Below are positions 1 to 64,000 of a stretch of 64,000 bases of DNA, piece by piece. Position numbers and translations under genes: made by a program. The DNA lies in the NCBI RefSeq assembly GCF_021922925.1, contig NZ_CP040786.1, positions 3,038,001 to 3,102,000 of the forward strand, given 5' to 3'. Source of the DNA: Clavibacter phaseoli (lineage in GTDB: Bacteria > Actinomycetota > Actinomycetes > Actinomycetales > Microbacteriaceae). Below the pieces are notes generated by a model. The model saw only the letters and a list, made by a program, of their open reading frames with translations, was not told the origin of the DNA and searched no databases. Position 1 is the first letter of the stretch, and every line of letters begins with the position of its first letter.

Positions 1-28
1 GTCGGGGGTCGGCCGTAGCTTCGTGCAG

Positions 29-46
29 GCGGGGAGGTCTCCCCGC
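29..46. terminator. hairpin upstream of the first gene
   Basis: A perfect 8-bp inverted repeat (GCGGGGAG, two-base loop GT, CTCCCCGC) sits 16 bases before the first start codon. It could be the terminator of a gene left of the window or a hairpin in the leader of the following gene. There is no T-run, so the role is uncertain. Confidence 0.35.
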
Positions 47-61
47 GAGGACGGGGGATCC

Positions 62-307
62 ATGGCAGGCATCGACGCGCGGCTCGAGGTGGTGGCGCTC
101 AGCGCCACCGAGTGGCGGGTGTGCGACGCGCGCATCGCCGCCTCCGACGCCACCCGGATCATCGCCTACGCGCAGCGGCGCGGCGGCCGGGTCGAGCTCA
201 TGCGCATGCGGCCGGTGCCGGGGCTGTGCGACTGGTTCGGCAGCCTCGACGACGCGCTCGCGGCCGTCGCGGCCGAGCTGCCGCGGGAGCGCGTGCTCAT
301 CGCCTGA
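62..307 (+). CDS. small hypothetical protein, 81 aa
   Basis: I do not recognise the family. The 81-residue product has no signal peptide or membrane segment. It contains two cysteines and a short acidic/alanine-rich helix near the end (DDALAAVAAEL), suggesting a small cytoplasmic alpha/beta protein. The ATG is chosen because a purine-rich stretch (GAGGACGGGGG) lies just before it. It converges on the DUF2795 gene across a strong shared hairpin. Codon use matches the neighbours, so it is probably real. Confidence 0.55.
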   Translation: MAGIDARLEVVALSATEWRVCDARIAASDATRIIAYAQRRGGRVELMRMRPVPGLCDWFGSLDDALAAVAAELPRERVLIA

Positions 308-323
308 GCGCGCGGGGGACGGA

Positions 324-360
324 CACGGCCCCGGTCCTCACGAGGAGGACCGGGGCCGTG
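324..360. terminator. bidirectional terminator hairpin
   Basis: A perfect 16-bp stem (CACGGCCCCGGTCCTC with its complement) and a 5-base loop lie between two convergent genes, so it can stop transcription from both sides. It lacks a long U-tract, as is common for hairpins in high-GC actinobacteria. Confidence 0.8.
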
Positions 361-381
361 CGCGTCACGCGGTGAGCGGGA

Positions 382-573
382 TCAGCTCGCGTCGGAGACC
401 GCCGCGTTGATCGCGGTCGGTGCGTCGTACTCCTTGTCGGCGATGCCCTTGAGCGCGTCGAGGGTGTCGGAGTCGGCGCCCGACTCCTCCGCCTTCTTCA
501 CGATCGCGTCCTTGGATGCCGGGTAGTCGAGGCCGCTGAGGTGCTTCTGGAGCTCGATGGGGTTGATGGCCAT
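382..573 (-). CDS. DUF2795 family protein
   Basis: The 63-aa product matches the DUF2795 pattern: an N-terminal MAINPIELQKHLSGLDYPAS, a central helix with KKAEESGAD, then a conserved LKGIADKEYDAPTAI segment. These small proteins of actinobacteria and cyanobacteria have no established function. The start ATG has a GAGAGGAC ribosome-binding site. It lies downstream of the hldE copy on the same strand with a 90-base gap, so it may be the last gene of that transcript or have its own promoter. The shared terminator hairpin follows directly. Confidence 0.85.
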   Translation of the reverse strand: MAINPIELQKHLSGLDYPASKDAIVKKAEESGADSDTLDALKGIADKEYDAPTAINAAVSDAS

Positions 574-663
574 GGGGTGTCCTCTCGTCGGGGTTCGGGC
601 GGCGTCGCCCTCCCGTCGAGTCGACTCCCGCGGGCGAGCAGTGGGCAGGGGGAGGATCGCGAT

Positions 664-2211
664 CTACGGGGAGCCGTCAGGATCCGCGGGCGCCGCCGGC
701 TGCGTGGGCGCCGACGTGGCCGTCCCCGCGGGCCGGGTGAAGCCGGGGTCGGGTGCCGAGGCGCGGATCCGGTCCACCATCGAGCTCGTCGACTGCGATG
801 GCACGTAGCCGAGGATCGACACCTCGCCGCCGTACGCGCGCACCACGTCGGTCTCGTCGAGCATCTCGGGCGTGTAGTCGCCGCCCTTCGCGTAGACGTC
901 GGGCTGCACCGCCTCGAGCAGCGGGATGGGGGTGTCGGTGTCGAACACGGTGATCACGTCGACGCACGACAGCTCGGCGAGCACGCCCGCGCGGTCCTCG
1001 GCCGTGTTCACCGGCCGGTCGGATCCCTTCAGCCGCCGCACCGAGTCGTCGCTGTTGAGCGCCACCACGAGCACGTCGCCGAGCCGCTTGGCCTGGCGCA
1101 GGTAGGTGGTGTGGCCCCGGTGCAGCACGTCGAAGCAGCCGTTCGTGAAGACGATCCGGCGGCCGGCGGCGCGCTCGCCCGCGACGAGGGCCACGAGCTC
1201 GGCCTGCGAGACCGTGCGCGAGCGCGTCTCGCCGAGGTGGTCGGCGAGGGTCGCGGCGGAGCACACCGAGGTGCCGGGGAGGCGCACGACCACGTCGGCC
1301 GCGGCCTGCGCGAAGTCGGCGCTCACCGCGAGCGGGAGGCCCACGGCGCGCGCGAGCGTGAGCGCGGCGACGAAGGTGTCGCCGGCGCCGGACGCCTGCT
1401 TCTCGGGCACCGGGTGCGCGCGCGTGCGGTACGGCTCGCCCGCGCCGAGCACGACGGTGCCGTCGCGGTCGAGGGTCACGACGGCGGTCGCGGATCCGGA
1501 TGCGGCCAGGATCCGGTCGCCGAGCGAGGCGACCACGGCGGCCCGATCCTCGTCGCGCGCGAACGGCCGGTCGACGAGGCGCCCGGCCTCGCCCGCGTTC
1601 GGCGTGATGAGGTCGGGGCGGAGCGGGGCCCAGAGCGCGGGATCGTGCGCGTCCACGACCGTGAGGCCGGGGCGGCTCGTGCGCGCGGCGAGCGACTCGA
1701 GCACCACGCCGTGCAGCGTGCCGGTGCCGTAGTCGGAGACGATCTCGGCGTCGACGCCCGCGGTCGCCTCGAGGGCGGCGCGGGCGAGGGCGCGCGCGTC
1801 GTCCCGGTGGATGGATCCGCGGTGCACGTCGTCGACCCGCACGATCACCTGGTCGTCGCCCACGATGCGCGTCTTGGTGGTGGTCCGCAGGCGCGGCGAG
1901 TGCACGAGGCCGGACACGTCGACGCCGGCCGCGGCGAGCAGGTCGCGCACGCGGTCGCCCGCGGCGTCCTGACCGACGAGGCCGACCATGCGCACGGTGC
2001 CGCCGAGGCTCGCGAGGTTCACGGCCGTGTTCGCGGCGCCGCCGAGCGACTGGATCCGCTCGGTCACGTCCACGACGGGCGCCGGCGCCTCGCGGGTCAT
2101 GCGGTCGCTGTGGCCGCGCCACCACTCGTCGAGGATGACGTCGCCGATGACCGTGACAGTCGGGCGGCGCTCGGCGAGGAGGCCGATGATCCCGCGCAGC
2201 TCGCTGGTCAT
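664..2211 (-). CDS. hldE: bifunctional heptose-7-phosphate kinase / heptose-1-phosphate adenylyltransferase (HldE-like), copy 1
   Basis: This 515-aa protein joins two enzymes of ADP-heptose synthesis. Residues 1-330 are a PfkB/ribokinase-type kinase with the N-terminal GDVILDEWW segment, the GGAANTAVNLASLGG motif at about 57-71 and the catalytic GAGD at 275-278. Residues 350-490 are a cytidylyltransferase-fold domain with TNGCFDVLHRGH (HxGH at 364-367) and the RRLKGSDRPV segment. The family phosphorylates D-glycero-D-manno-heptose 7-phosphate at C1 and later adenylylates heptose 1-phosphate. Its ATG overlaps the stop of the upstream aldehyde dehydrogenase gene by four bases. A second HldE lies near 26 kb. 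The C-terminal tail after about 490 is Pro/Ala-rich. Confidence 0.9.
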   Translation of the reverse strand: MTSELRGIIGLLAERRPTVTVIGDVILDEWWRGHSDRMTREAPAPVVDVTERIQSLGGAANTAVNLASLGGTVRMVGLVGQDAAGDRVRDLLAAAGVDVSGLVHSPRLRTTTKTRIVGDDQVIVRVDDVHRGSIHRDDARALARAALEATAGVDAEIVSDYGTGTLHGVVLESLAARTSRPGLTVVDAHDPALWAPLRPDLITPNAGEAGRLVDRPFARDEDRAAVVASLGDRILAASGSATAVVTLDRDGTVVLGAGEPYRTRAHPVPEKQASGAGDTFVAALTLARAVGLPLAVSADFAQAAADVVVRLPGTSVCSAATLADHLGETRSRTVSQAELVALVAGERAAGRRIVFTNGCFDVLHRGHTTYLRQAKRLGDVLVVALNSDDSVRRLKGSDRPVNTAEDRAGVLAELSCVDVITVFDTDTPIPLLEAVQPDVYAKGGDYTPEMLDETDVVRAYGGEVSILGYVPSQSTSSMVDRIRASAPDPGFTRPAGTATSAPTQPAAPADPDGSP

Positions 2212-3758
2212 CGCGCGTCGTCCGCGGCGGAGGCGGGCTCGACCGGCGCGTCGACCAGCGGCGTGTCGCCCGCGCCCGCCCGCGCGGAGCCGGATGCGGC
2301 CTCCGCCGGCGTGGTCGCGGCGGGGGCATCGCCCGCGTCGAGCACGGGTAGCCCGAGGTGCACGACGGTCGTGGTGCTCATCTCGTCGAGGAGCTCGGGG
2401 CCGTAGCCGAAGCCGGATCCGCTGCGACCGCGGGGCTGCGCCGCGCCGCCGGGCGCGCCGCCGAAGACGCCGTTGACCTTGATCGTGCCGACGGGCAGCT
2501 CGGCGGCGGCGCGCTGGGCGTGCTCCATCGACCCCGTGAGCACGCTCGCCGCGAGGCCGTAGCGGTCGTCGGACGCCCGGGCGAGCGCCTCGTCGAAGTC
2601 CGCGACGACCTGCACGGCCGCGACCGGGCCGAACGTCTCGGCCGTCATCACGGTCATGTCGGCGGTGCAGTCGACGAGGACGGTGGCGGGGTAGCGGGAT
2701 CCGGGGCCGTCGGGCACGTGCCCGCCGACGAGCGCGCGGGCGCCCTCCGTGAGCGCCTCGGACACCTGCTCGTGCACGGCATCGCGCATGCGCTCGTCGA
2801 CCAGCGGGCCGAGTTCGCCGGAGGAGTTCCAGCGCTCGGCCTCCGCGACCAGCGCGGCGGTGAAGCGGTCGGCGATGTCGCGGTGCACGTAGATCCGCTC
2901 GACCGAGGTGCAGATCTGGCCGGCGTTGGCGAAGGATCCGAGGGCGGCCTGCGCGGCGGCCCACGCGGGATCCACGCCCGCGTCGACGAGGAGCGGGTCG
3001 TTGCCGCCGTTCTCGCGGATCACGTGCGTGGGCGTGCCGGCGGCGCGGCGGGCGATGGCCTCGCCGGCGGCGGTGGATCCGACGTGCGCGACCACGCGCG
3101 TGTCGTCGTGCGCGACGAGCTGGTCGCCGACGTCGCCGCCGCCGACCACGGAGACGAGCACGCCGTCGGGCAGGGCCTCGGCGAGGATCCGGCCGAGCAG
3201 CTCGCCGGTGTGCGGGCAGCGCTCGCTCGGCTTGTGGATCACGGTGTTGCCCATCACGAGCGCCGCGCCGATGATCCCCGCGGCCACCGCCACCGGGTCG
3301 TTCCACGGCGTGAGCGCGACCGTGACGCCGCGCGGACGCGGCACCGAGAAGTCCACGTTCGGCAGCGTCCCGAGCAGCGACCGGCCGCGGTGGACCGGCC
3401 CGAGCTCGGAGTACTGCAGCAGCGTGTCGACGCCCGCGCCGACGCCGCCGAGCGCGTCGCCGCGCGGCTTGCCGGTCTCGCGCTCGTTGAGCTCGGCCAG
3501 CTCCTCCGCGCGCTCGGCGAGGGCGTGCGCGGCGCGGCGCACGGCCTGGCCGCGCTGGGCGGGCGGCATCGCGGCCCACGCGGCGGAGGCGTCCACCGAC
3601 CGGCGCACGGCGGCGTGGACCTCGTCGGGCGTCGACGCGTCGATGTCGCCCACGAGCGACCCGTCGCGCGGATCCGTGATCCGCAGCGTCCCGGGTCCGG
3701 CCTCGGTGACCTCGGTCTCGATCAGGCCGTCGATGTCGAGTGCGGTGTCTGTGGTCAC
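2208..3758 (-). CDS. aldehyde dehydrogenase family protein
   Basis: The 516-aa product is an NAD(P)-dependent aldehyde dehydrogenase. Visible motifs are the cofactor-binding LTPWNDPVAVAAG and IHKPSE segments, a general-base glutamate in ENGGND (more often ELGG in the family) and the catalytic cysteine in ANAGQICTSVER. The motif AETFGPVAAV near the C-terminus is also typical. GTG is chosen as start because GAGGAG lies six bases upstream and the next residues fit. The last 50 residues are a low-complexity Ala/Pro/Asp extension outside the enzyme core. The stop overlaps the hldE start (ATGA), so the two are translationally coupled. The substrate cannot be read from sequence. Confidence 0.88.
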   Translation of the reverse strand: MTTDTALDIDGLIETEVTEAGPGTLRITDPRDGSLVGDIDASTPDEVHAAVRRSVDASAAWAAMPPAQRGQAVRRAAHALAERAEELAELNERETGKPRGDALGGVGAGVDTLLQYSELGPVHRGRSLLGTLPNVDFSVPRPRGVTVALTPWNDPVAVAAGIIGAALVMGNTVIHKPSERCPHTGELLGRILAEALPDGVLVSVVGGGDVGDQLVAHDDTRVVAHVGSTAAGEAIARRAAGTPTHVIRENGGNDPLLVDAGVDPAWAAAQAALGSFANAGQICTSVERIYVHRDIADRFTAALVAEAERWNSSGELGPLVDERMRDAVHEQVSEALTEGARALVGGHVPDGPGSRYPATVLVDCTADMTVMTAETFGPVAAVQVVADFDEALARASDDRYGLAASVLTGSMEHAQRAAAELPVGTIKVNGVFGGAPGGAAQPRGRSGSGFGYGPELLDEMSTTTVVHLGLPVLDAGDAPAATTPAEAASGSARAGAGDTPLVDAPVEPASAADDAR

Positions 3759-3862
3759 GGGTCTCCTCGCGGGGTCGGCGGCCCGCGGGGATGCGCGGGC
3801 GGGGGCGCTCGCGCGCCACCCGGCCCGTACCCACTTCCCGTGGCTCTCACACGGGGCGGGCC

Positions 3863-5659
3863 CTACGACTCGAGGTGCCCCAGCTCCGGCTGCGCCAGGA
3901 ACGCCACGACCGGATCCGCCGCCGCGCCCGTCTCGAACACGACGAGGTCGTTCCGGCCCGCGCGGAGCTGCGCGCCCGGCACGTAGAGCGTGTGCTGCGG
4001 CCCGCGGGTCCAGTAGCGGCCGAGCGCGAAGCCGTTGACGAACGCGACGCCCTTGCCCCAGGAGCGCGTGTCGAGGAAGAGGTCGGCGGGCGCGTCCAAC
4101 TCGAAGGACGCGTGCGCCAGCACCGGCCCGTCGAGGAAGCGGACCGGCTCCGCGGCGGAGGACGCGGCGAAGGCCGCCGCCGAGGAAACCGACGCCGCCA
4201 TCGCGCCGAGGTCGAGCGGCAGGCTCTCCCACCCGGTGAGCTCGGCGCCGTCGAGCGTCGCCGGGCCGATGAGCCCCTTCGCCTCCCCGATCCGCACGCC
4301 GTAGTTGACGCGCCCCTGGTCCTCCACGAGCATCTCGAGGATCCGGCCGGGTGGCACGGCGATCGCGGTCTCGTGCTGGTCGCGCTGGATCACGCCGATC
4401 CGCACGCCGTCCACCGAGACGACGGCCCGGTCGCGCACCTCGCCGAACGCGAGCACGCGCGTGCGGTCGGACGCGGGCAGCTCCACCCGGTGCAGCGCGA
4501 ACCCGCGGAACACGCCGAGCTCGTCCATCGACGGCACGGCGGACGTCGCGCGCCACCCGGCGGGGTCCGTCACGAGGTCCGCGAGCGGTGCGACGGCGTC
4601 GAAGGCGACCTCGAACGCGGGCGCGTCCCCGCGTCCCGCGGGCACCTCGTCGGGCACCGACCGGTACCGGGCGATCACGTCGCGGAACGCGAAGAACTTC
4701 TCCGTCGGGGATCCGGTCTCGTCGAGCGGGGCGTCGTAGTCGTACGAGGTGACGTGCGACTGGTAGGTGCCCTTGTGGTTGGCGCCGTTCGTGAAGCCGA
4801 AGTTGGTGCCGCCGTGGAACATGTAGATGTTCACGGAGGCGCCCGCGGCGAGCAGCGCGTCCAGCTCGGCGGCGGCGTCGGCCGCGGAGGTCGTGTGGTG
4901 GTGCTCGCCCCAGTGGTCGAACCAGCCGTCCCAGAACTCGCTGCACATGAGCGGGCCGGTCGGCTGGTGGCGGCGCAGGGTCTCGAGGCGCTCGGTGGCG
5001 CGCGAGCCGAAGGATCCCGTGCGGTGCAGCTCGTCGAGGCTGCCGCGGGAGAGCATCTCGTCGGTCGGCTGGTCGACGGTCGTCAGCGGCACGATGATGC
5101 CGGACTCCCGCGTGAGGTCGACGAGGTGGCGGAGGTACTCGGCGTCGTCGCCGTACGCGCCGTACTCGTTCTCGATCTGCACGAGGATCACGGGCCCGCC
5201 GTGGTCGATCTGCCGCGGCGCGACGATCTCGTAGACGCGGCGGAGGAACTCATCGACCGCGGCGAGGTACAGCGGCTCGCTGCGGCGGACCCCGACGGCG
5301 GGATCCTCGAACAGCCAGCCGGGCAGCCCGCCGCCGTCCCACTCGGCGCAGATGTAGGGGCCCGGGCGCACGATCGCGTGCATGCCCTCCGCGTGGACGA
5401 GGTCGAGGAAGCGGCCGAGGTCGAGGCCGGCGCTCGTGTCGAAGGTGCCGCGCTCGGGCGAGTGGGCGTTCCAGGCGACGTACGTCTCGATGGTGTCGAG
5501 CCCCATGAGGCGGGCCTTGCGGATCCGGTCGGCCCACTGGTCGGGGTGCACGCGGAAGTAGTGGAGGGCGCCCGCGATGACGCGGTGCGGTCGGCCGTCG
5601 AGCTCGAAGTCGTCGGCGCCGATGCGGAAGCGGGTGCTGGTGGCGGGGAGGCCGGGCAT
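3863..5659 (-). CDS. GH35 beta-galactosidase
   Basis: A 598-aa glycoside hydrolase of family 35, which removes terminal beta-galactose with retention. The TIM barrel (about 1-330) shows RPGPYICAEWDGGGLPGWL, the acid/base glutamate in QIENEYGAYG, the nucleophile glutamate in MCSEFWDGWFDHWG and the family motif MFHGGTNFGFTNG. The C-terminal part contains jelly-roll-like modules ending with a WGKGVAFVNGFALGRYW segment seen in this family. No signal peptide is visible, so it acts on imported galactosides. It follows the sugar importer on the same strand behind a hairpin. An in-frame upstream ATG exists, but this start has a GAGGAC site seven bases before it. Confidence 0.93.
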   Translation of the reverse strand: MPGLPATSTRFRIGADDFELDGRPHRVIAGALHYFRVHPDQWADRIRKARLMGLDTIETYVAWNAHSPERGTFDTSAGLDLGRFLDLVHAEGMHAIVRPGPYICAEWDGGGLPGWLFEDPAVGVRRSEPLYLAAVDEFLRRVYEIVAPRQIDHGGPVILVQIENEYGAYGDDAEYLRHLVDLTRESGIIVPLTTVDQPTDEMLSRGSLDELHRTGSFGSRATERLETLRRHQPTGPLMCSEFWDGWFDHWGEHHHTTSAADAAAELDALLAAGASVNIYMFHGGTNFGFTNGANHKGTYQSHVTSYDYDAPLDETGSPTEKFFAFRDVIARYRSVPDEVPAGRGDAPAFEVAFDAVAPLADLVTDPAGWRATSAVPSMDELGVFRGFALHRVELPASDRTRVLAFGEVRDRAVVSVDGVRIGVIQRDQHETAIAVPPGRILEMLVEDQGRVNYGVRIGEAKGLIGPATLDGAELTGWESLPLDLGAMAASVSSAAAFAASSAAEPVRFLDGPVLAHASFELDAPADLFLDTRSWGKGVAFVNGFALGRYWTRGPQHTLYVPGAQLRAGRNDLVVFETGAAADPVVAFLAQPELGHLES

Positions 5660-5675
5660 GGTCGTGTCCTCAGGA

Positions 5676-5696
5676 GTGCGGGGTGCGGGGTGCGGG
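5676..5696. repeat. three tandem GTGCGGG units
   Basis: Three perfect copies of the 7-mer GTGCGGG lie in the leader of the beta-galactosidase gene, between its start codon and the upstream hairpin. The role is unknown. Confidence 0.7.
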
Positions 5697-5706
5697 CGTG
5701 GCATGG

Positions 5707-5744
5707 GAGAGGGGAGGCGCGACTCGCGTCGCACCTCCCCTCTC
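5707..5744. terminator. hairpin between binding-protein and beta-galactosidase genes
   Basis: A 17-bp stem (arm GAGAGGGGAGGCGCGAC, one G-T mismatch) with a four-base loop follows the stop of the substrate-binding gene. It can end the importer transcript, or act as a processing and attenuation hairpin that lowers beta-galactosidase expression and protects the abundant binding-protein mRNA. Confidence 0.75.
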
Positions 5745-5758
5745 GAGAACGGGTGCTG

Positions 5759-7111
5759 CTACTTCACGTCGACGGTGAAGCCCTGCTGCTGGCCGTACTC
5801 GGCGGCCGCCTTGCCCCACGCCTCGAGGACGGGGTCGAGCGACGTGCCGTTGGAGTACGCGGACGAGGCCGAGTCGCTGAAGACGCTGTTCGTGTAGACC
5901 TGGAAGGGCAGGTACTGCCAGTCCGGGACCACGTTCTTCGAGGCCTCGCTGAGCACCTCGTTGATCTTCTGGCCGCCGAAGTACTCCGGCGTCTCGTTGA
6001 GGAACTCGTCGCTGTTCAGGTCCGCCGTGGTGGACGGGAATCCGCCGGCGTCGAACGAGATCTGGCGACCCTGCTCGTCGGCCGTGGTGAACTTCGCGAA
6101 CTCCGCCGCGACGAGCTTGTTCTCGGACTGCTGCATGACGGCGATGGAGGATCCGCCGCTCTCGGCGGTCGCGGTGTCACCCGCGGTGTACTGCGGCATG
6201 GGGGCGACGCGCCACTGGCCGGAGCCCTCGGTGGCCTGCGCCTCGAGGTTGCCGGGCATCCAGGCGCCGGTGATCAGCGTGGCGATGGATCCGTCGCCGA
6301 GGCCGCGGAACCACTCGTCGGTCCAGCCGGGGGTCTGGGCCAGCGAGCCGTTCTCGACGAGCTGGTTCCACATGGCCGTGTACTTCTTGGCGCCCGCGTC
6401 CTGCATGTCGATGGTGACGTTGTCGCCGTCGACCTTGTAGGGGTGGCCGCCGGCCTGCCAGATCATGCTCGTGGTGAAGCCGGCGTCGCCGGAGTCGCTG
6501 GTGATGTACTGGTTCGGGTCGGCGGAGTGCATCTTCTCCGCGGCGGCCACGTACTCGTCCCACGTGGTGGGGACGGCGATGCCGTACTTGTCGAAGACGT
6601 CCTGGCGGTAGAACATCGCCATGGGGCCCGAGTCCTGCGGCAGCGCGTAGAGGGCGTCGCCCTCGGTGACCGCGTTCCAGGTGGACGCCGTGAACTGGTC
6701 CTCGAGGTCCGTGTAGCCGTAGCCCGAGAGGTCGGCGAGGGACTTGCCGAGCGCGAACTGCGGGATCGCGAAGTACTCGATCTGCGCTACGTCGGGAGCG
6801 CCCTTGCCCGCCTTGATGGCGTTCTGGAGCTTCGTGTACTGGTCGGCGCCGGTGCCGACGTTCTGCACGTCGACCGTGATCTTCGGGTGCTCCTTCTCGA
6901 ACGCCTCGGCGATCGGCTTGATCGCGGGGGCCCAGCCCCAGACGGTGATGGAGGACTGCGTGTCGAGGGCCTTCGCGAGGTCGTCGGCGGAGGCGGTGTC
7001 GGCGCTGGCGCCGCCCGATCCGGACGAGCACGCCGCGAGGGAGCCCGCGAGGACGATGCCGAGGCCGAGCGCGATCGCGCGCTTCGCCCTGCGGGGGAAC
7101 GAGATGGACAT
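5759..7111 (-). CDS. carbohydrate ABC transporter substrate-binding lipoprotein
   Basis: The 450-aa product is an extracellular sugar-binding lipoprotein of the family-1 solute-binding group. It has a basic N-terminus, a hydrophobic signal and a lipobox ending at Cys28 (AGSLAAC), followed by a Ser/Gly linker. The body shows family features such as [20 protein letters not shown] and [11 protein letters not shown]. It is the third gene of the importer operon, after the two permeases, and a hairpin follows its stop. The adjacent GH35 gene suggests a galactose-containing oligosaccharide as substrate. No importer ATPase is in the operon; such systems often share one MsiK-type ATPase encoded elsewhere. 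Confidence 0.93.
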
Positions 7112-7170
7112 GGTGGTGCCTTTCACTTCTTCGTGGTGGTGTGGGTGGTGCGGAGGTGGGTCGGGAGGTC

Positions 7171-8121
7171 CTACGCCTTGACGCCGCCGGCCGAGAGGCC
7201 GGACTGCCAGTAGCGCTGGAGGAAGAGGAACGCGATCACGATCGGGATGATCGCGAGGAACGAGCCCGTGATGACGAGGTTGTAGATCGGCTGGCCGCCC
7301 ACGGTGGTGGACTGCGCGTTCCACTGGTTGAGGCCCACCGTGAGGGGGTACCAGCGGGAGTCGCTCAGCATGATCAGGGGCAGGAAGTAGTTGTTCCAGG
7401 TCGCGACGATCGAGAACAGCAGCACCGTGATGAGGCCGGGCGACAGGAGCCGCAGGCTGATCGTGAAGAAGGTGCGGATCTCGCTCGAGCCGTCCATCCG
7501 CGCCGCCTCGAGGATCTCGGTGGGCACCGAGTCGACCGCGTAGGTCCAGATGAGGTACAGCCCGAAGGGGCTGATGAGCGACGGCAGGATGATCGCCCAC
7601 GGGGTGTTCGTGAGGCCCATCTGGCTGAACAGCAGGAAGGTCGGCACCGCGAGGGCCGTGCCGGGGATCGCGACGGCGCCGAGCACCACCGCGAACACGA
7701 TCTTCTTGCCGGGGAAGTCGAACTTCGCCAGGCCGTAGCCCGCGAGCGTGGCGAGCAGCGTCGCGCCGCCCGCGCCGACGACCACGTAGATCAGCGTGTT
7801 GCCGAGCCAGCGGACGAACTCGCCGTTGCCGTAGGTCAGCACGCCCTGGATGTTGTCCCACAGCGCGAAGTCGCCCGAGAACCAGAGGCCGAACGAGCTG
7901 AACAGCGCGTCCTGCGTCTTGGTCGAGTTGACCAGCAGCCAGAAGAGGGGGAGCACGGAGTAGATGAGCAGCAGCGACATCACGATGGTGAGCACGATGC
8001 TGCGGCGCTCGCGCGGGGCGCCGGCGCTCTTGCGGCGCTTGGGCGTCTTGTCCGCCGGGGCGTCGAGGACGGGCGTGCCGGCGTCGGGCGCGGCGAGGGG
8101 GGTTCCGGTGAGGGTCGACAC
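7171..8121 (-). CDS. carbohydrate ABC transporter permease, MalG type
   Basis: A 316-aa inner-membrane subunit with about six hydrophobic segments, the first at about 42-62. The cytoplasmic EAA loop that docks the ATPase is visible as [20 protein letters not shown]. The N-terminal 40 residues are hydrophilic and proline/alanine-rich. The GTG start lies two bases after the stop of the MalF-type gene, so the two are translated together. It should form the transmembrane channel with that partner and take sugar from the lipoprotein encoded downstream. Confidence 0.93.
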
Positions 8122-8123
8122 GG

Positions 8124-9065
8124 TCAGCTGTCCTTCCGGGTGCCGACGAGCTGCACCACGTAGGCGACCACCATCGTCAGGACGCCCATGATGATCGCGA
8201 TGGCGGCGGAGTAGTTGAACTGCTGTCCCGCGAAGGACAGGTTGTAGGCGTACATGTTCGGCGTGAAGAACGAGCTGATGCCGTTCGGCGCCAGCGTCTG
8301 CAGGATGTTCGGCTCGTTGAAGAGCTGGAAGCTGCCGATGATGGAGAAGATCACGCCGATGACGAGCGCGCCGCGGATGGCGGGGAGCTTGATGCCGGTG
8401 ACGATGCGGAACGGGCCCGCGCCGTCGAGCTCGGCCGCCTCGTAGAGGTCGGGCGAGATGACGCGGAGGGCCGCGTAGAACAGCAGCATGTTGTAGCCGA
8501 CGAACTCCCACGTGACGATGTTGCCGATCGACGCGAGGATCCAGCTCTGCGAGAGCAGGTCGGGCAGGTCCCACCCGGTCGCCTGCTCGATGTTGCCGAC
8601 GAGGCCGAAGCGGTTGCCGTAGATGAAGCCCCACATGAGGGCCGCGACGACGGCGGGCACGGCGTAGGGCAGGAAGATCGAGATGCGGAAGAACGCGGTG
8701 AAGTGCAGGCGGGCCGAGTCGAGCGCGAGCGCCGCGAACAGCGCGATGAGCAGCATGATCGGCACCTGCACGACGAGGAACAGGGCGACGCGGCCGAGCG
8801 CGTCCCAGAACTTCGGGTCGTTGAGCGCCTGCGTGTAGTTGGCGATGCCGACGAACGAGTTGCCGCCGATCATCCGCTCCTGGAACAGGCTGAGGTAGAT
8901 CGAGTAGCCGACGGGCGCGATGAGGACGACGAGGAAGACCACGAGGAACGGGGCGACGAAGCCCAGTCCGGTCCAGCGTCGCTTGTCGCGTCGCATCGGG
9001 GGACCGCTGGGGCGGGCCGCGTCGGGAGCCTTCGGCCGGGCGGCCGAGGTCGACATCGTCGTCAT
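8124..9065 (-). CDS. carbohydrate ABC transporter permease, MalF type
   Basis: A 313-aa permease with six predicted membrane segments after a basic cytoplasmic N-terminus. The EAA loop reads [20 protein letters not shown]. It is the first gene of the minus-strand galactoside operon. A second in-frame ATG three codons in is also possible. The upstream region carries the perfect LacI-type operator shared with the divergent regulator gene, so expression is probably repressed without inducer. Confidence 0.93.
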
Positions 9066-9139
9066 GTGCTTCCACTTCGTCGGGGGATCGCGGCGCAGTC
9101 AGCCCGGGAGCGGGCCGTCACCCCATTCGGGAGGATTGG

Positions 9140-10231
9140 GTGTTTGCGCAAACATCTGTGATGCTCGCAACCATGACATCTCCACCGTCGGCCGTCAAGT
9201 CGGGTGGCCGGCGCACGCCCGGCGGCCGCACCGTGTCGATGGCGGACGTCGCCGCGCACGCCGGGGTGTCCGCGCAGACGGTGTCGCGGGTGTCGAACGG
9301 GGCGCAGAACGTGGAGGCCTCGACCCGGCAGCGGGTGATGGACGCGATGGCCGAGCTGGGCTACCGGCCGAACAGCGCCGCCCGGGCCCTGAAGACCGGG
9401 CGCTTCCGCAGCATCGGCATCATCATGTTCACGCTCTCCACCCTCGGGAACATGCGCACGCTCGACGCGATCGTCACGGCCGCGTCCGGCGCCGGGTACA
9501 CGATCACGCTCATGCCGGTGCCGCATCCCACCGAGGGCGAGGTGGCCGGGGCGTTCAGCCGGCTGCAGGAGGAGGCGGTCGACGGCGTCGTCATCATCAT
9601 CGAGGCGCACATGCTCGACCGGGCCGACGTGATCATCCCCGTGGGGCTGCCCGTCGTGATCATCGACTCCGACGCGGGCGACCCCTTCGTGGTCGTGGAC
9701 ACCGACCAGGAGCAGGGCACGCGGCTCGTCACGCAGCACCTGCTGGACCTCGGGCACACCGCGATCGTGCACGTCGCGGGTCCCTCCACCTCCTACTCGG
9801 CGGCCCGCCGCGCGGCCGAGTGGCGCGCGACCATGATCGACGCGGGGCTCGCCCCGGAGGATCCCGCGCAGGGCGACTGGACGACGGCGTCCGGCTACCG
9901 CATCGGCAAGGAGCTCGGCCGGCGGGCCGACATCACGGGCATCGTCGCCGCGAACGACCAGATGGCCCTGGGGATCATGCACGCGCTGCACGAGCTCGGC
10001 CGCGACGTGCCCGGCGACGTCAGCGTGGTCGGCTTCGACGACACCGAGGAGTCGAGCTCGTTCTGGCCGCCGCTCACGACCGTGCACCAGGACTTCACCG
10101 AGATCGGCCGCCGCTCCATGCAGGTGCTGCTCGAGATGCTCGACGGCCGCGAGCCCTCGGGCGACCGCATCGTGCCGACGCGGCTCGTGGTGCGCGAGAG
10201 CGCGGGGGCGCCGCGGGCCGACGCGCGCTGA
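9140..10231 (+). CDS. LacI family transcriptional regulator
   Basis: The product has an N-terminal LacI helix-turn-helix (MADVAAHAGVSAQTVSRV) followed by hinge NSAARALKTGR and a periplasmic-binding-like sensor domain with GIVAANDQMALGIMHAL and VVGFDDTE. It most likely senses a galactoside or its product and represses the divergent importer and GH35 genes. GTG is used because GGGAGG lies five bases before it, giving 363 aa. In-frame ATGs 21 and 33 bases downstream are alternatives, and the HTH begins well after either. The start region overlaps the palindromic operator, suggesting autoregulation. Confidence 0.92.
   Translation: MFAQTSVMLATMTSPPSAVKSGGRRTPGGRTVSMADVAAHAGVSAQTVSRVSNGAQNVEASTRQRVMDAMAELGYRPNSAARALKTGRFRSIGIIMFTLSTLGNMRTLDAIVTAASGAGYTITLMPVPHPTEGEVAGAFSRLQEEAVDGVVIIIEAHMLDRADVIIPVGLPVVIIDSDAGDPFVVVDTDQEQGTRLVTQHLLDLGHTAIVHVAGPSTSYSAARRAAEWRATMIDAGLAPEDPAQGDWTTASGYRIGKELGRRADITGIVAANDQMALGIMHALHELGRDVPGDVSVVGFDDTEESSSFWPPLTTVHQDFTEIGRRSMQVLLEMLDGREPSGDRIVPTRLVVRESAGAPRADAR
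9141..9154. promoter_or_regulatory. LacI-type operator
   Basis: TGTTTGCGCAAACA is a perfect 14-bp palindrome with the central CG of LacI-family operators. It lies between the divergent importer operon and the LacI gene and overlaps the regulator's possible start codon. Confidence 0.75.
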
Positions 10232-10339
10232 TCCGCGATCCGTCCGCGGCCGTCTCGATGCGGTCGCCACGGCCGTTTCGATGAGGCCGCGGTGGGGAAC
10301 GGGGTGAGGGACCCACCCGCTCGAACTGGAGGCCGCCCC

Positions 10340-11476
10340 GTGCCCGTCGTCGCCCCGCTCCACGAGACCTTCCCCGACGTCCGCTCCATCGCCGTGCTGC
10401 GCGGCGGCGGGCTCGGCGACCTGATCTTCGCGCTGCCCGCGATGGCGGCGCTGCGGGCCGCGTACCCGGGCGCCAGGATCACGCTGCTCGGCACGCCGCT
10501 GCACCGCGCGCTCCTCGGCGGCCGGCCCGGCGGGCCCGACGACATCGAGGTGCTGCCGGTGGCGCACGGCGTGCGGGACGTGCCGGGCACGGATCCCGAC
10601 CCGGAGGAGATCGAGGCGTTCGCCGCCCGCATGCGCGAGCGCCGCTTCGACCTCGCCGTGCAGGTGCACGGCGGCGGCCGCAACTCCAACCCGTTCCTCC
10701 TGCGGCTCGGCGCCCGGCACACCGTGGGCACCGCGACCGACGACGCCGAGCCGCTCGAGCGCGTGATGCCGTACGTCTACTACCAGCACGAGGTGCTGCG
10801 CGGGCTCGAGGTCGCGGGGCTCGCGGGCGCGCCCGCGGCCGACCTGGAGCCGGTCGTCGAGGTGACCGACGCCGAGCGGTCCGCGGCGGCGGAGCGCGTG
10901 ACGGGCGCGCCCGGCGGGCTCCTCGTGATCCACCCGGGCGCCACCGACCCGCGCCGCCGCTGGCCCGTCGAGTCGTTCGCGGAGGTCGCGCGCCGCGCCG
11001 CCGCCGACGACGCGCAGGTGGTCGTCGTGGGCGACGCGACGGACGCCGCCGACGCCGACCGCATCGTCGCGCTCGGCCGGGAGGGCCTGCCCGCGGAGCA
11101 GGCCGAGCGGATCACCTCGCTCGCCGACTCCCTCGACCTCGGCGAGCTCGCCGGCCTCTTCACGCACGCCGACGTCGTGCTCGGCAACGACAGCGGCCCG
11201 CGTCACCTCGCGCAGGCCGTCGGCGCGCGCACGGTCGGGGTGTTCTGGTTCGGCAACGTCGTGAACGCGGCCGCGTTCGGGCGCACGCGGCACCGGATCC
11301 ACATCGGCTGGACCACGCGCTGCCCCGTCTGCGGCGTCGACGTGACCCAGGTCGGCTGGACCGCCGAGCGCTGCGCGCACGACCCGTCGCACGTCGCGGA
11401 GGTGCGCGTCGACGACGTGCACGCGGACGTGGAGCAGCTGCGGCGGGCGTCGCTCGCGGAGCGCGTCACGGCCTAG
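10340..11476 (+). CDS. GT9 heptosyltransferase-like glycosyltransferase
   Basis: A 378-aa member of glycosyltransferase family 9, the ADP-heptose:LPS heptosyltransferase group. Motifs are the N-terminal RGGGLGDLIFALPAMAALR, the central HPGATDPRRRWPVE and the donor-binding GNDSGPRHLAQAVGARTVG. A cysteine-containing tail (TRCPVCGVDV) follows. The GTG start has CTGGAGG at a suitable distance and places the first motif at the expected position. It probably transfers a heptose or related sugar to a surface glycan. It stands alone between regulatory genes and ends at a strong convergent hairpin. Confidence 0.85.
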   Translation: MPVVAPLHETFPDVRSIAVLRGGGLGDLIFALPAMAALRAAYPGARITLLGTPLHRALLGGRPGGPDDIEVLPVAHGVRDVPGTDPDPEEIEAFAARMRERRFDLAVQVHGGGRNSNPFLLRLGARHTVGTATDDAEPLERVMPYVYYQHEVLRGLEVAGLAGAPAADLEPVVEVTDAERSAAAERVTGAPGGLLVIHPGATDPRRRWPVESFAEVARRAAADDAQVVVVGDATDAADADRIVALGREGLPAEQAERITSLADSLDLGELAGLFTHADVVLGNDSGPRHLAQAVGARTVGVFWFGNVVNAAAFGRTRHRIHIGWTTRCPVCGVDVTQVGWTAERCAHDPSHVAEVRVDDVHADVEQLRRASLAERVTA

Positions 11477-11485
11477 GCGCGCGAC

Positions 11486-11521
11486 GACGGCGCGGCCCCT
11501 CGCGTGAGGGACCGCGCCGTC
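11486..11521. terminator. convergent terminator hairpin
   Basis: A 16-bp stem with one mismatch (arm GACGGCGCGGCCCCTC) and loop GCGT lies between the convergent GT9 and binding-protein genes and can serve both. Confidence 0.78.
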
Positions 11522-11541
11522 GGCGGATCAGCGGGCGCGGA

Positions 11542-12882
11542 TCACCCCGCGTCGAGCGCCGCCTGGCCCGCGGCGGCCGCGGCCTTCAGGGCGTCCTCGG
11601 GAGAGGTCTTGAGCAGCATCGCCTTCTCGAGCTCGGCGCCCAGCGCCGCGCTCACCTCGGCGTAGTTGGAGACCGACGGGCGGGAGCGCGCGTAGTCGAG
11701 CTGGTCGACGAACACCTGGATCAGCGGGTTCTCCTTCAAGTACGCGCTGTAGGTGTCCGACGCCTCGGTCTTCGTGTTCGTCGGCAGGTAGCCGCTCGCG
11801 ATGTCCCACTCGGCCTGCTGGTCGGGCTGCATGAACCAGGAGAGGAACGCGTAGGAGCCCGCCTCCTGCTCGGGCGTGCCCTTCGTGATGTACGAGACGT
11901 TGGTGCCCGTGTTCATCGCCGGCTGGTCGATCTGCGGGAACGTGAAGACGCCGACGTTCTCGGCGCCGATGCCCTCCTGCACCGTGCTGAGGTTGTACGC
12001 GCCGCCGATGAACATCGCGAACTGGCCCGCGTTGAAGAACGGCGCGCCCTGGTTCTGGTTGCTGTCCGCGGCGCTCGAGGGATACGCGACGCCGTCCTTC
12101 ACCATGTCGGTCCAGGTGGTGAGCGCCTTCACGCCCTCCGGGGAGTCGAACGCGACCTCCGAGTCGTCCTCGTTCAGGAACTCGCCGCCGGCGCTCCACA
12201 GCATCGACTGGAAGGTGAAGACGGGCCACTCGTTGCTGCCGATGGGCAGGTACACGCCGTACTGGCCGTCCTTGGTGAGGGTCTTCGCGTCGGCCGCGAG
12301 CTCGTCCCAGGTGGTGGGGGTGTCGGTGATGCCGGCGTCGGCGAACATCTTCTTGTTGTAGATGATCGCGTAGTCGCCGCCGTCGGTCGGCAGCGCGTAC
12401 GTGGTGCCGTCGAACTGCCCGGAGGCGAGCATCCCCTCGGGGATGTCGTCGGCGCTGAGCGCGTAGTCGCCCGTGCCGAGCTTGTCGTCGAGCGGCACGA
12501 TCTTGCCGGTCGCGATGGACTCGCCGAGCGACGACGGCTCCGAGTCGCTGATCACGAGGTTCGGCGCCTGGTCGCTCGAGAGCGCCTGCACCATGCGGGC
12601 CGTGAAGCCCTCCGAGGCGATGAACTGCGACTGCACCGTGTACTGGTCCTGCGCGTCGTTGAAGCGCTGGACGAGCTCGGTGAGCTTGGTGGCCGCGTCG
12701 CCCGTGGCCTGGTTCCACATGGTGATGGTCGTGCGGCCCGTGGCGTCGTCGACGTTGCCCGTGACGGATCCGCCGCTGCACGCGGAGAGGGCGACGGCGG
12801 TCGCGATCGCCGTTCCGGCGACGAGGGTCCGCCGGAGGGCGGAGGCGCGCGGGGAGCGCGTCGAGGGGCGGCGGAGCTTCAT
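11542..12882 (-). CDS. carbohydrate ABC transporter substrate-binding lipoprotein, second system
   Basis: A 446-aa extracellular binding protein with a long Arg-rich signal peptide and lipobox cysteine at residue 35 (VALSAC). The mature part begins with a linker and then TTITMWNQATGDAATKL, typical of family-1 sugar-binding proteins. An AGGAGG site stands six bases before the ATG. It closes a three-gene operon with two permeases. The divergent operon encodes an ROK kinase, dehydrogenases and NagB, which suggests an amino sugar or its oligomer as cargo. No ATPase gene is present nearby. Confidence 0.93.
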   Translation of the reverse strand: MKLRRPSTRSPRASALRRTLVAGTAIATAVALSACSGGSVTGNVDDATGRTTITMWNQATGDAATKLTELVQRFNDAQDQYTVQSQFIASEGFTARMVQALSSDQAPNLVISDSEPSSLGESIATGKIVPLDDKLGTGDYALSADDIPEGMLASGQFDGTTYALPTDGGDYAIIYNKKMFADAGITDTPTTWDELAADAKTLTKDGQYGVYLPIGSNEWPVFTFQSMLWSAGGEFLNEDDSEVAFDSPEGVKALTTWTDMVKDGVAYPSSAADSNQNQGAPFFNAGQFAMFIGGAYNLSTVQEGIGAENVGVFTFPQIDQPAMNTGTNVSYITKGTPEQEAGSYAFLSWFMQPDQQAEWDIASGYLPTNTKTEASDTYSAYLKENPLIQVFVDQLDYARSRPSVSNYAEVSAALGAELEKAMLLKTSPEDALKAAAAAGQAALDAG

Positions 12883-12934
12883 GGATTCCTCCTGGTGCGG
12901 GATGGTGCGGTGGGTGCCGTGCGGTTCGTGCGGG

Positions 12935-12961
12935 GATGCGGGTGATGCGGGTGACGCGGGG
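12935..12961. repeat. three tandem 9-bp units between permease and binding-protein genes
   Basis: Units GATGCGGGT, GATGCGGGT and GACGCGGGG follow each other in the spacer of the importer operon. A similar G/T-rich tandem occurs beside the first importer's binding-protein gene. Confidence 0.6.
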
Positions 12962-12968
12962 AGGCGGC

Positions 12969-13880
12969 CTAGCGGAGGCCGCCGGAGATGGCCTTGACGA
13001 TCTGGCCCTGGAAGAGCAGGAAGACGACGAGGACGGGGATCACCGCGAGCGTGGATCCCGCCATCAGCAGGTTGAAGTTCGAGGCGCCCTCCTGCGATTG
13101 GAGGAGCGTGAGGCCGATCTGCACGGTGAAGAGCTCGGTGCGATTCACGGCGATGAACTGGAAGAAGAAGTTGTTCCAGTTGTAGACGAAGGAGAGGATC
13201 GCGAACGAGCCGATCATCGGCGTCGCCATGGGCGCCATGATCAGCCGGAACCGCTGCCAGACGCCCGTGCCGTCCATGCGCGCCGCGTCCTCGATCTCCG
13301 ACGGGAAGTTCGAGAAGAACTGCCGGAAGAGGAACACCCCGAGGATCGACGGGATGTTCGGCACGATGAGCCCCTGGTAGCTGTTCAGCCAGCCGAGCGA
13401 CGAGAGCAGCGTGATGAGCGGCGTGAACACGATCTCGAACGGCACCATGAGCGCCGCGAGCAGCACCAGGAACAGCAGGTTCCGGCCGCGGAACCGGAGG
13501 CGCGCGAACGCGTACCCGGCCATGAGGCTCGTGATCACCTGCCCGGCCGTGGAGAGCACCGCGACCACGATCGTGTTCACGTAGAAGCGGCCGAACGGCG
13601 CGATCTCGAACAGGCGCGTGTAGTTCTCCGGGTGCCATTCCGTGGGCAGGAAGGTCGGCGGGACGGAGAGCGCCTCCTGCGCCGACTTGAAGCTCACGAG
13701 CACCATCCAGATGAACGGCCCGAAGAAGATGACGCTGGCGACGATGAGGATCACGTGGCGGAGCGTCGACGGGAGGTACCGGCGCAGCGGCCGGCGGCGG
13801 CGCGCGGGGCGGGCGTGGCCGGATCCGCCGGCGGGCGGCACCGGGGCGGCGGCGGTCTCGTGCTCGAGGGAGATGGTCAT
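12969..13880 (-). CDS. carbohydrate ABC transporter permease, MalG type, second system
   Basis: A 303-aa membrane protein with a basic 35-residue N-terminal tail and about six membrane helices. The ATPase-docking EAA loop reads EIEDAARMDGTGVWQRFRLI. It starts ten bases after the stop of its MalF-type partner and precedes the lipoprotein gene by 86 bases. It should form the membrane channel of the second sugar importer. Confidence 0.93.
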   Translation of the reverse strand: MTISLEHETAAAPVPPAGGSGHARPARRRRPLRRYLPSTLRHVILIVASVIFFGPFIWMVLVSFKSAQEALSVPPTFLPTEWHPENYTRLFEIAPFGRFYVNTIVVAVLSTAGQVITSLMAGYAFARLRFRGRNLLFLVLLAALMVPFEIVFTPLITLLSSLGWLNSYQGLIVPNIPSILGVFLFRQFFSNFPSEIEDAARMDGTGVWQRFRLIMAPMATPMIGSFAILSFVYNWNNFFFQFIAVNRTELFTVQIGLTLLQSQEGASNFNLLMAGSTLAVIPVLVVFLLFQGQIVKAISGGLR

Positions 13881-13890
13881 GACGGGCCCT

Positions 13891-14829
13891 TCACAGCATC
13901 TCGACGGTGTCGCGGCGCGACAGGAACTTGAGCTGGATCGCGGTCACGGTGATGCCGATCAGCAGGAGGACGACCGAGGCGGCCGTGGCCGCGCCGCCGT
14001 TGAAGAACTGGAAGCCCTGCTCGTAGATCCAGTAGATGGCGGTCTTGGTGGATCCGAGCGGGCCGCCGCCCGTGAGGACGTAGACCTGCGTGAACACCTG
14101 CAGCGTGCTGATGAGGCCGGTGATGACGAGGAACCCGCTCGTGGGCGCGACCAGCGGCAGCGAGATGGAGAAGAAGCGGCGGACGACGCCCGCGCCGTCG
14201 AGCTTCGCGGCCTCGTGGTAGCTCGGCGGGATGGTGGAGAGCGCGGCCGAGAAGATGATCATCGTGTAGCCCGTCTGCTGCCACACGATGAAGACGATGA
14301 CCGCGACGATGGCCCACGGCTCGGTCGTGAGGAACGAGATCGAGTTGACGCCGAAGGGCTTCAGCGCCGTGTTCACCAGGCCGCCGAGCGGCGTGAGCAG
14401 GTAGCTGAAGATGAGCGCGCTGCCGACGGTGGGGGCGATGTGCGGCGCGAAGATCATGGTCCGGTAGAACGAGCGGCCGCGGAACGGGCCGTCGAGCATG
14501 GCGGCGAAGAGCAGGCCGACGGCCATGGATCCCGGCACCACCACGATCGCGATGATCGCCGTGTTGCGGAGCGCCGCGAGGAACCCGCTCGTGGGCGAGA
14601 AGAGGCCCGCGAAGTTGTCGAGGCCGACGAAGCTCGTGGCGCCGGGGGCGCCCGGGTTCCAGTCGGTGAAGCTGTAGACCACGGTCTGGAGCAGCGGGTA
14701 GAGGTAGAAGACCGACAGCAGGATCGTGGTGGGGGCGACGAGCGCGTAGCCGGCGCGGCCCTCCTTCTCGTGCAGGGTGCGGCGCTGGTACGACTCCGGC
14801 AGGCGGGTCGACGCGAGGGCGGTCGTCAC
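13891..14829 (-). CDS. carbohydrate ABC transporter permease, MalF type, second system
   Basis: A 312-aa permease with six predicted helices and the EAA loop YHEAAKLDGAGVVRRFFSIS. The start is GTG. It is the first gene of the second importer operon and is divergent from the ROK-regulator operon. The 269-base gap between them should contain both promoters and the regulator's binding site. Apart from a small A/T-rich dyad and a probable promoter box near the regulator start, I see nothing else distinct in that gap. Confidence 0.92.
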   Translation of the reverse strand: MTTALASTRLPESYQRRTLHEKEGRAGYALVAPTTILLSVFYLYPLLQTVVYSFTDWNPGAPGATSFVGLDNFAGLFSPTSGFLAALRNTAIIAIVVVPGSMAVGLLFAAMLDGPFRGRSFYRTMIFAPHIAPTVGSALIFSYLLTPLGGLVNTALKPFGVNSISFLTTEPWAIVAVIVFIVWQQTGYTMIIFSAALSTIPPSYHEAAKLDGAGVVRRFFSISLPLVAPTSGFLVITGLISTLQVFTQVYVLTGGGPLGSTKTAIYWIYEQGFQFFNGGAATAASVVLLLIGITVTAIQLKFLSRRDTVEML

Positions 14830-15044
14830 GACGGGCCTCGGCGGGATCGGCTCGGGCCTCGGCGGGCATCGGCCGCGGCGCCCGGGCGGGCGATCGGGGG
14901 ACGTGCGGTCATCGCGGGCTCCTCGTGGTGGGCGGCTCGGGATCCGGACGCGTGCCCCTCACGGGAGGACGACCTCGTCCGGGAAGCCCTGGCTCTCGAC
15001 CGTAGGCTTCAGGTGTTTCCCGCATGTTACTGGCCCGTTGCAAG

Positions 15045-15058
15045 AAGAAGTAGTTCTT
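15045..15058. promoter_or_regulatory. candidate ROK-regulator operator
   Basis: AAGAA-GTAG-TTCTT is a short inverted repeat in an unusually A/T-rich patch of this GC-rich gap between the divergent importer and ROK-regulator operons. AT-rich dyads are known targets of ROK repressors. The assignment is inference. Confidence 0.35.
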
Positions 15059-15086
15059 TTTTCGCCGGACTTCGTTCGATCGTCGA

Positions 15087-15092
15087 TAGGAT
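15087..15092 (+). promoter_or_regulatory. probable -10 box of a leaderless ROK-regulator transcript
   Basis: TAGGAT ends six bases before the ATG. There is no ribosome-binding site, so transcription would start at or next to the start codon. Confidence 0.4.
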
Positions 15093-15098
15093 CACCGC

Positions 15099-16328
15099 AT
15101 GACCCCGAACGCCACGCGCCTCCAGGACGCGGAGGTCGCCCCCGGATCCGTGGGCGACGTGCTCCGTCTCATCCGGGAGGAGCGCGCCGTCTCGCGCTCC
15201 GCGATCGCGCGCCGCACGGGCCTCTCGCCGTCCACCGTCGGCATCCGCGTGGACGCGCTGCTGCGCCTCGGCCTCGTCGCCGAGGGCGGGGACGAGGAGT
15301 CCCGCGGCGGGCGTCGCGCCCGGCGGCTCGACGTCGTGCGGGAGGCGGGATCCGTCGCCGCGGTCGACTTCGGCGCCCGCCACCTCACCGTGGCCGTCGC
15401 CGACCTCGCGGGCGACGTCGTCGGCAGCGTGCGCCGCACGGGGCTGCCCGACCAGGACCCGGAGGCGGTCGTCGCCGCCATGTGGTCCGAGGTGCAGGGC
15501 CTGCTGGCCGAGCACGGGCTGGATCCCGCGCTGCTGTCCGGCATCGGCGTGGGGCTGCCCGCGCCCATCGAGCACCCGTCCGGCCGGGTCGTGCTGCCGT
15601 CCTTCATGCCGTCGTGGCACAACGTCAGCCTGCCGTCGCTCTTCGCCGCGCACACCGATGTGCCGGTGGTCGTCGAGAACGACGCGAACCTCGTGGCGCT
15701 CGCCGAGTCGGCGCCCGGCGCCCGCAGCGACGGCGACCACCTCCTCGCCGTGGTGCTCGGCACGCGCATCGGCAGCGGGATCCTCACCGGCGGGCGCCTG
15801 CACCGCGGGGCCAGCGGCGCCGCCGGCGAGATCAGCCACTCCGCGGTCGACGGCGAGGCGGCCATCTCCTGCATCTGCGGGATCCCGAACTGCCTCGAGT
15901 CGGTCGCGGGCGGCGGCGCCGTGGCCGCGCGGCTCACCGCGCTCGGGCACCCGGTGGAGAGCGCGTCGGACATCATCGAGCTGGGCCGCACGGCGGATCC
16001 CGAGATCGTCACGGTGCTGCGCGAGGCCGGCACCCGGATCGGGGCGTCGCTCGCCACCATCGTCAACTTCCTCAACCCGCGCGCGGTCGTGCTGAGCGGC
16101 ACCATGTCGGCGTCCGCGCCGCTCGTGGCCGCCATCCGCGCGGAGCTGTTCTCCCGCTGCCTGCCCATCGCGGCGCACGACCTCGACGTGCGCGCGGCCG
16201 TGGATCCCGCGAACGCCGTGGTCCGCGGCGCCACCCGCATGATCCTCGAGGAGGTGCTCGCGCCCGCCCGCGTCGAGCAGCGGGTCCGCGCCCTCGCCGA
16301 GGCCGACGTGCCGGGCGCGACCGCGTGA
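15099..16328 (+). CDS. ROK family transcriptional regulator
   Basis: A 409-aa protein with an N-terminal winged helix-turn-helix (SRSAIARRTGLSPSTVGIRV at about 33-52) fused to an ROK sugar-kinase-like domain. The C-terminal domain keeps the zinc-site pattern as CICGIPNCLE and the VENDAN segment, while ATP-binding features look degenerate, as in NagC/XylR-type repressors. It is likely the local regulator that senses the imported sugar and controls the divergent importer and its own operon. Its stop overlaps the GTG of the kinase gene (GTGA). Confidence 0.9.
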   Translation: MTPNATRLQDAEVAPGSVGDVLRLIREERAVSRSAIARRTGLSPSTVGIRVDALLRLGLVAEGGDEESRGGRRARRLDVVREAGSVAAVDFGARHLTVAVADLAGDVVGSVRRTGLPDQDPEAVVAAMWSEVQGLLAEHGLDPALLSGIGVGLPAPIEHPSGRVVLPSFMPSWHNVSLPSLFAAHTDVPVVVENDANLVALAESAPGARSDGDHLLAVVLGTRIGSGILTGGRLHRGASGAAGEISHSAVDGEAAISCICGIPNCLESVAGGGAVAARLTALGHPVESASDIIELGRTADPEIVTVLREAGTRIGASLATIVNFLNPRAVVLSGTMSASAPLVAAIRAELFSRCLPIAAHDLDVRAAVDPANAVVRGATRMILEEVLAPARVEQRVRALAEADVPGATA

Positions 16329-17395
16329 CGCGCGGGGACGCGGATCCGGCGCCGGCGCGGCCGTGCGCGGTCGTCGCGGTGGACGTCGGCGGCACCACGC
16401 TGAAGGGCGCCGTGCTCGACGCCCACGGCGGCGTCGTCGCGCGCCGCGTCTCCCCGACGTTCGACGGGCGGATGGACGCGCTCGCCACCCTGCGCGAGCT
16501 CGTCGCCGACCTCGTCGACCGGTCGGCGCGCGACGGCGTGCGCGTGGCCGCCGTGGGCCTCGCGTCGCCCGGCCTCGTGGACGCGGAGACGGGGAGCATC
16601 GGGTACGCCGCGAACCTCGGCTGGTCCGGGCTGCCGCTCCGACGGATCCTCGAGGACGAGCTGGGCCTCCCCGTGCACGTGGAGCACGACGCCCGGGCCG
16701 CCGCGGTCGCCGAGCGCGCCGCGCACCCGGACGAGGAGGCGGCCTTCCGCGACTTCGTCTTCATCCCCATCGGCACGGGCGTGGCCGCCGCGGTCGTGAC
16801 CTCCGGCGTCGTCGTCCGCGGCGCGACCGGCGGCGCCGGCGAGTTCGGGCACACGCCCATCGTCGGCGGCGGCGACCTCTGCGGCTGCGGCCAGCACGGC
16901 TGCCTGGAGGCGTACGCGTCGGCGACGAGCGTCCTCGCCCGGTACCGCAGGCGCGGCGGCACGGCCGCCTCCTCGACGCCCGGGATCGTCGCGCGGCTCG
17001 ACGCGGATCCCGACGCGCGCGCCGTGTGGGCCGACGCGGTCGACGCGCTCGCCGTGGGGATCACGACGCTCGCCGTGGTGCTCGACCCCGCGCGCGTCGT
17101 GATCGGCGGCGGCCTCTCCGGCGCGGGCGACGCCCTGCTCGTGCCGCTGCGCGCCGCGGTCGACGCCCGGCTCGGCTGGCGGTCGGCGCCGCCCATCATC
17201 CGCTCGACGCTCGGCACGCACGCGGGCGTCATCGGCGCGGCCCTGCTCGCCGGCGGCCCCGCCATGTCGCCCGGCTTCGCCGTGCGCGCGGAGGCGTCCC
17301 TGCGGGCGTCGACCGCCGAGGCCGTGGGCGCGCCCGCGTCGATCGCCGCCGACCCGCCGGCCCCCGGATCCACCGTCCCATCCGCCCGCACGTGA
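16325..17395 (+). CDS. ROK family sugar kinase
   Basis: The 356-aa product has the ROK kinase core: phosphate-binding VDVGGTTLKGAVLD at about 19-32, the catalytic aspartate in VEHDARAAAVAE, and the zinc-binding GHTPIV...CGCGQHGCLEAY pattern, with VVIGGGLSGAG near the end. Such enzymes phosphorylate glucose, N-acetylglucosamine or N-acetylmannosamine at C6. With NagB downstream, an amino-sugar kinase is the best guess. The last 40 residues are a low-complexity tail. Translation is coupled to the regulator gene by a four-base overlap. Confidence 0.9.
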   Translation: MTRGDADPAPARPCAVVAVDVGGTTLKGAVLDAHGGVVARRVSPTFDGRMDALATLRELVADLVDRSARDGVRVAAVGLASPGLVDAETGSIGYAANLGWSGLPLRRILEDELGLPVHVEHDARAAAVAERAAHPDEEAAFRDFVFIPIGTGVAAAVVTSGVVVRGATGGAGEFGHTPIVGGGDLCGCGQHGCLEAYASATSVLARYRRRGGTAASSTPGIVARLDADPDARAVWADAVDALAVGITTLAVVLDPARVVIGGGLSGAGDALLVPLRAAVDARLGWRSAPPIIRSTLGTHAGVIGAALLAGGPAMSPGFAVRAEASLRASTAEAVGAPASIAADPPAPGSTVPSART

Positions 17396-17405
17396 GGAAC
17401 CGCAC

Positions 17406-18410
17406 ATGACAGCTCCACCCCTCCGCATCGGCCTCGTCGGGGCCGGCGGCATCAGCGCGTCGCACCTGCCGCACCTGCTCGCGCTCGGCGCCGAGGTCTA
17501 CGTCCACTCCGAGCAGGGCGCCGCCGAGGCGGTCGCCCGGCACGGCGGCGGCACGGTCGTCGACACCCTCGACGAGCTGCTCGAGCTGGTCGACGTCGTC
17601 GACGTGGTCACGCCCACCTGGACGCACGCGCCGATCGTGCGCCGGGCGCTCGAGGCGGGCAAGGACGTCATCAGCGAGAAGCCGCTCGCGCGCACGGACG
17701 CCGACGCCGAGGAGCTGGTCGCGCTCGCCGCCCGGCTCGGACGCCGGCTGCACCCCGCGCACGTCGTGCGGTTCTTCCCCGAGTACGTGCGCCTCAAGGA
17801 GGCCGTCGACCAGGGCCTCCTCGGCGACCTCGCGGTGCTGCGGTTCTCGCGCGCCGGCGCCTACCCGACCCGCACGCCCTGGTTCGCCGACCGGGAGCTC
17901 TCGGGCGGCATCATCATGGACCAGATGATCCACGACCTCGACATCGCGCGCTGGGTCGCTGGCGAGGTCGTGCGGGTCTCCGCCGTCTCCACCCGCGCGG
18001 GCGACGCCGAGCACCCGATCGAGGCGGCGCACGTGCTGCTGACGCACGCGTCCGGCGCGATCAGCCACGTCGCCGGCGTCTGGGGCCCGGCGCACCTGCG
18101 CTTCACGACCGAGTACACGGTCACGGGCACGGGCGGGCAGCTCGAGCACTCCTCGGCGGTGCAACGGGGCTACGTGGCCGACCTCGCCGGGGGCGGGACG
18201 GGCGGGGATCTCGTGCCCGACACGGATCCCGCCGAGGACCCGTACTTCGTCGAGCTGCGCGAGTTCACGCGCGCGTTCGCGGGCGGACCCGAGCCGCGCG
18301 TGAGCGCCGCGGACGGTGCCGCGGCCGTGCGGATCGCCACCGCCGCGCTCGAGAGCCTCGACACCGGGCAGCCGGTGGACCTCGCGCCCGCTCTCGGCGG
18401 GGAGGCGTGA
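17406..18410 (+). CDS. Gfo/Idh/MocA family oxidoreductase
   Basis: A 334-aa NAD(P)-dependent sugar dehydrogenase. The N-terminal Rossmann fold has IGLVGAGGISASHLPHL, and the EKP motif that closes the active site is in DVISEKPLA. The middle part shows the family's substrate domain with GGIIMDQMIHDLDIARW, where the histidine is a likely catalytic residue. It starts ten bases after the kinase with GAGGAA as ribosome site and overlaps the next dehydrogenase by four bases. Its sugar substrate is unknown. Confidence 0.88.
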   Translation: MTAPPLRIGLVGAGGISASHLPHLLALGAEVYVHSEQGAAEAVARHGGGTVVDTLDELLELVDVVDVVTPTWTHAPIVRRALEAGKDVISEKPLARTDADAEELVALAARLGRRLHPAHVVRFFPEYVRLKEAVDQGLLGDLAVLRFSRAGAYPTRTPWFADRELSGGIIMDQMIHDLDIARWVAGEVVRVSAVSTRAGDAEHPIEAAHVLLTHASGAISHVAGVWGPAHLRFTTEYTVTGTGGQLEHSSAVQRGYVADLAGGGTGGDLVPDTDPAEDPYFVELREFTRAFAGGPEPRVSAADGAAAVRIATAALESLDTGQPVDLAPALGGEA

Positions 18411-19447
18411 CCGCCGTGCGGGAGAGCCACGAGGGCCCGCTGCGCGTCGCCGTCATGTCGTTCGCGCACACGCACGCCCGCTCCTACCTCGCGCTGCTCG
18501 CGGGGATGGACGACGTCGAGGCGCGCGCGAGCGACCCCGGCCCGCACCCGGACGGCGAGCTGCGCGGCCGCGCCATGGCCGACGCGCTCGGCGTCGCGTA
18601 CGCCGACACCCACGACGAGCTGCTCGCCTGGCGGCCGGACGCCGTGATCGTCGCGAGCGAGAACGTGCGGCACCGCGAGCTGGTGGAGCTCGCCGCATCC
18701 GCCGGCGCCGACATCCTCTGCGAGAAGCCGCTCGCCACCACGCTCGAGGACGGCCTCGCCATGGAGCGGGCCGTCGCCGACGCGGGCGTGCGGCTCATGG
18801 TCGCGTTCCCCGTGCGCTTCGCCAGCGCGTTCCAGGAGCTGCGGGCCGCGCACGCCCGCGGCGCCCTCGGCCAGCTCGTCGCGCTCCGCGGCGCCAACAA
18901 CGGGAAGCTGCCGATGGAGCGGGCGTGGTTCGGGGATCCGGCGCTGTCCGGCGGCGGCGCGCTCGTCGACCACGTGGTGCACGTCGCCGACCTGCTCGAC
19001 GCGCTCACGGGCGCGGAGGCGGTCAGCGTCACGGCCGTGAGCAACCGGATCCTGCACGCCCACCGCGCGCAGGCCGAGACCGGCGGGCTCGTCACGATCA
19101 CCTACGACTCGGGCCTCGTCGCCGCGATCGACTGCTCGTTCACGCAGGCCGACACCGCGCCCACCTGGGGTGGCGTGAAGGTCACCGCGACCGGCACGGC
19201 CGGCAGCGTCGGGATCGACTTCTTCGGGCCCCGGGTCCGCGGGCTCGACGCCGCCACCGGCCGGCCGATCGAGCTGCCGTACGGCCCGGACTTCGACGCC
19301 GCCCTCCTCGACGCGTTCCTCGCCGGGGTGCGCGGCGGGGAGCAGCCCCAGCCGGACCTGCAGGTCGGGCTCCGCACGCTGCGCATCGTGCTCGCGGCGC
19401 AGGAGTCGGCCCGCACGGGACGCACGATCGAGGTCGCCGCGCTCTGA
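18407..19447 (+). CDS. Gfo/Idh/MocA family oxidoreductase, divergent Rossmann motif
   Basis: A 346-aa paralogue of the preceding dehydrogenase, translated from a GTG that overlaps its stop. The EKP motif is clear (ILCEKPLATT) and the substrate domain keeps GGGALVDHVVHVADLLDAL. The dinucleotide-binding loop is unusual: the expected GxGxxG is replaced by MSFAHTHARSY after the first strand. Some subfamilies bind cofactor with such a changed loop, so activity is not excluded. The pair may act on two successive oxidation states or form a mixed complex. Confidence 0.82.
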   Translation: MTAVRESHEGPLRVAVMSFAHTHARSYLALLAGMDDVEARASDPGPHPDGELRGRAMADALGVAYADTHDELLAWRPDAVIVASENVRHRELVELAASAGADILCEKPLATTLEDGLAMERAVADAGVRLMVAFPVRFASAFQELRAAHARGALGQLVALRGANNGKLPMERAWFGDPALSGGGALVDHVVHVADLLDALTGAEAVSVTAVSNRILHAHRAQAETGGLVTITYDSGLVAAIDCSFTQADTAPTWGGVKVTATGTAGSVGIDFFGPRVRGLDAATGRPIELPYGPDFDAALLDAFLAGVRGGEQPQPDLQVGLRTLRIVLAAQESARTGRTIEVAAL

Positions 19448-19476
19448 CGCGGCGGACACCACAGGAGGGGACGCGC

Positions 19477-20250
19477 ATGCAGGTGGTCATCCGGGACAGC
19501 CCCGAGGAGGTGGGCCGGTACGCGGCCGGCGTGATCGGCGCGCGCGTGCGCGACGGGAGCCTGCGCGTGCTCGGGGTGGCGACGGGATCCTCGCCGCTGC
19601 CCGTCTACGAGGCGCTCGCCGCAGGGCCCGACCGCGACGCCCTCCACGGGCTCACGGCCTTCGCGCTCGACGAGTACGTGGGGCTCCCCGCGGACCACCC
19701 GGAGGGCTACCGCGCCGTGATCGACCGCGAGGTCACGCGGCGGCTCGGCCTCGACCCGGCCCGCGTCCACGTGCCCGACGGCCGGGTGGAGGGGATCCGG
19801 GACGCGGGCGACCGGTTCGAGGCGCTCATCCGGGAGGCGGGCGGCATCGACCTGCAGATCCTCGGCATCGGCGCGACGGGGCACATCGGCTTCAACGAGC
19901 CGACCTCGTCGTTCGCGTCGCGCACGCGCATCAAGACGCTCACGCCCGAGACGCGGGCCGACAACGCGCGCTTCTTCGCGTCACCGGAGGAGGTGCCCGT
20001 GCACTGCGTCACGCAGGGGCTCGGCACGATCCTCGACGCGCGCCGCGTGCTCCTCGTCGCGCACGGCGCGTCGAAGGCGGCGGCCGTGGCGGCGGCGGTC
20101 GAGGGGCCGCTCACCAGCATGTGCCCGGGATCCGCGCTGCAGCTGCACCCCGACGCGACCGTCGTGGTCGACGAGGCCGCGGCCGCCGGCCTCGCGCTCG
20201 CCGACTACCACCGCTTCGTGTTCGCGAACCGGCCGGGGTGGCAGGTCTGA
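19477..20250 (+). CDS. nagB: glucosamine-6-phosphate deaminase
   Basis: A 257-aa enzyme that converts glucosamine 6-phosphate to fructose 6-phosphate and ammonia, feeding amino sugars into glycolysis. Diagnostic segments are LGVATGSSPLPVY, the catalytic aspartate in FALDEYVGL, and GIGATGHIGFNEP with the active-site histidine. AGGAGG precedes the ATG by eight bases. It is the last gene of the ROK-kinase operon. No NagA deacetylase is present in the window, so the operon may handle a non-acetylated amino sugar or rely on a distant nagA. It ends only three bases from the convergent hydrolase gene. Confidence 0.93.
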   Translation: MQVVIRDSPEEVGRYAAGVIGARVRDGSLRVLGVATGSSPLPVYEALAAGPDRDALHGLTAFALDEYVGLPADHPEGYRAVIDREVTRRLGLDPARVHVPDGRVEGIRDAGDRFEALIREAGGIDLQILGIGATGHIGFNEPTSSFASRTRIKTLTPETRADNARFFASPEEVPVHCVTQGLGTILDARRVLLVAHGASKAAAVAAAVEGPLTSMCPGSALQLHPDATVVVDEAAAAGLALADYHRFVFANRPGWQV

Positions 20251-20253
20251 CGC

Positions 20254-21567
20254 TCAGCCCTCGGTCGGGTCGAGCGCCTGGGTCGCGTGCGGCGTGGTCG
20301 CGATGGCGGCGTTCCGCAGCGACTCCGTGCCCGCGTCGAGGTAGCCGTACGTCTCCTCGTGGGCGGCGAACTCGGCGGCGCGCTGGGCCGGGTCGCGGAT
20401 GGTCGTCCAGGCGCGCGAGTCCGGGTCGTCGTTCCACGGCGAGTGCAGGACCGGCGCGTGCGTGGTGACGGGCAGGAGGCCGCGCGCGGGATCGCCGTCG
20501 ACCGAGATCACGGTGGCGCCGAAGCCGGGGGCGCGCGGATCCTGCCGGGAGAGCCGCCCCCACACGGCCTCGTCGTCGTCCGCCGCCTCGCCCGCGTAGA
20601 CGTGCCGGGCGTGCAGCTGGCGGGCGTCCTCGATGCCGTCCTCGACGCCGGCCGAGCCGAGCATCACGAAGGAGTCGACGCCGAGGTCGCGGGCGGCGAG
20701 GGCGTCGGCGGCCATGGTGGATCCGTACGAGTGCGCGATCACGTCGACGCTCGTGAGGTCGCCGCCGCGGCGCGCCGCCTGCAGCCCCGCGATCTCGCTC
20801 GCGAGCAGCGGGGCGCCGCGCTCCGCGTAGTCGCCCAGCGTCGCGTCGACGCCGGGCGGCGGCGTGCGGTACCCGATCCACGCGACCACGGCGTGCGCGG
20901 CCGGGGCGCCGACCGACGCCTGCGCGTCGAACACGTTCTGCGCGGTCTCCGTCCAGAGCTGCATGTCGTCGGTGTAGGTGCCCATGCCCGGCAGCGTGAA
21001 GGTGACCTGGCGGGCGGTGTCGAGGTCGCCGACCGCGATGGCGGCGAGCGGCGGATCCCGGTGGCTCAGCGACACGAGCCAACGCCTCGGCTCCGTGCCG
21101 CCGCCCGTCCGGGCCTCCGGCTTCAGCGCGTCGCGGATCGCCGTGAGGGCCGTGAGCCGGTTCCGGGCGTCGGCGTCGTCGGGGTGGGCGGCGACCGCCT
21201 CCCGCTCCGTGCGCAGCTCGGTCCGCAGCTGGCGGCGGTTGGCCGCGTCGCGCGAGGCGTAGTCGACGCCGTCGAGGTTGCCGACGAGCTCGGGCGAGCT
21301 GCGGATGAGCGCCCGCTGGTGCTCCCGGTCCTTCGCGGCCCACCAGGACACGACGCGCTCGGGCGACGCGTCCATCACCTGCAGCTCGAGGGCCGGGTGC
21401 GCCCGGATCATCCGCTGGGCCTGCGACGCGGTGAGGGCGGCGTAGCGGTCGAGCTGCGCGAAGCCCCCCTCGACGCCGGATCCGGGCGGGGCCGGCAGGA
21501 TCACGAGGCCGACGAGCACGGCGGCGAGGGCGATCGCGGTCTCGCGCCGCCGGTGGGCTCGGGTCAC
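20254..21567 (-). CDS. DUF1023 alpha/beta hydrolase, membrane-anchored or secreted
   Basis: A 437-aa protein with one N-terminal hydrophobic segment (about 10-27) and a C-terminal alpha/beta hydrolase domain of the DUF1023 type. The nucleophile elbow is VIAHSYGSTMAADAL, followed by a strand with VMLGSAG. The region before it carries GMGTYTDDMQLWTETAQNV, common in this family. Actinobacterial members are often exported esterase-like proteins of unknown substrate. Two adjacent GTG codons could start it; the second is preferred because AGGAGG is then five bases away. Confidence 0.82.
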   Translation of the reverse strand: MTRAHRRRETAIALAAVLVGLVILPAPPGSGVEGGFAQLDRYAALTASQAQRMIRAHPALELQVMDASPERVVSWWAAKDREHQRALIRSSPELVGNLDGVDYASRDAANRRQLRTELRTEREAVAAHPDDADARNRLTALTAIRDALKPEARTGGGTEPRRWLVSLSHRDPPLAAIAVGDLDTARQVTFTLPGMGTYTDDMQLWTETAQNVFDAQASVGAPAAHAVVAWIGYRTPPPGVDATLGDYAERGAPLLASEIAGLQAARRGGDLTSVDVIAHSYGSTMAADALAARDLGVDSFVMLGSAGVEDGIEDARQLHARHVYAGEAADDDEAVWGRLSRQDPRAPGFGATVISVDGDPARGLLPVTTHAPVLHSPWNDDPDSRAWTTIRDPAQRAAEFAAHEETYGYLDAGTESLRNAAIATTPHATQALDPTEG

Positions 21568-21700
21568 CACCGCCTCCTCATCGCACGCGCCGCCGTCGGG
21601 TCGGCCGGGCGCAGGTCAGATCGTAGGCCGTGGGATCCGCGGGGCGCCCGTGCGCCGGCTGGGCGCCGACTGGGCGTGCGCGACCGCGGCCCGGAGCGGA

Positions 21701-23050
21701 TCAGCCGCGCCGGAGGGCGAGCGCGTCGCGGAGCGCGGCGGCGGAGGCGGCCGAGCTGTCGATCCGCCAGTCCTCCTCCTTCTGGAAGTCGAACCACACG
21801 AAGCCGAGCACGTCGGGCTGGGCCTGCAGGTAGGCGACGAGGTCGCGATCCCAGTCGGCCTTGGATCCGCCCGTCTCGCTCGACGCCACCTCGGCGATGA
21901 CGAGGGGCTTTCCGGGGGCGATGGAGCGCAGCTGCGCGAGGCCCGGGCCGAAGAGGTCGGCGGGCGCGGTCCAGCGCTGGCCGGGGACGGCGCCCCAGTT
22001 GTAGCCGTCGAGGGCGACGACGTCGACCTGGTCGGCGCCGGGGTAGAGGGACGCGAGGTCGGTGGATCCCGGGTACGGCACGTTCGGGCTCCACACCCAC
22101 TTCACGTTCGTGGCCCCCTGCGCCATGACGAGGTCGTGCACGTGCCTCCACGCCGCGACGTAGGACCCGGACGCGTTGCCGTTGACGCCGTCGGACCACG
22201 GGTACCAGTTCCCGTTCATCTCGTGCCCGTATCGGAGGTAGACGGTCTTCCCGTACTTCGCGAGGTCGGCGCCCCACGAGCGGATGTACGCGTCGTGGTC
22301 GCCCGCGACGACGCGCGCGTTCGAGTAGGCGGACTGGTCGACGCCCGCGCCGCCCTGCCACGGCTCCCAGGTGATGAGGCTGTCGGCGCCGCGCGCGGCC
22401 ACGCTCCGGAGGCCCGAGATGGGCGCCGGGTGCGTGAAGTCGACGTGGCTCATGACGATGGACGGGCTCTCGCCGAGGGTCGTGGACGCGGCGTCGAGCT
22501 CGCCGTTCGCCGTGGGGCCGCCGGGCGTCGAGAGGCCGAGGCGCAGGCGGGCGGAGCTGATGGCGGGGGCGGTGGACGCGGGAGCGGAGGTCGTCGGCGC
22601 GGGGGCCGTCGTCGGGGGAGCGGGCGTCGGGGTCGGCGCGGGCGCCGCGGAGCGGGCGGACCCGGCCGACTTCGCCGCGGTGACGGAGAAGGCGGCGCCG
22701 GCCGAGCGCGTGCCGACGGTCGCGGTGATGCGGATCGTCGAGAGCGAGGTGCGGGGGATCGTGATCGCGGTGGTGAAGCGCCCGGTCGCGGTGGTCGTGA
22801 TGCGCTTCGCGGCGGATCCGGCGGCGACGACGGCGCCCTTCCTCGCGGGGAAGCCGGTGCCGGTCACGGTCACGGCCGTGCCGACCGGGCCGGAGGCGAC
22901 GGAGAGGACGATCGCGGCCGGCGTCGCGGGCACGGCCTGCGCCGCGGACGCGCGGGAGGCCAGAGCCGGGGCGACGAGCACGGTGGCCGTCACGACCGCG
23001 GGCGCGACCGCGGTGACGACGGCGCACTTCAGGCGGCGGCGAGTGGGCAT
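21701..23050 (-). CDS. secreted GH26 family glycosidase with Ig-like N-terminal domain
   Basis: A 449-aa exported enzyme. A signal peptide (about 1-37) is followed by an Ig-like fold at about 46-123 (SGPVGTAVTVTGTGFPARKG), a Pro/Thr/Ala linker (130-165), and a GH26-like barrel. Glu277 in YLRYGHEMNGNWYPW fits the acid/base and Glu387 in KPLVIAEVASSE the nucleophile of GH26 enzymes. GH26 members cleave beta-mannans or mixed beta-glucans with retention. The barrel is closely similar to the product of the neighbouring GH26 gene, so the pair is a tandem duplication in which this copy has the extra domain and linker. Confidence 0.88.
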   Translation of the reverse strand: MPTRRRLKCAVVTAVAPAVVTATVLVAPALASRASAAQAVPATPAAIVLSVASGPVGTAVTVTGTGFPARKGAVVAAGSAAKRITTTATGRFTTAITIPRTSLSTIRITATVGTRSAGAAFSVTAAKSAGSARSAAPAPTPTPAPPTTAPAPTTSAPASTAPAISSARLRLGLSTPGGPTANGELDAASTTLGESPSIVMSHVDFTHPAPISGLRSVAARGADSLITWEPWQGGAGVDQSAYSNARVVAGDHDAYIRSWGADLAKYGKTVYLRYGHEMNGNWYPWSDGVNGNASGSYVAAWRHVHDLVMAQGATNVKWVWSPNVPYPGSTDLASLYPGADQVDVVALDGYNWGAVPGQRWTAPADLFGPGLAQLRSIAPGKPLVIAEVASSETGGSKADWDRDLVAYLQAQPDVLGFVWFDFQKEEDWRIDSSAASAAALRDALALRRG

Positions 23051-23114
23051 GGCGGTGTGGTCCTTCCCCCGATGGATCAATGCGAGCGTATGTTCTTCGG
23101 CGCCCGCCGTCCAT

Positions 23115-23124
23115 CGGATGTCCG
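23115..23124. promoter_or_regulatory. CGGATGTCCG dyad before the first GH26 gene
   Basis: The inverted repeat CGGA-TG-TCCG lies 65 bases before the start of the Ig-containing GH26 gene. The same element, in longer form, precedes the second GH26 gene, suggesting a shared regulator. Confidence 0.4.
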
Positions 23125-23159
23125 CCGAGCGACGGGATCCGATGGAGGGGGCGGGCGGA

Positions 23160-24167
23160 TCAGACGCGACGGGCGGCGAGCGCGTCGCGGAGGGCGGTGG
23201 CGGACGACGCGGAGCTGCCGATGCGCCAGTCCGCCTCCTTGTCCATGTCGAACCAGACGAACGCCTGGACGTCGGGCTGGGCCTGCAGGTAGGCGACGAG
23301 GTCCTGATCCCACTGGGCCTTGGATCCGCCGACCTCGGAGGACGCGGTCTCGGCGACGACGATGGGCTTCCCCGGCGCGATGCCGCGGAGGCGCTCGAGG
23401 CCTGGGCCGAACAGGTCGGCGGGCTGGACCCACGAGTGGCCGGTGATGCTGGTGCCCCAGTTGTAGCCGTCGAGCCCGACGACGTCGACGTACCCGTCGC
23501 CCGGGTAGAGGCCCGCGAGCGCGGTGGATCCGGTGTACGGCACGTTCGGCGTCCACACCCAGCGCACCTCGGTCGCGCCGGCGCCCACGACGACGTCGTG
23601 CACGTGCCGCCAGGCGGCGGCGTATGAGCCCGCGCCGTTGCCGTCGACGCCCTCGGCCCACGGGTACCAGTCGCCGTTCATCTCGTGCGCGTAGCGGAGG
23701 TAGACCGGGCCGCCCCACTTCGCGAGGGCGGCACCCCACTCTCGGATGTACGCGTCGTGGTCGCCCGCGGCGATGCTCGCGTTCGTGTACGCGGGCTGAT
23801 CCGCGCCCGCGCCGGCCTCCCACGGCTCCCAGGTGAGGAGGGTCTCGGCGCCCCGCGCGGCGACGGAGTCGAGGGCCGCGATGGGCGGCGACTGCGTGAA
23901 GTCGGCGTAGGAGAGCACGATGCTCGGGCTCTCGCCGACCTGCGTGGCCACCTGGTCGAGCTCGCTGCCGTCGGTCGGGCCGCCGGGGGTGGCGACGCCG
24001 AACCGGAGCCCGGCGTCGGAGACGGCCGGAGCGGCGCTCGCGGCGGTCGGGGCCTGGCCGGTGGTCGCGGCACTGGCGGGGGATGCTGTGGTGAGGATCC
24101 CGGCGGTGAGGGCGAGACCCAGGATGAGGGTGGTCGCGGTGCGGATGGTGCGGGGGTGGTGCGTCAT
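23160..24167 (-). CDS. secreted GH26 family glycosidase
   Basis: A 335-aa exported enzyme with a signal peptide ending near ASPASA (about residue 33) and a single GH26-like catalytic barrel. Glu162 in YLRYAHEMNGDWYPW and Glu273 in KPIVVAETASSE are the expected acid/base and nucleophile. It lacks the Ig-like domain of its paralogue downstream but otherwise aligns through the whole barrel, including WFDMDKEADWRIGSS near the end. It probably degrades a plant or microbial mannan-like polysaccharide outside the cell. The gap to the paralogue is 109 bases. Confidence 0.88.
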   Translation of the reverse strand: MTHHPRTIRTATTLILGLALTAGILTTASPASAATTGQAPTAASAAPAVSDAGLRFGVATPGGPTDGSELDQVATQVGESPSIVLSYADFTQSPPIAALDSVAARGAETLLTWEPWEAGAGADQPAYTNASIAAGDHDAYIREWGAALAKWGGPVYLRYAHEMNGDWYPWAEGVDGNGAGSYAAAWRHVHDVVVGAGATEVRWVWTPNVPYTGSTALAGLYPGDGYVDVVGLDGYNWGTSITGHSWVQPADLFGPGLERLRGIAPGKPIVVAETASSEVGGSKAQWDQDLVAYLQAQPDVQAFVWFDMDKEADWRIGSSASSATALRDALAARRV

Positions 24168-24182
24168 TGTGTCCAGTTTTCT

Positions 24183-24245
24183 GCGGATGTCCGCTCCCTG
24201 GAAGCTATCCGACGCTTCCCTGGGCCCGTCGCCCGATGTCCGCTC
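24183..24245. promoter_or_regulatory. repeated GATGTCCGCTC elements before the second GH26 gene
   Basis: A perfect dyad GCGGA-TG-TCCGC lies at 24183-24194, and GATGTCCGCTC is repeated exactly at 24186-24196 and 24235-24245. Between them a GGAAGC...GCTTCC dyad (24200-24219) adds a second symmetry. The arrangement looks like a promoter with two regulator sites. Confidence 0.45.
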
Positions 24246-24289
24246 ACGGCCGGACGGTCAGGTCATGGTCGGGTGCGGGCCCCGTCCGC

Positions 24290-24784
24290 TCAGCCCGCGG
24301 GGGCGGGGACGTGCGCCGGTCGCTCGTCGCCGGGGTCGCGGGCGAAGGCGATCGCCTCCTCGACGATCCCGACCACCACCTCGAGCTCGGCCTCGTCGCG
24401 CGGACCGTAGACGAGGAACTCGGTGCCGTGGTCCTCGTACTGGTGCGGCGTCGCCCAGCCGAGCGCGGTGAGCTCGGCGCCGCGGGCGACCGGCAGGCAG
24501 AGGTGCAGGGACGTGTCGTCCACGCCGTGCAGGTGCACCGGCTCGAGGCGGCCCTCCGGCGCGAGCGAGGTCCACGGGACGACGGGCTCGGCGCGGTCCT
24601 CGAGGAACAGGCCGCGCGAAGAGGCGGGCGACACCTGGCTGTGGCCCTCGCGCACGCCGGGCAGCGCGAACGCGCGCGCGACGAGGCGGCCCCAGAGCCC
24701 GGGCGTCGCGCGGTCGGTGAGCTGCCGCTGCGGGCCGTCGTCGGAGAGCGTCGGACGGGGGCCGGGGCGCGGGGTGGAGATCAT
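24290..24784 (-). CDS. DUF5519 (luciferase-domain-like) protein
   Basis: A 164-aa cytoplasmic protein that fits the DUF5519 'luciferase domain' family by its C-terminal signature: HLHGVDDTSLHLCLP, then LGWATPHQYEDHGTEFLVYG and a closing helix with VVGIVEEAIAF. The family has no well-defined biochemical role outside a few oxidoreductase-linked members. It stands alone between a GH26 gene and the terminator of the heptose operon. Confidence 0.7.
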   Translation of the reverse strand: MISTPRPGPRPTLSDDGPQRQLTDRATPGLWGRLVARAFALPGVREGHSQVSPASSRGLFLEDRAEPVVPWTSLAPEGRLEPVHLHGVDDTSLHLCLPVARGAELTALGWATPHQYEDHGTEFLVYGPRDEAELEVVVGIVEEAIAFARDPGDERPAHVPAPAG

Positions 24785-24879
24785 GCGTCGAACCTATCGG
24801 CGGGGCTCCGCCCGACGGCGGCGCGGCCGGGCGCGGGCCGGATCCCGCCGACGCGCTGACCCGACCGGCGGGAGACGAG

Positions 24880-24916
24880 ACGAGCCCGGCCCCGCGCGAT
24901 GCGGGGCCGGGCTCGT
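24880..24916. terminator. terminator of the heptose operon
   Basis: A perfect 16-bp stem (ACGAGCCCGGCCCCGC and complement) with a five-base loop follows the SDR gene, the last gene of the minus-strand heptose cluster. Confidence 0.82.
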
Positions 24917-24948
24917 GTCATGCGCGGGCGGCGCGGATCAGCCGCGGA

Positions 24949-25653
24949 TCACGGCCAGCTGTCCTCGAGCTCGTGCGTGATGACGAGCTCGCGGATCTCG
25001 CAGCCGCGCGGCTGGCCGAGGATGAACATCACCGAGTCGGCGACAGCGGCCGGGTCGTTGAGGTTCGCGTCGGAGCCGGGCTTGTACTTCGGGTCGCGGT
25101 CGTCGAAGAAGTGCGTCTTCATGCCCGAGGGGATCAGCGTGGTCACGCCGACCTCGCCCTTCGTCTCGGCGGCCAGCGCCCGGGTGAAGCCGAGCACGCC
25201 GAACTTGGAGGCGCAGTAGGCGGTGGCGTCCGAGACGGCCTTGATGGCGAGCGACGACGCGACGGTGACGACGCGGCCGTGCGACTCGGTGAGGAACGGC
25301 AGCGCCGCGCGGACGACGGCGACCGTCCCCATCAGGTTCACGCCGATGACCTTCTCCCACTCGGTGGGGGCGACGTCGACGAGGCGGCCGCAGCGGTCGA
25401 TGCCCGCGGCGGTGACGACGGCATCCAGGCCGCCGTGCGCCTGGGCGATCTCGGTGACGAGCGCCTCGGTGGCGCGGGTGTCGGAGACGTCGATGCGGTG
25501 CGCTTCCATGCCGGTGACGCTCGACGTGTCGAGGTCGAGCACGATGGGCTCGCCGCCGGCCGCGAGGACCGCCTGCGCGACCGCGGCGCCGAGCCCGGAC
25601 GCGCCTCCGGTGATGAGGACGCGGCCGGTGCTGGGGCGGGGGGAGTCGGTCAT
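24949..25653 (-). CDS. short-chain dehydrogenase/reductase
   Basis: A 234-aa classical SDR. The cofactor loop is LITGGASGLGAAV, and the catalytic Ser and Tyr-Lys are in VASSLAIKAVSDATAYCASK. It is too short and of the wrong subtype for HldD, which is an extended SDR, so it should not be called the heptose epimerase. It follows the second HldE gene by 53 bases on the same strand and may reduce or oxidise a sugar intermediate. An AGGAA site precedes the ATG. Confidence 0.88.
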   Translation of the reverse strand: MTDSPRPSTGRVLITGGASGLGAAVAQAVLAAGGEPIVLDLDTSSVTGMEAHRIDVSDTRATEALVTEIAQAHGGLDAVVTAAGIDRCGRLVDVAPTEWEKVIGVNLMGTVAVVRAALPFLTESHGRVVTVASSLAIKAVSDATAYCASKFGVLGFTRALAAETKGEVGVTTLIPSGMKTHFFDDRDPKYKPGSDANLNDPAAVADSVMFILGQPRGCEIRELVITHELEDSWP

Positions 25654-25706
25654 GGGTGTTCCTTCCGTGGAGCGGTGGTACGGGGAGTCGGTGGTGGTGA
25701 GGGGGC

Positions 25707-27089
25707 TCAGCCGACGCGCGCGAGGGCGCCGGCGAGCTTCGTGGTGGAGCGGCCCGGGTGGTACGGGACGGTCACGGCCTGGCCGCCCCACTCGGCGATG
25801 ACCGCTGACTCGGGGAGGTCCTCGGCGCGGTAGTCGCCGCCCTTGACCCAGAGGTCGGGCTTGATGGAGCGGAGCGCCTCTTCGGGGGTGTCCTCGGAGA
25901 AGAGCACCACCGCGTCGACGACGCCGAGCGACATGAGGAGGTCGACGCGGTCCTCCTCGGTCATGATCGGGCGCTCGGGCCCCTTGAGGCGGCGCACCGA
26001 GTCATCCGAGTTGAGGAGCACGACGAGGCAGTCGCCGAGCGCGCGCGCCGCGGCGAGCGTGCGGGCGTGGCCGGCGTGCACGAGGTCGAAGCAGCCGCCC
26101 GTCGCGACGACGGTGCCGCCCGCGGCGCGGGTCGCGCGGACCACCTGGAGGGCGCTCGCCGCGTGGCCGCCGATGGGGCGCGCGGCGGGCGGGCCGACGA
26201 GGGTCGCGACGCCGCCCGCGTCCACGTACTCGGCCGCGGAGGCGACGGCGTCGCGCACGGCGTCCTCGACGGGGGATCCCGCGGCCAGCGCCGCGAGGGC
26301 CGTGGCGGCCAGGCGGTCGCCCGCGCCGCACGGGTCGCCGGTCGCGACGAGCGGGGCGGGGACGACGACGGGCATGGATCCGCCGGCCGAGCCCGACGCG
26401 GGCGCCGACACGAGCAGGGCGCCGCGCTCGCTCATGGTGACGGCGACCGTGCGCACGCCCCACTGCTCGCGCAGGATCCGGGCGGCGTCGGCGGCCGCGG
26501 CGACGTCGCGCCCGGCCAGCCCGGAGAACGCGCGCGCCTCGGCGAGGTTCGGGGTGGCGAGCGCCGTGTTCGGCACGGGCGGCTCGCCCGCGGGGTGCGG
26601 ATCCCACACGAGCGGCACCACGGCGGCGCGCGCGTCGAGGGCGGCGCGGAGGCGGAGGTCGCGCGTGACGCCGCGGCCGTAGTCGGCGACGACGATGGCG
26701 TCGGCCGTGGCGATCGCGTCGAGCATCTCGTCGGTCGCGGCGGGCGTGGGCGGCGGGGCGCAGCCCTCGTCGATGCGGGCGATGGCGTGGCCGTCGGCGC
26801 GGACGCGGGTCTTCACGGGCGTGGGCGCGCCGGACGGGCCGGCGACCACCTCGATCCGTTGCAGGCACTCGCGGAGGGTCGCGGAGTGGCGGTCGTCGGA
26901 GAGCACGGTGACGAGGCGCACGTCGTGGCCGTCGCGCGCGAGCATCGTGGCGACGAGGCCTGCGCCGCCCGCGCGGGGCAGCGACTCCTCCACCTCGATC
27001 ACGGGGACGGGCGCGTCGGGGCTGAGGCGGTGCGCGGCGCCGGTCATGTCGACGTCGAGCAGCACGTCGCCGACCACGACGATCCTCAT
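25707..27089 (-). CDS. hldE: bifunctional heptose-7-phosphate kinase / heptose-1-phosphate adenylyltransferase (HldE-like), copy 2
   Basis: A 460-aa two-domain enzyme. Residues 1-300 are a PfkB-type kinase with GDVLLDVDMTG, RAGGAGLVATML and the catalytic GAGD at 255-258. Residues 320-455 are the adenylyltransferase with TGGCFDLVHAGH (HxGH at 338-341), RRLKGPERPIMTEEDR and WVKGGDY. It differs from copy 1 in the substrate-side segments and lacks the C-terminal tail. Its ATG overlaps the stop of the GT4-GmhA fusion gene. Set among GmhA and GmhB it is the better candidate for the enzyme that makes the nucleotide-heptose here. Confidence 0.9.
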   Translation of the reverse strand: MRIVVVGDVLLDVDMTGAAHRLSPDAPVPVIEVEESLPRAGGAGLVATMLARDGHDVRLVTVLSDDRHSATLRECLQRIEVVAGPSGAPTPVKTRVRADGHAIARIDEGCAPPPTPAATDEMLDAIATADAIVVADYGRGVTRDLRLRAALDARAAVVPLVWDPHPAGEPPVPNTALATPNLAEARAFSGLAGRDVAAAADAARILREQWGVRTVAVTMSERGALLVSAPASGSAGGSMPVVVPAPLVATGDPCGAGDRLAATALAALAAGSPVEDAVRDAVASAAEYVDAGGVATLVGPPAARPIGGHAASALQVVRATRAAGGTVVATGGCFDLVHAGHARTLAAARALGDCLVVLLNSDDSVRRLKGPERPIMTEEDRVDLLMSLGVVDAVVLFSEDTPEEALRSIKPDLWVKGGDYRAEDLPESAVIAEWGGQAVTVPYHPGRSTTKLAGALARVG

Positions 27090-29032
27090 GCCGGCACCTC
27101 CGCGGGCGCCGTCGTGGTGGACGCGGGCGCGACCGTCACGGGGACGGACGCGGACGCGGCGGCCGACGCGGACAGGGTCGCGGCGGCCGTCGTCGCGGAC
27201 GCGCGCGCCGCGGCCCGGTCGTTCGCCTGCAGCCGGCTCTCGAAGGAGCGGCAGATGGCGTGCACGGCGACGAGCTGCGCCTCCTGCACGTTGGCCGACG
27301 GCCCGTCGAGCGCGATGTGCTCGTCGCACGCCTCCACGAGCGGATTGGGGCCGGGGCCCGTCATCGCCCAGGTGGTGGCGCCGGCGGCACGAGCCGCAGC
27401 CGCGGCTCGGAGGAGGTTCTCGCTGCGGCCGCTCGTGGAGAGCAGCACGACGATGTCGCCGGATCTCGCGTGCGCGTGCACCTGCCGGGCGAAGACCTCG
27501 TCGAAGCCGTAGTCGTTGCCGATGGCCGTGACCGCGGACGACTCCGAGTGCAGCGCGATGGCCGAGAACGGGCGGCGGTCGCCGTCGAACCGGCCCACCA
27601 GCTCGCTCGTGAGGTGCTGGGCCTCGGCCGCGGATCCGCCGTTGCCCGCCGCGAGCAGGCGCGCGCCGCGGCTCATGCGGTCGGCCATCTCGCGGCCCCA
27701 CGCGGTGAGGCGCGGCGCGTGCGTGCGGAGGTCGGCGAGCACGGGGGCGAGCGCGTCGAGGTGGGCGTCGACCACGGTCGGGTCGGCGGGCAGGTCGTCG
27801 GGCGCGGCGGCCTGGATCGCGGCCCGGTACGCCTCCGCGGTGCGCGCCGCGACGGTCGACCACGCGTAGCCGTGCTCCATGCGGTCGCGGCCGGCGCGGC
27901 CGAGGCGGCGACGGCGGGCGGGATCCGCGAGCAGCCCCTCGAGGGCGTCCGCGATGGCGGCGGGGTCGCGCGGCGGCACGAGGATCCCCGTCACGCCGTC
28001 GACCACGCTGTCGGTGAGGCCGCCCACGGCGGAGGCGACGACGGGCACGCCCGAGGCCATCGCCTCGAGCGGCACGATCCCGAACGGCTCGTACCAGGGC
28101 GCGCACACCACGACGTCGGCGGTGCGCATCACGGCGGGCATGTCGGCCTGCGAGACGCGGCCGTGCAGGCGCACGCGGTCGGCGACCCCGGCGGCGCGCG
28201 CGGCGTCCATCAGGCGGCGGGCCTCGGTGTCCTCGCCCGCGCCCGCGGCGTCGCCGGATCCGCCGACGATGACCAGCTCGACGTCCCGGTGGCCGCGGCG
28301 CGCGAGGATCCCGACGGCCTCGATCGCGAGGTCGACGCCCTTGCGCGGCACCAGGCGGCCGACGACCATGACGCGCATCGGGCCGGCGTCGTCGTCGTAC
28401 GCGCGCGGCGTGAAGTGCTCGATGTCGACGCCGCAGGGGATCACGGTGATGCGGGCCGCGTCGACCCCTGCGCGCACGAGCTCCGCGGCCTCGTCGGAGC
28501 AGGTCGCGATGACCGCGTCGGCGCGGCGGCCGACCCCGGGCTCGAGCTCGGCGCGCGCGGCGGGGCTCGTGTCCTCGGCGCCGAGGTGGCGGCGCTTCAC
28601 GGATCCGAGCGCGTGGAAGGTGTGCAGCACGGGCGGCGCCGCGGCGGCGCCCACCGGGGAGGACGCGAGGCGCGCGGCGGCGTCGAGCGCGGCGACCCCG
28701 GACATCCAGAAGTGGCTGTGCACCACGTCGGGCCGCGCGGTGCGCCAGTCGGCGAGGAGGCCGTCGGCGAGCTCGCCCATGTGCGGCAGCAGCTCGTCCT
28801 TGGGGACGGCGCGGGCGGGTCCGGCGTCGAGGTGCACGACCTCCACGCCCGGCGCGAAGGCGACGCGCGCGGGCAGCGCCGCGTCGTCGCGGCGCGTGTA
28901 GACGGTGACGGTGTGGCCCTCCTGCGCGAGCGCAGCCGACAGCGCGGCCACGTGCACGTTCTGGCCGCCAGCGTCCACGCCGCCGAGCGTCGCCAGCGGG
29001 CTGGCGTGCTCCGAGATCATCGCGATCCTCAT
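27086..29032 (-). CDS. GT4 glycosyltransferase fused to GmhA-type sedoheptulose-7-phosphate isomerase
   Basis: A 648-aa fusion. Residues 1-410 are a GT-B glycosyltransferase of family 4: N-terminal GGVDAGGQNVHV, central VVGRLVPRKGVD at 223-234 and the EX7E motif around APWYEPFGIVPLEAM (Glu315, Glu323). Residues 430-600 are a SIS-domain phosphoheptose isomerase with AAGNGGSAAEAQHL (461-474), LSTSGRSENLL (531-541) and QEAQLVAVHAIC. GmhA converts sedoheptulose 7-phosphate to D-glycero-D-manno-heptose 7-phosphate, the first committed step. An Ala/Thr-rich tail follows. Both ends overlap the neighbouring genes by ATGA, so all are co-translated. Confidence 0.9.
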   Translation of the reverse strand: MRIAMISEHASPLATLGGVDAGGQNVHVAALSAALAQEGHTVTVYTRRDDAALPARVAFAPGVEVVHLDAGPARAVPKDELLPHMGELADGLLADWRTARPDVVHSHFWMSGVAALDAAARLASSPVGAAAAPPVLHTFHALGSVKRRHLGAEDTSPAARAELEPGVGRRADAVIATCSDEAAELVRAGVDAARITVIPCGVDIEHFTPRAYDDDAGPMRVMVVGRLVPRKGVDLAIEAVGILARRGHRDVELVIVGGSGDAAGAGEDTEARRLMDAARAAGVADRVRLHGRVSQADMPAVMRTADVVVCAPWYEPFGIVPLEAMASGVPVVASAVGGLTDSVVDGVTGILVPPRDPAAIADALEGLLADPARRRRLGRAGRDRMEHGYAWSTVAARTAEAYRAAIQAAAPDDLPADPTVVDAHLDALAPVLADLRTHAPRLTAWGREMADRMSRGARLLAAGNGGSAAEAQHLTSELVGRFDGDRRPFSAIALHSESSAVTAIGNDYGFDEVFARQVHAHARSGDIVVLLSTSGRSENLLRAAAAARAAGATTWAMTGPGPNPLVEACDEHIALDGPSANVQEAQLVAVHAICRSFESRLQANDRAAARASATTAAATLSASAAASASVPVTVAPASTTTAPAEVPA

Positions 29033-30123
29033 CGTGTCGTCCTCTCGTCGAGCGGGTGGGGCAGGGGGTGCGGGTCGGTGGGGCCGGGCGCGGCGACGGG
29101 GTGGGCGTCCGGCGGGGCGGTGGATCCCGCGGCCCGGCGACGCGCGCGCCGTCGGCCGGTCGCGTCCGCGGCGTCGTGCAGCACGGCGTCCATGTCATGC
29201 AGGAAGCGGCCGAGCGAGTAGCGGGCGAGCGCGGCCTCGCGGGCGACGCGGCCGCGGCGGGCAGCCTCGTCGGGATCCTCGAGCAGCAGGCGGGCGACGC
29301 GCACCAGGTCGGCGGGGTCGGACGAGATCGCGCCCGCATCCGGCGGCACCGCGCGCGACGCCTCGGTCGCGTCGAGCACGAGCACGGGCATGGCCATGTG
29401 CATCGCCTCGAGCAGCGACAGGCCGAGCGAGGTCCAGCGGTGCGGGTGCACGTAGGCGCGCAGCCGCGCGAGCTCGGGGTGCATGCGGGAGGTCGGCAGG
29501 TCGCCGCGCGGCACGATGCGGTCGCCGAGGTCGGGGAAGGCGCCCGGGAGGAGATCCGTGCCCATGCCGAACACCTCGACGGGCGCGACCGCCGCGAAGG
29601 CGGGAAGGAGGTCGGTGCCGGTGATGCGGCCGCGGCGCACGGGCTCGTTGATCACCGCGCCGAACGACGCGACCTCGCCCGTGTAGAGCGCGCCGGGGTC
29701 GGGCACGCCGTGCTCGACGACCGTCGTGGGCGCGACGCCGGTGTCCCACATGAGCGCGTTGAAGCGCGTGACGTGGATCACCGGGATGTCGTCGCGGCCG
29801 GCCAGCGCGTGCACCGTCTCGGTCGGGGCGCCGCGCGGGGTGTTGTGCTCGAGGAAGACGGCGGGCACGTCGGATCCGAGGCGGCGGCCCAGCAGGCGCT
29901 CCGCCTCCTCGATCTCGGCGACGCGCTGGAGCAGCACGAGGTCGACGTCGGCGTCGTGCAGGGACGACGGATCCACCTCGCGCGCGCTCGCGGGCCACGC
30001 GCGGCCGCCGCGGCCGAGTCCCCACGCGTCGCGCGCGGGCGTGGTGGGGAACAGGATCTCGTGGGTTCCGAGGACGAACGAGTCGGTCCAGCCGCCGTGG
30101 ACGTGCCACATCAGGATCCTCAT
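29029..30123 (-). CDS. glycosyltransferase, GT-B type
   Basis: A 364-aa protein with a glycosyltransferase C-terminal half: RWTSLGLSLLEAMHMAMPVL contains the acidic residue that binds the donor phosphate in GT4-like enzymes, followed by a DATEASRAVP loop. The N-terminal half is less typical (MRILMWHVHGGWTDSFVLG and LEHNTPRG). A basic and proline-rich tail of about 50 residues ends the protein. It lies between the GmhB-GT9 and GT4-GmhA fusions with four-base overlaps on both sides, so it probably acts on the same surface glycan. The sugar it adds is unknown. Confidence 0.82.
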   Translation of the reverse strand: MRILMWHVHGGWTDSFVLGTHEILFPTTPARDAWGLGRGGRAWPASAREVDPSSLHDADVDLVLLQRVAEIEEAERLLGRRLGSDVPAVFLEHNTPRGAPTETVHALAGRDDIPVIHVTRFNALMWDTGVAPTTVVEHGVPDPGALYTGEVASFGAVINEPVRRGRITGTDLLPAFAAVAPVEVFGMGTDLLPGAFPDLGDRIVPRGDLPTSRMHPELARLRAYVHPHRWTSLGLSLLEAMHMAMPVLVLDATEASRAVPPDAGAISSDPADLVRVARLLLEDPDEAARRGRVAREAALARYSLGRFLHDMDAVLHDAADATGRRRARRRAAGSTAPPDAHPVAAPGPTDPHPLPHPLDERTTR

Positions 30124-31703
30124 GCGGGCACCTCCGTGCGGCTCGTCGCCATGAGCCGCTCGACCGCGTCGGCGACCTCGGCGGGCGAGACGCCGGCGAG
30201 GCACGGGTGCCCGGGGACCGGGCAGTCGCGCGCGCGGCTCAGCTTGCAGGCCGCGTCCTGGTCGCCGAGCAGGATCACGGGCACGCGGTACGGCGCCCAG
30301 CGGATCGGCGGCACGACGGGCGAGAACAGGCTGACGACGGGCAGTCCCACCGCGGCGGCGAGGTGCGCGGGGCCGGTGTTGCCGCTCACGAGCACGGCCG
30401 CGCGGCGCATGAGGGCGCCCAGCCCGGCGAGGTCGGTGCGGCCGCCGAGGTCGAGGCCGGTGGATCCGGCGACGTGCGCCGTGAGCTCCCGCTCGTCGGG
30501 GCCGCCGGTGACGACCACGGGGATCCCGCGCTCGGCGAGCAGCGCCACGGCGTCGCGGTGCTGGTCGGCCGGATAGGAGCGCGCGCCGACCGCGGCGCCC
30601 GGGTGGACGAGCGCGAAGGGGCCGTCGGGGAGGAGCGCCTCCACGTCGGACGGCAGCTCGGCCGGCAGGACGGCGAGGCCCCCGTCGTCGTCGGTCGGCA
30701 GCGCGTGGCCGGCCGCGGCGGCGATCGCGAGGGCGCGCTCGGGCTCGGGCTGGTCCTCGTCGAGGTCCTCGCCGGGCTTGAGGCGCACGTCGAGGAGGGA
30801 GCCGGCGTAGTCGACGCTGGCGCCCGTGATCCGGCCGACGCCCGCGAGCCGCAGCAGCAGTGCGAGCGGGAGCGGCGACTGGTGGAAGGAGGTGAGGATG
30901 ACGGCCTCGTCCGCATCGACCTCGGCGAGGATCGCGTGCAGGGCGTCGACGGACGCGGCGTCGGCGGCGGGCGCGGGGGAGGAGATCCACGGCGCGTCCC
31001 ACACGTGCACCGCGTGGACGCCGGGGAGCAGCCGGCCGGCGGACGCGCCGCGCGGACCGCAGAGCAGGTGAACCTCCACGCGCGGGTCGGCGGCGACCGC
31101 GCGCACCGCGGGTCCGGAGATGAGCACGTCGCCCACGGAGTCGAGGCGCACGACGAGCACGCGGCGGGGCGCGGGGTCGTGGATGAGGAGGTGGACCGCG
31201 TCGAGGATCGTCGGGGCCACCAGCTCCGCCTCGGCCACCTCCTCCTCGCGCGTGACGGGCGTCGGCACGAGCACGCCGCGCGCGCCCGCGGCCCGGGCGG
31301 CGCCCATGTCGGCGGCGATGTCGCCCACGACGGCGACGCGCGACGGATCCACGCCCCACGTCCGGCAGGCCTCGAGCACCATGCCCGGCTGGGGCTTGCG
31401 GCAGTCGCAGCCGTCGTCGGAGCCGTGCGGGCACAGCAGCACGAGGTCGAACGCGCCGAGCAGCTCCTGCACGCGCGCGTTGACGGCGTCGGCCTGCGCG
31501 CGCGTGATGAGGCCGCGCGCGATGCCGGACTGGTTGGTCACCATGCCGACGCGCAGGCCCGCGGCGCGCACGGCGTCGATCGCCTCGCGGGCGCCGGGCA
31601 TCAGCGTGACGAGGTCAGGGTCGCCGTTGTAGGGCACGTCGACGACGAGCGTGCCGTCCCGGTCGAACAGGACGGCCTCGAGGTCGTTCCCGGGCGAGCG
31701 CAT
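30120..31703 (-). CDS. GmhB-type heptose bisphosphate phosphatase fused to GT9 heptosyltransferase
   Basis: A 527-aa fusion at the head of the heptose operon. Residues 1-170 are a HAD phosphatase with the nucleophile motif FDRDGTL (Asp14, Asp16), TNQSGIARG, the zinc-binding CPHGSDDGCDCRKP (Cys91, His93, Cys99, Cys101) and GDIAADMGAA, matching heptose 1,7-bisphosphate phosphatase. Residues 180-520 are GT9 with VVRLDSVGDVLISGP, HPGAAVGARSYP and SGNTGPAHLAAAVGLP. Thus one chain removes the C7 phosphate and another module uses the finished donor. The ATG is preferred over a TTG 33 bases upstream because the HAD fold then begins normally. Confidence 0.9.
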   Translation of the reverse strand: MRSPGNDLEAVLFDRDGTLVVDVPYNGDPDLVTLMPGAREAIDAVRAAGLRVGMVTNQSGIARGLITRAQADAVNARVQELLGAFDLVLLCPHGSDDGCDCRKPQPGMVLEACRTWGVDPSRVAVVGDIAADMGAARAAGARGVLVPTPVTREEEVAEAELVAPTILDAVHLLIHDPAPRRVLVVRLDSVGDVLISGPAVRAVAADPRVEVHLLCGPRGASAGRLLPGVHAVHVWDAPWISSPAPAADAASVDALHAILAEVDADEAVILTSFHQSPLPLALLLRLAGVGRITGASVDYAGSLLDVRLKPGEDLDEDQPEPERALAIAAAAGHALPTDDDGGLAVLPAELPSDVEALLPDGPFALVHPGAAVGARSYPADQHRDAVALLAERGIPVVVTGGPDERELTAHVAGSTGLDLGGRTDLAGLGALMRRAAVLVSGNTGPAHLAAAVGLPVVSLFSPVVPPIRWAPYRVPVILLGDQDAACKLSRARDCPVPGHPCLAGVSPAEVADAVERLMATSRTEVPA

Positions 31704-31852
31704 GACCGGCCCGTACCCGACTGCTCCTCCGGCCAAACCCCGCCGCGAGCACTTCTCCCCGGGGCGTCACACTCCTCCGCGGGGGCCCGGAGCAGCGCCC
31801 TCGGGCGGGGGCGCGCAGACGGGGGCGCGAGGCGACGCCGCGGCGCGGGCCG

Positions 31853-32509
31853 TCAGCGCCCGGGCTCCTCCGGCATCCACCGCGACCGCGCCAGCAGCAT
31901 CGGCATGAGCGGCGCGATCAGCAGCGCGCCCAGCCCGCCGACCGCCATGTCGCCGATCGTGTCGTCGTAGCCCGTGAGGATCGCGGGGTCCAGCCACGCC
32001 TGCCCCGCCCACTCGCCGAGCTCCCACAGCGCCGAGAGCGCGAGGCCCACCGCGAGGCTGAGGATCCCGAGGGGCAGCGGCCGCCGGTCCACCACGACGC
32101 CCGCGCGGTCGGCCAGCAGGATCACGAGCGCGGCGAGGGCGGCGGTCGTGATGAGGTGCGCGGGGATGTCCCACCAGGAGAGCGTCTCGTAGAGGTCGAG
32201 CCGGTTGCTCGCCGCCGAGACGAGCGTCGTGATCCCGATGGCGAGGTCGAGCCCCGGCCGGGCCCCGAGGAACCGCGGCGCGACGAGCCCGAGCAGAGCG
32301 AGCGCGAACATCGCCGACGTCGTGCCCGTCCACGCGAACACGGAGAAGAGGAACGTGAGGAACCCGATCACCCGCACGGCGTCGGCGAGCACGGCCGTGA
32401 TCCCGTGCGGCGGCTGCAGGAAGGTGCGCGCGGCGTCGGCGGCGAAGGCGGCGACGTCCTCGGGGGCGTGCGGGGCGGCGCTCCCGCCGGGCGGCGGATC
32501 CGTCAGCAC
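31853..32509 (-). CDS. YjdF/DUF2238-like membrane protein
   Basis: A 218-aa integral membrane protein with about six hydrophobic segments. The pattern WWDIPAHLITTAALAAL in mid-protein and ALWELGEWAG followed by GYDDTIGDMAVGGLGALL resembles the DUF2238/YjdF family, whose function is unknown. GTG is the start; it lies inside the end of the upstream nuclease-fold gene with a seven-base overlap, so the two are coupled. Confidence 0.68.
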   Translation of the reverse strand: MLTDPPPGGSAAPHAPEDVAAFAADAARTFLQPPHGITAVLADAVRVIGFLTFLFSVFAWTGTTSAMFALALLGLVAPRFLGARPGLDLAIGITTLVSAASNRLDLYETLSWWDIPAHLITTAALAALVILLADRAGVVVDRRPLPLGILSLAVGLALSALWELGEWAGQAWLDPAILTGYDDTIGDMAVGGLGALLIAPLMPMLLARSRWMPEEPGR

Positions 32510-33348
32510 CGCACCACCGCCTGCAGCGCCTCGTGGTCGCTCGGCGCCCGCCCGCCGATGCGCGTGGTGTTGATGCCGACGCGCTCGACCTCGACGTCGG
32601 GCGTCACGAGCATCCAGTCGATGCGGCGGGTCGTGCGCTTCGGCGCCTTGTAGTTCGACCAGGTGCCCCACTCGGGCGTGAGGCGCTCGCGCGCGGCCGG
32701 CCAGGCGTCCACGAGCGCGCCCGACTCGACCAGCAGCCGGTGCGGCTCCGTGTCGACGCCCGCGTTGGTGTCGCCCGAGACGATCGTGGGCACCTGCACC
32801 TCGGCGACGATCTCGAGCATCATCCGCGCCGACTCCTCGCGCGACCGCCGCGAGAGGTGGTCGAAGTGCGTGTTCACGTGGCGCAGCGGCAGTCCGGTGG
32901 CGAGGTCGGTGAAGTCGGCGACCACGGCGATCCGCGGCACCATGTTGCCCCAGCTGCGGGATCCGGCGACCGCGGGCGTGTCCGAGAGGGCGACCTGGCG
33001 CCAGCTCGTGAGCTCGAGGCGGCGCGTGTCGTAGAAGGTGGGGCAGCCCTCGCCGTGGCCGTCGGCGTTGCGGCCGTGCCCGATCCGCCGGTAGTGCCGC
33101 CCGAGCGCGTGCGACAGCGCGCGGCCCTGCGTGGGCATCGCCTCCTGCGTGCCGAGGAGCGCCGGCTGCTCCCGCTGGAGGAGCTCCGCGATGAGCGGCT
33201 CGCGGTCGGCCCAGCGGTCGGGGCTGCCCGGCCGGTAGCGGCGGAACAGGCGCCGGATGTTGTACGTCATCACGTGCAGCTCGGGGGCGTCGACCGGGCC
33301 GACGAGCGCCCGTCCGTCCTGGAGGGTGCCGTCGGCGCGGAGGGTCAT
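32503..33348 (-). CDS. endonuclease/exonuclease/phosphatase family protein
   Basis: A 281-aa protein with the DNase I-like fold. Ordered motifs are VMTYNIRRL near residue 27, the metal-binding glutamate in LLGTQEAMPTQG, HVNTHFDHLS, SGDTNAG and the C-terminal RRIDWMLVT and PSDHEALQAVV. Members hydrolyse phosphodiester or phosphomonoester bonds in nucleic acids, lipids or inositol phosphates. No signal peptide is seen. It is coupled to a small membrane protein gene; the substrate cannot be told. Confidence 0.85.
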   Translation of the reverse strand: MTLRADGTLQDGRALVGPVDAPELHVMTYNIRRLFRRYRPGSPDRWADREPLIAELLQREQPALLGTQEAMPTQGRALSHALGRHYRRIGHGRNADGHGEGCPTFYDTRRLELTSWRQVALSDTPAVAGSRSWGNMVPRIAVVADFTDLATGLPLRHVNTHFDHLSRRSREESARMMLEIVAEVQVPTIVSGDTNAGVDTEPHRLLVESGALVDAWPAARERLTPEWGTWSNYKAPKRTTRRIDWMLVTPDVEVERVGINTTRIGGRAPSDHEALQAVVRC

Positions 33349-33442
33349 GCCTCCATCGTCCCCCCGCGCGGCCGCGGCGACCGCCGCTGGCGGGGAACCG
33401 TCACGCCCGTTCGGGGGGTGTCGGGCGTCGCCGGGCTGCTGC

Positions 33443-33477
33443 TTGACTGCCGCCGTCCGGACGACCGGACGTCTACT
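33443..33477 (+). promoter_or_regulatory. possible promoter and dyad of the small secreted protein gene
   Basis: TTGACT at 33443-33448 resembles a -35 box. It is followed by the dyad CGTCCG-GACGAC-CGGACG (33454-33471) and TCTACT at 33472-33477. The spacing of 23 bases is too long for a standard promoter, so the dyad may be a regulator site inside a weak promoter. Confidence 0.3.
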
Positions 33478-33488
33478 GGGGGAGAAGC

Positions 33489-33737
33489 ATGCGCACGAGG
33501 ATCGCGACCATCATCCTGGCGGCCACCATGGTGGCGGGAGGCACCGTGCTCGGTGCGGCACCGGCCCAGGCGGCCAAGCTGCAGTGGGTGACCATGCAGC
33601 CGAGCAAGGCGCTGTGCGCGTCGGCCGTGTCCTGGAAGCTGAAGGAGTTCGCCAACACCGGCACCAAGGTCTACGGCACGTCGCCGTGCCGCTCGACCTT
33701 CAAGGGCTGGGAAGGCGCCATCCAGTACCAGGGCTAG
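33489..33737 (+). CDS. small secreted protein, 82 aa
   Basis: I do not recognise a family. The 82-aa precursor has a clear Sec signal peptide ending near APAQA (about residue 28), leaving a mature peptide of about 54 residues with two cysteines (ALCAS and SPCRS) that could form one disulfide. The mature part is basic and aromatic (KLQWVTMQPSK, FKGWEGAIQYQG). A GGGGGAGAA site precedes the ATG. It overlaps the convergent OhrR gene by four bases. Size, export and cysteine pair resemble small secreted effectors, inhibitors or bacteriocin-like proteins, but this is only analogy. Confidence 0.8.
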   Translation: MRTRIATIILAATMVAGGTVLGAAPAQAAKLQWVTMQPSKALCASAVSWKLKEFANTGTKVYGTSPCRSTFKGWEGAIQYQG

Positions 33738-34204
33738 GCGTCCGCGGGATCCGGGGCGGCGTCGATGCGCGCGAGGAACGCGTGCAGGTCGTCCCGGATC
33801 CGGCCGAGCTCCGACGGGGTCATGCCCGTCCGCGCGGCCACCCGCCCCGGCACCTGCTCGGCCTGACGGCGGAGCGCCCGGCCCGCGTCGGTGAGGGTGA
33901 CGCGCACGACGCGCTCGTCCTCGTCGCTGCGGGCGCGCTCCAGGAGGCCGGCCGACTGCAGGCGCTTGAGCAGCGGGGTCACGGTGGCGGGCTCGAGGGC
34001 GAGTGCGCCGCCGAGGTCGGAGATCGAGCGTCCGTCGCGCTCCCAGAGCGCGAGCATCACGAGGTACTGCGGATGCGTGAGGCCGAGCGGCTCGAGGATC
34101 GGGCGGTACAGCGCGACGACGGATCGCGCCGCCAGCACGGCCGCGAAGCAGACCTGGCTCTCGAGCGCCAGGGGATCCGTGCGCGTCGCGTCCTCGTGTG
34201 CCAT
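33734..34204 (-). CDS. MarR/OhrR family transcriptional regulator
   Basis: A 156-aa MarR-type regulator with a winged helix domain (LGLTHPQYLVMLALWE and SDLGGALALEPATVTPLLKR). The N-terminal SQVCFAAVLAARS places a cysteine at residue 19, the position of the peroxide-sensing cysteine in OhrR, so a role in organic peroxide response is likely. No ohr peroxidase gene is adjacent. It is divergent from a small zinc-ribbon gene with 44 bases between them. The start is set at the ATG before AHEDA. Confidence 0.82.
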   Translation of the reverse strand: MAHEDATRTDPLALESQVCFAAVLAARSVVALYRPILEPLGLTHPQYLVMLALWERDGRSISDLGGALALEPATVTPLLKRLQSAGLLERARSDEDERVVRVTLTDAGRALRRQAEQVPGRVAARTGMTPSELGRIRDDLHAFLARIDAAPDPADA

Positions 34205-34235
34205 GCCCGCCCTCGCCGTCGTCCGGAATACCGCG

Positions 34236-34241
34236 TACACT
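34236..34241 (+). promoter_or_regulatory. probable -10 box of a leaderless small gene
   Basis: TACACT ends seven bases before the ATG of the zinc-ribbon gene. No ribosome site is present. The box lies in the short gap shared with the OhrR-like gene and may be under its control. Confidence 0.4.
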
Positions 34242-34248
34242 TACTACT

Positions 34249-34485
34249 ATGACACGAGGTAAAGGCCAGGCGGACGGCCCGCGACGCGAGCGCGGCTTCG
34301 GAGCCGCCGTCGAGCGGTTCAACGAGCGGCTCCGCCCGTACCTCGGCGCGCCCCCGCTCGGCCCGTACACCGACGACCCGGTGCCCGAGCCGCAGTCGCG
34401 CCTCTGCCCCATGTGCGGCAAGCCGATGCCCGACCACGACATCGACCGGTCCGGCGCGCGCACGCAGGTGCACTGCCCGGTCTGA
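34249..34485 (+). CDS. small protein with a C-terminal CxxC motif
   Basis: A 78-aa basic protein of unknown function. The C-terminal half has CPMCGKPMPDH followed by a final CPV, which could bind zinc as a half or atypical ribbon. The N-terminal half is Arg/Gly-rich and hydrophilic. It is divergent from the OhrR-like regulator, a position often taken by a regulated target. Codon use is typical of the window. Confidence 0.65.
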   Translation: MTRGKGQADGPRRERGFGAAVERFNERLRPYLGAPPLGPYTDDPVPEPQSRLCPMCGKPMPDHDIDRSGARTQVHCPV

Positions 34486-34509
34486 TCCGCGTGCGGTGAT
34501 CCCGCGCCG

Positions 34510-35145
34510 TCAGGCCGCCGGCGCCGCCACGCGCGCCGACCGCCACATCGCCACCGGGCGCGACCCGGCGAGGCCCGTCAGCTCGCCCAGCTCGGCGAAG
34601 CCGTTCCGCAGGTAGAGCGCGCGGTTCCGCGCGGTCGACGACTCGAGGTAGGCCGCGGATCCGTCGGCGTCGACGCGGGCGAGGCCGTGGGCGAGGAGCG
34701 CGGATCCGACGCCGAGGCCCCGCGCCGCCGCGCCCACGCCGACCTCGGCGAGCCGCCAGTGCGGGAGGCCGGGTCGGGCGCGGTCCAGGGTGCGGAGCCG
34801 GGTGGCGGCGCGGAGGGCGCCCGCGACGCCGAGGGCGAGGAGGAACGTCGGCGCCTGGCGGAGGGTCCGGTGCGCGGGGATGCCGCCGGCCGCCTCCCAG
34901 ACGGCCGCGCCGAGGATCCCGCCGCGGGCGTCGACCGCGACGTCGACCGTCCCGTCGGGGAGCGGCCCGCTGCGGAGGAGCGCGGCGAAGAGGAGGGCCA
35001 GGCGCTCCGGCTGGCGCGGGCCGGCGGGGACGAAGCCGGCCAGCACGGGATCCTCCGCGAAGGCCTCCGCGAGCACGCGGGTCACGTCGTCGAGGTCGGC
35101 GGCGCGAGCCGTGCGGATGGTCGGGGTGGGGTGGTCGGTGCGCAT
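34510..35145 (-). CDS. GNAT family N-acetyltransferase
   Basis: A 211-aa acetyltransferase. The acetyl-CoA-binding motif appears as VGVGAAARGLGVGSALLAHG (Q/RxxGxG/A type) and the following strand and helix as YLESSTARNRALYLRNGF, typical of GNAT enzymes acting on small molecules. It is divergent from a TetR regulator, which may control it. A possible -10 box lies six bases before the ATG and there is no ribosome site, so the mRNA may be leaderless. The acceptor substrate is unknown. Confidence 0.87.
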   Translation of the reverse strand: MRTDHPTPTIRTARAADLDDVTRVLAEAFAEDPVLAGFVPAGPRQPERLALLFAALLRSGPLPDGTVDVAVDARGGILGAAVWEAAGGIPAHRTLRQAPTFLLALGVAGALRAATRLRTLDRARPGLPHWRLAEVGVGAAARGLGVGSALLAHGLARVDADGSAAYLESSTARNRALYLRNGFAELGELTGLAGSRPVAMWRSARVAAPAA

Positions 35146-35151
35146 GCTCCG

Positions 35152-35204
35152 ACGCTAGGCGATGGATTCGGCCACGCGGCCAAATGTGCCCCGCTTGGTA
35201 GCTT
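35152..35204. promoter_or_regulatory. divergent leaderless promoters and dyad between GNAT and TetR genes
   Basis: On the minus strand TAGCGT (complement of 35152-35157) lies six bases before the GNAT start. On the plus strand TAGCTT at 35199-35204 lies six bases before the TetR start. Between them GGCC-ACGC-GGCC and nearby symmetric bases could form the TetR site. Confidence 0.42.
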
Positions 35205-35210
35205 TCTCCC

Positions 35211-35834
35211 ATGAAGGCCGCCTCCGAGAGCACCCGCGCGTACGGATCACGGGATGCCCGGCGGGCCGAGCTCCTCGACGCGGCGGTGCGCGTGATGGCC
35301 GTCACGGGCGTCGCCGGGGCGAGTACGCGGGCGATCACCGCGGAGGCCGGCCTCGCGCACGGCGCCTTCCACTACTGCTTCGGCGTGCGGGAGGAGCTGC
35401 TCGGCGCGCTGCTGCGGCAGGAGGTCGATGCGGTCGTCGCGCAGCTGGAGGCCGCCGAGGATCCCGCGGGCGCGCCGCTCGGCGAGGTCGTCGCCGCGAC
35501 CCTCCGCGCGGAGCTCGACCGGGTGCGCCGCGAGCCCGACCGCCAGCGGGTGCTGCTCGACCTCGCCGCGACCGTGCAGCGGCTCCCGGCGCTCGCCGAC
35601 CTGCCCGCCTGGGAGCACGGCCGCTACGTGGAGGAGACCCGCCGCCGGTTCGCCGCGGCCGGCCTCGACGAGGCGCGCGCCGGTCGGTGCGCGGCGCTCG
35701 CGGTGGCGGGCATGCAGGGGATCATCGCCGCCTGGCTCGCGCGCCGCGACGACGCCGCCGACCGCGCGGCGGAGCAGGCGGTCGCCGACCTGTCCCGGGC
35801 GCTCGCGCTGCTCGCGGAGGACGGCGGGCGCTGA
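35211..35834 (+). CDS. TetR family transcriptional regulator
   Basis: A 207-aa regulator with the TetR N-terminal helix-turn-helix: RRAELLDAAVRVMAVTGVAG then ITAEAGLAHGAFHYCFGVRE. The ligand-binding C-terminal half is helical and variable, as usual. It is divergent from the GNAT gene, which is the likely target, and converges on the beta-lactamase gene with 35 bases between. No ribosome site is visible before the ATG. Confidence 0.9.
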   Translation: MKAASESTRAYGSRDARRAELLDAAVRVMAVTGVAGASTRAITAEAGLAHGAFHYCFGVREELLGALLRQEVDAVVAQLEAAEDPAGAPLGEVVAATLRAELDRVRREPDRQRVLLDLAATVQRLPALADLPAWEHGRYVEETRRRFAAAGLDEARAGRCAALAVAGMQGIIAAWLARRDDAADRAAEQAVADLSRALALLAEDGGR

Positions 35835-35869
35835 TACGGCGCGTCCGCCGTCGCGTCGCGTCGCGCCCG

Positions 35870-36832
35870 TCAGCCGAGCGCGCCGAGCGCCTGCACGGCG
35901 GCCTTCGCGGCGCCCGAGATGAGGGCGTCGTCGGCGTCCGCGTCCTGCTGGTCCTTCGAGGAGTGGATCGCGATCACGATCGGCGCGGCGTCCGGCCGCC
36001 AGATCACCGCGACGTCCCCGCGGCTGGCGTAGGCGCCGAGGCCGGACTTGTCGCCGACCGTCCAGTCCGCGGGCAGCTCCGCGCGCACGAGCGTCGCGCC
36101 CGTCTGCGTGGCCTTCAGCCAGCCGGTGAAGAGGGCGCGCTCGTCGGCATCGAGGGGATCCGCGAGCGCGTCCGGATCGCCCAGCGCGTAGGCGCGGAGC
36201 AGCGCGGCGGCGGCGCGCGGGGTCGTGGTGTCGCGGTCGTCGCCCGGGATCGCCTGGTTGAGGTCGGGCTCGGCGCGGGAGACGACCGTGGTGTCGTCGC
36301 CGAGGGCCGTGAGCGCGGCGTCCAGCTCGGCCGGGCCGCCGAGCGCCTCGAGCAGGAGGTTCGCGGCGGTGTTGTCGCTCCGGGTCATGGCGGCCTCGGC
36401 CAGCTCGCGGAGGGTCATCGTGCCGCCGACGCGCGTCTCGGTGACGGGCGCGTAGGAGAGGATGTCGGCCGCCTCGATCGGCACCGCGCGATCCATCCCG
36501 GCGATGCCGACGCGGTCGAGCAGAGCGGCCGCGAGCGGCGCCTTGATGGTGGAGGCGTACGCGAACCGCTCGTCCGCGCGCCAGGAGACCTCGGCGCCCG
36601 TGCCGGTGTCGACCGCGTGCACGCCGAGGCGCGCGCCGAATCGCTCCTCGAGGGCGGCGAAGGCGGCGTCGGCGGCCGCCCGGTCGACCTCCGGGGCGGC
36701 GGACGCGGAGGGCGTAGCTGAGGCGGGCGGGTCGGTCGGGGCCTCGGCGGCGGGGGCCGCGCATCCGGCGAGGAGGGCGGTGGCGAGGGCCGCGGCGAGG
36801 GCCAGGCGTGCGGAGCGGGCGGCATGGATCAC
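35870..36832 (-). CDS. class A beta-lactamase, lipoprotein
   Basis: A 320-aa serine beta-lactamase with a lipoprotein signal (lipobox LLAGC, Cys24) and a 25-residue Pro/Ala/Ser linker. All class A motifs are present: Ser94-x-x-Lys97 (STIK), the SDN loop at 152-154, the omega-loop glutamate and asparagine in EPDLN (188-192), and KSG at 262-264. It should hydrolyse penicillin-type beta-lactams at the outer face of the membrane. GTG is the start, with GAGGAG seven bases before it. No BlaI/BlaR regulator is nearby. Confidence 0.92.
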
Positions 36833-36969
36833 GGTGGGGCTCCTCGGGTGGCGTCGGGCGGCGGTCGGGCGGAGGGGGATGCGCGGCCGGCGTGCGGCCC
36901 GCATCCACCCTCTCCCGCCCGTGCCGCGGCGCCGTCCCCCGCGCGGTCGACGCGGGTGCTCCTCGCGGA

Positions 36970-38280
36970 CTACTCGTACCGCAGCGAGGTCACCGGGTCG
37001 GCGCGCGCCGCCCGGGCCGCGGGCAGCGTCCCGGCGAGGAACGCGATCGCCATCACCACGAGCACGATGGTCGCGATCGATGCCGGGTCGAACGCGATGA
37101 GCGTCAGCCCGGGCAGGTTCGACAGCACCGTGCTCGAGAGCGCGGCGCTGATCCCCGTGCCCGCGGCCACCGCGATCACGACCCCCACGGCGCTGCCGAG
37201 GAACCCGATGAACGCGGCCTCGATGCTGAACAGCGCGAACACCTTGCCGCTGCTCTGGCCCATGGCCTTCATCAGCCCGATCTCGCGGGTGCGCTCCTGC
37301 ACCGACATGAACAGGGTGTTGACGATGCCGAACGACGCCGCCAGGAGCGCGATGATCGCGAACCCGTTGAGCACGAGCACGATGCCGTCGATCACGGTCT
37401 GGAACGTGCCGAGCTGATCCGCGACGGTCGTCCCCGTGTAGCCGGCGTCGGCGAGGCGCGTCTTCAGCGCGTCCACGTCGGCGTCGGTGGCGGAGTCGTC
37501 GAACGTGACGGTGGCCTGCGCGTACCGGTCGGCCTGGTCCGCGGGCAGGCCCGTGTCCGCGGCGGTCGACAGCGCGGTCGTGAGGGCCTGGTTCGTGGTC
37601 ACGCTGGATCCGGCGGCCGCCGCGATGCTCTCCTCCGCGACGCCGACCACGGTCGCGTCCACGGTGTGCGGCGCGCGGGCGGCGTCCGTCACGGCGAGCG
37701 TCACGGTCTGCCCGACGGCGGACGCGTCGTCCGCGAAGCCGAGCGGCCCCACGTACGAGGTCGGCAGCACCACCTGCAGCGCGGACGATGCGTCGTCGGG
37801 CGCGCTGCCCGCGGTGAGCGTCAGCGTCTGGCCGGGGGCGAGGCCGGACGCGCCGACCACGTACCGCGTGCCGTCGCCCGCGGCGATCCAGTCGGTGGCG
37901 AGCGACACGGTCGGCTGCACGGCGCGCACGCCGTCGACGCCCTTCAGGGTCGTGATGTCGTCGGGCGTGAGCGCCACCACGGTCGAGCCGGGGCGGCTGG
38001 TCGCGGATCCGCTCGCGACCGTGTCGGGGTCGTACTCGCGCGGGCCGCTGGGCGCGGGGCCCGCGGTCGCGTCGTCGCTCGCGCGCGTGACGGTCATGGT
38101 GTCGGAGGACCCGACCGCGCCGACCGTGGAGGCGATGTACCGGTCGATGCCGGTGCCGATCCCGTTGGTGAGGGTCAGCGTGAACGCGCCCACGAAGATC
38201 GACAGGATCGTGAGGACGAGCCGCGTCTTCGAGCGGAACGTGTTGGCGACGGCGGACCGGACCAGGTCGAGCGGCCTCAT
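36970..38280 (-). CDS. MacB/FtsX-type ABC transporter permease
   Basis: A 436-aa membrane protein with one N-terminal helix (about 21-42), a large external domain (about 45-300) and three C-terminal helices in an FtsX domain. The cytoplasmic segment [20 protein letters not shown] is diagnostic of the MacB/LolC family. Such proteins work by mechanotransmission on envelope substrates or export peptides and lipoproteins. The gene overlaps its ATPase gene by four bases. The downstream two-component system suggests envelope-stress or antimicrobial control. Confidence 0.9.
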
Positions 38281-39035
38281 GCGGCCACCGCCCCGGACGC
38301 GGAGCCGGCGGAGACGGCGGCGTGCGCGCCATGCGGACGCGGGCCGTCATCCCCGGAGTCCTCCACGATCAGGCCGTCGCGGATGAGGATCCGCCGGTCG
38401 CAGCGGGCCGCGAGGTCCTCGTCGTGCGTGACGACGATGAGCGTGATCCCGCGCTCGCGGTTGAGCGCGAACAGGATGTCCTCCACCACGGCGCCCGTCG
38501 CCGAGTCGAGGTTGCCGGTGGGCTCGTCGGCGAAGATGATCCGCGGGTCGTTGACGAGCGCGCGCGCGATCACGGTGCGCTGCTTCTGCCCGCCCGAGAG
38601 GTCGCCCGCCCGGTTGCGGGCCTTGGCGTCGAGCTCGAGCTGCGCGAGCGCCGCCATGCCGCGGCGCCGGCGCTCCGTGCGCGGGACGCCCGCGATGGTC
38701 ATCGGCAGCATCACGTTCTCGAGCACCGACTGGCTCGCGGTGAGGAAGAACTGCTGGAAGACGAAGCCGAAGGTGCGGTTGCGCGTGCGGTCGAGCCGCT
38801 TCCCTCGGAGGGTGGACGTGTCGACGCCCTCCAGCTCGATGGTGCCGGAGGTGGGCGCGTCCAGGAGCGCGAGCGTGTGCATCAGGGTCGACTTGCCGGA
38901 TCCGCTCTTGCCGACGATCGCGAGGCTCTCGCCCTGCCGGACGTCGAGGCTCACGCCCTTCAGCGCGTCGAAGCGGCTCTGGCCGCGGCCGTACGACCTG
39001 CGCACGTCCCGTACCCGGATGATGGGGGTGTCCAT
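38277..39035 (-). CDS. MacB/LolD-type ABC transporter ATPase
   Basis: A 252-aa ATPase with Walker [13 protein letters not shown], the signature [17 protein letters not shown], Walker [13 protein letters not shown] and the switch histidine in [11 protein letters not shown]. The type is that of LolD/MacB partners. A ribosome site CGAGGAGG stands just before the ATG. It is divergent from the histidine kinase gene (167 bases apart), an arrangement common for bacitracin-type sensor/transporter modules. Confidence 0.92.
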
Positions 39036-39202
39036 GGTCCTCCTCGGTGGTCGGGCGCCGGTGGTCCGGGCCCGCATCGAGCCTCGCCGTCGGGGGCGCT
39101 GGGCGCGTCGTCCGTCCGCGTCGGCCGCGTACCGCGGGCGCGGTATCCGCGCGGGTCCCGCGGGGTGACGCGCCCGGCGTACGGGTCCGGGATCATGAGG
39201 GC

Positions 39203-40390
39203 ATGCCCGATCCCGCCGCCGCGCCGCGCCCGCCCGCGTGGGTCGGCGACGTCGTCGCCGGGATCCTCGTCGCGGTGGCCGCTTTCGCGCGCTTCCCCGG
39301 CGGCGAGTACCGCACCGACTCCGCGCTCACGCTGGCCCTGGCGCTCGCGCCCGTCGCGGTGCTCCCGTTCCGCCGCCGGTTCCCCGTGCCCGCGCTCGCG
39401 GCGTGCCTCGCCCTGTTCGGCGGGGCCGCGTTCGCGGGGCTGCTCGGGCCCGGGATCCTGCTGTCCGTCGCCGTCGCGATGTTCGGCGTCGCGAACCGGC
39501 GCGACCGGCGGCGGGCCGGGATCGCCGCGGCCGTCTCGGTCGTCGCCGTGCTGGGGCTCAGCCTGCTGGCGTCGGTGGGATCCGTGTTCGACCCGCGCAT
39601 CATCCAGTTCGCCGTCATCACGGCCTTCGCGGCGGCCGCGGGCGACGCCACCCGCTCCCGGCGCGAGTTCATCGCCGCCGTGGTCGACCGGGCCGAGCGC
39701 GCCGAGCGGAGCCGCGAGTCCGAGGCCCGCCGCCGCGTCACCGAGGAGCGGCTCCGCATCGCCCGCGACCTGCACGACGCGGTGGCGCACCAGATCGCGG
39801 TCATCAGCCTCAACGCGGGCGTCGCGTCGTCCGCCGTCGACACCCGGCCGGAGAAGGCGAAGGAGGCGCTCGTCACCATCCGCAGCGCGTCGCGCGCGGT
39901 GCTGCACGAGATCGGCGACCTGATGGAGATGCTCCGGCACGGCGAGGACGCCGGGGAGGGCGCCGGATCCGCCGCGCAGCCGGGCCTCGACCGGCTCGAC
40001 GCGCTCGTGGAGCAGTTCGCCACCGCGGGCCTCGCCGTGACCGTGCGCGTCGAGGGCGACCGGGCGGCGATCGCCGGCGCCGCCGACCTCGTCGCCTACC
40101 GCGTGGTGCAGGAGGCGCTCACCAACGCGCACAAGCACGGATCCGCGGGGCACGCGCACGTGCTCGTCGAGGTGGGCGACCGCGAGGCGCGCATCGTCGT
40201 GACGAACCCCGTGCCCGCGCCGGACGTGCGGCCGGGCACCGCCGACGCCGCCACCCGGCCCGACGGCCACGGCCTGCTCGGCCTGCGCGAGCGGGTGGAC
40301 GCGGTGCGCGGCCGCATCGAGGCCGGCACCGCACCCGGCGGCTGGCGGCTCGCCGCCAGGCTGCCGCTCACCCGCGAGGAGACCCCGTGA
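39203..40390 (+). CDS. NarL-type sensor histidine kinase
   Basis: A 395-aa membrane kinase with about four N-terminal helices (up to residue 145), a HisKA_3 dimerisation domain with phospho-acceptor His191 (RIARDLHDAVAHQIAVI), and a C-terminal ATPase domain with VVQEALTNAHKHG and GLLGLRERVDAVRG. No large external sensor domain is present, so it may sense within the membrane or through the neighbouring ABC transporter. Its stop overlaps the GTG of the response regulator gene. Confidence 0.92.
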   Translation: MPDPAAAPRPPAWVGDVVAGILVAVAAFARFPGGEYRTDSALTLALALAPVAVLPFRRRFPVPALAACLALFGGAAFAGLLGPGILLSVAVAMFGVANRRDRRRAGIAAAVSVVAVLGLSLLASVGSVFDPRIIQFAVITAFAAAAGDATRSRREFIAAVVDRAERAERSRESEARRRVTEERLRIARDLHDAVAHQIAVISLNAGVASSAVDTRPEKAKEALVTIRSASRAVLHEIGDLMEMLRHGEDAGEGAGSAAQPGLDRLDALVEQFATAGLAVTVRVEGDRAAIAGAADLVAYRVVQEALTNAHKHGSAGHAHVLVEVGDREARIVVTNPVPAPDVRPGTADAATRPDGHGLLGLRERVDAVRGRIEAGTAPGGWRLAARLPLTREETP

Positions 40391-41070
40391 TCACCGTGCT
40401 CGTCGTCGACGACCAGCCGCTCATCCGCCAGGCGGTGTCCGACATCCTCGAGGCGGATCCGCGCACGACCGTCGTCGGCACCGCCGTCGACGGGCGCGCG
40501 GCGATCCAGGCGGCGCGCGACCTCCGGCCGGACGTCGTGCTCATGGACATCCGCATGCCCGAGCTCGACGGCATCGGCGCGACCGGCGGCATCTGCGGGG
40601 ATCCGGAGCTCGCCGCGACGCGCGTGCTGATCCTCACGACGTTCGAGGAGGACGAGTACCTCGTGGCCGCCCTCCGCGCGGGCGCGAGCGGCTTCATCGG
40701 CAAGGGCGCCGAGCCCGACGACATCGTGCGCGCGGTCGTGTCCGTGCACGCGGGCGACGCCCTGCTCTCGCCCGCCGCGACCCGCGGCCTCATCACGCGC
40801 TACGTGCTGCCGGGCGGCGCCGGCACGCCGTCGCCCGACCTCTCGCGGCGCGCCGCCGACCTGGATCAGCTGACCGACCGCGAGCGCGAGGTGCTGCTGC
40901 TCGTGGCGCAGGGGCTCGCCAATCAGGAGATCGGCGAGCGCCTCTTCATCAGCCCGCACACCGCGAAGACGCACGTGAACCGGGTGATGGCGAAGGTGGG
41001 CGCGCACGACCGGGCGCAGCTGGTGATCCTCGCGTACGAGACCGGCATGCTGCGGCCGGGCGAGGGGTGA
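40387..41070 (+). CDS. NarL/LuxR-type response regulator
   Basis: A 227-aa two-domain regulator. The receiver has Asp8-Asp9 and phospho-acceptor Asp54 (VVLMDIRMPELDG), with TT and the lysine of GFIGKGAEP in place. The C-terminal LuxR helix-turn-helix is LTDREREVLLLVAQGLANQE through HTAKTHVNRVMAKVGA. It pairs with the kinase encoded just upstream by a four-base GTGA overlap and probably controls the divergent ABC transporter genes. Confidence 0.93.
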   Translation: MITVLVVDDQPLIRQAVSDILEADPRTTVVGTAVDGRAAIQAARDLRPDVVLMDIRMPELDGIGATGGICGDPELAATRVLILTTFEEDEYLVAALRAGASGFIGKGAEPDDIVRAVVSVHAGDALLSPAATRGLITRYVLPGGAGTPSPDLSRRAADLDQLTDREREVLLLVAQGLANQEIGERLFISPHTAKTHVNRVMAKVGAHDRAQLVILAYETGMLRPGEG

Positions 41071-41190
41071 CGCCACCGATTCAGCGGTTGTGGAAATCCG
41101 TTCCCTAGGCTCGCGGGGATCCGCGGCGGCGACCTGATCCACGGCCCGCCGCATGACGACGCCCGACCCCCCGACGACACGAGAGGCCGC

Positions 41191-41859
41191 ATGAGCGCCA
41201 TCCAGGCAGTGACCACCCCCGGCGAGATCCATCCGAGCGAGGGGTACGACGGCTTCGTCGGCTGGGTCCTCTCGCTCATCGAGACGCTGGGGGAGGTGGG
41301 CGTGGGCCTCGCGGTCCTCATCGAGACGTTCGTGCCGCCGATCCCCTCCGAGGCGATCCTCCCCGTCGCCGGCTTCCTCGCCTACGAGGGCCGGATGAGC
41401 GCGTGGGGCGCGTGGGCCGCGGCCACCGTCGGCGCGCTCGTGGGCGCGCTCATCTGGTACGCGATCGGCGCCGCGCTCGGCCGGGATCGCACCCGCCGCC
41501 TCGTCGGCCGGATCCCGCTGCTCGACCACGCCGACTTCGACAAGGCCGAGGCCTTCTTCGTGCGGTGGGGCGGCACCGCCGTGCTCGTCGGCCGGTGCGT
41601 GCCGCTCGTGCGCTCCTTCATCTCCATCCCGGCGGGCATCGAGCGCATGCCCATCGGGCGCTTCTCGCTCTACACGGTCCTCGGATCCGGCGCCTGGAAC
41701 GCCATCTGGGTGGGCCTCGGCTTCGCGTTCGGCCCGGCGATCCGCCCGGTGCTGGAGGAGTGGAGCGGCCTGATCTCGTACGCGGCCGTCGGCGTCATCG
41801 CGCTGCTCGTGCTCTGGTTCGTGGTGTCGCGGCTGATCCGGCGGGTGCGGACGGCCTGA
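41191..41859 (+). CDS. DedA family membrane protein
   Basis: A 222-aa integral membrane protein of the DedA (SNARE-associated/VTT) family. Typical segments are ETFVPPIPSEAILPVAGF and GGTAVLVGRCVPLVRSFIS with PAGIERM. DedA proteins scramble or recycle undecaprenyl phosphate and other lipids across the membrane. GAGAGG precedes the ATG. It stands alone and converges on an ABC gene across a C-rich tandem repeat. Confidence 0.9.
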   Translation: MSAIQAVTTPGEIHPSEGYDGFVGWVLSLIETLGEVGVGLAVLIETFVPPIPSEAILPVAGFLAYEGRMSAWGAWAAATVGALVGALIWYAIGAALGRDRTRRLVGRIPLLDHADFDKAEAFFVRWGGTAVLVGRCVPLVRSFISIPAGIERMPIGRFSLYTVLGSGAWNAIWVGLGFAFGPAIRPVLEEWSGLISYAAVGVIALLVLWFVVSRLIRRVRTA

Positions 41860-41864
41860 GGCCG

Positions 41865-41914
41865 CGTCGCCCCGCCCCGCCCCGCGTCGCCCCGCCCCGC
41901 GTCGCCCTGCCCCG
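41865..41914. repeat. C-rich tandem repeat, G-quadruplex-prone on the minus strand
   Basis: Three copies of a CGTCGCCCCGCCCCG unit (the first extended by one CCCCG) fill the space between convergent DedA and ABC genes. The minus strand has seven runs of three or four G, and these would appear in the ABC mRNA directly after its stop codon. Confidence 0.75.
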
Positions 41915-41917
41915 CGC

Positions 41918-42610
41918 TCACGCGACCGCCGGATCCACCCGCCCGTCCGTGAGCCGGATCGACGCGTCCGCGAGCCCCTGCAGCGTGGCGTCGTGCGTCG
42001 AGATGAGCGCGGTCGTGCCCTCGGCGCGCACCACGTCGAGGAGGAGCCGCATGATCGAGGCGCCCGTCTCCTGATCCAGCTGGCCGGTCGGCTCGTCGGC
42101 GAGGAGCAGGCGCGGCCGGTTGGCGAGCGCGCGGGCGACGGCGACGCGCTGCTGCTGGCCGCCCGACATCTCGGACGGGCGCTGGCCGGCGTGCGCGGCG
42201 AGGCCCACGAGGTCCAGCAGCTCGGCGACGCGGTCCTCGCGCTCGTCGTGCGGCGCCCGGCGGAGGCGCAGCGGCAGGCCGACGTTCTCGGCCGCGGTGA
42301 GCGCGGGCAGCAGGCCGAAGGTCTGGAAGACGAAGGCCACGCGGTCGCGGCGGAGCGCCGTCCGCCCGGCCTCGTCGAGCGCGGTGACGTCGACGCCGTC
42401 CACCTCGATGCGGCCCGCGGTCGGCCGGTCGAGCCCGCCGATGCAGGTGAGCAGCGTGGTCTTGCCGGATCCGGAGCGGCCCACGAGCGTCACGAGCCGG
42501 CCGCGCGGCACCTCGAGCGACACGTCGCGGAGGGCGTGCACGGCGGTGGCGCCGGATCCGTGCGAGCGCGAGACGCCCGCGACGCGGACCATGGGGGTGT
42601 CGTCGGTCAT
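41918..42610 (-). CDS. ABC transporter ATPase of the large FtsX-permease operon
   Basis: A 230-aa LolD-type ATPase: Walker [13 protein letters not shown] (Lys50), signature [16 protein letters not shown], Walker [13 protein letters not shown] and switch ISTHD. It is the last of four minus-strand genes that each overlap the next by four bases (two permeases, two ATPases). It probably powers one of the large FtsX-like permeases, but which pairs with which cannot be read from sequence. Confidence 0.92.
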
Positions 42611-43569
42611 CGGGCGCCGTCCTCTCGCTCGGCGTCCGCGGCCCGCGGCGGGCCGTCGGGCCAGACGCCCACGTGGTCGGCCTCGAGCTCTAGGCGGACG
42701 CGGCCGCGGAGGTCCAGCGACCGGCGGTAGGAGGCGGGCAGCTGGAGGCGGCCCGCGCGATCCAGCACCGCGTACTCCTCGGCGACCACCCGGGACTCGC
42801 CCGCCGCGTCGACCTCGCGCCGCCGGACGACCTCGCTCGCGGTGCGGCCGTCGCGGATCGCGACCGTGCGCTCCACCTGCTCGGCGACGGCCGGGTCGTG
42901 CGTGACGATGACGACCGTGGTGCCGAGCTCGCGGTTCGCGGCGTGCATCGCGGCCATCACGTCGGATCCGCTCGCCCGGTCGAGCTCGCCCGTCGGCTCG
43001 TCCGCGAGCAGCACCTGCGGGTGGTTCGCGAGCGCGACGGCGATGGCGACGCGCTGCTGCTCGCCGCCGGACAGCTGCGCCGGTCGCCGGTCGCCCTTGT
43101 CGGCGATCCCGAGCATCCCGAGGAGCTCCGCGGCGCGCGTCGCCCGGTCGCGGCGGCGGACGCCCGCGAACGCCATCGGCAGCGCGACGTTCTCGGCGGC
43201 CGTCAGGTACGGCAGCAGGTTCCGGGACGTGCGCTGCCAGACGAAGCCGACGACCTCGCGGCGGTAGGCGACGCGGTCGGCGGGCGTCATGCGGAGGAGG
43301 TCCCAGCGGCCGACGCGCGCGCGGCCGGCCGTGGGCACGTCGAGGCCGGAGATGATCTGGAGGAGCGTCGACTTGCCCGCGCCGGACGCGCCGACCACGG
43401 CGATCATCTCGCCGGCGTCGACGAGCAGGTCGAGGCCCTGCAGCGCCTGCACCTCGATGTCGCCGACCTGGTGGATCCGCACGAGGCTGTCGCAGACGAT
43501 GAGCGCGCCGGCGCCGAACTCGGGGGCGCCGGGGCGCGGGACGGTCTCGCGCGTCGTTCGTCGGGTCAT
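42607..43569 (-). CDS. ABC transporter ATPase with AbrB-like C-terminal tail
   Basis: A 320-aa ATPase. The core has Walker [13 protein letters not shown] (60-67), signature [17 protein letters not shown], Walker [13 protein letters not shown] and switch VIVTHD. Residues 251-320 are an extra domain absent from ordinary LolD-type subunits. Its [17 protein letters not shown] segment resembles the swapped-hairpin AbrB/SpoVT fold. The extra part may dimerise the subunit or give a regulatory contact. Overlaps of four bases tie it to both neighbours. Confidence 0.9.
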
Positions 43570-46487
43570 GCTGCATCCCCTTCTCGGAGCACCGCGGCGA
43601 GGCGGTCGTGGCGGTGGGCGGCGGCCTCGGCGAGGATCGCGAGGGCCGTGAGCAGGAGGGCGGCGCCGGCGACCGCGAGCACCACGGCGGGCGCGATCGA
43701 GGGCGGGGGATCCGCGCGGCCGCCCGTGAGCAGCCGGAGGCCGAGCGCGGGACCGAGCGCCAGCACGGTGACGACGGCCGCGACCGCGCCGCCGACGAGC
43801 GCCGCGAGCACGGACGGCGCGAGCTCCGCGACGGCCAGGGGGATCCCGCCGCGTCGCGGCAGGCCGAGCGTGCGGAGGAGGGCGAGCGTGCGGGCGCGGC
43901 GGCCGGCGCCGGCGACCGCGGTGGCGAGGAGGGCGAGGGCCGCGAGGATCCCGGCGGCGGCCGTCGCGAGCGCGAGCACGAGGTCCACCCCGCCCGCGAG
44001 CGCGCCCGTGGAGCGCTCGGCCTGCCAAGTGTCCCGAGTGAGCACGTCGGCGGGATCCACGTCGAGGGCCGCGACCGCGGCGACCGCGCCCGGGCCGGTC
44101 ACGAGCACCTGGTCGGCCACGATCGGCTCGCCCGCCCAGTACGCGAGCGCGCCCCGGTCGACGATCACGAAGGGGCCGCCGAGGTAGCCGCGCGGGCCGT
44201 CCGCGATCACGCCCGCGACACGCACGCGCACGTTGCGCTCGCCGAAGGTGAGCACGGGGTCGTCGATGACGAGGCGGTCGGCGAGGGCGCGGTCGACGAG
44301 GACGGGGAGGCGGTCGTCCCGGGCGGGCTCGTCGGCGAGGGCGCGGATCCGGTCGGCGTCCAGGGGGTCGACCGCGTCGGCGTCGGCGGGGATGGCGGCG
44401 AGCGCGTCGGCGTAGCCGGCGTCGACGGCGAGCAGGGTCGCGAAGGCCTGCACGGGGCCGTCGGCGAGGAGCGCGTCGTCGGTGACGCGGGCGGATCCGG
44501 CGGCCGTCACGCCCGGCGCGTCGCGGAGCCCCGCGACGTCGGCGTCGGGCACCTCCGCGTCGACGCGCGCATCCGCGCCCACGGCCTGCCACGACGCGGC
44601 GACGCGCCCGGTGGCCACGGTCTCGGCGAGGAGCCCGCCCGTGAGCGCGACGGCGACCGCGAGCGTCAGCGCGCCGAGCGGGAGCGGCGAGGCGGGGGAT
44701 CCGGTGGCGCCGGCGACCGCGCCCAGCGCGCCGCGACCGCGTCGGGCCAGGGCGGCGAGAGCCGCGAGGGCGGGCGGGATCGCGCGGACGGCGACGAGGG
44801 TGGCGGCGGCCGCGAGGAGGAGGGGCGCGGCGGCGAGCAGCGGATCCACGCCGTCGGCGCGCGCGTCGAGGAGGCCCCTGCCGCGCGCGGCGACCACGGC
44901 GGCGATCGCGAGCACGACCACGAGCGCCTCGGCGACGAGGCGGCGGATCCGCGCGGTGCGGCGCGCGTCGACGCGTCCGGCCCGGCCGACCTCGCGGCGG
45001 CCGGCGTCGCCGGAGCGGCGGGCGATCCACGCGGCCTCGGCGGGCGCGGCCAGCGCGGCGACGGCGATCAGCAGCACCACGGGCGCGGGATCCGCGAGCG
45101 GCCACGGCACCCCGAGCAGGACGGCGGCACCCAGGCCGGCCGCCCCGCCGACGACCGCCAGCAGCGCCGACTCGACGCCCGCGGTCAGCGCCACGGCCGT
45201 CGTGCCGGCGCCGCGCGCCCGGTCGCGTGCGATGTCCTCGCGGCGCCGGCCGACCAGCAGCCGCGCGAGCAGCACGAGCACGACCGCGGCGACGCCGAGG
45301 GCTCCGGCGAGCAGCACCGACATCTGCGCGACGGCCGCGCGCGCGGCGTCGTCGTGGGCGGCGACCACGCGGTCGAGGCCGGACGTCACCTGCAGCGGGG
45401 CCGCGGATCCGCCGACCTCCGCGCCGTCGACGCCCACCGGCGCCGTGCCCGCGGCCAGGCGCTGCACGTCGCGCACGACCGCCCGCGCGCCCTGGTCGGT
45501 GAAGGCCGCGGGGTCGAGGCGGACGCGGATCACGCCGTCGCCGTCCGCGAGGTCGGCCGTGCGGGCCAGGTCGAAGCCGTCGGCCGCGGCGACGACCGTG
45601 ATGCCGGCGGTGGATCCGGGGGCCCGGTCGGCCGCGGCCACGGGCGCGAGGAGGCCCGGGAGGTCGGGGAGCGACGTGCCGGGGGCCGCCTCGACGATGC
45701 CGACCACGCGGATCCCGAGGAGCGGCGCCCGGCCGTCGATCCGGTCGGCGCCGCCCTGCGCGACGGTGAGCGCGGATCCCACGACGAGGCCGGCCGCCTC
45801 CGCCGCGGCGGACGAGACGGCGACCTCGAGGGGGCCGTCGGGGGAGGTGCCGATGCGCGGGCCGGGCTCGGCGTCGGCATCGCTCGCGGTGCCGGGCAGC
45901 GCTCCGTCCACGACGCGCAGGCCGTCGGCGAGCGACGGCGTCAGCAGCGCGACGCGCACCGCGGGCGTCGCGGGTGCACCGCCGCCGTCGCCGGTCGATC
46001 CACCGGATCCGTCGGGCTGCGCGCCGACCGTCAGGGGCCCGATCGCGAGGGTGCCGGGCGTGAGGACGGCGCTCGTGATCCCGTCCGCGGCGCGCGCGAG
46101 CGCCCGGGGCAGCTGCGCGGGGAGCGCGTCGGCGAGGGCGACGACGTCCTCCGGCTCGACGGATCCGCCCTCCTGCGTCCGGCCGAGCGGGGCGCGGAGC
46201 ACGACGTCCGCGGTGGATCCGGCGGCGGCGACGCGCTCGCGGACGTCGGCGTCGAGGATCCGCGTCACGAGCGCCGGCGCGCCCGCCGCCAGCAGCGCCG
46301 ACACGGCGACGAGCAGCGCCAGGCACGCGGCGAGCCCGCGGTCGCGGAGGAGCCGGCGCGGCGCGAGGGGGAGGATTCCCGCGGTGAGGACGCGGAGACG
46401 CGCGCCGGCGCCCGGCGCGCCCGGACGACCCACGCGACCCGGCCTCGCCCGGCGCCCGCCCGGATCCGCCGCCCGCCGCCCGCTCAC
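43566..46487 (-). CDS. large FtsX-like ABC permease, 973 aa
   Basis: A long permease with an N-terminal helix at about residues 50-70, two large external domains and helix bundles in the middle and at the end, as expected for two FtsX-like halves in one chain. The C-terminal segment RARTLALLRTLGLPRRGG corresponds to the cytoplasmic coupling loop (ReiGLLRalG type). GTG is chosen because it overlaps the upstream stop as GTGA and has GGAGG six bases before it; this adds about 34 Arg/Gly-rich residues before RVLTAGILPLAP. The substrate is unknown. Confidence 0.82.
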   Translation of the reverse strand: MSGRRAADPGGRRARPGRVGRPGAPGAGARLRVLTAGILPLAPRRLLRDRGLAACLALLVAVSALLAAGAPALVTRILDADVRERVAAAGSTADVVLRAPLGRTQEGGSVEPEDVVALADALPAQLPRALARAADGITSAVLTPGTLAIGPLTVGAQPDGSGGSTGDGGGAPATPAVRVALLTPSLADGLRVVDGALPGTASDADAEPGPRIGTSPDGPLEVAVSSAAAEAAGLVVGSALTVAQGGADRIDGRAPLLGIRVVGIVEAAPGTSLPDLPGLLAPVAAADRAPGSTAGITVVAAADGFDLARTADLADGDGVIRVRLDPAAFTDQGARAVVRDVQRLAAGTAPVGVDGAEVGGSAAPLQVTSGLDRVVAAHDDAARAAVAQMSVLLAGALGVAAVVLVLLARLLVGRRREDIARDRARGAGTTAVALTAGVESALLAVVGGAAGLGAAVLLGVPWPLADPAPVVLLIAVAALAAPAEAAWIARRSGDAGRREVGRAGRVDARRTARIRRLVAEALVVVLAIAAVVAARGRGLLDARADGVDPLLAAAPLLLAAAATLVAVRAIPPALAALAALARRGRGALGAVAGATGSPASPLPLGALTLAVAVALTGGLLAETVATGRVAASWQAVGADARVDAEVPDADVAGLRDAPGVTAAGSARVTDDALLADGPVQAFATLLAVDAGYADALAAIPADADAVDPLDADRIRALADEPARDDRLPVLVDRALADRLVIDDPVLTFGERNVRVRVAGVIADGPRGYLGGPFVIVDRGALAYWAGEPIVADQVLVTGPGAVAAVAALDVDPADVLTRDTWQAERSTGALAGGVDLVLALATAAAGILAALALLATAVAGAGRRARTLALLRTLGLPRRGGIPLAVAELAPSVLAALVGGAVAAVVTVLALGPALGLRLLTGGRADPPPSIAPAVVLAVAGAALLLTALAILAEAAAHRHDRLAAVLREGDAA

Positions 46488-49400
46488 TCCCCGCCTCCCG
46501 CGCGCAGCAGCTCGGCGGGACGCACGGCCTGCTGCGCCCGCGCGACAGCGGCCACCACCAGCGCCAGCACGACCGCGAGCCCCGCGGGCAGCAGCCCGAT
46601 CGCGAGCCACGGCACGTGCACCTCGACCGCGGGCACGGGCGCCGTGCCGCCCGGCGAGACCGCGACGAGCGGCCCCACCGCGAGCGCGGTCGCGAGGCCG
46701 GCCGCGATCCCCGCGAGCGCGCCGAGCGCCGTGAGGATGAGCGCCTCGACCGCGACCAGCCCGACCACGCCGAGCGCCGCGACGCCGACCGCCCGGAGGT
46801 GCGCGAGATCCGCCCGCCGGGCCCGCAGCGAGGCGACGGTGTGCAGCGCGAAGCCGGCGGCCGCGAGGATCCCCGCCGCCACGATCGCGAGGAGCAGCGC
46901 CGTCGGGGTCGCGACCCGCAGCGGCGCCTCCTGGAGGTCGCGGGCGAGGCCGGCGCGCGTGACGACGGGGTCGGTGCCGGTGGTCGCGAGCCCGCCCGAG
47001 CCCGCCCACCACTCGTCCACGAGCGCGCCTGTCGCCCCGCGCTGGATCAGCAGGCGCGCGAGCGCGGGCCCGTCCACGACGACGGTCGTCGCCGCGCCCG
47101 CGCCGGCGAGCCCCGAGGCGCCCGCCGCGAGCGCCTCGGAGGTCGCGGCTCCCGGCACGAGCGGCGCGTCGCCCGCGACCGTCACCGTGACCCGCACGCC
47201 GCCGACCCCGAGGTCGAGCGCCATGCCCGGATCCACCCCCACGCCGTCCGCGAGCGCCGTCGGGATGACCGCGTCGACCAGCCCGACGGGCACCCACGCG
47301 ACGAGCAGCGTCACGGCCGTGCGGGTCGACGCGTCCGGCGGCACGAGCACGGGCAGGCGCACCTGCCAGCCCGCGGGCGCCGGCTCGACCACGGGCGGGC
47401 GCGCGGCCGGATCCACGCTCACGCCGCCCCAGCCCGCGACGGCGTCGGTCACGGCGGTGTCGTCGAGGGGAGCGGCGGTCGCGTCGGCGAGCGGATCCGC
47501 GGGGTCGGCCCCGCCGCCCGTCCGCGCCGCGATCCCGCCCACGAGCACCTCGGCGGCGCGCTCGGACGACGTGTCGGCGTCGCGGCCGCCGACCACCTCG
47601 GCGCGGAGGCCGACCAGCCGGAGGCCGTCGACGCGGGCCGCCGCCGCATCCGACGCCGTCCCGCCTGCCGCCGCTGCACCCGCGTTCGTCCCGTCGCCGC
47701 CGTCCAGCGCCCCCGCCACCTCGACCGTCGACCCGTCCGCGGGCGCGTCCCCGAGGTCCACCACGGCGAGCAGCCCGCGCGGATCCTCGACCACCGCCGC
47801 GATCCGCACCCGCACGTCCGCGAGGGGCGCCGCCGCGTCGCCCGCTCGCACGGTCGCGGCGAGCCCGCGCGTCCCGTCCGGCAGCGCGACGCCCGCGTCC
47901 TCGCGCGTCGGCGCCGATCCCCGCAGCAGCTCCTCGATCCGCGTGCCGCCCGCCGCGCCGCCGCGCCCGTCCGCGATCATCTTTCGCGCTCCCGCCGACA
48001 GCCCCAGCACCTGCGCGCTGGTCCCCACGCCGCCTTCGGCCGGGTCACCCGCGGGTGCGCCGTCGACCCGCATCGGCCGCCGCAGCACGGGCTCGACGCC
48101 GCCGACCGCGGCCGCCCCGCCCGCGCGCTCCGCCGCATCCGCGAGCCGCGCCGACTGCCCCACCTCCGCACCCGGATCCGCGACCACCCGCGCCGCCGGC
48201 CCGACGGCCACCGCCGCCTGGTCGTCCTGCGAGATCCGCCACGTGTGCAGGAACGTCACGCCGAACGTGCACACCGCGAGCGCGAGGCTCAGCAGGAGCA
48301 CGGCCGCGGTCGTCCGCCGTCCGCGCCGCGCGAGCTCCCACGCGGCGAGCGGCAGGACGGATCCGCGCGACCGCGCCGCCAGCGCCCCCAGCCCGCGCGC
48401 GACGAGCGGCACGAGCCGGACCGCGAGCGCCGCCACCGCCACGAGCACCACGACGGGCGCGGCGACGAGGATCGGATCCAGCCCCGCGGGCGCGTCGCCC
48501 GTGGAGGCGGACGCCGACCGGTACGCCACCAGCTGCGCGATCCCGAGCCCCGCCAGCACGAGCAGCGCGAGGTCGATCCCCGACCGCGCCAGCCGCGCGA
48601 CGCCCGCGCGCCCGGCCGCCGGATCCTCGTCGTCCACGCGGCGCAGCGCCGGTGCGAGCAGCACCGCGGCCAGCAGCGCGGCGACGGCGACGGCCGTCAG
48701 CACGGATCCGAGCGGCACGCCCGACGACGTCGGCATCCCCGCCGCGCGCATCGCCGGCAGCGCCGCGAGCCCCCGGTACCCGAGCGCGGCGACGAGCGGG
48801 CTGATCCCCGCCACGAGCGCCCCGAGCACCGCGGCCTCGAGCCCCGCCAGCGCGATCACCTGCCGCCGGGACGCCCCGCGCGCCGCGAGCAGCCGCCGCT
48901 CGGCGTCGCGCGCGTCGGCGAGGAGCCGCCCGGCCTGCGCGATCGCGGCCAGCGCGAGCACCGCCAGCAGCAGCCCCGCGACGGCGACGGTCGCGCGCGT
49001 CACGGTCAGCGCGGCGGACGCCCCGGCCACCGCCTCCGCGACGCCCGACGAGTACGCGACGGACTGCCCCACGTCGCCCGCGGCCCGCGTGATCCCGGCG
49101 TCCGCGTCCCCGAGCCGCGCCACGAGCGGATCCAGCCCCGCCACCGTCACGCGGTCGAACGTCGGCTGCAGGGCGAGGTCGACGGTCTCCACGCGCACGT
49201 CGGCGGCGTCGAGCGCGCCGTCGGCGACGATCAGCGGGCCGACCGCGTGCACGTAGTCGGCGAAGGACACGTCCGGCTCGGGGAACGCGGGGTCGTCGCC
49301 GCGGCCCTGGAGCGGGTCGTCGAGCCAGGCCGCGCCGCCGGGATCCATCGCCCGGTAGAGCCCGACGACCCGCACGGTCGCGGTGGCGTCGCCGCGCGCC

Positions 49401-50083
49401 TCGACCTCGAGGGTGGATCCGACGCCCAGCCCGAGCGCGGACGCCGCCGCCTCCGGCACGGCCGCCTCCAGCTCCCCGCCGCTCGACGGCACGGAACCCC
49501 ACGACCCCGCGACCAGCTCGGCGCGCGCGTCCCGGTCGTCGTACTCCCCGGCGTACGCGAGCACGCGGTCGGACCCTTCGGCACCGGCCCCGGCCTGCCC
49601 GCCCGCGATCCCGCCCACGTCCCCGATCGCGCTCACCGCGGATCCCGTCGGCGTCGCCCCCGCCGTGTCGCCGAGCAGCTCCCGGAGCGCCCGGTCGATG
49701 GCGTCGCGCGTCTCCGCCACGGTCCCGGTGGGCGAGTCGACCGCGACCCGCACGACCGTCCGCTCCGCGGGCACGGCGTCGAGGGTGCGCCGCACGCCGC
49801 CCTCCTCGGTGGTGGTCACGAGGAGGCCGAGCACTGTCACGAGCGAGCAGGCGAGCGTCGCGACGGCGACCACCGCGACGACGAGCCGCCATTGCGCCGC
49901 CGCGCGTCGGAGCGCCGTGCCGAGGATCCACGACCGAGGACCCCCGCCGCCCGCCCGTCGGTGGGATCGGGGCGCGCGCCCGTCGCCGTCGCGCGGGGCA
50001 GGGGCGGAGGAGCGAGGACGCCGGGGCGTGGAGGCGTCGGGCCGGTGGCGACCGTGCGCGCGTCCTCGCGTCTGCCCCTGCAT
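46484..50083 (-). CDS. very large FtsX-like ABC permease, 1199 aa
   Basis: The first gene of the four-gene ABC operon. After a basic, proline-rich cytoplasmic tail of about 55 residues comes a helix (about 68-90), an external domain, a helix bundle around 365-560 with the coupling segment RDAERRLLAARGASRRQ, a second external domain and a C-terminal bundle with RARRADLAHLRAVGV. The duplicated layout matches giant FtsX/MacB permeases of actinobacteria that act on envelope substrates. Its ATG is 161 bases from the divergent GT9 gene, so the two may share regulation. Confidence 0.85.
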   Translation of the reverse strand: MQGQTRGRAHGRHRPDASTPRRPRSSAPAPRDGDGRAPRSHRRAGGGGPRSWILGTALRRAAAQWRLVVAVVAVATLACSLVTVLGLLVTTTEEGGVRRTLDAVPAERTVVRVAVDSPTGTVAETRDAIDRALRELLGDTAGATPTGSAVSAIGDVGGIAGGQAGAGAEGSDRVLAYAGEYDDRDARAELVAGSWGSVPSSGGELEAAVPEAAASALGLGVGSTLEVEARGDATATVRVVGLYRAMDPGGAAWLDDPLQGRGDDPAFPEPDVSFADYVHAVGPLIVADGALDAADVRVETVDLALQPTFDRVTVAGLDPLVARLGDADAGITRAAGDVGQSVAYSSGVAEAVAGASAALTVTRATVAVAGLLLAVLALAAIAQAGRLLADARDAERRLLAARGASRRQVIALAGLEAAVLGALVAGISPLVAALGYRGLAALPAMRAAGMPTSSGVPLGSVLTAVAVAALLAAVLLAPALRRVDDEDPAAGRAGVARLARSGIDLALLVLAGLGIAQLVAYRSASASTGDAPAGLDPILVAAPVVVLVAVAALAVRLVPLVARGLGALAARSRGSVLPLAAWELARRGRRTTAAVLLLSLALAVCTFGVTFLHTWRISQDDQAAVAVGPAARVVADPGAEVGQSARLADAAERAGGAAAVGGVEPVLRRPMRVDGAPAGDPAEGGVGTSAQVLGLSAGARKMIADGRGGAAGGTRIEELLRGSAPTREDAGVALPDGTRGLAATVRAGDAAAPLADVRVRIAAVVEDPRGLLAVVDLGDAPADGSTVEVAGALDGGDGTNAGAAAAGGTASDAAAARVDGLRLVGLRAEVVGGRDADTSSERAAEVLVGGIAARTGGGADPADPLADATAAPLDDTAVTDAVAGWGGVSVDPAARPPVVEPAPAGWQVRLPVLVPPDASTRTAVTLLVAWVPVGLVDAVIPTALADGVGVDPGMALDLGVGGVRVTVTVAGDAPLVPGAATSEALAAGASGLAGAGAATTVVVDGPALARLLIQRGATGALVDEWWAGSGGLATTGTDPVVTRAGLARDLQEAPLRVATPTALLLAIVAAGILAAAGFALHTVASLRARRADLAHLRAVGVAALGVVGLVAVEALILTALGALAGIAAGLATALAVGPLVAVSPGGTAPVPAVEVHVPWLAIGLLPAGLAVVLALVVAAVARAQQAVRPAELLRAGGGE

Positions 50084-50244
50084 GCCTCCGTCGGCCGTCC
50101 GACGGTCGGCCCCGGGTAGGCCACGCGCGTCGCTGCGGGCTCAGCATATGGGGAAATAGGCCGCGGGAGTCCACGATCCGGACGCCCCGTCCGGGGCGCA
50201 TCGCCGCCCGACCGTCGCGCCTCCCCTCTGCCAGGCTGGAACCC

Positions 50245-51297
50245 ATGCAGACCCCCGGCGACCCCGCCGCCCTCCCCGACGACGCCCGCCCCGCGACCGG
50301 CACCGACGACGCCCCGCACCCCGAAGAGATCCTCGTCCTCCGCGCCATCAAGCTCGGCGACATCCTCGTGGCCGTCCCCGCGCTCCGCGCCATCCGCCGC
50401 GCGCACCCCGACGCCCGCATCTCGCTCGCCACCACCGGCTGGCTCGCGCCGGTCGTCCGGCTCCTCGGCATGGTCGACGAGCACCTCCCGCAGCAGGGAT
50501 TCGACCACCCCATCTCGCGCGAGCCCGGCACGGTCGACCTCGCGATCAACCTGCACGGAGCGGGCGTCGAGAGCCGCACGCTCCTGCACGAGCTGCGCGC
50601 GCACCGCACCCTCGGCCACGCCGCCCCCGAGCTCGACGGGATGCCCGCCGCGGACGGCCCCGCCTGGGAGGACCACGTCCTCGAGCGCTACCGCTGGGCC
50701 CGGCTCGTGTCCTGGCACGGCATGCCCGCGGATCCCGAGGACGTCGGCATCCTCGTGCCCGTCGAGCCGCCCGTCGCGGAGCACGCCGTCGTGATCCACG
50801 TGGGCGCCGCCTACGGATCCCGCCAGTGGCCCGTCGACCGCTTCGCCGCGGTCGCCCGCGCGCTCGCCGACGAGGGCCGCACGGTCGTCTTCACCGGCAG
50901 CGACAAGGAGCGCGAGCGCGCCCTCGAGGTCGCCGCGATCGCGGGCATGCCCACGGAGACCGTGCTCGCGGGCGAGCTGGCGCTCGACGCGTTCGCCGGC
51001 ATCATCGCGGCCGCCGACCTCGTGATCTCCGCCGACACCGGCGCCGCCCACCTCGCGACCGCCTACGGCATCCCCTCGGTCGTGATCTTCGGCCCGGCCC
51101 CGCCCGAGGAGTGGGGCCCGCCCGCGTCCGGCCCGCACATCGTGCTGACCGACGCGTCCCAGCGCCTCGGCGACACCTTCTCCGCGATCCCGGATCCGGC
51201 CCTCCTCGCGATCACCCCGGCGCACGTCCTCGAGGCGGCCCGCTCCCTCGGCGGCCACCGCGTGATCCGCCCCCTCACGGGCGAGCCGCGCGACTGA
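50245..51297 (+). CDS. GT9 heptosyltransferase-like glycosyltransferase
   Basis: A 350-aa GT9 enzyme. Motifs are LRAIKLGDILVAVPALRAIR near the N-terminus, NLHGAGVESRTLL, VGAAYGSRQWP, and the donor-binding SADTGAAHLATAYGIP with VIFGPAPPEEWGP. It is a third GT9 module in this window, besides a single-domain protein near 11 kb and the GmhB fusion. It probably adds heptose or a similar sugar to a surface glycan. It is divergent from the giant permease operon and ends nine bases before the convergent DUF1266 gene. Confidence 0.87.
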   Translation: MQTPGDPAALPDDARPATGTDDAPHPEEILVLRAIKLGDILVAVPALRAIRRAHPDARISLATTGWLAPVVRLLGMVDEHLPQQGFDHPISREPGTVDLAINLHGAGVESRTLLHELRAHRTLGHAAPELDGMPAADGPAWEDHVLERYRWARLVSWHGMPADPEDVGILVPVEPPVAEHAVVIHVGAAYGSRQWPVDRFAAVARALADEGRTVVFTGSDKERERALEVAAIAGMPTETVLAGELALDAFAGIIAAADLVISADTGAAHLATAYGIPSVVIFGPAPPEEWGPPASGPHIVLTDASQRLGDTFSAIPDPALLAITPAHVLEAARSLGGHRVIRPLTGEPRD

Positions 51298-51306
51298 TCC
51301 GGCGGG

Positions 51307-52353
51307 TCAGCTCCGCGGCGTCGCGGCCCCCGGCCACGGCACCGTCGCCGCCGGCCACGCGGACGACATGAGCGCGTCCCGCACCCGCCGCTGCGACTGC
51401 ACCGCGTCGAGGCTGTCGGTGCGGAAGGCGAGCGCGAGCGACACGTCCGCCCAGTACGCGTCCCACCCGTCGTAGGTCGCGAGGACCCGCGCCCCGATCT
51501 GCCGGATGAGCGCCCACGCGTCGTCCGCGGGCAGGTACCCGGCGACGTAGGCGTAGCGGATCGCGCCGATCGTGCGCTCGCTGTCGCCCGCGAGCAGGAG
51601 CACCGGAGGTCGGCCGTCGTGCGGCCTCGTCAGGTCGATGATCTCGAACTCGCTCCGCCCGGTGAGCGCCGCCATGCGCGACACCATGCGCTCCGCTTCC
51701 TCGGACGCGGCCACCTCCGCGAAGCGCGCCGACATCGCGCCCTGCGCCAGCGCATCCGCCACGAACAGCTCGATGTCCTCGCGCGACGCGATGCGGAACT
51801 GCGTGTCGAGGGCGGCGCGGTGCTGCGCGAGCGTCGTCATGGGAAGGCCCGCCCACTCGTACCCGGTGGCTCCGTCCGCGTGGCGGGCGCGCAGATCCGC
51901 GGGCATCTCGGCCCACGTCGGCTGGAACGCGAGCGACGAGTTCCAGCCGCCGAACGAGAAGTCGCTCACGGCGTCGAGCGCGAGCAGCTGCTGCTCCTCG
52001 AGGAGCAGCGGCCGGATCCGCGCCTCGGCCACGTAGGCGAGCTGGTCGCGTCGCGGCGCCCGCGCGTCGATCTGCTGGAAGACGACCGCCGCGACGAGCA
52101 GGCCCACGCCCATCCCGAGCGCGAACAGCACGATGGGCATGGCCGGGCCGCCCTCCGGCTCGCCGGACGTCGCCACCACGATCCCGAGCGCCGCGCCAGC
52201 CGCTCCGAAGGGCAGCGCCAGGGCGGTGACGAGCAGCGCGCGCCTCTCCTTGCCGCCGCCGGGCCGCAGCCGCTGCGCGTCGAGCATGCGGGCGTGGCGC
52301 AGCCGGGCGCGCACGGGGAACTCGACCTCGCCGGGGTGGTTCTGCAGCGTCAC
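51307..52353 (-). CDS. DUF1266-like membrane protein
   Basis: A 348-aa protein with two N-terminal membrane segments (about 39-62 and 72-92) and a soluble C-terminal part. The segment AIRYAYVAGYLPADDAWALI followed by YDGWDAYWADVSLALAF fits the DUF1266 pattern, which is found in several bacterial lineages without known function. It is a single gene, convergent with GT9, and an upstream LD-carboxypeptidase gene lies 59 bases away on the same strand. Confidence 0.65.
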   Translation of the reverse strand: MTLQNHPGEVEFPVRARLRHARMLDAQRLRPGGGKERRALLVTALALPFGAAGAALGIVVATSGEPEGGPAMPIVLFALGMGVGLLVAAVVFQQIDARAPRRDQLAYVAEARIRPLLLEEQQLLALDAVSDFSFGGWNSSLAFQPTWAEMPADLRARHADGATGYEWAGLPMTTLAQHRAALDTQFRIASREDIELFVADALAQGAMSARFAEVAASEEAERMVSRMAALTGRSEFEIIDLTRPHDGRPPVLLLAGDSERTIGAIRYAYVAGYLPADDAWALIRQIGARVLATYDGWDAYWADVSLALAFRTDSLDAVQSQRRVRDALMSSAWPAATVPWPGAATPRS

Positions 52354-52412
52354 GCGCGAAGCCTATCCAGGGGCCGGATGCGGGCCGTCGCGCGGATACG
52401 GGCCGCCGCGTC

Positions 52413-53486
52413 TCAGGAGTAGTCGGCGAACACCGTCTTCGCCGCCCCGTCGAGCCGCACCGTCCCGCCGTGGGGCAGGATCCACTGCGGCCGCGTGTGC
52501 CCGAACGGCACGCCCACGCACACCACGGCGTCCGGGTTGTAGCGGGCGATCTGCTCGATGACGGTGTCGCGCTGTTCGGCCCGCAGCCGCGCGCGCTCCT
52601 CGGGCGACGGCACGGGCTGGCCCATCACGACGCTCACCGGCCGCGCGACGAGCACGCCCGCGACGACGTCGAGGATCCCGCGCTCGCCGAGCCCGCGCAC
52701 CCACCGCCGCACGCTGTCGGCCGACGGCACCTCCTCGCTCGTCTCGAGCAGCAGGATCCCGCCCTCGAGCTTGGCGACATCGGGCATGCGGTCGGCCATC
52801 GCGATCTGGTCGATCACCTCGATGCAGCCGCCCCACGTCGGCCCCTCCACCGTCCTCGCGGGGCCGGCCCACTTCCACGGCTCGGTCGCGTGACGCTCGC
52901 CGGACTCGGTGAGCGCGCGGGGATCCGTCCAGTCGATCCCGAAGTCCTCCGACTCCCCGGGCTCGGTGATCTCGAGCTCCCCGCCCTCGATCAGCGCCGC
53001 CCGCAGCGAGCGCAGGTGCACGTCGTCGATGCCGGGACCGGCGCCGAGGTGCACCTGCGTGGATCCGCCGTAGAAGGAGGGGATGCCGAGCCCGGCGAGC
53101 AGGTTGTGCAGGTTCGTGTTGTCGCTGTAGCCGAGGAACGGCTTGGGGTTCCGGGCCAGCTCCTCGATGTCGACGTGCGGGATCACCGTGACCTGGTCGT
53201 CCCCGCCGATGGTCGAGACGATCGCGCGGATGGAGTCGTCGGCGAACGCGGCCGTGATGTCGGCGGCGCGATCCTCGGCGCTCGCGCCGAGCCGCCGCGT
53301 GGTCGGGTACTCGACAGGGATCAGCCCGGTCGCCTCCTGCAGCCGCCGCATCGCCTGCTCGTGCACCTCGGGCGCCATGCCCGGCGCCGCGAACGCGGGG
53401 CTCAGCACCGCCACCCGGTCTCCCGCCTCCGCCTTGGGCACGGACTTGCGGAACCGGGACGAGGTGGAGGGGATCATGCGGCTCAT
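52413..53486 (-). CDS. LD-carboxypeptidase (peptidase family S66, MccF-like)
   Basis: A 357-aa serine peptidase of family S66. The nucleophile Ser121 is in FLGYSDNTNLHNLL, the catalytic glutamate lies in the LLLETSEE region and the histidine in VPFGHTRPQW. Members remove the terminal D-alanine from cell-wall tetrapeptides during recycling; the MccF branch cleaves microcin C-type antibiotics and gives self-immunity. The GGDDQVTVIPHVDIEEL segment is closer to the MccF branch, so a detoxifying role is possible. An in-frame ATG nine bases downstream is an alternative start. Confidence 0.88.
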   Translation of the reverse strand: MSRMIPSTSSRFRKSVPKAEAGDRVAVLSPAFAAPGMAPEVHEQAMRRLQEATGLIPVEYPTTRRLGASAEDRAADITAAFADDSIRAIVSTIGGDDQVTVIPHVDIEELARNPKPFLGYSDNTNLHNLLAGLGIPSFYGGSTQVHLGAGPGIDDVHLRSLRAALIEGGELEITEPGESEDFGIDWTDPRALTESGERHATEPWKWAGPARTVEGPTWGGCIEVIDQIAMADRMPDVAKLEGGILLLETSEEVPSADSVRRWVRGLGERGILDVVAGVLVARPVSVVMGQPVPSPEERARLRAEQRDTVIEQIARYNPDAVVCVGVPFGHTRPQWILPHGGTVRLDGAAKTVFADYS

Positions 53487-53512
53487 GCTCGCAGAGGCGC
53501 CTGGCGTCGCCC

Positions 53513-54181
53513 CTACGGCCCGCCCAGCCAGTGGTCGATCCGGTGGTGGTCCGGGCTGAACCCGTGTCCCACGCCCCAGATGACCGCCTGGGTGCGGCTC
53601 TGCACCTGGATCTTCCGGTAGATCGAGCGGATGTAGCTCTTCACCGTGTTGGGGGAGAGGTACGTGAGCGCCGCGACCTCCTGGTTGCTCTTGCCCTGCG
53701 TGATGAGCGCGAGGATCTCCGACTCGCGGTCCGTGATCCCCTCGCGCTTGCCCGGCCAGTCGAGCGACGGCGCGCTCGCGGCCCGGATCGGCGCCTCGTT
53801 GAACAGCTCCTCGCCGGAGTGGATCCGCTCGAGCGCCTCCACGAGCTCGCGTGCCGGCAGCGCCTTGGAGAGGTAGCCCTGCACGCCCTGCCGGCGGGCG
53901 TCGGCGATCAGCTCGGGTTGGAAGTTCCAGGTGTAGACGACCACGCGGCGGGCCCGCGGGTTCCGCACCAGCTCCGCGATCTCGTGGTGGTCGGACTCCG
54001 GCTGCGCGAACGAGTCGTAGAGCACGATGTCGATCTCGTCGGAGAGGGCCGCGTTCGCGTCGATCTCGGCGACGACCACGCGGTCGCGGTAGTCGTCGAA
54101 CATGTGGGCGAGGCCCTTCAGCACCACGTCGTAGTCGTCGACGAGCGCGATCGTGACGGGGCGGGTGCGTGTGGCGGGCAT
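53513..54181 (-). CDS. LuxR-type response regulator, orphan
   Basis: A 222-aa regulator with a receiver domain (VDDYDVVLKG, a likely phospho-acceptor Asp in IVLYDSFAQP and lysine in GYLSKALP) and a LuxR helix-turn-helix (ITDRESEILALITQGKSNQE through NTVKSYIRSIYRKIQVQ). No kinase gene is adjacent, and the segment after the acceptor residue is unusual, so control may be atypical. It starts just after a large inverted repeat and is divergent from a GlsB-like stress protein. Confidence 0.88.
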   Translation of the reverse strand: MPATRTRPVTIALVDDYDVVLKGLAHMFDDYRDRVVVAEIDANAALSDEIDIVLYDSFAQPESDHHEIAELVRNPRARRVVVYTWNFQPELIADARRQGVQGYLSKALPARELVEALERIHSGEELFNEAPIRAASAPSLDWPGKREGITDRESEILALITQGKSNQEVAALTYLSPNTVKSYIRSIYRKIQVQSRTQAVIWGVGHGFSPDHHRIDHWLGGP

Positions 54182-54193
54182 GGATCCAGGATC

Positions 54194-54231
54194 CCACCCC
54201 CAGGGGTGTGCTCCCACACCCCGGAGGGTGG
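54194..54231. promoter_or_regulatory. large nested inverted repeat upstream of the LuxR-type regulator
   Basis: GGGGTGTG-CTCC-CACACCCC (54203-54222) is flanked by CCACCC and GGGTGG (54194-54199 and 54226-54231), giving a 38-base near-palindrome 12 bases before the regulator's ATG. It could be an autoregulatory operator or a leader hairpin. Confidence 0.55.
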
Positions 54232-54305
54232 TTGGTTGAGGTCATCGCCCCGAACGGGCACCACCGCGCGTCTTCCTGACGTGCTCGCACAGAAGAGAGA
54301 TCACC

Positions 54306-54584
54306 ATGCTCGGACTCATCATCAGCCTCATCGTCGTCGGCCTCATCGCGGGCTTCATCGCCCGCGCCGTCGTGCCCGGACGCCAGAACATCGGCATCCT
54401 CATGACCATCGTGCTCGGCATCGTCGGCTCGTTCGTCGGCGGATTCCTCGGCTTCCTGATCTTCCAGCACGACGCCATGGAGGGCTTCTTCCAGCCCGCC
54501 GGCATCATCGGCTCGATCATCGGCGCCATCATCGTCCTCTTCATCTACGTGAAGGTCGGCGGCCGCAAGTCCGTGCGCCGCTGA
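54306..54584 (+). CDS. GlsB/YeaQ/YmgE family membrane protein
   Basis: A 92-aa protein made of three membrane helices joined by glycine-rich turns: LIVVGLIAGFIARAVVPGRQ, then GIVGSFVGGFLGFLIF and GIIGSIIGAIIVLFIYV. This matches transglycosylase-associated/GlsB proteins, which are induced by envelope and alkaline stress in several bacteria. It is divergent from the orphan regulator, whose large dyad lies in the shared gap. Confidence 0.92.
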   Translation: MLGLIISLIVVGLIAGFIARAVVPGRQNIGILMTIVLGIVGSFVGGFLGFLIFQHDAMEGFFQPAGIIGSIIGAIIVLFIYVKVGGRKSVRR

Positions 54585-54648
54585 ACACGGCCGGGCGACC
54601 CGTCGATGCGCTGGCGCGCACCTGACGACAGCCGGTAGTGGAGCACGA

Positions 54649-54685
54649 GGAGGGGCGGGGCGCCGAGGCGGCGGCCCGCCCCTCC
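54649..54685. terminator. convergent terminator hairpin
   Basis: An 11-bp stem (GGAGGGGCGGG and complement) with a structured 15-base loop stands between the convergent GlsB-like and ferritin-like genes. Confidence 0.65.
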
Positions 54686-54698
54686 CGCGTGCCCGGCG

Positions 54699-55532
54699 TC
54701 AGGCGCGGGCGGACTCGCGGGCGCCGTCCGTCGGCCCCAGCAGCGGCGCCCGCGGATCCACCAGCACCGAGCGCGCGGCCGCCCCGAAGCCGTGCATCGC
54801 CTGCCGCCAGTACGCCCGCGGCGCGACCCCGCACGCGCGGAGGGCGGAGCGGTGGTCGACGACGATCACCGCCGCGGCACCCGCCGCGACGACCGTCCAC
54901 GCGGTGCCGATGAGCGCGCGCAGGGGAGCGGGGGCGTCGCGGAAGCCGGTGCGGAGGCGGTCGATCTGGAAGCGGACGTGGTCCCGCTCGTCGTCCGCGA
55001 TGCGCCGCCCGAGGGCGCGGAGCGCGGGATCCGGGGCGTGGTCGGCGAGGGCGTGGAAGTAGCCCGTCGCGACCGTCTCGGCGATGAGGAACAGGCTGAT
55101 CTCCGTCCGCAGCCCGATCAGGTGCCGCAGCCGGGTGAAGGCCGCGTCCGTCCAGTGCGCGGGGAGCGCGGGCGCGTCCAGGTGGTCGAGCGCGCGGAGG
55201 AAGAGCGCCGCGTGCTTCTGCTCCTCCTGCACGAGGAGCGCGAGCGCGTGCGTGTAGGCCGGATCGCCTGCCGCGGTCGCCATCCGCAGGAGGTGCATGC
55301 CGTCGCCGCTCTCGCCGAGCGCGAAGCGCTGGAACGAGCGGACGAACGCGCGACGGGTGCGGGCGTCCATCGGCGAGGGCGTGGCGTCGGGGATCAGCTC
55401 CTCGGGCGTGAGGTGCCGGTCGGCGTTGGCGTGGAAGTGGGCGATCCAGTCGGCGGCGGTCGCCATGCGGGCCGCGCCCGCCGTGCGCGGACGGGGGTCG
55501 GGGTGCGCTGTGCTCTGCGTGCTCGAGGTCAT
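54699..55532 (-). CDS. ferritin-like di-iron protein
   Basis: A 277-aa helical protein. Carboxylate and histidine residues are placed as in ferritin-like di-iron proteins: LVQEEQKHAALFLRAL, then LIAETVATGYFHALADH, and IADDERDHVRFQIDRL. A hydrophobic stretch (about 222-242) may anchor it. The exact subfamily, such as an oxygenase or a stress protein, is unclear. It converges on the GlsB-like gene and is followed upstream by a long gap before the ABC exporter. Confidence 0.75.
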   Translation of the reverse strand: MTSSTQSTAHPDPRPRTAGAARMATAADWIAHFHANADRHLTPEELIPDATPSPMDARTRRAFVRSFQRFALGESGDGMHLLRMATAAGDPAYTHALALLVQEEQKHAALFLRALDHLDAPALPAHWTDAAFTRLRHLIGLRTEISLFLIAETVATGYFHALADHAPDPALRALGRRIADDERDHVRFQIDRLRTGFRDAPAPLRALIGTAWTVVAAGAAAVIVVDHRSALRACGVAPRAYWRQAMHGFGAAARSVLVDPRAPLLGPTDGARESARA

Positions 55533-55928
55533 GCCCTCACGCTAGGAACGGCGTGCGCCCCGCCTCGCCGGGCGCGGGAGTGACCTCGGGGGTCGCCGCG
55601 CCGTATCCCGCGGCGCCCGCGTGGTCCGCGAGGGGGACGCCGGCTACCTCCTCCGCGCGACGGCTCCGCGACGCCGACGGCCTGCCCGCCCGCACGTCCA
55701 TCCGGTGACGCTTCGCCCGCGCGGCGTGATCGCCGCCGTCCGTGGCTCATGATGGGCATGCGCGCATCGGCAGGATGAGCGGTGCGCGCCCCGCCAGCGG
55801 GTCCGGCCACGACGACGACGTCGCCGACCGGGCCGACTCCGGGACGCCGCCCATCTCGCCGCCGCGGAGCATCCCGACCCGGGCGGACCGCCGATCGCAC
55901 CAGGCAGGTGCCCACGAGAGGAACCACC
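55533..55928. other. 396-base intergenic region, no gene recognised
   Basis: This gap separates the divergent ferritin-like and ABC exporter genes. Reading frames inside it are open because of high GC but have no start with a ribosome site and no family resemblance. An in-frame extension of the exporter to about 55782 is low-complexity. It should contain two promoters, but I see no strong box or long dyad. Confidence 0.5.
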
Positions 55929-57830
55929 ATGAGCATGGAAGGCGTCGCCTGGAGCTCGCTCTACAAGATCTCGAGCGCCCGGGACGGCTCGAAGGGCATC
56001 TCCCGGGAGTCCGTCCGCCGGATCCTGAAGTTCGCGGTGCCGTACCGCGCGAAGCTCCTGCTCTTCATCGCGCTGTCCGTCGTGGGCGCGTTCCTCGCGG
56101 TCGCGACGCCGGTGCTCGCCGGCCAGGTGGTCGACGTCATCGTCGCCCGGGGCGAGGTCGGCACGATCATCCGGCTCGCCGTCGTGATCGCCGTCGTCGC
56201 GGTGGCCGACGCCGGCGTCTCGCTCGTGACGCGCTGGTACTCGGCGCGCATCGGCGAGGGCGTAATCCTCGACCTCCGCACCGCCGTGTTCGACCACGTG
56301 CAGAAGATGCCGATCGCGTTCTTCACCCGCACGCGCACGGGCGCGCTCGTGAGCCGCCTCAACAACGACGTGATCGGCGCGCAGCAGGCCTTCAGCGGCA
56401 CGCTGTCGGGCGTGGTCACGAACCTCGTGGCGCTGATCCTCACGCTCATCGTCATGCTCAGCACCTCGTGGCTGGTGACGGTCCTCGCGGTGATCATGCT
56501 CCCCGTGTTCCTCGTGCCCGCGCGCCGCATGGGCGGTCGCCTCGCCGCGCTCCGCCGCGAGGCCGCCGACCACAACTCCGCCATGAGCACGCAGATGACC
56601 GAGCGCTTCTCGGCGCCCGGCGCCACCCTCGTGAAGCTGTTCGGCCGGCCCGACGAGGAGTCCGCGGAGTTCCGCGTGCGCGCCGCCCGCGTCCGCGACA
56701 TCGGGGTCCGCACCGCGATGCTGCAGTTCGTCTTCGTCACCGCGCTGATGCTCGTCTCCGCCCTCGCGCTGGCGCTCGTCTACGGGCTCGGCGGCGTCCT
56801 CGCGCTCGGCGGCCAGCTCGACACCGGCGAGGTGGTCACCCTCGCGCTCCTCCTCACCCGCCTCTACGCGCCGCTGACCAGCCTCGCGAACGCGCGGGTC
56901 GAGATCATGAGCGCGGTGGTCAGCTTCGAGCGCGTCTTCGAGGTGCTGGACCTCGAGCCGCTCATCCAGCAGAAGCCCGACGCCGTCCTCGTCCCCGAGG
57001 GCCCGGTGGCCGTCGAGTTCGACGACGTGCGCTTCGCCTACCCGTCCGCGGACAAGGTCTCGCTCGCCTCCCTCGAGGAGGTGTCGACGCTCGACACCCG
57101 TGGCGGCGAGGAGGTGCTGCACGGGGTGTCCTTCCGGATCGAGCCGGGGCAGACCGTCGCCATCGTCGGCACGTCCGGCGCCGGCAAGTCCACGATCGCG
57201 CAGCTGCTCTCCCGCCTGTACGACGTCGACAGCGGCGCCGTGCGCCTCGCGGGGACGGACGTGCGCGACGTCACCTTCGCCTCCATGCGGCACACCCTCG
57301 GCATGGTGACCCAGGACGGCCACCTGTTCCACGAGACGATCCTGTCCAACCTGCGCCTGGCGCGGCCCGACGCGACCGACGACGAGGTGTGGGACGCCGT
57401 CCGGCGCGCGCGGCTCGAGCCGCTCATCCGCTCCCTGCCGGACCAGCTCGACACCATGGTGGGGGAGCGCGGCTACCGGCTCTCCGGCGGCGAGCGCCAG
57501 CGGATGACCATCGCCCGGCTGCTGCTCGCCCGCCCGCGCGTCGTGATCCTCGACGAGGCGACGGCGGCGCTCGACTCGACCTCGGAGGCCGCCGTGCAGG
57601 CCGCGCTGAGCGAGGCGCTCGAGGGGCGGACGGCCCTGGTCATCGCCCACCGCCTCTCCACCATCCGTAGCGCCGACCTGATCCTCGTGGTCGAGGACGG
57701 CGCGATCGTCGAGCGCGGCACGCACGAGGAGCTGCTCGCCGCGGGCGGGCGCTACGAGGAGCTGCACCGCACCCAGTTCGAGGTGCCGAAGGACGTCGCG
57801 GCGGAGGAGGAGGCGGAGGCGCTGCGCTGA
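55929..57830 (+). CDS. ABC exporter (fused permease-ATPase)
   Basis: A 633-aa half-transporter. Six membrane helices (about 38-310) are followed by an ATPase domain with Walker A VGTSGAGKSTIAQLL, signature YRLSGGERQRMTIARLL, Walker B VVILDEATAALDS and switch VIAHRLSTI. A stretch of about 20 residues after FAYPSADKV widens the start of the ATPase domain, as in many actinobacterial exporters of this type. It likely works as a homodimer exporting lipids or drugs. The ATG after GAGAGGAACCACC is preferred to a longer low-complexity upstream frame. Confidence 0.93.
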   Translation: MSMEGVAWSSLYKISSARDGSKGISRESVRRILKFAVPYRAKLLLFIALSVVGAFLAVATPVLAGQVVDVIVARGEVGTIIRLAVVIAVVAVADAGVSLVTRWYSARIGEGVILDLRTAVFDHVQKMPIAFFTRTRTGALVSRLNNDVIGAQQAFSGTLSGVVTNLVALILTLIVMLSTSWLVTVLAVIMLPVFLVPARRMGGRLAALRREAADHNSAMSTQMTERFSAPGATLVKLFGRPDEESAEFRVRAARVRDIGVRTAMLQFVFVTALMLVSALALALVYGLGGVLALGGQLDTGEVVTLALLLTRLYAPLTSLANARVEIMSAVVSFERVFEVLDLEPLIQQKPDAVLVPEGPVAVEFDDVRFAYPSADKVSLASLEEVSTLDTRGGEEVLHGVSFRIEPGQTVAIVGTSGAGKSTIAQLLSRLYDVDSGAVRLAGTDVRDVTFASMRHTLGMVTQDGHLFHETILSNLRLARPDATDDEVWDAVRRARLEPLIRSLPDQLDTMVGERGYRLSGGERQRMTIARLLLARPRVVILDEATAALDSTSEAAVQAALSEALEGRTALVIAHRLSTIRSADLILVVEDGAIVERGTHEELLAAGGRYEELHRTQFEVPKDVAAEEEAEALR

Positions 57831-57850
57831 CCTCGGCTCGCCTCGGCTCG
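57831..57850. repeat. tandem 10-bp duplication CCTCGGCTCG
   Basis: Two perfect copies lie in the short gap between the convergent exporter and sugar isomerase genes. Confidence 0.7.
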
Positions 57851-57852
57851 CC

Positions 57853-58689
57853 TCACCCGAAGACGCGCCGCACCACCTCGTGCTCCTGCTCGAGGCCGTC
57901 CCACTCGTCGGATCCGTCGGGGCGGCTCGACTCGTTCACCATCGCGAGCGCGCCCGCGAAACCGGCGTCCTGCAGCACGCGGAGGGAGCGCGCGTAGTCG
58001 ACGTCGTCGAGGCGGCCGTCCTCGTGGCGGTGGGCCTTGGCGTGGCACGTCACGGCGTGCTCGGCGATGCGGGCGAGCTGCTCGTGCTTGTCGGGCATCG
58101 TCCAGTTGCCGAGGTCGATGAGGAGACGGATCTCGCCGGCGTCCGCGAGCAGGGCGAGCACGGCGTCCGCGTCGGGCATCATCTCGCGCCAATTTTCGAC
58201 GACCACCTGGATCCCCGGGTGCCCCTCCGCGAGCCGCGACAGCCGCCGTGCGCTCGCCGCGAGCAGCTCGGGGGTGGGCGCGCTGCGGCCGGCGCCGACG
58301 CGGGCGTGGTGCGCGCCGAGGGCGAGGGCGTCGTCGAGGCGGTCGGAGATCCACCGCTCGTGCAGGTCGGCGTCGGTGGGGTGCACGAGGTCGCCGTCGT
58401 CGACGAGGAACGCGTCGAGCACGATGCCGGACGACTCGAGCGACGACCGCAGCTCGTCCAGGTAGGAGGCGTCGCGCGTCGGCAGCTGGAAGTGCGCGAG
58501 CTGCACGGCCCTATAGCCGCGTCGCGCGAGCTCGGCGGGCAGGTCGAGGAGGTCGAGGGCGCCGTCCGCGCGGGTGGGGGAGCCGGATCCGTCCGGGCCG
58601 GGGACGCGCGGATGCCCGAGCGTCCCGTCGAGGGACCAGGCGTGGACGGCCTTGTCGGTGGGGCGCGTGGTGCCGGTCGAGCCGGTCAC
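57853..58689 (-). CDS. sugar phosphate isomerase/epimerase (AP endonuclease 2-like TIM barrel)
   Basis: A 278-aa TIM-barrel protein. Metal-binding residues typical of the xylose isomerase-like family appear in VVVENWREMM, LIDLGNWTM and TCHAKAHRHEDG, with a glutamate near the end in MVNESS. The family includes epimerases and the 3-keto-glucoside lyases/hydratases of the newer 3-keto sugar pathways. The GTG start overlaps the stop of a 13-codon upstream frame. A ThuA-like gene and a Gfo/Idh gene are divergent to it, supporting sugar catabolism. Confidence 0.82.
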   Translation of the reverse strand: MTGSTGTTRPTDKAVHAWSLDGTLGHPRVPGPDGSGSPTRADGALDLLDLPAELARRGYRAVQLAHFQLPTRDASYLDELRSSLESSGIVLDAFLVDDGDLVHPTDADLHERWISDRLDDALALGAHHARVGAGRSAPTPELLAASARRLSRLAEGHPGIQVVVENWREMMPDADAVLALLADAGEIRLLIDLGNWTMPDKHEQLARIAEHAVTCHAKAHRHEDGRLDDVDYARSLRVLQDAGFAGALAMVNESSRPDGSDEWDGLEQEHEVVRRVFG

Positions 58690-58727
58690 CGGATCGCTCC
58701 GGTCGCGTCGTGGGCGATGGCGTTCAT
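58686..58727 (-). CDS. possible 13-residue leader peptide coupled to the TIM-barrel gene
   Basis: A short frame encoding MNAIAHDATGAIR has a better ribosome site (GGGAGG with a short spacer) than the gene it precedes. Its TGA overlaps that gene's GTG as GTGA. Translation of the leader could load ribosomes onto the main start. The peptide has no run of one amino acid that would suggest attenuation. The assignment is inference. Confidence 0.4.
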   Translation of the reverse strand: MNAIAHDATGAIR

Positions 58728-58870
58728 GCGGCCTCCCGAGTCGCCCGCATCGGCGCGGGGCATGCGTACGATCGTAGGCGCGGGCATGCCGCGTCGTCAC
58801 GGCCGATCTCGGGCCCGACCCGGCAGGCAGGCGTCCCGCCCACCCCGATCACCGCCGAACGAGGAGCGCC

Positions 58871-59602
58871 ATGGACATCGTCGTCTGGAACGAGAACGTG
58901 CACGAGAGCCGGGGTGACGCGACCGTCCTGTCGCACTACCCGGACGGGATCCACCGGGTCGTCGCCGACGGCCTCCGCGAGCTGCTCGGCGGCGACGCGT
59001 CCGTGAGCACCGCCACGCTGCAGGATCCCGAGCACGGCCTCACCGAGGAGCGCCTCGCCGCGACCGACGTCCTCTACTGGTGGGGCCACGTCGCGCACGG
59101 CGAGGTGTCCGACGAGGTCGTCGCGCGCGTGATCCGCCACGTGCACGCCGGCATGGGCCTCGTCGTCCTGCACTCCGGCCACTACTCGAAGGTCTTCACG
59201 CGCCTCATGGGCACCACGTGCTCGCTGAAGTGGCGCAACGACGGCGAGCGCGAGCTGGTCTGGACCATCGCGCCGCAGCACCCGATCGCCGAGGGGGTCC
59301 CGCACCCGATCGTCATCGACCGGCAGGAGATGTACGGCGAGCAGTTCGACATCCCGCGCCCCGACGAGGAGGTGTTCCTCTCCACCTTCGCGGGCGGCGA
59401 GGTCTTCCGCTCCGGCGTCGCGTACCACCGCGGCCGCGGCCGGGTCTTCTACTTCTCGCCCGGCGACCAGGAGTACCCCGTGTACCACCACCCCGACATC
59501 CGCCGCGTGCTCGCGAACGCCGCCCGCTGGGTCGCGCCCACCCAGGGCCGCGCCGACCTCACGGCCGACGAGCACCCCCGCGACTGGTTCCTCGCCCGAT
59601 GA
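58871..59602 (+). CDS. ThuA-like protein
   Basis: A 243-aa protein of the ThuA (trehalose utilisation) family, a flavodoxin/glutamine-amidotransferase-like fold. It shows VVWNENVHE at the start, [13 protein letters not shown] and [13 protein letters not shown] around the expected active-site region, and [20 protein letters not shown] near the end. ThuA works with the Gfo/Idh dehydrogenase ThuB in 3-keto disaccharide metabolism, and here a Gfo/Idh gene overlaps it by four bases. It is divergent from the TIM-barrel isomerase gene. Confidence 0.88.
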
Positions 59603-60696
59603 GCGCCGCGAGGAAGCCCGCCGCGCCCACCGCTGCCGCCGCGTCCGCCTACGACGGCCCCCGCGTCCGCGTGATCCACGTCGGCCTCGGCGGCTGGGGC
59701 GGCGACTGGGCGCGCAACGCCGTGCCGGCCGTCGCCGAGATCGAGGTGGCCGCGATCGTGGATCCGAGCGAGCCCACCCGCGAGAGGGTGCGCGCGCTGC
59801 TCGGCCTCCCCGACTCCGCCGCGTTCGCCTCGCTCGCCGACGCGCTCGCCGCGGTGGAGGCGGACGCCGTCATCGTCACGGCCCCTGCCGTCACGCACGC
59901 GCCGCTCGCGCTGGAGGCGCTCGCGGCGGGCAAGCACGTGATCGTCGAGAAGCCCTTCGCGAACTCGACCGCCGAGGCCGCCGCCGTGGTCCGCCGCGGT
60001 GAGGAGCTCGGGCGCATCGTGCAGGTCAGCCAGAACTACCGCTGGTACCCGGCCCCGCGCCGCGTGCGCGAGCTGCTCGCGGCCGACGCGCTCGGCGAGG
60101 TCGCGACCATCGCGATCGACTTCCGCCAGTGGGACAACGACGAGCCCGACGACTACCCGCACTACCGGTTCCCGCAGCCGATCATCAACGACATGGCGAT
60201 CCACCACTTCGACCTGATCCGCATGGTCACGGGTCGCGAGGCCGTCCGCGTGTTCGCGCGCACGAGCAACCCGTCGTTCAGCCACTACCGCGACCCGGCG
60301 GTCGCCTCCATGGTCATCGAGCTGGAGGGCGGCCTGGTCGTCGACTACCGCGGCAGCTGGCTGCACCGCGGACCCGTCACGCCGTGGGCGGGCGAGTGGC
60401 GCATCTCCGGCGAGGACGGCGAGCTGACCTTCACGAGCCGCGGCGGGGACGGCGCCTCGGCCGACCGGGTCGGGATCCGCGACGCCGACGGCGCCGAGCG
60501 CGCGCTCGACCTCGAGACGCTGCCGCTCATCGGCCGCGCCGCGGGCCTGCGCGCCTTCGCCCTCTCCATCCTCGGCGGCCCGCCGCCCGAGACGAGCGGC
60601 CGCGACAACCTCGGCAGCCTCGCGCTGATGGAGGCGGCCGGCCGCTCGGCGGAGTCCGGCCGCTTCGAGGAGGTGCGCGACCCGCTCGCGGAGTAG
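59599..60696 (+). CDS. Gfo/Idh/MocA family oxidoreductase
   Basis: A 365-aa NAD(P)-dependent sugar dehydrogenase with cofactor loop [19 protein letters not shown] motif in [10 protein letters not shown], and substrate-domain [17 protein letters not shown]. About 25 Ala-rich residues precede the Rossmann fold. The ATG overlaps the ThuA stop (ATGA). With ThuA and the divergent isomerase it likely oxidises a sugar or glycoside at C3 or reduces a 3-keto product. Confidence 0.9.
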
Positions 60697-60711
60697 GCGC
60701 GTCACGCGCGA

Positions 60712-60752
60712 GGACGCCGCCCGCGTCACGCAGGAATAGCCGGGCGGCGTCC
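60712..60752. terminator. terminator of the ThuA-Gfo/Idh operon
   Basis: A perfect 12-bp stem (GGACGCCGCCCG and complement) with a 17-base loop begins 15 bases after the dehydrogenase stop codon. Confidence 0.65.
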
Positions 60753-60815
60753 CGCATTGTGATCCGCGAGGCCCGACGGAGTGCCGCCTTCCCGACATCG
60801 ACCGAAGGAACCGCC

Positions 60816-61421
60816 ATGACCCTCACCGAGGACGCCACCGCCCCCTCCACCGCCCGCACCGCCGACACCGCCGTGCCGATCGTGCGCGAGCTCGACGCCC
60901 GCTGGAGCCCGCGCTCCTTCGACAAGGACGCCACCGTCTCCGACCAGCAGCTCGACGCGTTGCTCGAGGCCGCGCGCTGGGCCCCGTCCGGCAGCAACCA
61001 GCAGCCGCGCCGCTTCATCGTCGCCCGCCGTGGCACGCACGCGTTCGACACGATCGTCGACGCGCTCGTCGGCTTCAACGCCGCCTGGGCCGTGAACGCC
61101 TCGGCGCTCGTCGTCGCGATCGCCGAGACCTCCACGGTCGAGGGCGAGAAGCGCCCCTACGCCGCGTACGACCTCGGCCAGGCCGTCGCCCACCTCTCCG
61201 TGCAGGCGCAGGCCGAGGGCCTGCACACGCACCAGATGGCCGGCGTCGAGTTCGACAAGCTGTCCGCCGCGTTCGACCTGCCCGAGAACCTGCAGCCGCT
61301 CACCGTCACGGCCGTCGGCACGGTCGCGCCCGCCGACGCGCTCGAGGGCCCGCTCGCCGAGCGCGAGACCGCGCCGCGCACGCGCCTGCCGCTCTCCGAG
61401 CTGGTGCTCGTCCGCGAGTAG
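60816..61421 (+). CDS. nitroreductase family protein
   Basis: A 201-aa flavoprotein of the nitroreductase superfamily. Recognisable parts are ARWSPRSFDKDATVSDQQL, the FMN-contacting ARWAPSGSNQQPRRFI, and LGQAVAHLSVQAQAEGLHTH with a QMAG follow-up. These enzymes reduce nitro groups, quinones or flavins with NAD(P)H. It is a single gene with AAGGAA before the ATG and a strong hairpin after its stop. Confidence 0.9.
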   Translation: MTLTEDATAPSTARTADTAVPIVRELDARWSPRSFDKDATVSDQQLDALLEAARWAPSGSNQQPRRFIVARRGTHAFDTIVDALVGFNAAWAVNASALVVAIAETSTVEGEKRPYAAYDLGQAVAHLSVQAQAEGLHTHQMAGVEFDKLSAAFDLPENLQPLTVTAVGTVAPADALEGPLAERETAPRTRLPLSELVLVRE

Positions 61422-61432
61422 TCCCCCTCCAC

Positions 61433-61472
61433 CACGAGCGGCCGCCGACCCTCGGGTCGGCGGCCGCTCGTG
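61433..61472. terminator. strong terminator hairpin after the nitroreductase gene
   Basis: A perfect 19-bp stem (CACGAGCGGCCGCCGACCC and complement) starts 12 bases after the stop and also faces the convergent small membrane protein gene. Confidence 0.82.
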
Positions 61473-61488
61473 CGTCCGGGCGAGGGCG

Positions 61489-61896
61489 TCAGCCGCCGAG
61501 CACCCGGCCGATGAGGTCCTGCACGAACGGGATCGCGTCCTGCACCTGGTCGACGCTCGCGATGGTGGTGGCGACGAGCGGCCACGCGGATCCGACGAGG
61601 GTCGCGACCACGGCCGACACCGCGGCGACCCAGGCGACGACGCCGCTGCGGGTCATGGCCGCGATCGCGAGCATCGCGAGGCCGACGACGAGCGAGATCA
61701 CGATGCCGAGGGCGATCAGGCCGACGGGCACATCGAGCTGGCCCGCGGTGGTCGCGTCCGCGGCGCCGATGAGCCCGAGCACGGGCAGCAGCACGCCGAC
61801 GACCACGACCGCGGACACGATGGCGCCCGTGAGCGTCGCGGCCCAGACGGCCCGCGGGCGGCGCCGGCGCATGGCCCCGTTCACGCGCGCGCTCAT
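61489..61896 (-). CDS. small membrane protein, 135 aa
   Basis: I do not recognise the family. After a basic N-terminus there are three hydrophobic segments (about 18-45, 57-80 and 85-112) and an amphipathic end with IASVDQVQDAIPFVQDLIG. It should be an integral membrane protein with little exposed mass. It lies downstream of the FAD monooxygenase on the same strand, separated by 169 bases that contain a perfect 16-bp inverted repeat. Confidence 0.6.
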   Translation of the reverse strand: MSARVNGAMRRRRPRAVWAATLTGAIVSAVVVVGVLLPVLGLIGAADATTAGQLDVPVGLIALGIVISLVVGLAMLAIAAMTRSGVVAWVAAVSAVVATLVGSAWPLVATTIASVDQVQDAIPFVQDLIGRVLGG

Positions 61897-61945
61897 CGTC
61901 CGGCCTCGTCCCGGGATCCTCGGGTCGTCTCGTGCATGTCCGCTC

Positions 61946-61979
61946 CTCCTCCATGACGCACGGGTGCGTCATGGAGGAG
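61946..61979. repeat. perfect 16-bp inverted repeat
   Basis: CTCCTCCATGACGCAC, two bases GG, then its exact complement. It lies between the monooxygenase and the small membrane protein genes. It may be a terminator, but its A/T content and length also fit a protein-binding site. Confidence 0.7.
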
Positions 61980-62065
61980 ACGGGTCCGGCGGCGGCGGTG
62001 TCCCGCGCGCCCAGGCGGCCCCCAGCGGGGAGCGCCGGAGGTTCGCCCGGCGGATACCCCTCCCG

Positions 62066-63274
62066 TCAGCGCTCCAGGTGCGCGTACTCCGGGAGGTCGA
62101 TGCGGTCGGCCGGCGGCTCCATGAAGCGCCGCCCGATGCGGGACGCGACGGGCGTGGAGGCCGCCCGCACCGCGAGGCCGAACGCCGCGACGCCGGCGGC
62201 GGAGCGGGGGTGCGCGAGCCGCGGCGTGCCCGGCGGCAGCTGCTGCGCCTGCTCGACGTACGGCCGCATGATCCGCTCGTAGCCGCGGAACGCGTCGCGG
62301 TGGTCGACGTGCGCGGCCAGCTCGCCGGCGAGCACGTACGCGCCCGCGAGCGACAGGCTCGTGCCCATGCCGCTCACGGGCGAGGCGCAGTACGCGGCGT
62401 CGCCCACGAGCGCGACCCGCCCGGACGCCCACCGCGGCGCGTGCACCTGCCCGATCGACTCGTAGTAGAGGTCGTCGGCCCGGTCGAACCCGTCGAGCAC
62501 GCGCGCGGCCTCCCACCCGGCGTCGGCGAAGCGCTCGCGCAGGCGGGCCCGCTGCTCCTCGACCGGGCGGCGGCTCGCGTCGCGTCCTGCCGCGGGATCC
62601 ACGAGCGTGGAGAGCGACGCCCGGATCGTGCCGTGCGGGTCGGGCCGCAGGCCGATCGACCGGCCGCCGCGCGCGACGTACCAGCGCCACCAGTCGTCGT
62701 CCGCCGCCGTGCGCGGGATGGTGGCGTAGCTCGTCTCGAGCCCGAGCGAGCGGATCACGGGCTCGTCGCCGAAGACCAGCCGCCGGGTGCTCGACCCGAT
62801 GCCGTCGGCCGCCACCACGAGGTCGAACCGCTCGTCGGCGGCCCGCGCGAACGACACCGTGACGCCGTCGCGCTCCTCGCGGATCCCCGTGATCCGGTCG
62901 TCGAAGCGGTACTCCGTGGCGCCTGCCGTGCGGTCGACGAGCAGCTGGGCGAGGTCGCCGCGCAGGATCTCGAGCTCCGCGGTCGCGCCGCCCGAGTCGC
63001 TGCGACCGGCCGGGAACTCGGCGATCGCGCCGCCGTCGGGCCGGACGAAGCGCGTGCCGACCTCGCCCGTGGTCGCGGCGCGGATCGCGTCCTCGACGCC
63101 CATCCGCCGGGCGACCTCGCGGCCGGCGCCGCGCACGTCGACGTTCTGGCCGCCGCGGCGGAGCTCGGGCGCGCGCTCCACGATCACGGTGTCGATGCCG
63201 TAGCGGTGCAGCCAGACGGCGAGCGCGGGGCCGGCGATGCTCGCGCCGGAGATGAGGACGCGTCGTGCGGTCAT
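62066..63274 (-). CDS. FAD-dependent monooxygenase
   Basis: A 402-aa flavoprotein hydroxylase. It has the dinucleotide-binding LISGASIAGPALAVWLHRYG, the conserved DG motif in VVAADGIGSSTRRLV and the GD motif in VALVGDAAYCASPVSGMG. The overall form resembles aromatic hydroxylases and TetX-like enzymes. The divergent MarR gene and the large nested operator between them indicate that the enzyme is induced by its substrate or an aromatic toxin. AAGGAA is the ribosome site. Confidence 0.9.
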   Translation of the reverse strand: MTARRVLISGASIAGPALAVWLHRYGIDTVIVERAPELRRGGQNVDVRGAGREVARRMGVEDAIRAATTGEVGTRFVRPDGGAIAEFPAGRSDSGGATAELEILRGDLAQLLVDRTAGATEYRFDDRITGIREERDGVTVSFARAADERFDLVVAADGIGSSTRRLVFGDEPVIRSLGLETSYATIPRTAADDDWWRWYVARGGRSIGLRPDPHGTIRASLSTLVDPAAGRDASRRPVEEQRARLRERFADAGWEAARVLDGFDRADDLYYESIGQVHAPRWASGRVALVGDAAYCASPVSGMGTSLSLAGAYVLAGELAAHVDHRDAFRGYERIMRPYVEQAQQLPPGTPRLAHPRSAAGVAAFGLAVRAASTPVASRIGRRFMEPPADRIDLPEYAHLER

Positions 63275-63288
63275 GTCGTCTCGTTCCT

Positions 63289-63325
63289 TGATAGTCAATG
63301 AGATTGGCAATCTAGCGCACTATCA
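63289..63325. promoter_or_regulatory. nested MarR operator between divergent genes
   Basis: AGATTG-G-CAATCT (63301-63313) lies exactly in the centre of an outer pair TGATAGT (63289-63295) and ACTATCA (63319-63325); both share the centre at 63307. The outer right arm overlaps TATCAT (63321-63326), a likely -10 box six bases before the MarR start. Confidence 0.78.
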
Positions 63326-63332
63326 TCGACGC

Positions 63333-63848
63333 ATGCCCACCCGGAAGCCGGATCCCGAAGCCGCGGCCGCCGACCCCGCCGCGGTCGACGCCCTCCCGCC
63401 CCTCGGCGACGGCGTCCGCTCGCGCCTCCGCCGCGTCACGCTCGCGCAGCAGGCGTTCGAGCGCAGCATCCAGCGCACCCTCGCCGTCGACGCCATGGGA
63501 CTCGCCGCGCTGGACCACCTCGTCACCGCCGGTCCCACGACGCCCACCGAGCTCGCCGGCCGGCTCGGCATCTCGACCGCCGCCATGAGCCTCGTGCTCA
63601 ACCGGCTGGAGGCCGCCGGGCACGCGCACCGCGAGCGGCACCCGAGCGACGGCCGCAAGCTCGTCGTCACCGCCGCCGACCGCTCCTCCGAGGCGGCGCA
63701 TGCGGCCGTCATGCCGGTCATCACCGGCATCGAGGAGGTGATCGCGAGCATGGGCGACGCGGATCGCGCTACCGTGCAGGACTTCCTCGACCGCCTCGTC
63801 GCCGTCTACGAGGACGCCACCCCCCGACACGCCCCGGAGGCGCCATGA
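63333..63848 (+). CDS. MarR family transcriptional regulator
   Basis: A 171-aa MarR-type regulator. The winged helix reads TPTELAGRLGISTAAMSLVL, then RLEAAGHAHRERHPSDGRK, with helices on each side for dimerisation. No OhrR-type cysteine is present, so a ligand-binding mode is likely. It is divergent from the FAD monooxygenase and should repress it through the nested operator. The ATG is chosen since an upstream in-frame start would run through the operator. Its stop overlaps the next gene by four bases. Confidence 0.9.
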   Translation: MPTRKPDPEAAAADPAAVDALPPLGDGVRSRLRRVTLAQQAFERSIQRTLAVDAMGLAALDHLVTAGPTTPTELAGRLGISTAAMSLVLNRLEAAGHAHRERHPSDGRKLVVTAADRSSEAAHAAVMPVITGIEEVIASMGDADRATVQDFLDRLVAVYEDATPRHAPEAP

Positions 63849-64000
63849 CCGAGATCCTCGACTACGTCCGCACCTGGCTCGACCACCGCGTCTGGCAGAC
63901 CCGCGTCCCCGGCGCCCAGGTCGCCATCGCCCGGCACGGCGAGGTCGTGCTGTCCGAGGCGTTCGGCGTCGCGGATCCCACCGCCGAGGCGCCGCTCACG
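63845..64000 (+). CDS. serine hydrolase (beta-lactamase-related), partial
   Basis: Only the first 52 codons are in the window. The segment GAQVAIARHGEVVLSEAFGVAD matches the N-terminal strands of class C beta-lactamase-related esterases and peptidases (PGAxVAVxxxGxxVxxxxxGxAD). The SxxK active site lies beyond the edge. Its ATG overlaps the MarR stop (ATGA), so it is co-translated with the regulator. Confidence 0.65.
   Translation, partial: MTEILDYVRTWLDHRVWQTRVPGAQVAIARHGEVVLSEAFGVADPTAEAPLT

What the first reader, a model, noticed from the sequence alone, without database searches (positions are those of the whole stretch)
24949..31703. Complete heptose-nucleotide pathway with fusions in a probable Gram-positive actinobacterium
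Five coupled genes supply GmhA, GmhB and HldE kinase/adenylyltransferase activities plus glycosyltransferases. These are the steps from sedoheptulose 7-phosphate to an ADP-heptose-type donor, a pathway best known from LPS synthesis. Here no LPS is expected, so the product may decorate a cell-wall or capsular glycan. ADP-heptose compounds also trigger ALPK1 in animals, which makes the end product worth knowing. HldD epimerase is not seen, so the D-glycero form would be used directly.
Basis: partly seen in the sequence, partly recalled or inferred. Interest (0 to 1): 0.82.

Follow-up and report, generated by a model that had tools for sequence, protein, structure and literature searches.

The report
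Actinobacterial heptose-glycan locus without HldD
A Gram-positive plant-associated bacterium carries a complete set of genes for making activated heptose, a sugar best known from Gram-negative outer membranes, spread over a conserved locus that most likely builds a cell-wall sugar chain of unknown structure.

Summary
Window 24949-31703 (-) encodes GmhB-GT9, a GT4, GT4-GmhA, HldE and a short-chain dehydrogenase (SDR); the first four genes overlap by 4 nt, the SDR follows after 53 nt. Family profiles, PDB relatives and conserved catalytic residues support the S7P to NDP-heptose route. The host is Clavibacter-type; neither LpxC nor HldD was found. The finding is part of something larger: the genome's second full-length HldE, an aldehyde dehydrogenase and its two other heptosyltransferase-family (GT9) genes lie in the same window, in the order and orientation that is one compact cluster in Curtobacterium and some Arthrobacter. 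In a 199-genome family sample the SDR occurs in 29 genomes, all among the 31 with HldE, so it probably belongs to the pathway. HldE1 has the arginine that a published motif links to CDP-/UDP-heptose synthesis. Gene order matches part of the sigma-E-controlled, vancomycin-induced cwg 'cell wall glycan' operon of Streptomyces coelicolor, so an envelope glycan is the best guess; no sugar has been shown. The fusions are a Clavibacter trait (plus one distant GT4-GmhA case). New variant of a known kind.

The parts
30120..31703 (-). GmhB-type heptose-1,7-bisphosphate 7-phosphatase (HAD, N-terminal) fused to GT9 heptosyltransferase-family domain (GT9a)
   Evidence: D14/D16 in 76 of 77 rows (1 gap) and Cys-His-Cys-Cys in 77 of 77; fused in 4 of 4 Clavibacter loci and 0 of 71 other assessable loci
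29029..30123 (-). GT4-family glycosyltransferase (GT4a), acceptor unknown
27086..29032 (-). GT4 (MshA/sucrose-phosphate-synthase-like, GT4b) fused to GmhA sedoheptulose-7-phosphate isomerase (SIS)
   Evidence: GmhA E57/Q163/H171 in 81 of 81; GT4b K78 and R160 in 79 of 79
25707..27089 (-). HldE1: heptose-7-phosphate kinase + heptose-1-phosphate nucleotidyltransferase, C-terminal motif YHPGRSTT
   Evidence: kinase Asp258 81 of 81, HxGH 80 of 80, Arg of the GRSTT motif 74 of 80 (window included, one locus dropped for the last two)
24949..25653 (-). classical short-chain dehydrogenase/reductase, probably a heptose-pathway enzyme
   Evidence: N106 S133 Y146 K150 invariant in 23 sequences; in 29 of 199 family genomes, all with HldE
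664..2211 (-). HldE2: second kinase/nucleotidyltransferase paralogue (37% identical), motif YVPSQSTS
   Evidence: (TIGR02199 196 bits, over cut-off 181.5)
2208..3758 (-). aldehyde dehydrogenase (GTG start), 4-nt overlap with HldE2
   Evidence: Cys283, Glu249, Asn153 in 54 of 54 sequences aligned
10292..11476 (+). GT9b heptosyltransferase-family protein
   Evidence: orthologue next to the SDR in Curtobacterium
50245..51297 (+). GT9c heptosyltransferase-family protein
   Evidence: orthologue just upstream of GmhB in Curtobacterium

Best explanation
[quoted passage not shown] coelicolor cwg product. HldE1 probably accepts several NTPs; HldE2 is a second donor-making enzyme. No HldD was found, so the D-glycero sugar is used, possibly after oxidation by the linked SDR (and ALDH). 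Shown: gene identity by family, order, conservation, catalytic residues, no HldD or LpxC match. Inferred: the enzyme activities, the nucleotide, the SDR/ALDH substrates, the acceptor and the envelope destination.
For: Family and PDB matches. Catalytic residues conserved over up to 81 sequences. All 3 GT9 genes and both full-length HldE genes found in the genome lie in this window. In Curtobacterium, several Arthrobacter and a Microbacteriaceae MAG the same genes form one compact cluster with the same order and orientations (ALDH, HldE2 and GT9b each in 22 of 22 Curtobacterium loci with enough flank, GT9c in 25 of 25). In 27 of 27 family genomes with HldE1, an HldE2-like gene lies downstream on the same strand at 4.4-31 kb. 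SDR co-occurrence: 29 of 31 HldE genomes, 0 of 168 others, Fisher p 8e-33, genomes treated as independent. Matches to both HldE in 18 of 18 genomes of the genus, some in pieces. Envelope role: the S. coelicolor cwg cluster SCO6179-6190 has transferase, phosphoheptose isomerase, bifunctional synthase/transferase, transferase (SCO6185-6188) in the same order and is partly sigma-E dependent and vancomycin-induced (passages of PMC5839063, PMC6767563).
Against: No activity or sugar has been measured. Scores fall below the curated equivalog cut-offs for GmhA, GmhB, HldE1 and all three GT9. Among the 40 window proteins scanned with Pfam (not every ORF) no polymerase, lipid-carrier initiating enzyme or wall ligase was recognised; the only transport or flippase candidates are a generic ABC exporter (55782-57830), sugar-uptake permeases, FtsX-type ABC parts and a VTT/DedA-type protein (41191-41859), none shown to belong. 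The cwg link rests on annotation order, not on a sequence comparison with S. coelicolor. The published cwg sigma-E promoter was not found in the related loci (best 7 mismatches of 29, in a Pseudarthrobacter locus and on the opposite strand; 9-11 in the Streptomyces loci printed; no shuffled control was run), nor an ECF-like promoter in the 400 nt upstream of the core operon or ALDH. SCO6182 is printed as 'dehydratase' where the Streptomyces locus has GmhB. The GT2 of related clusters was not found in this genome.
Confidence: 0.7

Rival explanations
1. The cluster makes a soluble or secreted small molecule (a heptoside natural product), not an envelope polymer.
For: Streptomyces fimbriatus uses heptose for septacidin (passage of PMC11461863; hygromycin B is a second case, recalled); the GTs are GT4/GT9 types without recognised membrane partners; GT4b resembles MshA and sucrose-phosphate synthase, which make small glycosides; a generic ABC exporter lies 4.5 kb beyond GT9c.
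Against: HldE1 and HldE2 matches in 18 of 18 Clavibacter genomes and low dN/dS, which is unusual for specialised metabolite clusters; three GT9 genes; no scaffold-making or self-resistance gene recognised among the proteins scanned; cwg is an envelope-stress operon.
Confidence: 0.15
2. An intracellular glycoside (mycothiol-like protectant or storage oligosaccharide) is made: GT4b puts a sugar on a phosphorylated acceptor, perhaps the heptose 7-phosphate made by its fused GmhA.
For: GT4b keeps K78 and the MshA Arg154 equivalent (R160) in 79 of 79 sequences while the other two recalled acceptor-pocket residues are changed uniformly (F108, A141 in 79 of 79). Their role as phosphate ligands of MshA is recalled, not checked (paper not held).
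Against: GT9 enzymes are known from surface glycans (recalled); the GT4b-GmhA fusion is not general (1 of 75 assessable non-Clavibacter loci).
Confidence: 0.09
3. The SIS, PfkB and HAD enzymes have drifted to another sugar phosphate and no heptose is made.
For: Sub-cut-off scores in NCBIfam.
Against: Best-ranked isomerase, kinase/transferase and phosphatase models are the heptose ones in one operon with GT9 genes; catalytic and zinc residues conserved; HldE2 nucleotidyltransferase domain passes its cut-off.
Confidence: 0.05

Closest known systems
cwg operon (SCO6179-6190) of Streptomyces coelicolor
   Same: Order transferase - phosphoheptose isomerase - bifunctional synthase/transferase - transferase (SCO6185-6188) as printed in PMC5839063 Table 2 equals GT4b - GmhA - HldE1 - GT9c in Streptomyces locus L079; core genes shared with the window.
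   Different: Streptomyces locus L079 has a carbamoyltransferase, epimerases and GT2; Streptomyces loci have no SDR (0 of 6), ALDH or HldE2 (0 of 5 each) nearby; no cwg-like sigma-E promoter found; S. coelicolor itself was not available for sequence comparison.
[quoted passage not shown]
   Same: GmhA, HldE and GmhB families, beta-type PfkB kinase and nucleotidyltransferase.
   Different: No HldD, no LpxC found; fused proteins; two HldE paralogues; extra SDR and ALDH.
NTP-promiscuous heptose nucleotidyltransferases with the STTR5 motif (F/L)XXGRSTT
   Same: Arg at the fifth position of the motif in 73 of 80 HldE1 loci (text of PMC11573728).
   Different: Window motif begins with Tyr (YHPGRSTT), not F/L; HldE2 of the window has Gln (SQSTS). 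Specificity not assayed; Arg is not strictly needed for promiscuity (PMC11461863).
MshA / sucrose-phosphate synthase GT4 enzymes
   Same: GT4b aligns over about 400 residues to 6kih and 3c4q.
   Different: Scores 253 bits against a 462.5 MshA cut-off, so not filed as MshA.

Membership tests
beta-D-manno-heptose nucleotide pathway (GmhA-HldE-GmhB) | All three enzyme families encoded with catalytic residues intact | tested here: met
   NCBIfam curated cut-offs not reached for GmhA, GmhB, HldE1, best-model ranking used
beta-D-manno-heptose nucleotide pathway (GmhA-HldE-GmhB) | Conversion of sedoheptulose 7-phosphate to NDP-heptose | not testable with these tools
   needs enzyme assay
L-glycero branch (HldD) | HldD (TIGR02197) over cut-off in the genome | tested here: not met
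   also 0 of 199 family genomes
LPS core heptose synthesis | Lipid A pathway (LpxC) present | tested here: not met
   0 matches; control rings in 4 of 14
GDP-alpha-heptose branch (GHMP kinase HddA, HddC) | GHMP kinase and guanylyltransferase in the operon | tested here: not met
   the operon kinase is PfkB and the transferase CTP_transf_like; the rest of the genome was not searched for HddA/HddC
S. coelicolor cwg operon | Shared core gene order | tested here: inconclusive
   order SCO6185-6188 matches by printed annotation and by Streptomyces loci; no direct sequence test
S. coelicolor cwg operon | sigma-E promoter | tested here: inconclusive
   no match in the loci, Streptomyces ones included, so the scan had no positive control
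STTR5 nucleotidyltransferases | (F/L)XXGRSTT with Arg at position 5 | tested here: inconclusive
   Arg present, first residue Tyr instead of F/L

The most novel reading that the evidence does not exclude
An HldD-free, two-donor heptose system: HldE1 and HldE2 supply different NDP-heptoses (for example CDP/UDP- and ADP-) to three GT9 transferases, and the linked NAD-type SDR, with the ALDH in some lineages, oxidises the heptose (keto-heptose or hepturonic acid), giving a cell-wall glycan with a sugar not yet described in Gram-positive bacteria (to my knowledge) and a physiological role for CDP/UDP-heptose.
Probability: 0.22. Interest if true: 0.78.

Novelty: new variant of a known kind. Interest (0 to 1): 0.55.

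Why it matters
It ties an envelope-stress operon whose product is only predicted (cwg) to a complete heptose pathway shared by Streptomyces, Arthrobacter, Curtobacterium and Clavibacter, names a candidate heptose-modifying SDR, and turns 'what does the cwg operon make?' and 'what is CDP/UDP-heptose for?' into testable questions. It also adds Gram-positive plant bacteria to the likely makers of NDP-heptoses.

Tried and rejected
SDR as HldD stand-in of the same family: rejected as a family claim; it is a classical SDR, while HldD is an extended SDR (recalled). It could still act at C6; not tested.

HldD elsewhere in the genome: the best TIGR02197 hit is RmlB (445 bits to TIGR01181, over cut-off); the second reads like GalE by its N-terminus (not scanned further); the other five, weaker ones were not scanned.

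cwg sigma-E promoter in related loci and upstream of the core operon and ALDH: not found.

Fusions as a general design: rejected; GmhB-GT9 is fused in 4 of 4 Clavibacter and 0 of 71 other assessable loci (5 not assessable), GT4b-GmhA in 3 of 4 Clavibacter and 1 of 75 others (1 not assessable). My notebook says 72 for the former; 71 is the call's count.

A DedA-type lipid-carrier link: the VTT protein at 41191-41859 has only weak relatives (43-51 bits) in 5 of 25 Curtobacterium loci and a close one in 1 of 4 Clavibacter loci (close ones also in the three sister genomes); not enough to count it in.

Literature: searches listed no paper whose title or abstract start describes this locus in Clavibacter or its family; listings only. 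Hong et al. 2002 (cwg) was not looked up or read, so whether it already proposed heptose is unknown to me.
Full report
Host and setting. The window is G000:C1:3038001-3102000 of a 3.23-Mb, two-contig genome, 70-81% GC in 4-kb steps. HldE1 is 90-96% identical (best segment) to four named Clavibacter loci and 96% to a C. californiensis entry, so the host is a Clavibacter; the species was not settled. LpxC gave no match.

The observation. Five minus-strand ORFs fill 24949-31703. Transcription runs GmhB-GT9a, GT4a, GT4b-GmhA, HldE1, SDR. The first three junctions are 4-nt overlaps; the SDR begins 53 nt after HldE1. Pfam, NCBIfam and PDB sequence matches agree on GmhB-type HAD, GT9, GT4, phosphoheptose isomerase, HldE and a classical SDR. 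Scores are below NCBIfam's curated cut-offs for GmhA (143 of 276 for PRK13936; 132 of 209 for TIGR00441), GmhB (127 of 178), HldE1 (271 of 521; its nucleotidyltransferase domain 179.3 of 181.5) and the GT9 genes, which I count against a naive equivalog call. In the related loci the residues that should matter are conserved: GmhA Glu57, Gln163, His171 in 81 of 81; GmhB Asp14/Asp16 in 76 of 77 with one gap and the Cys-His-Cys-Cys set in 77 of 77; HldE1 kinase Asp258 in 81 of 81 and both His of HxGH in 80 of 80; GT9a Asp14 in 75 of 75 (window included; 4, 1 and 6 loci were dropped for GmhB, HldE1-NT and GT9a). Which residues are catalytic is recalled from the families.

A larger locus. A genome-wide GT9 search found three genes, all in this window. 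A search with HldE1 found a second full-length paralogue at window 664-2211, 37% identical (a third, partial match of 35 bits lies elsewhere). HldE2 overlaps an ALDH gene (2208-3758) by 4 nt. In Curtobacterium, some Arthrobacter and a Microbacteriaceae MAG the order is GT9c(-), GmhB, GT9a, GT4a, GT4b, GmhA, HldE1, SDR(+), GT9b(-), ALDH, HldE2, GT2(+); the GT2 was not matched in every Curtobacterium locus. In the window the same order and relative orientations are kept, spread over about 50 kb. In three other genomes of the genus the nine parts are also in this order, and the window carries genes not found in those stretches, among them the ROK, MocA, FtsX and histidine-kinase genes. The GT2 is not found in this genome. 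Totals: all seven core domains matched somewhere in the locus in 76 of 80 (in the Thermoleophilaceae locus the GT9 match is not beside GmhB), SDR in 67 of 80, GT9c in 49 of 80; among the 71 loci with at least 7.5 kb downstream, ALDH 52, HldE2 55, GT9b 34; the four Clavibacter loci miss ALDH, HldE2 and GT9c, and one of them GT9b, within the fetched flank. The 13 loci without an SDR are the 6 Streptomyces, 4 Modestobacter, 1 other Geodermatophilaceae, 1 Actinomadura and 1 Pseudarthrobacter whose contig ends there. dN/dS against the three sister genomes is 0.02-0.31 over the nine parts, some compared over part of their length and one (ALDH of G109) dropped for a stop.

Distribution (own genome counted in each). 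Of 199 genomes drawn evenly from the family, 31 have an HldE at E <= 1e-30; 27 have HldE1 (three of them with split or partial hits) and all 27 also have an HldE2-like gene on the same strand, 4.4-31 kb downstream; four have HldE2-like genes only. 'HldE2-like' here means 33-42% identity to HldE1 and position; these genes were not compared with HldE2 itself. Of 18 genomes of the genus, 18 have matches to both; in G592 they are partial and split over contigs, in G595 and G601 HldE1 lies in more than one frame, in G600 two hits share a frame; not followed up. Of 396 genomes of the phylum, 50 have an HldE-like match, 28 at 320 bits or more. HldD is over cut-off in 0 of 199 family genomes and in 1 of 396 phylum genomes, G577, which is not one of the 50.

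The SDR. An orthologue at E <= 1e-55 exists in 29 of 199 family genomes: all 27 with HldE1 and two with HldE2-like only; 0 of 168 genomes without HldE (Fisher p 8e-33, ignoring relatedness; up to 14 candidates per genome scored). Its dN/dS (0.02-0.05) is the lowest of the parts. N106, S133, Y146, K150 and D40 are invariant in 23 sequences; an Asp at that last place usually means NAD (recalled). The model (pLDDT 90) matches classical SDRs, including aldohexose dehydrogenases. So this is very likely a heptose-pathway oxidoreductase; its substrate is unknown. The ALDH has its Cys, Glu and Asn in 54 of 54 sequences.

Donor nucleotide. PMC11573728 (first of two parts read, which holds the main text) reports that Arg at position 5 of (F/L)XXGRSTT marks nucleotidyltransferases able to make CDP- and UDP-heptose; PMC11461863 (passages) adds that the Arg is not strictly required. 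HldE1 has Arg there in 73 of 80 loci, His in 6, unread in 1; the window reads YHPGRSTT. HldE2 has Arg in 26 of 55, His in 27, Gln in 1, unread in 1; the window's own reads SQSTS. The two paralogues may thus differ in donor; this is a prediction.

Destination. In S. coelicolor, SCO6186 (phosphoheptose isomerase) and SCO6187 (bifunctional synthase/transferase) lie in the cwg cluster SCO6179-6190, described as tentatively involved in cell-wall glycan synthesis (passages of PMC5839063), partly sigma-E dependent and induced by vancomycin (passages of PMC6767563); cwgA was salt-activated (passages of PMC13011467); SCO6185, a glycosyltransferase, was among the five most stably transcribed of 13 candidate genes (passages of PMC4630627). 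The Streptomyces locus L079 has epimerase, carbamoyltransferase, GT2, GmhB, GT9a, GT4a, GT4b, GmhA, HldE1, GT9c. Its GT4b-GmhA-HldE1-GT9c stretch matches the printed SCO6185-6188; SCO6182 is printed as a dehydratase where L079 has GmhB, and the rest is printed only as transferases or not shown in the passages I saw. That makes a wall glycan the leading idea here. Against it: no direct sequence test with S. coelicolor, no sigma-E-like promoter, no polymerising or ligating gene recognised among the 40 window proteins scanned.

GT4b. It aligns end to end with MshA and sucrose-phosphate synthase. Lys78 and the Arg aligned to MshA Arg154 are kept in 79 of 79 sequences; the places of MshA Tyr110 and Thr134 are Phe and Ala in 79 of 79 (2 loci dropped). 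If, as I recall, these four bind the acceptor phosphate in MshA, GT4b may use a phosphorylated acceptor other than inositol phosphate.

Verdict. A conserved NDP-heptose and heptosyltransferase-family locus in a Gram-positive bacterium. Heptose use by a Gram-positive Streptomyces and NDP-heptose sensing by ALPK1 are known; what this work adds is the extent of the locus, the SDR link, the paired HldE, the HldD-free state across the family sample, and the tie to cwg.

Noticed in passing
window 3863-24167: Between the heptose pieces lies a carbohydrate-use region: GH35, ABC sugar permeases, LacI, ROK, two MocA-type oxidoreductases, an alpha/beta hydrolase and two GH26 proteins. GH35, one permease, LacI, the hydrolase and GH26 are shared by three other genomes of the genus; ROK and MocA were not found in the stretches compared.
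   Followed up: partly
window 36970-40390 and 46484-50083: FtsX permease, ABC ATPase and histidine kinase genes and a 1199-aa FtsX-domain ORF separate GT9c from the core operon here but were not found as close matches in the three sister genomes' stretches.
   Followed up: no
window 41191-41859: VTT/DedA-type membrane protein between GT9c and the core operon in the window and in three sister genomes (95-97%); some DedA proteins move undecaprenyl phosphate (recalled). Only weak relatives in 5 of 25 Curtobacterium loci.
   Followed up: partly
G592, G595, G601 (same genus): HldE1 is split over contigs (G592) or frames (G595, G601); whether real or assembly error is open.
   Followed up: no
window 24290-24784: Small 'luciferase domain' protein (PF17648) just downstream of the SDR; found in one of three sister genomes' stretches.
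   Followed up: no
L079:2153-3916: Carbamoyltransferase upstream of the Streptomyces heptose cluster, suggesting a carbamoylated sugar in that lineage.
   Followed up: partly
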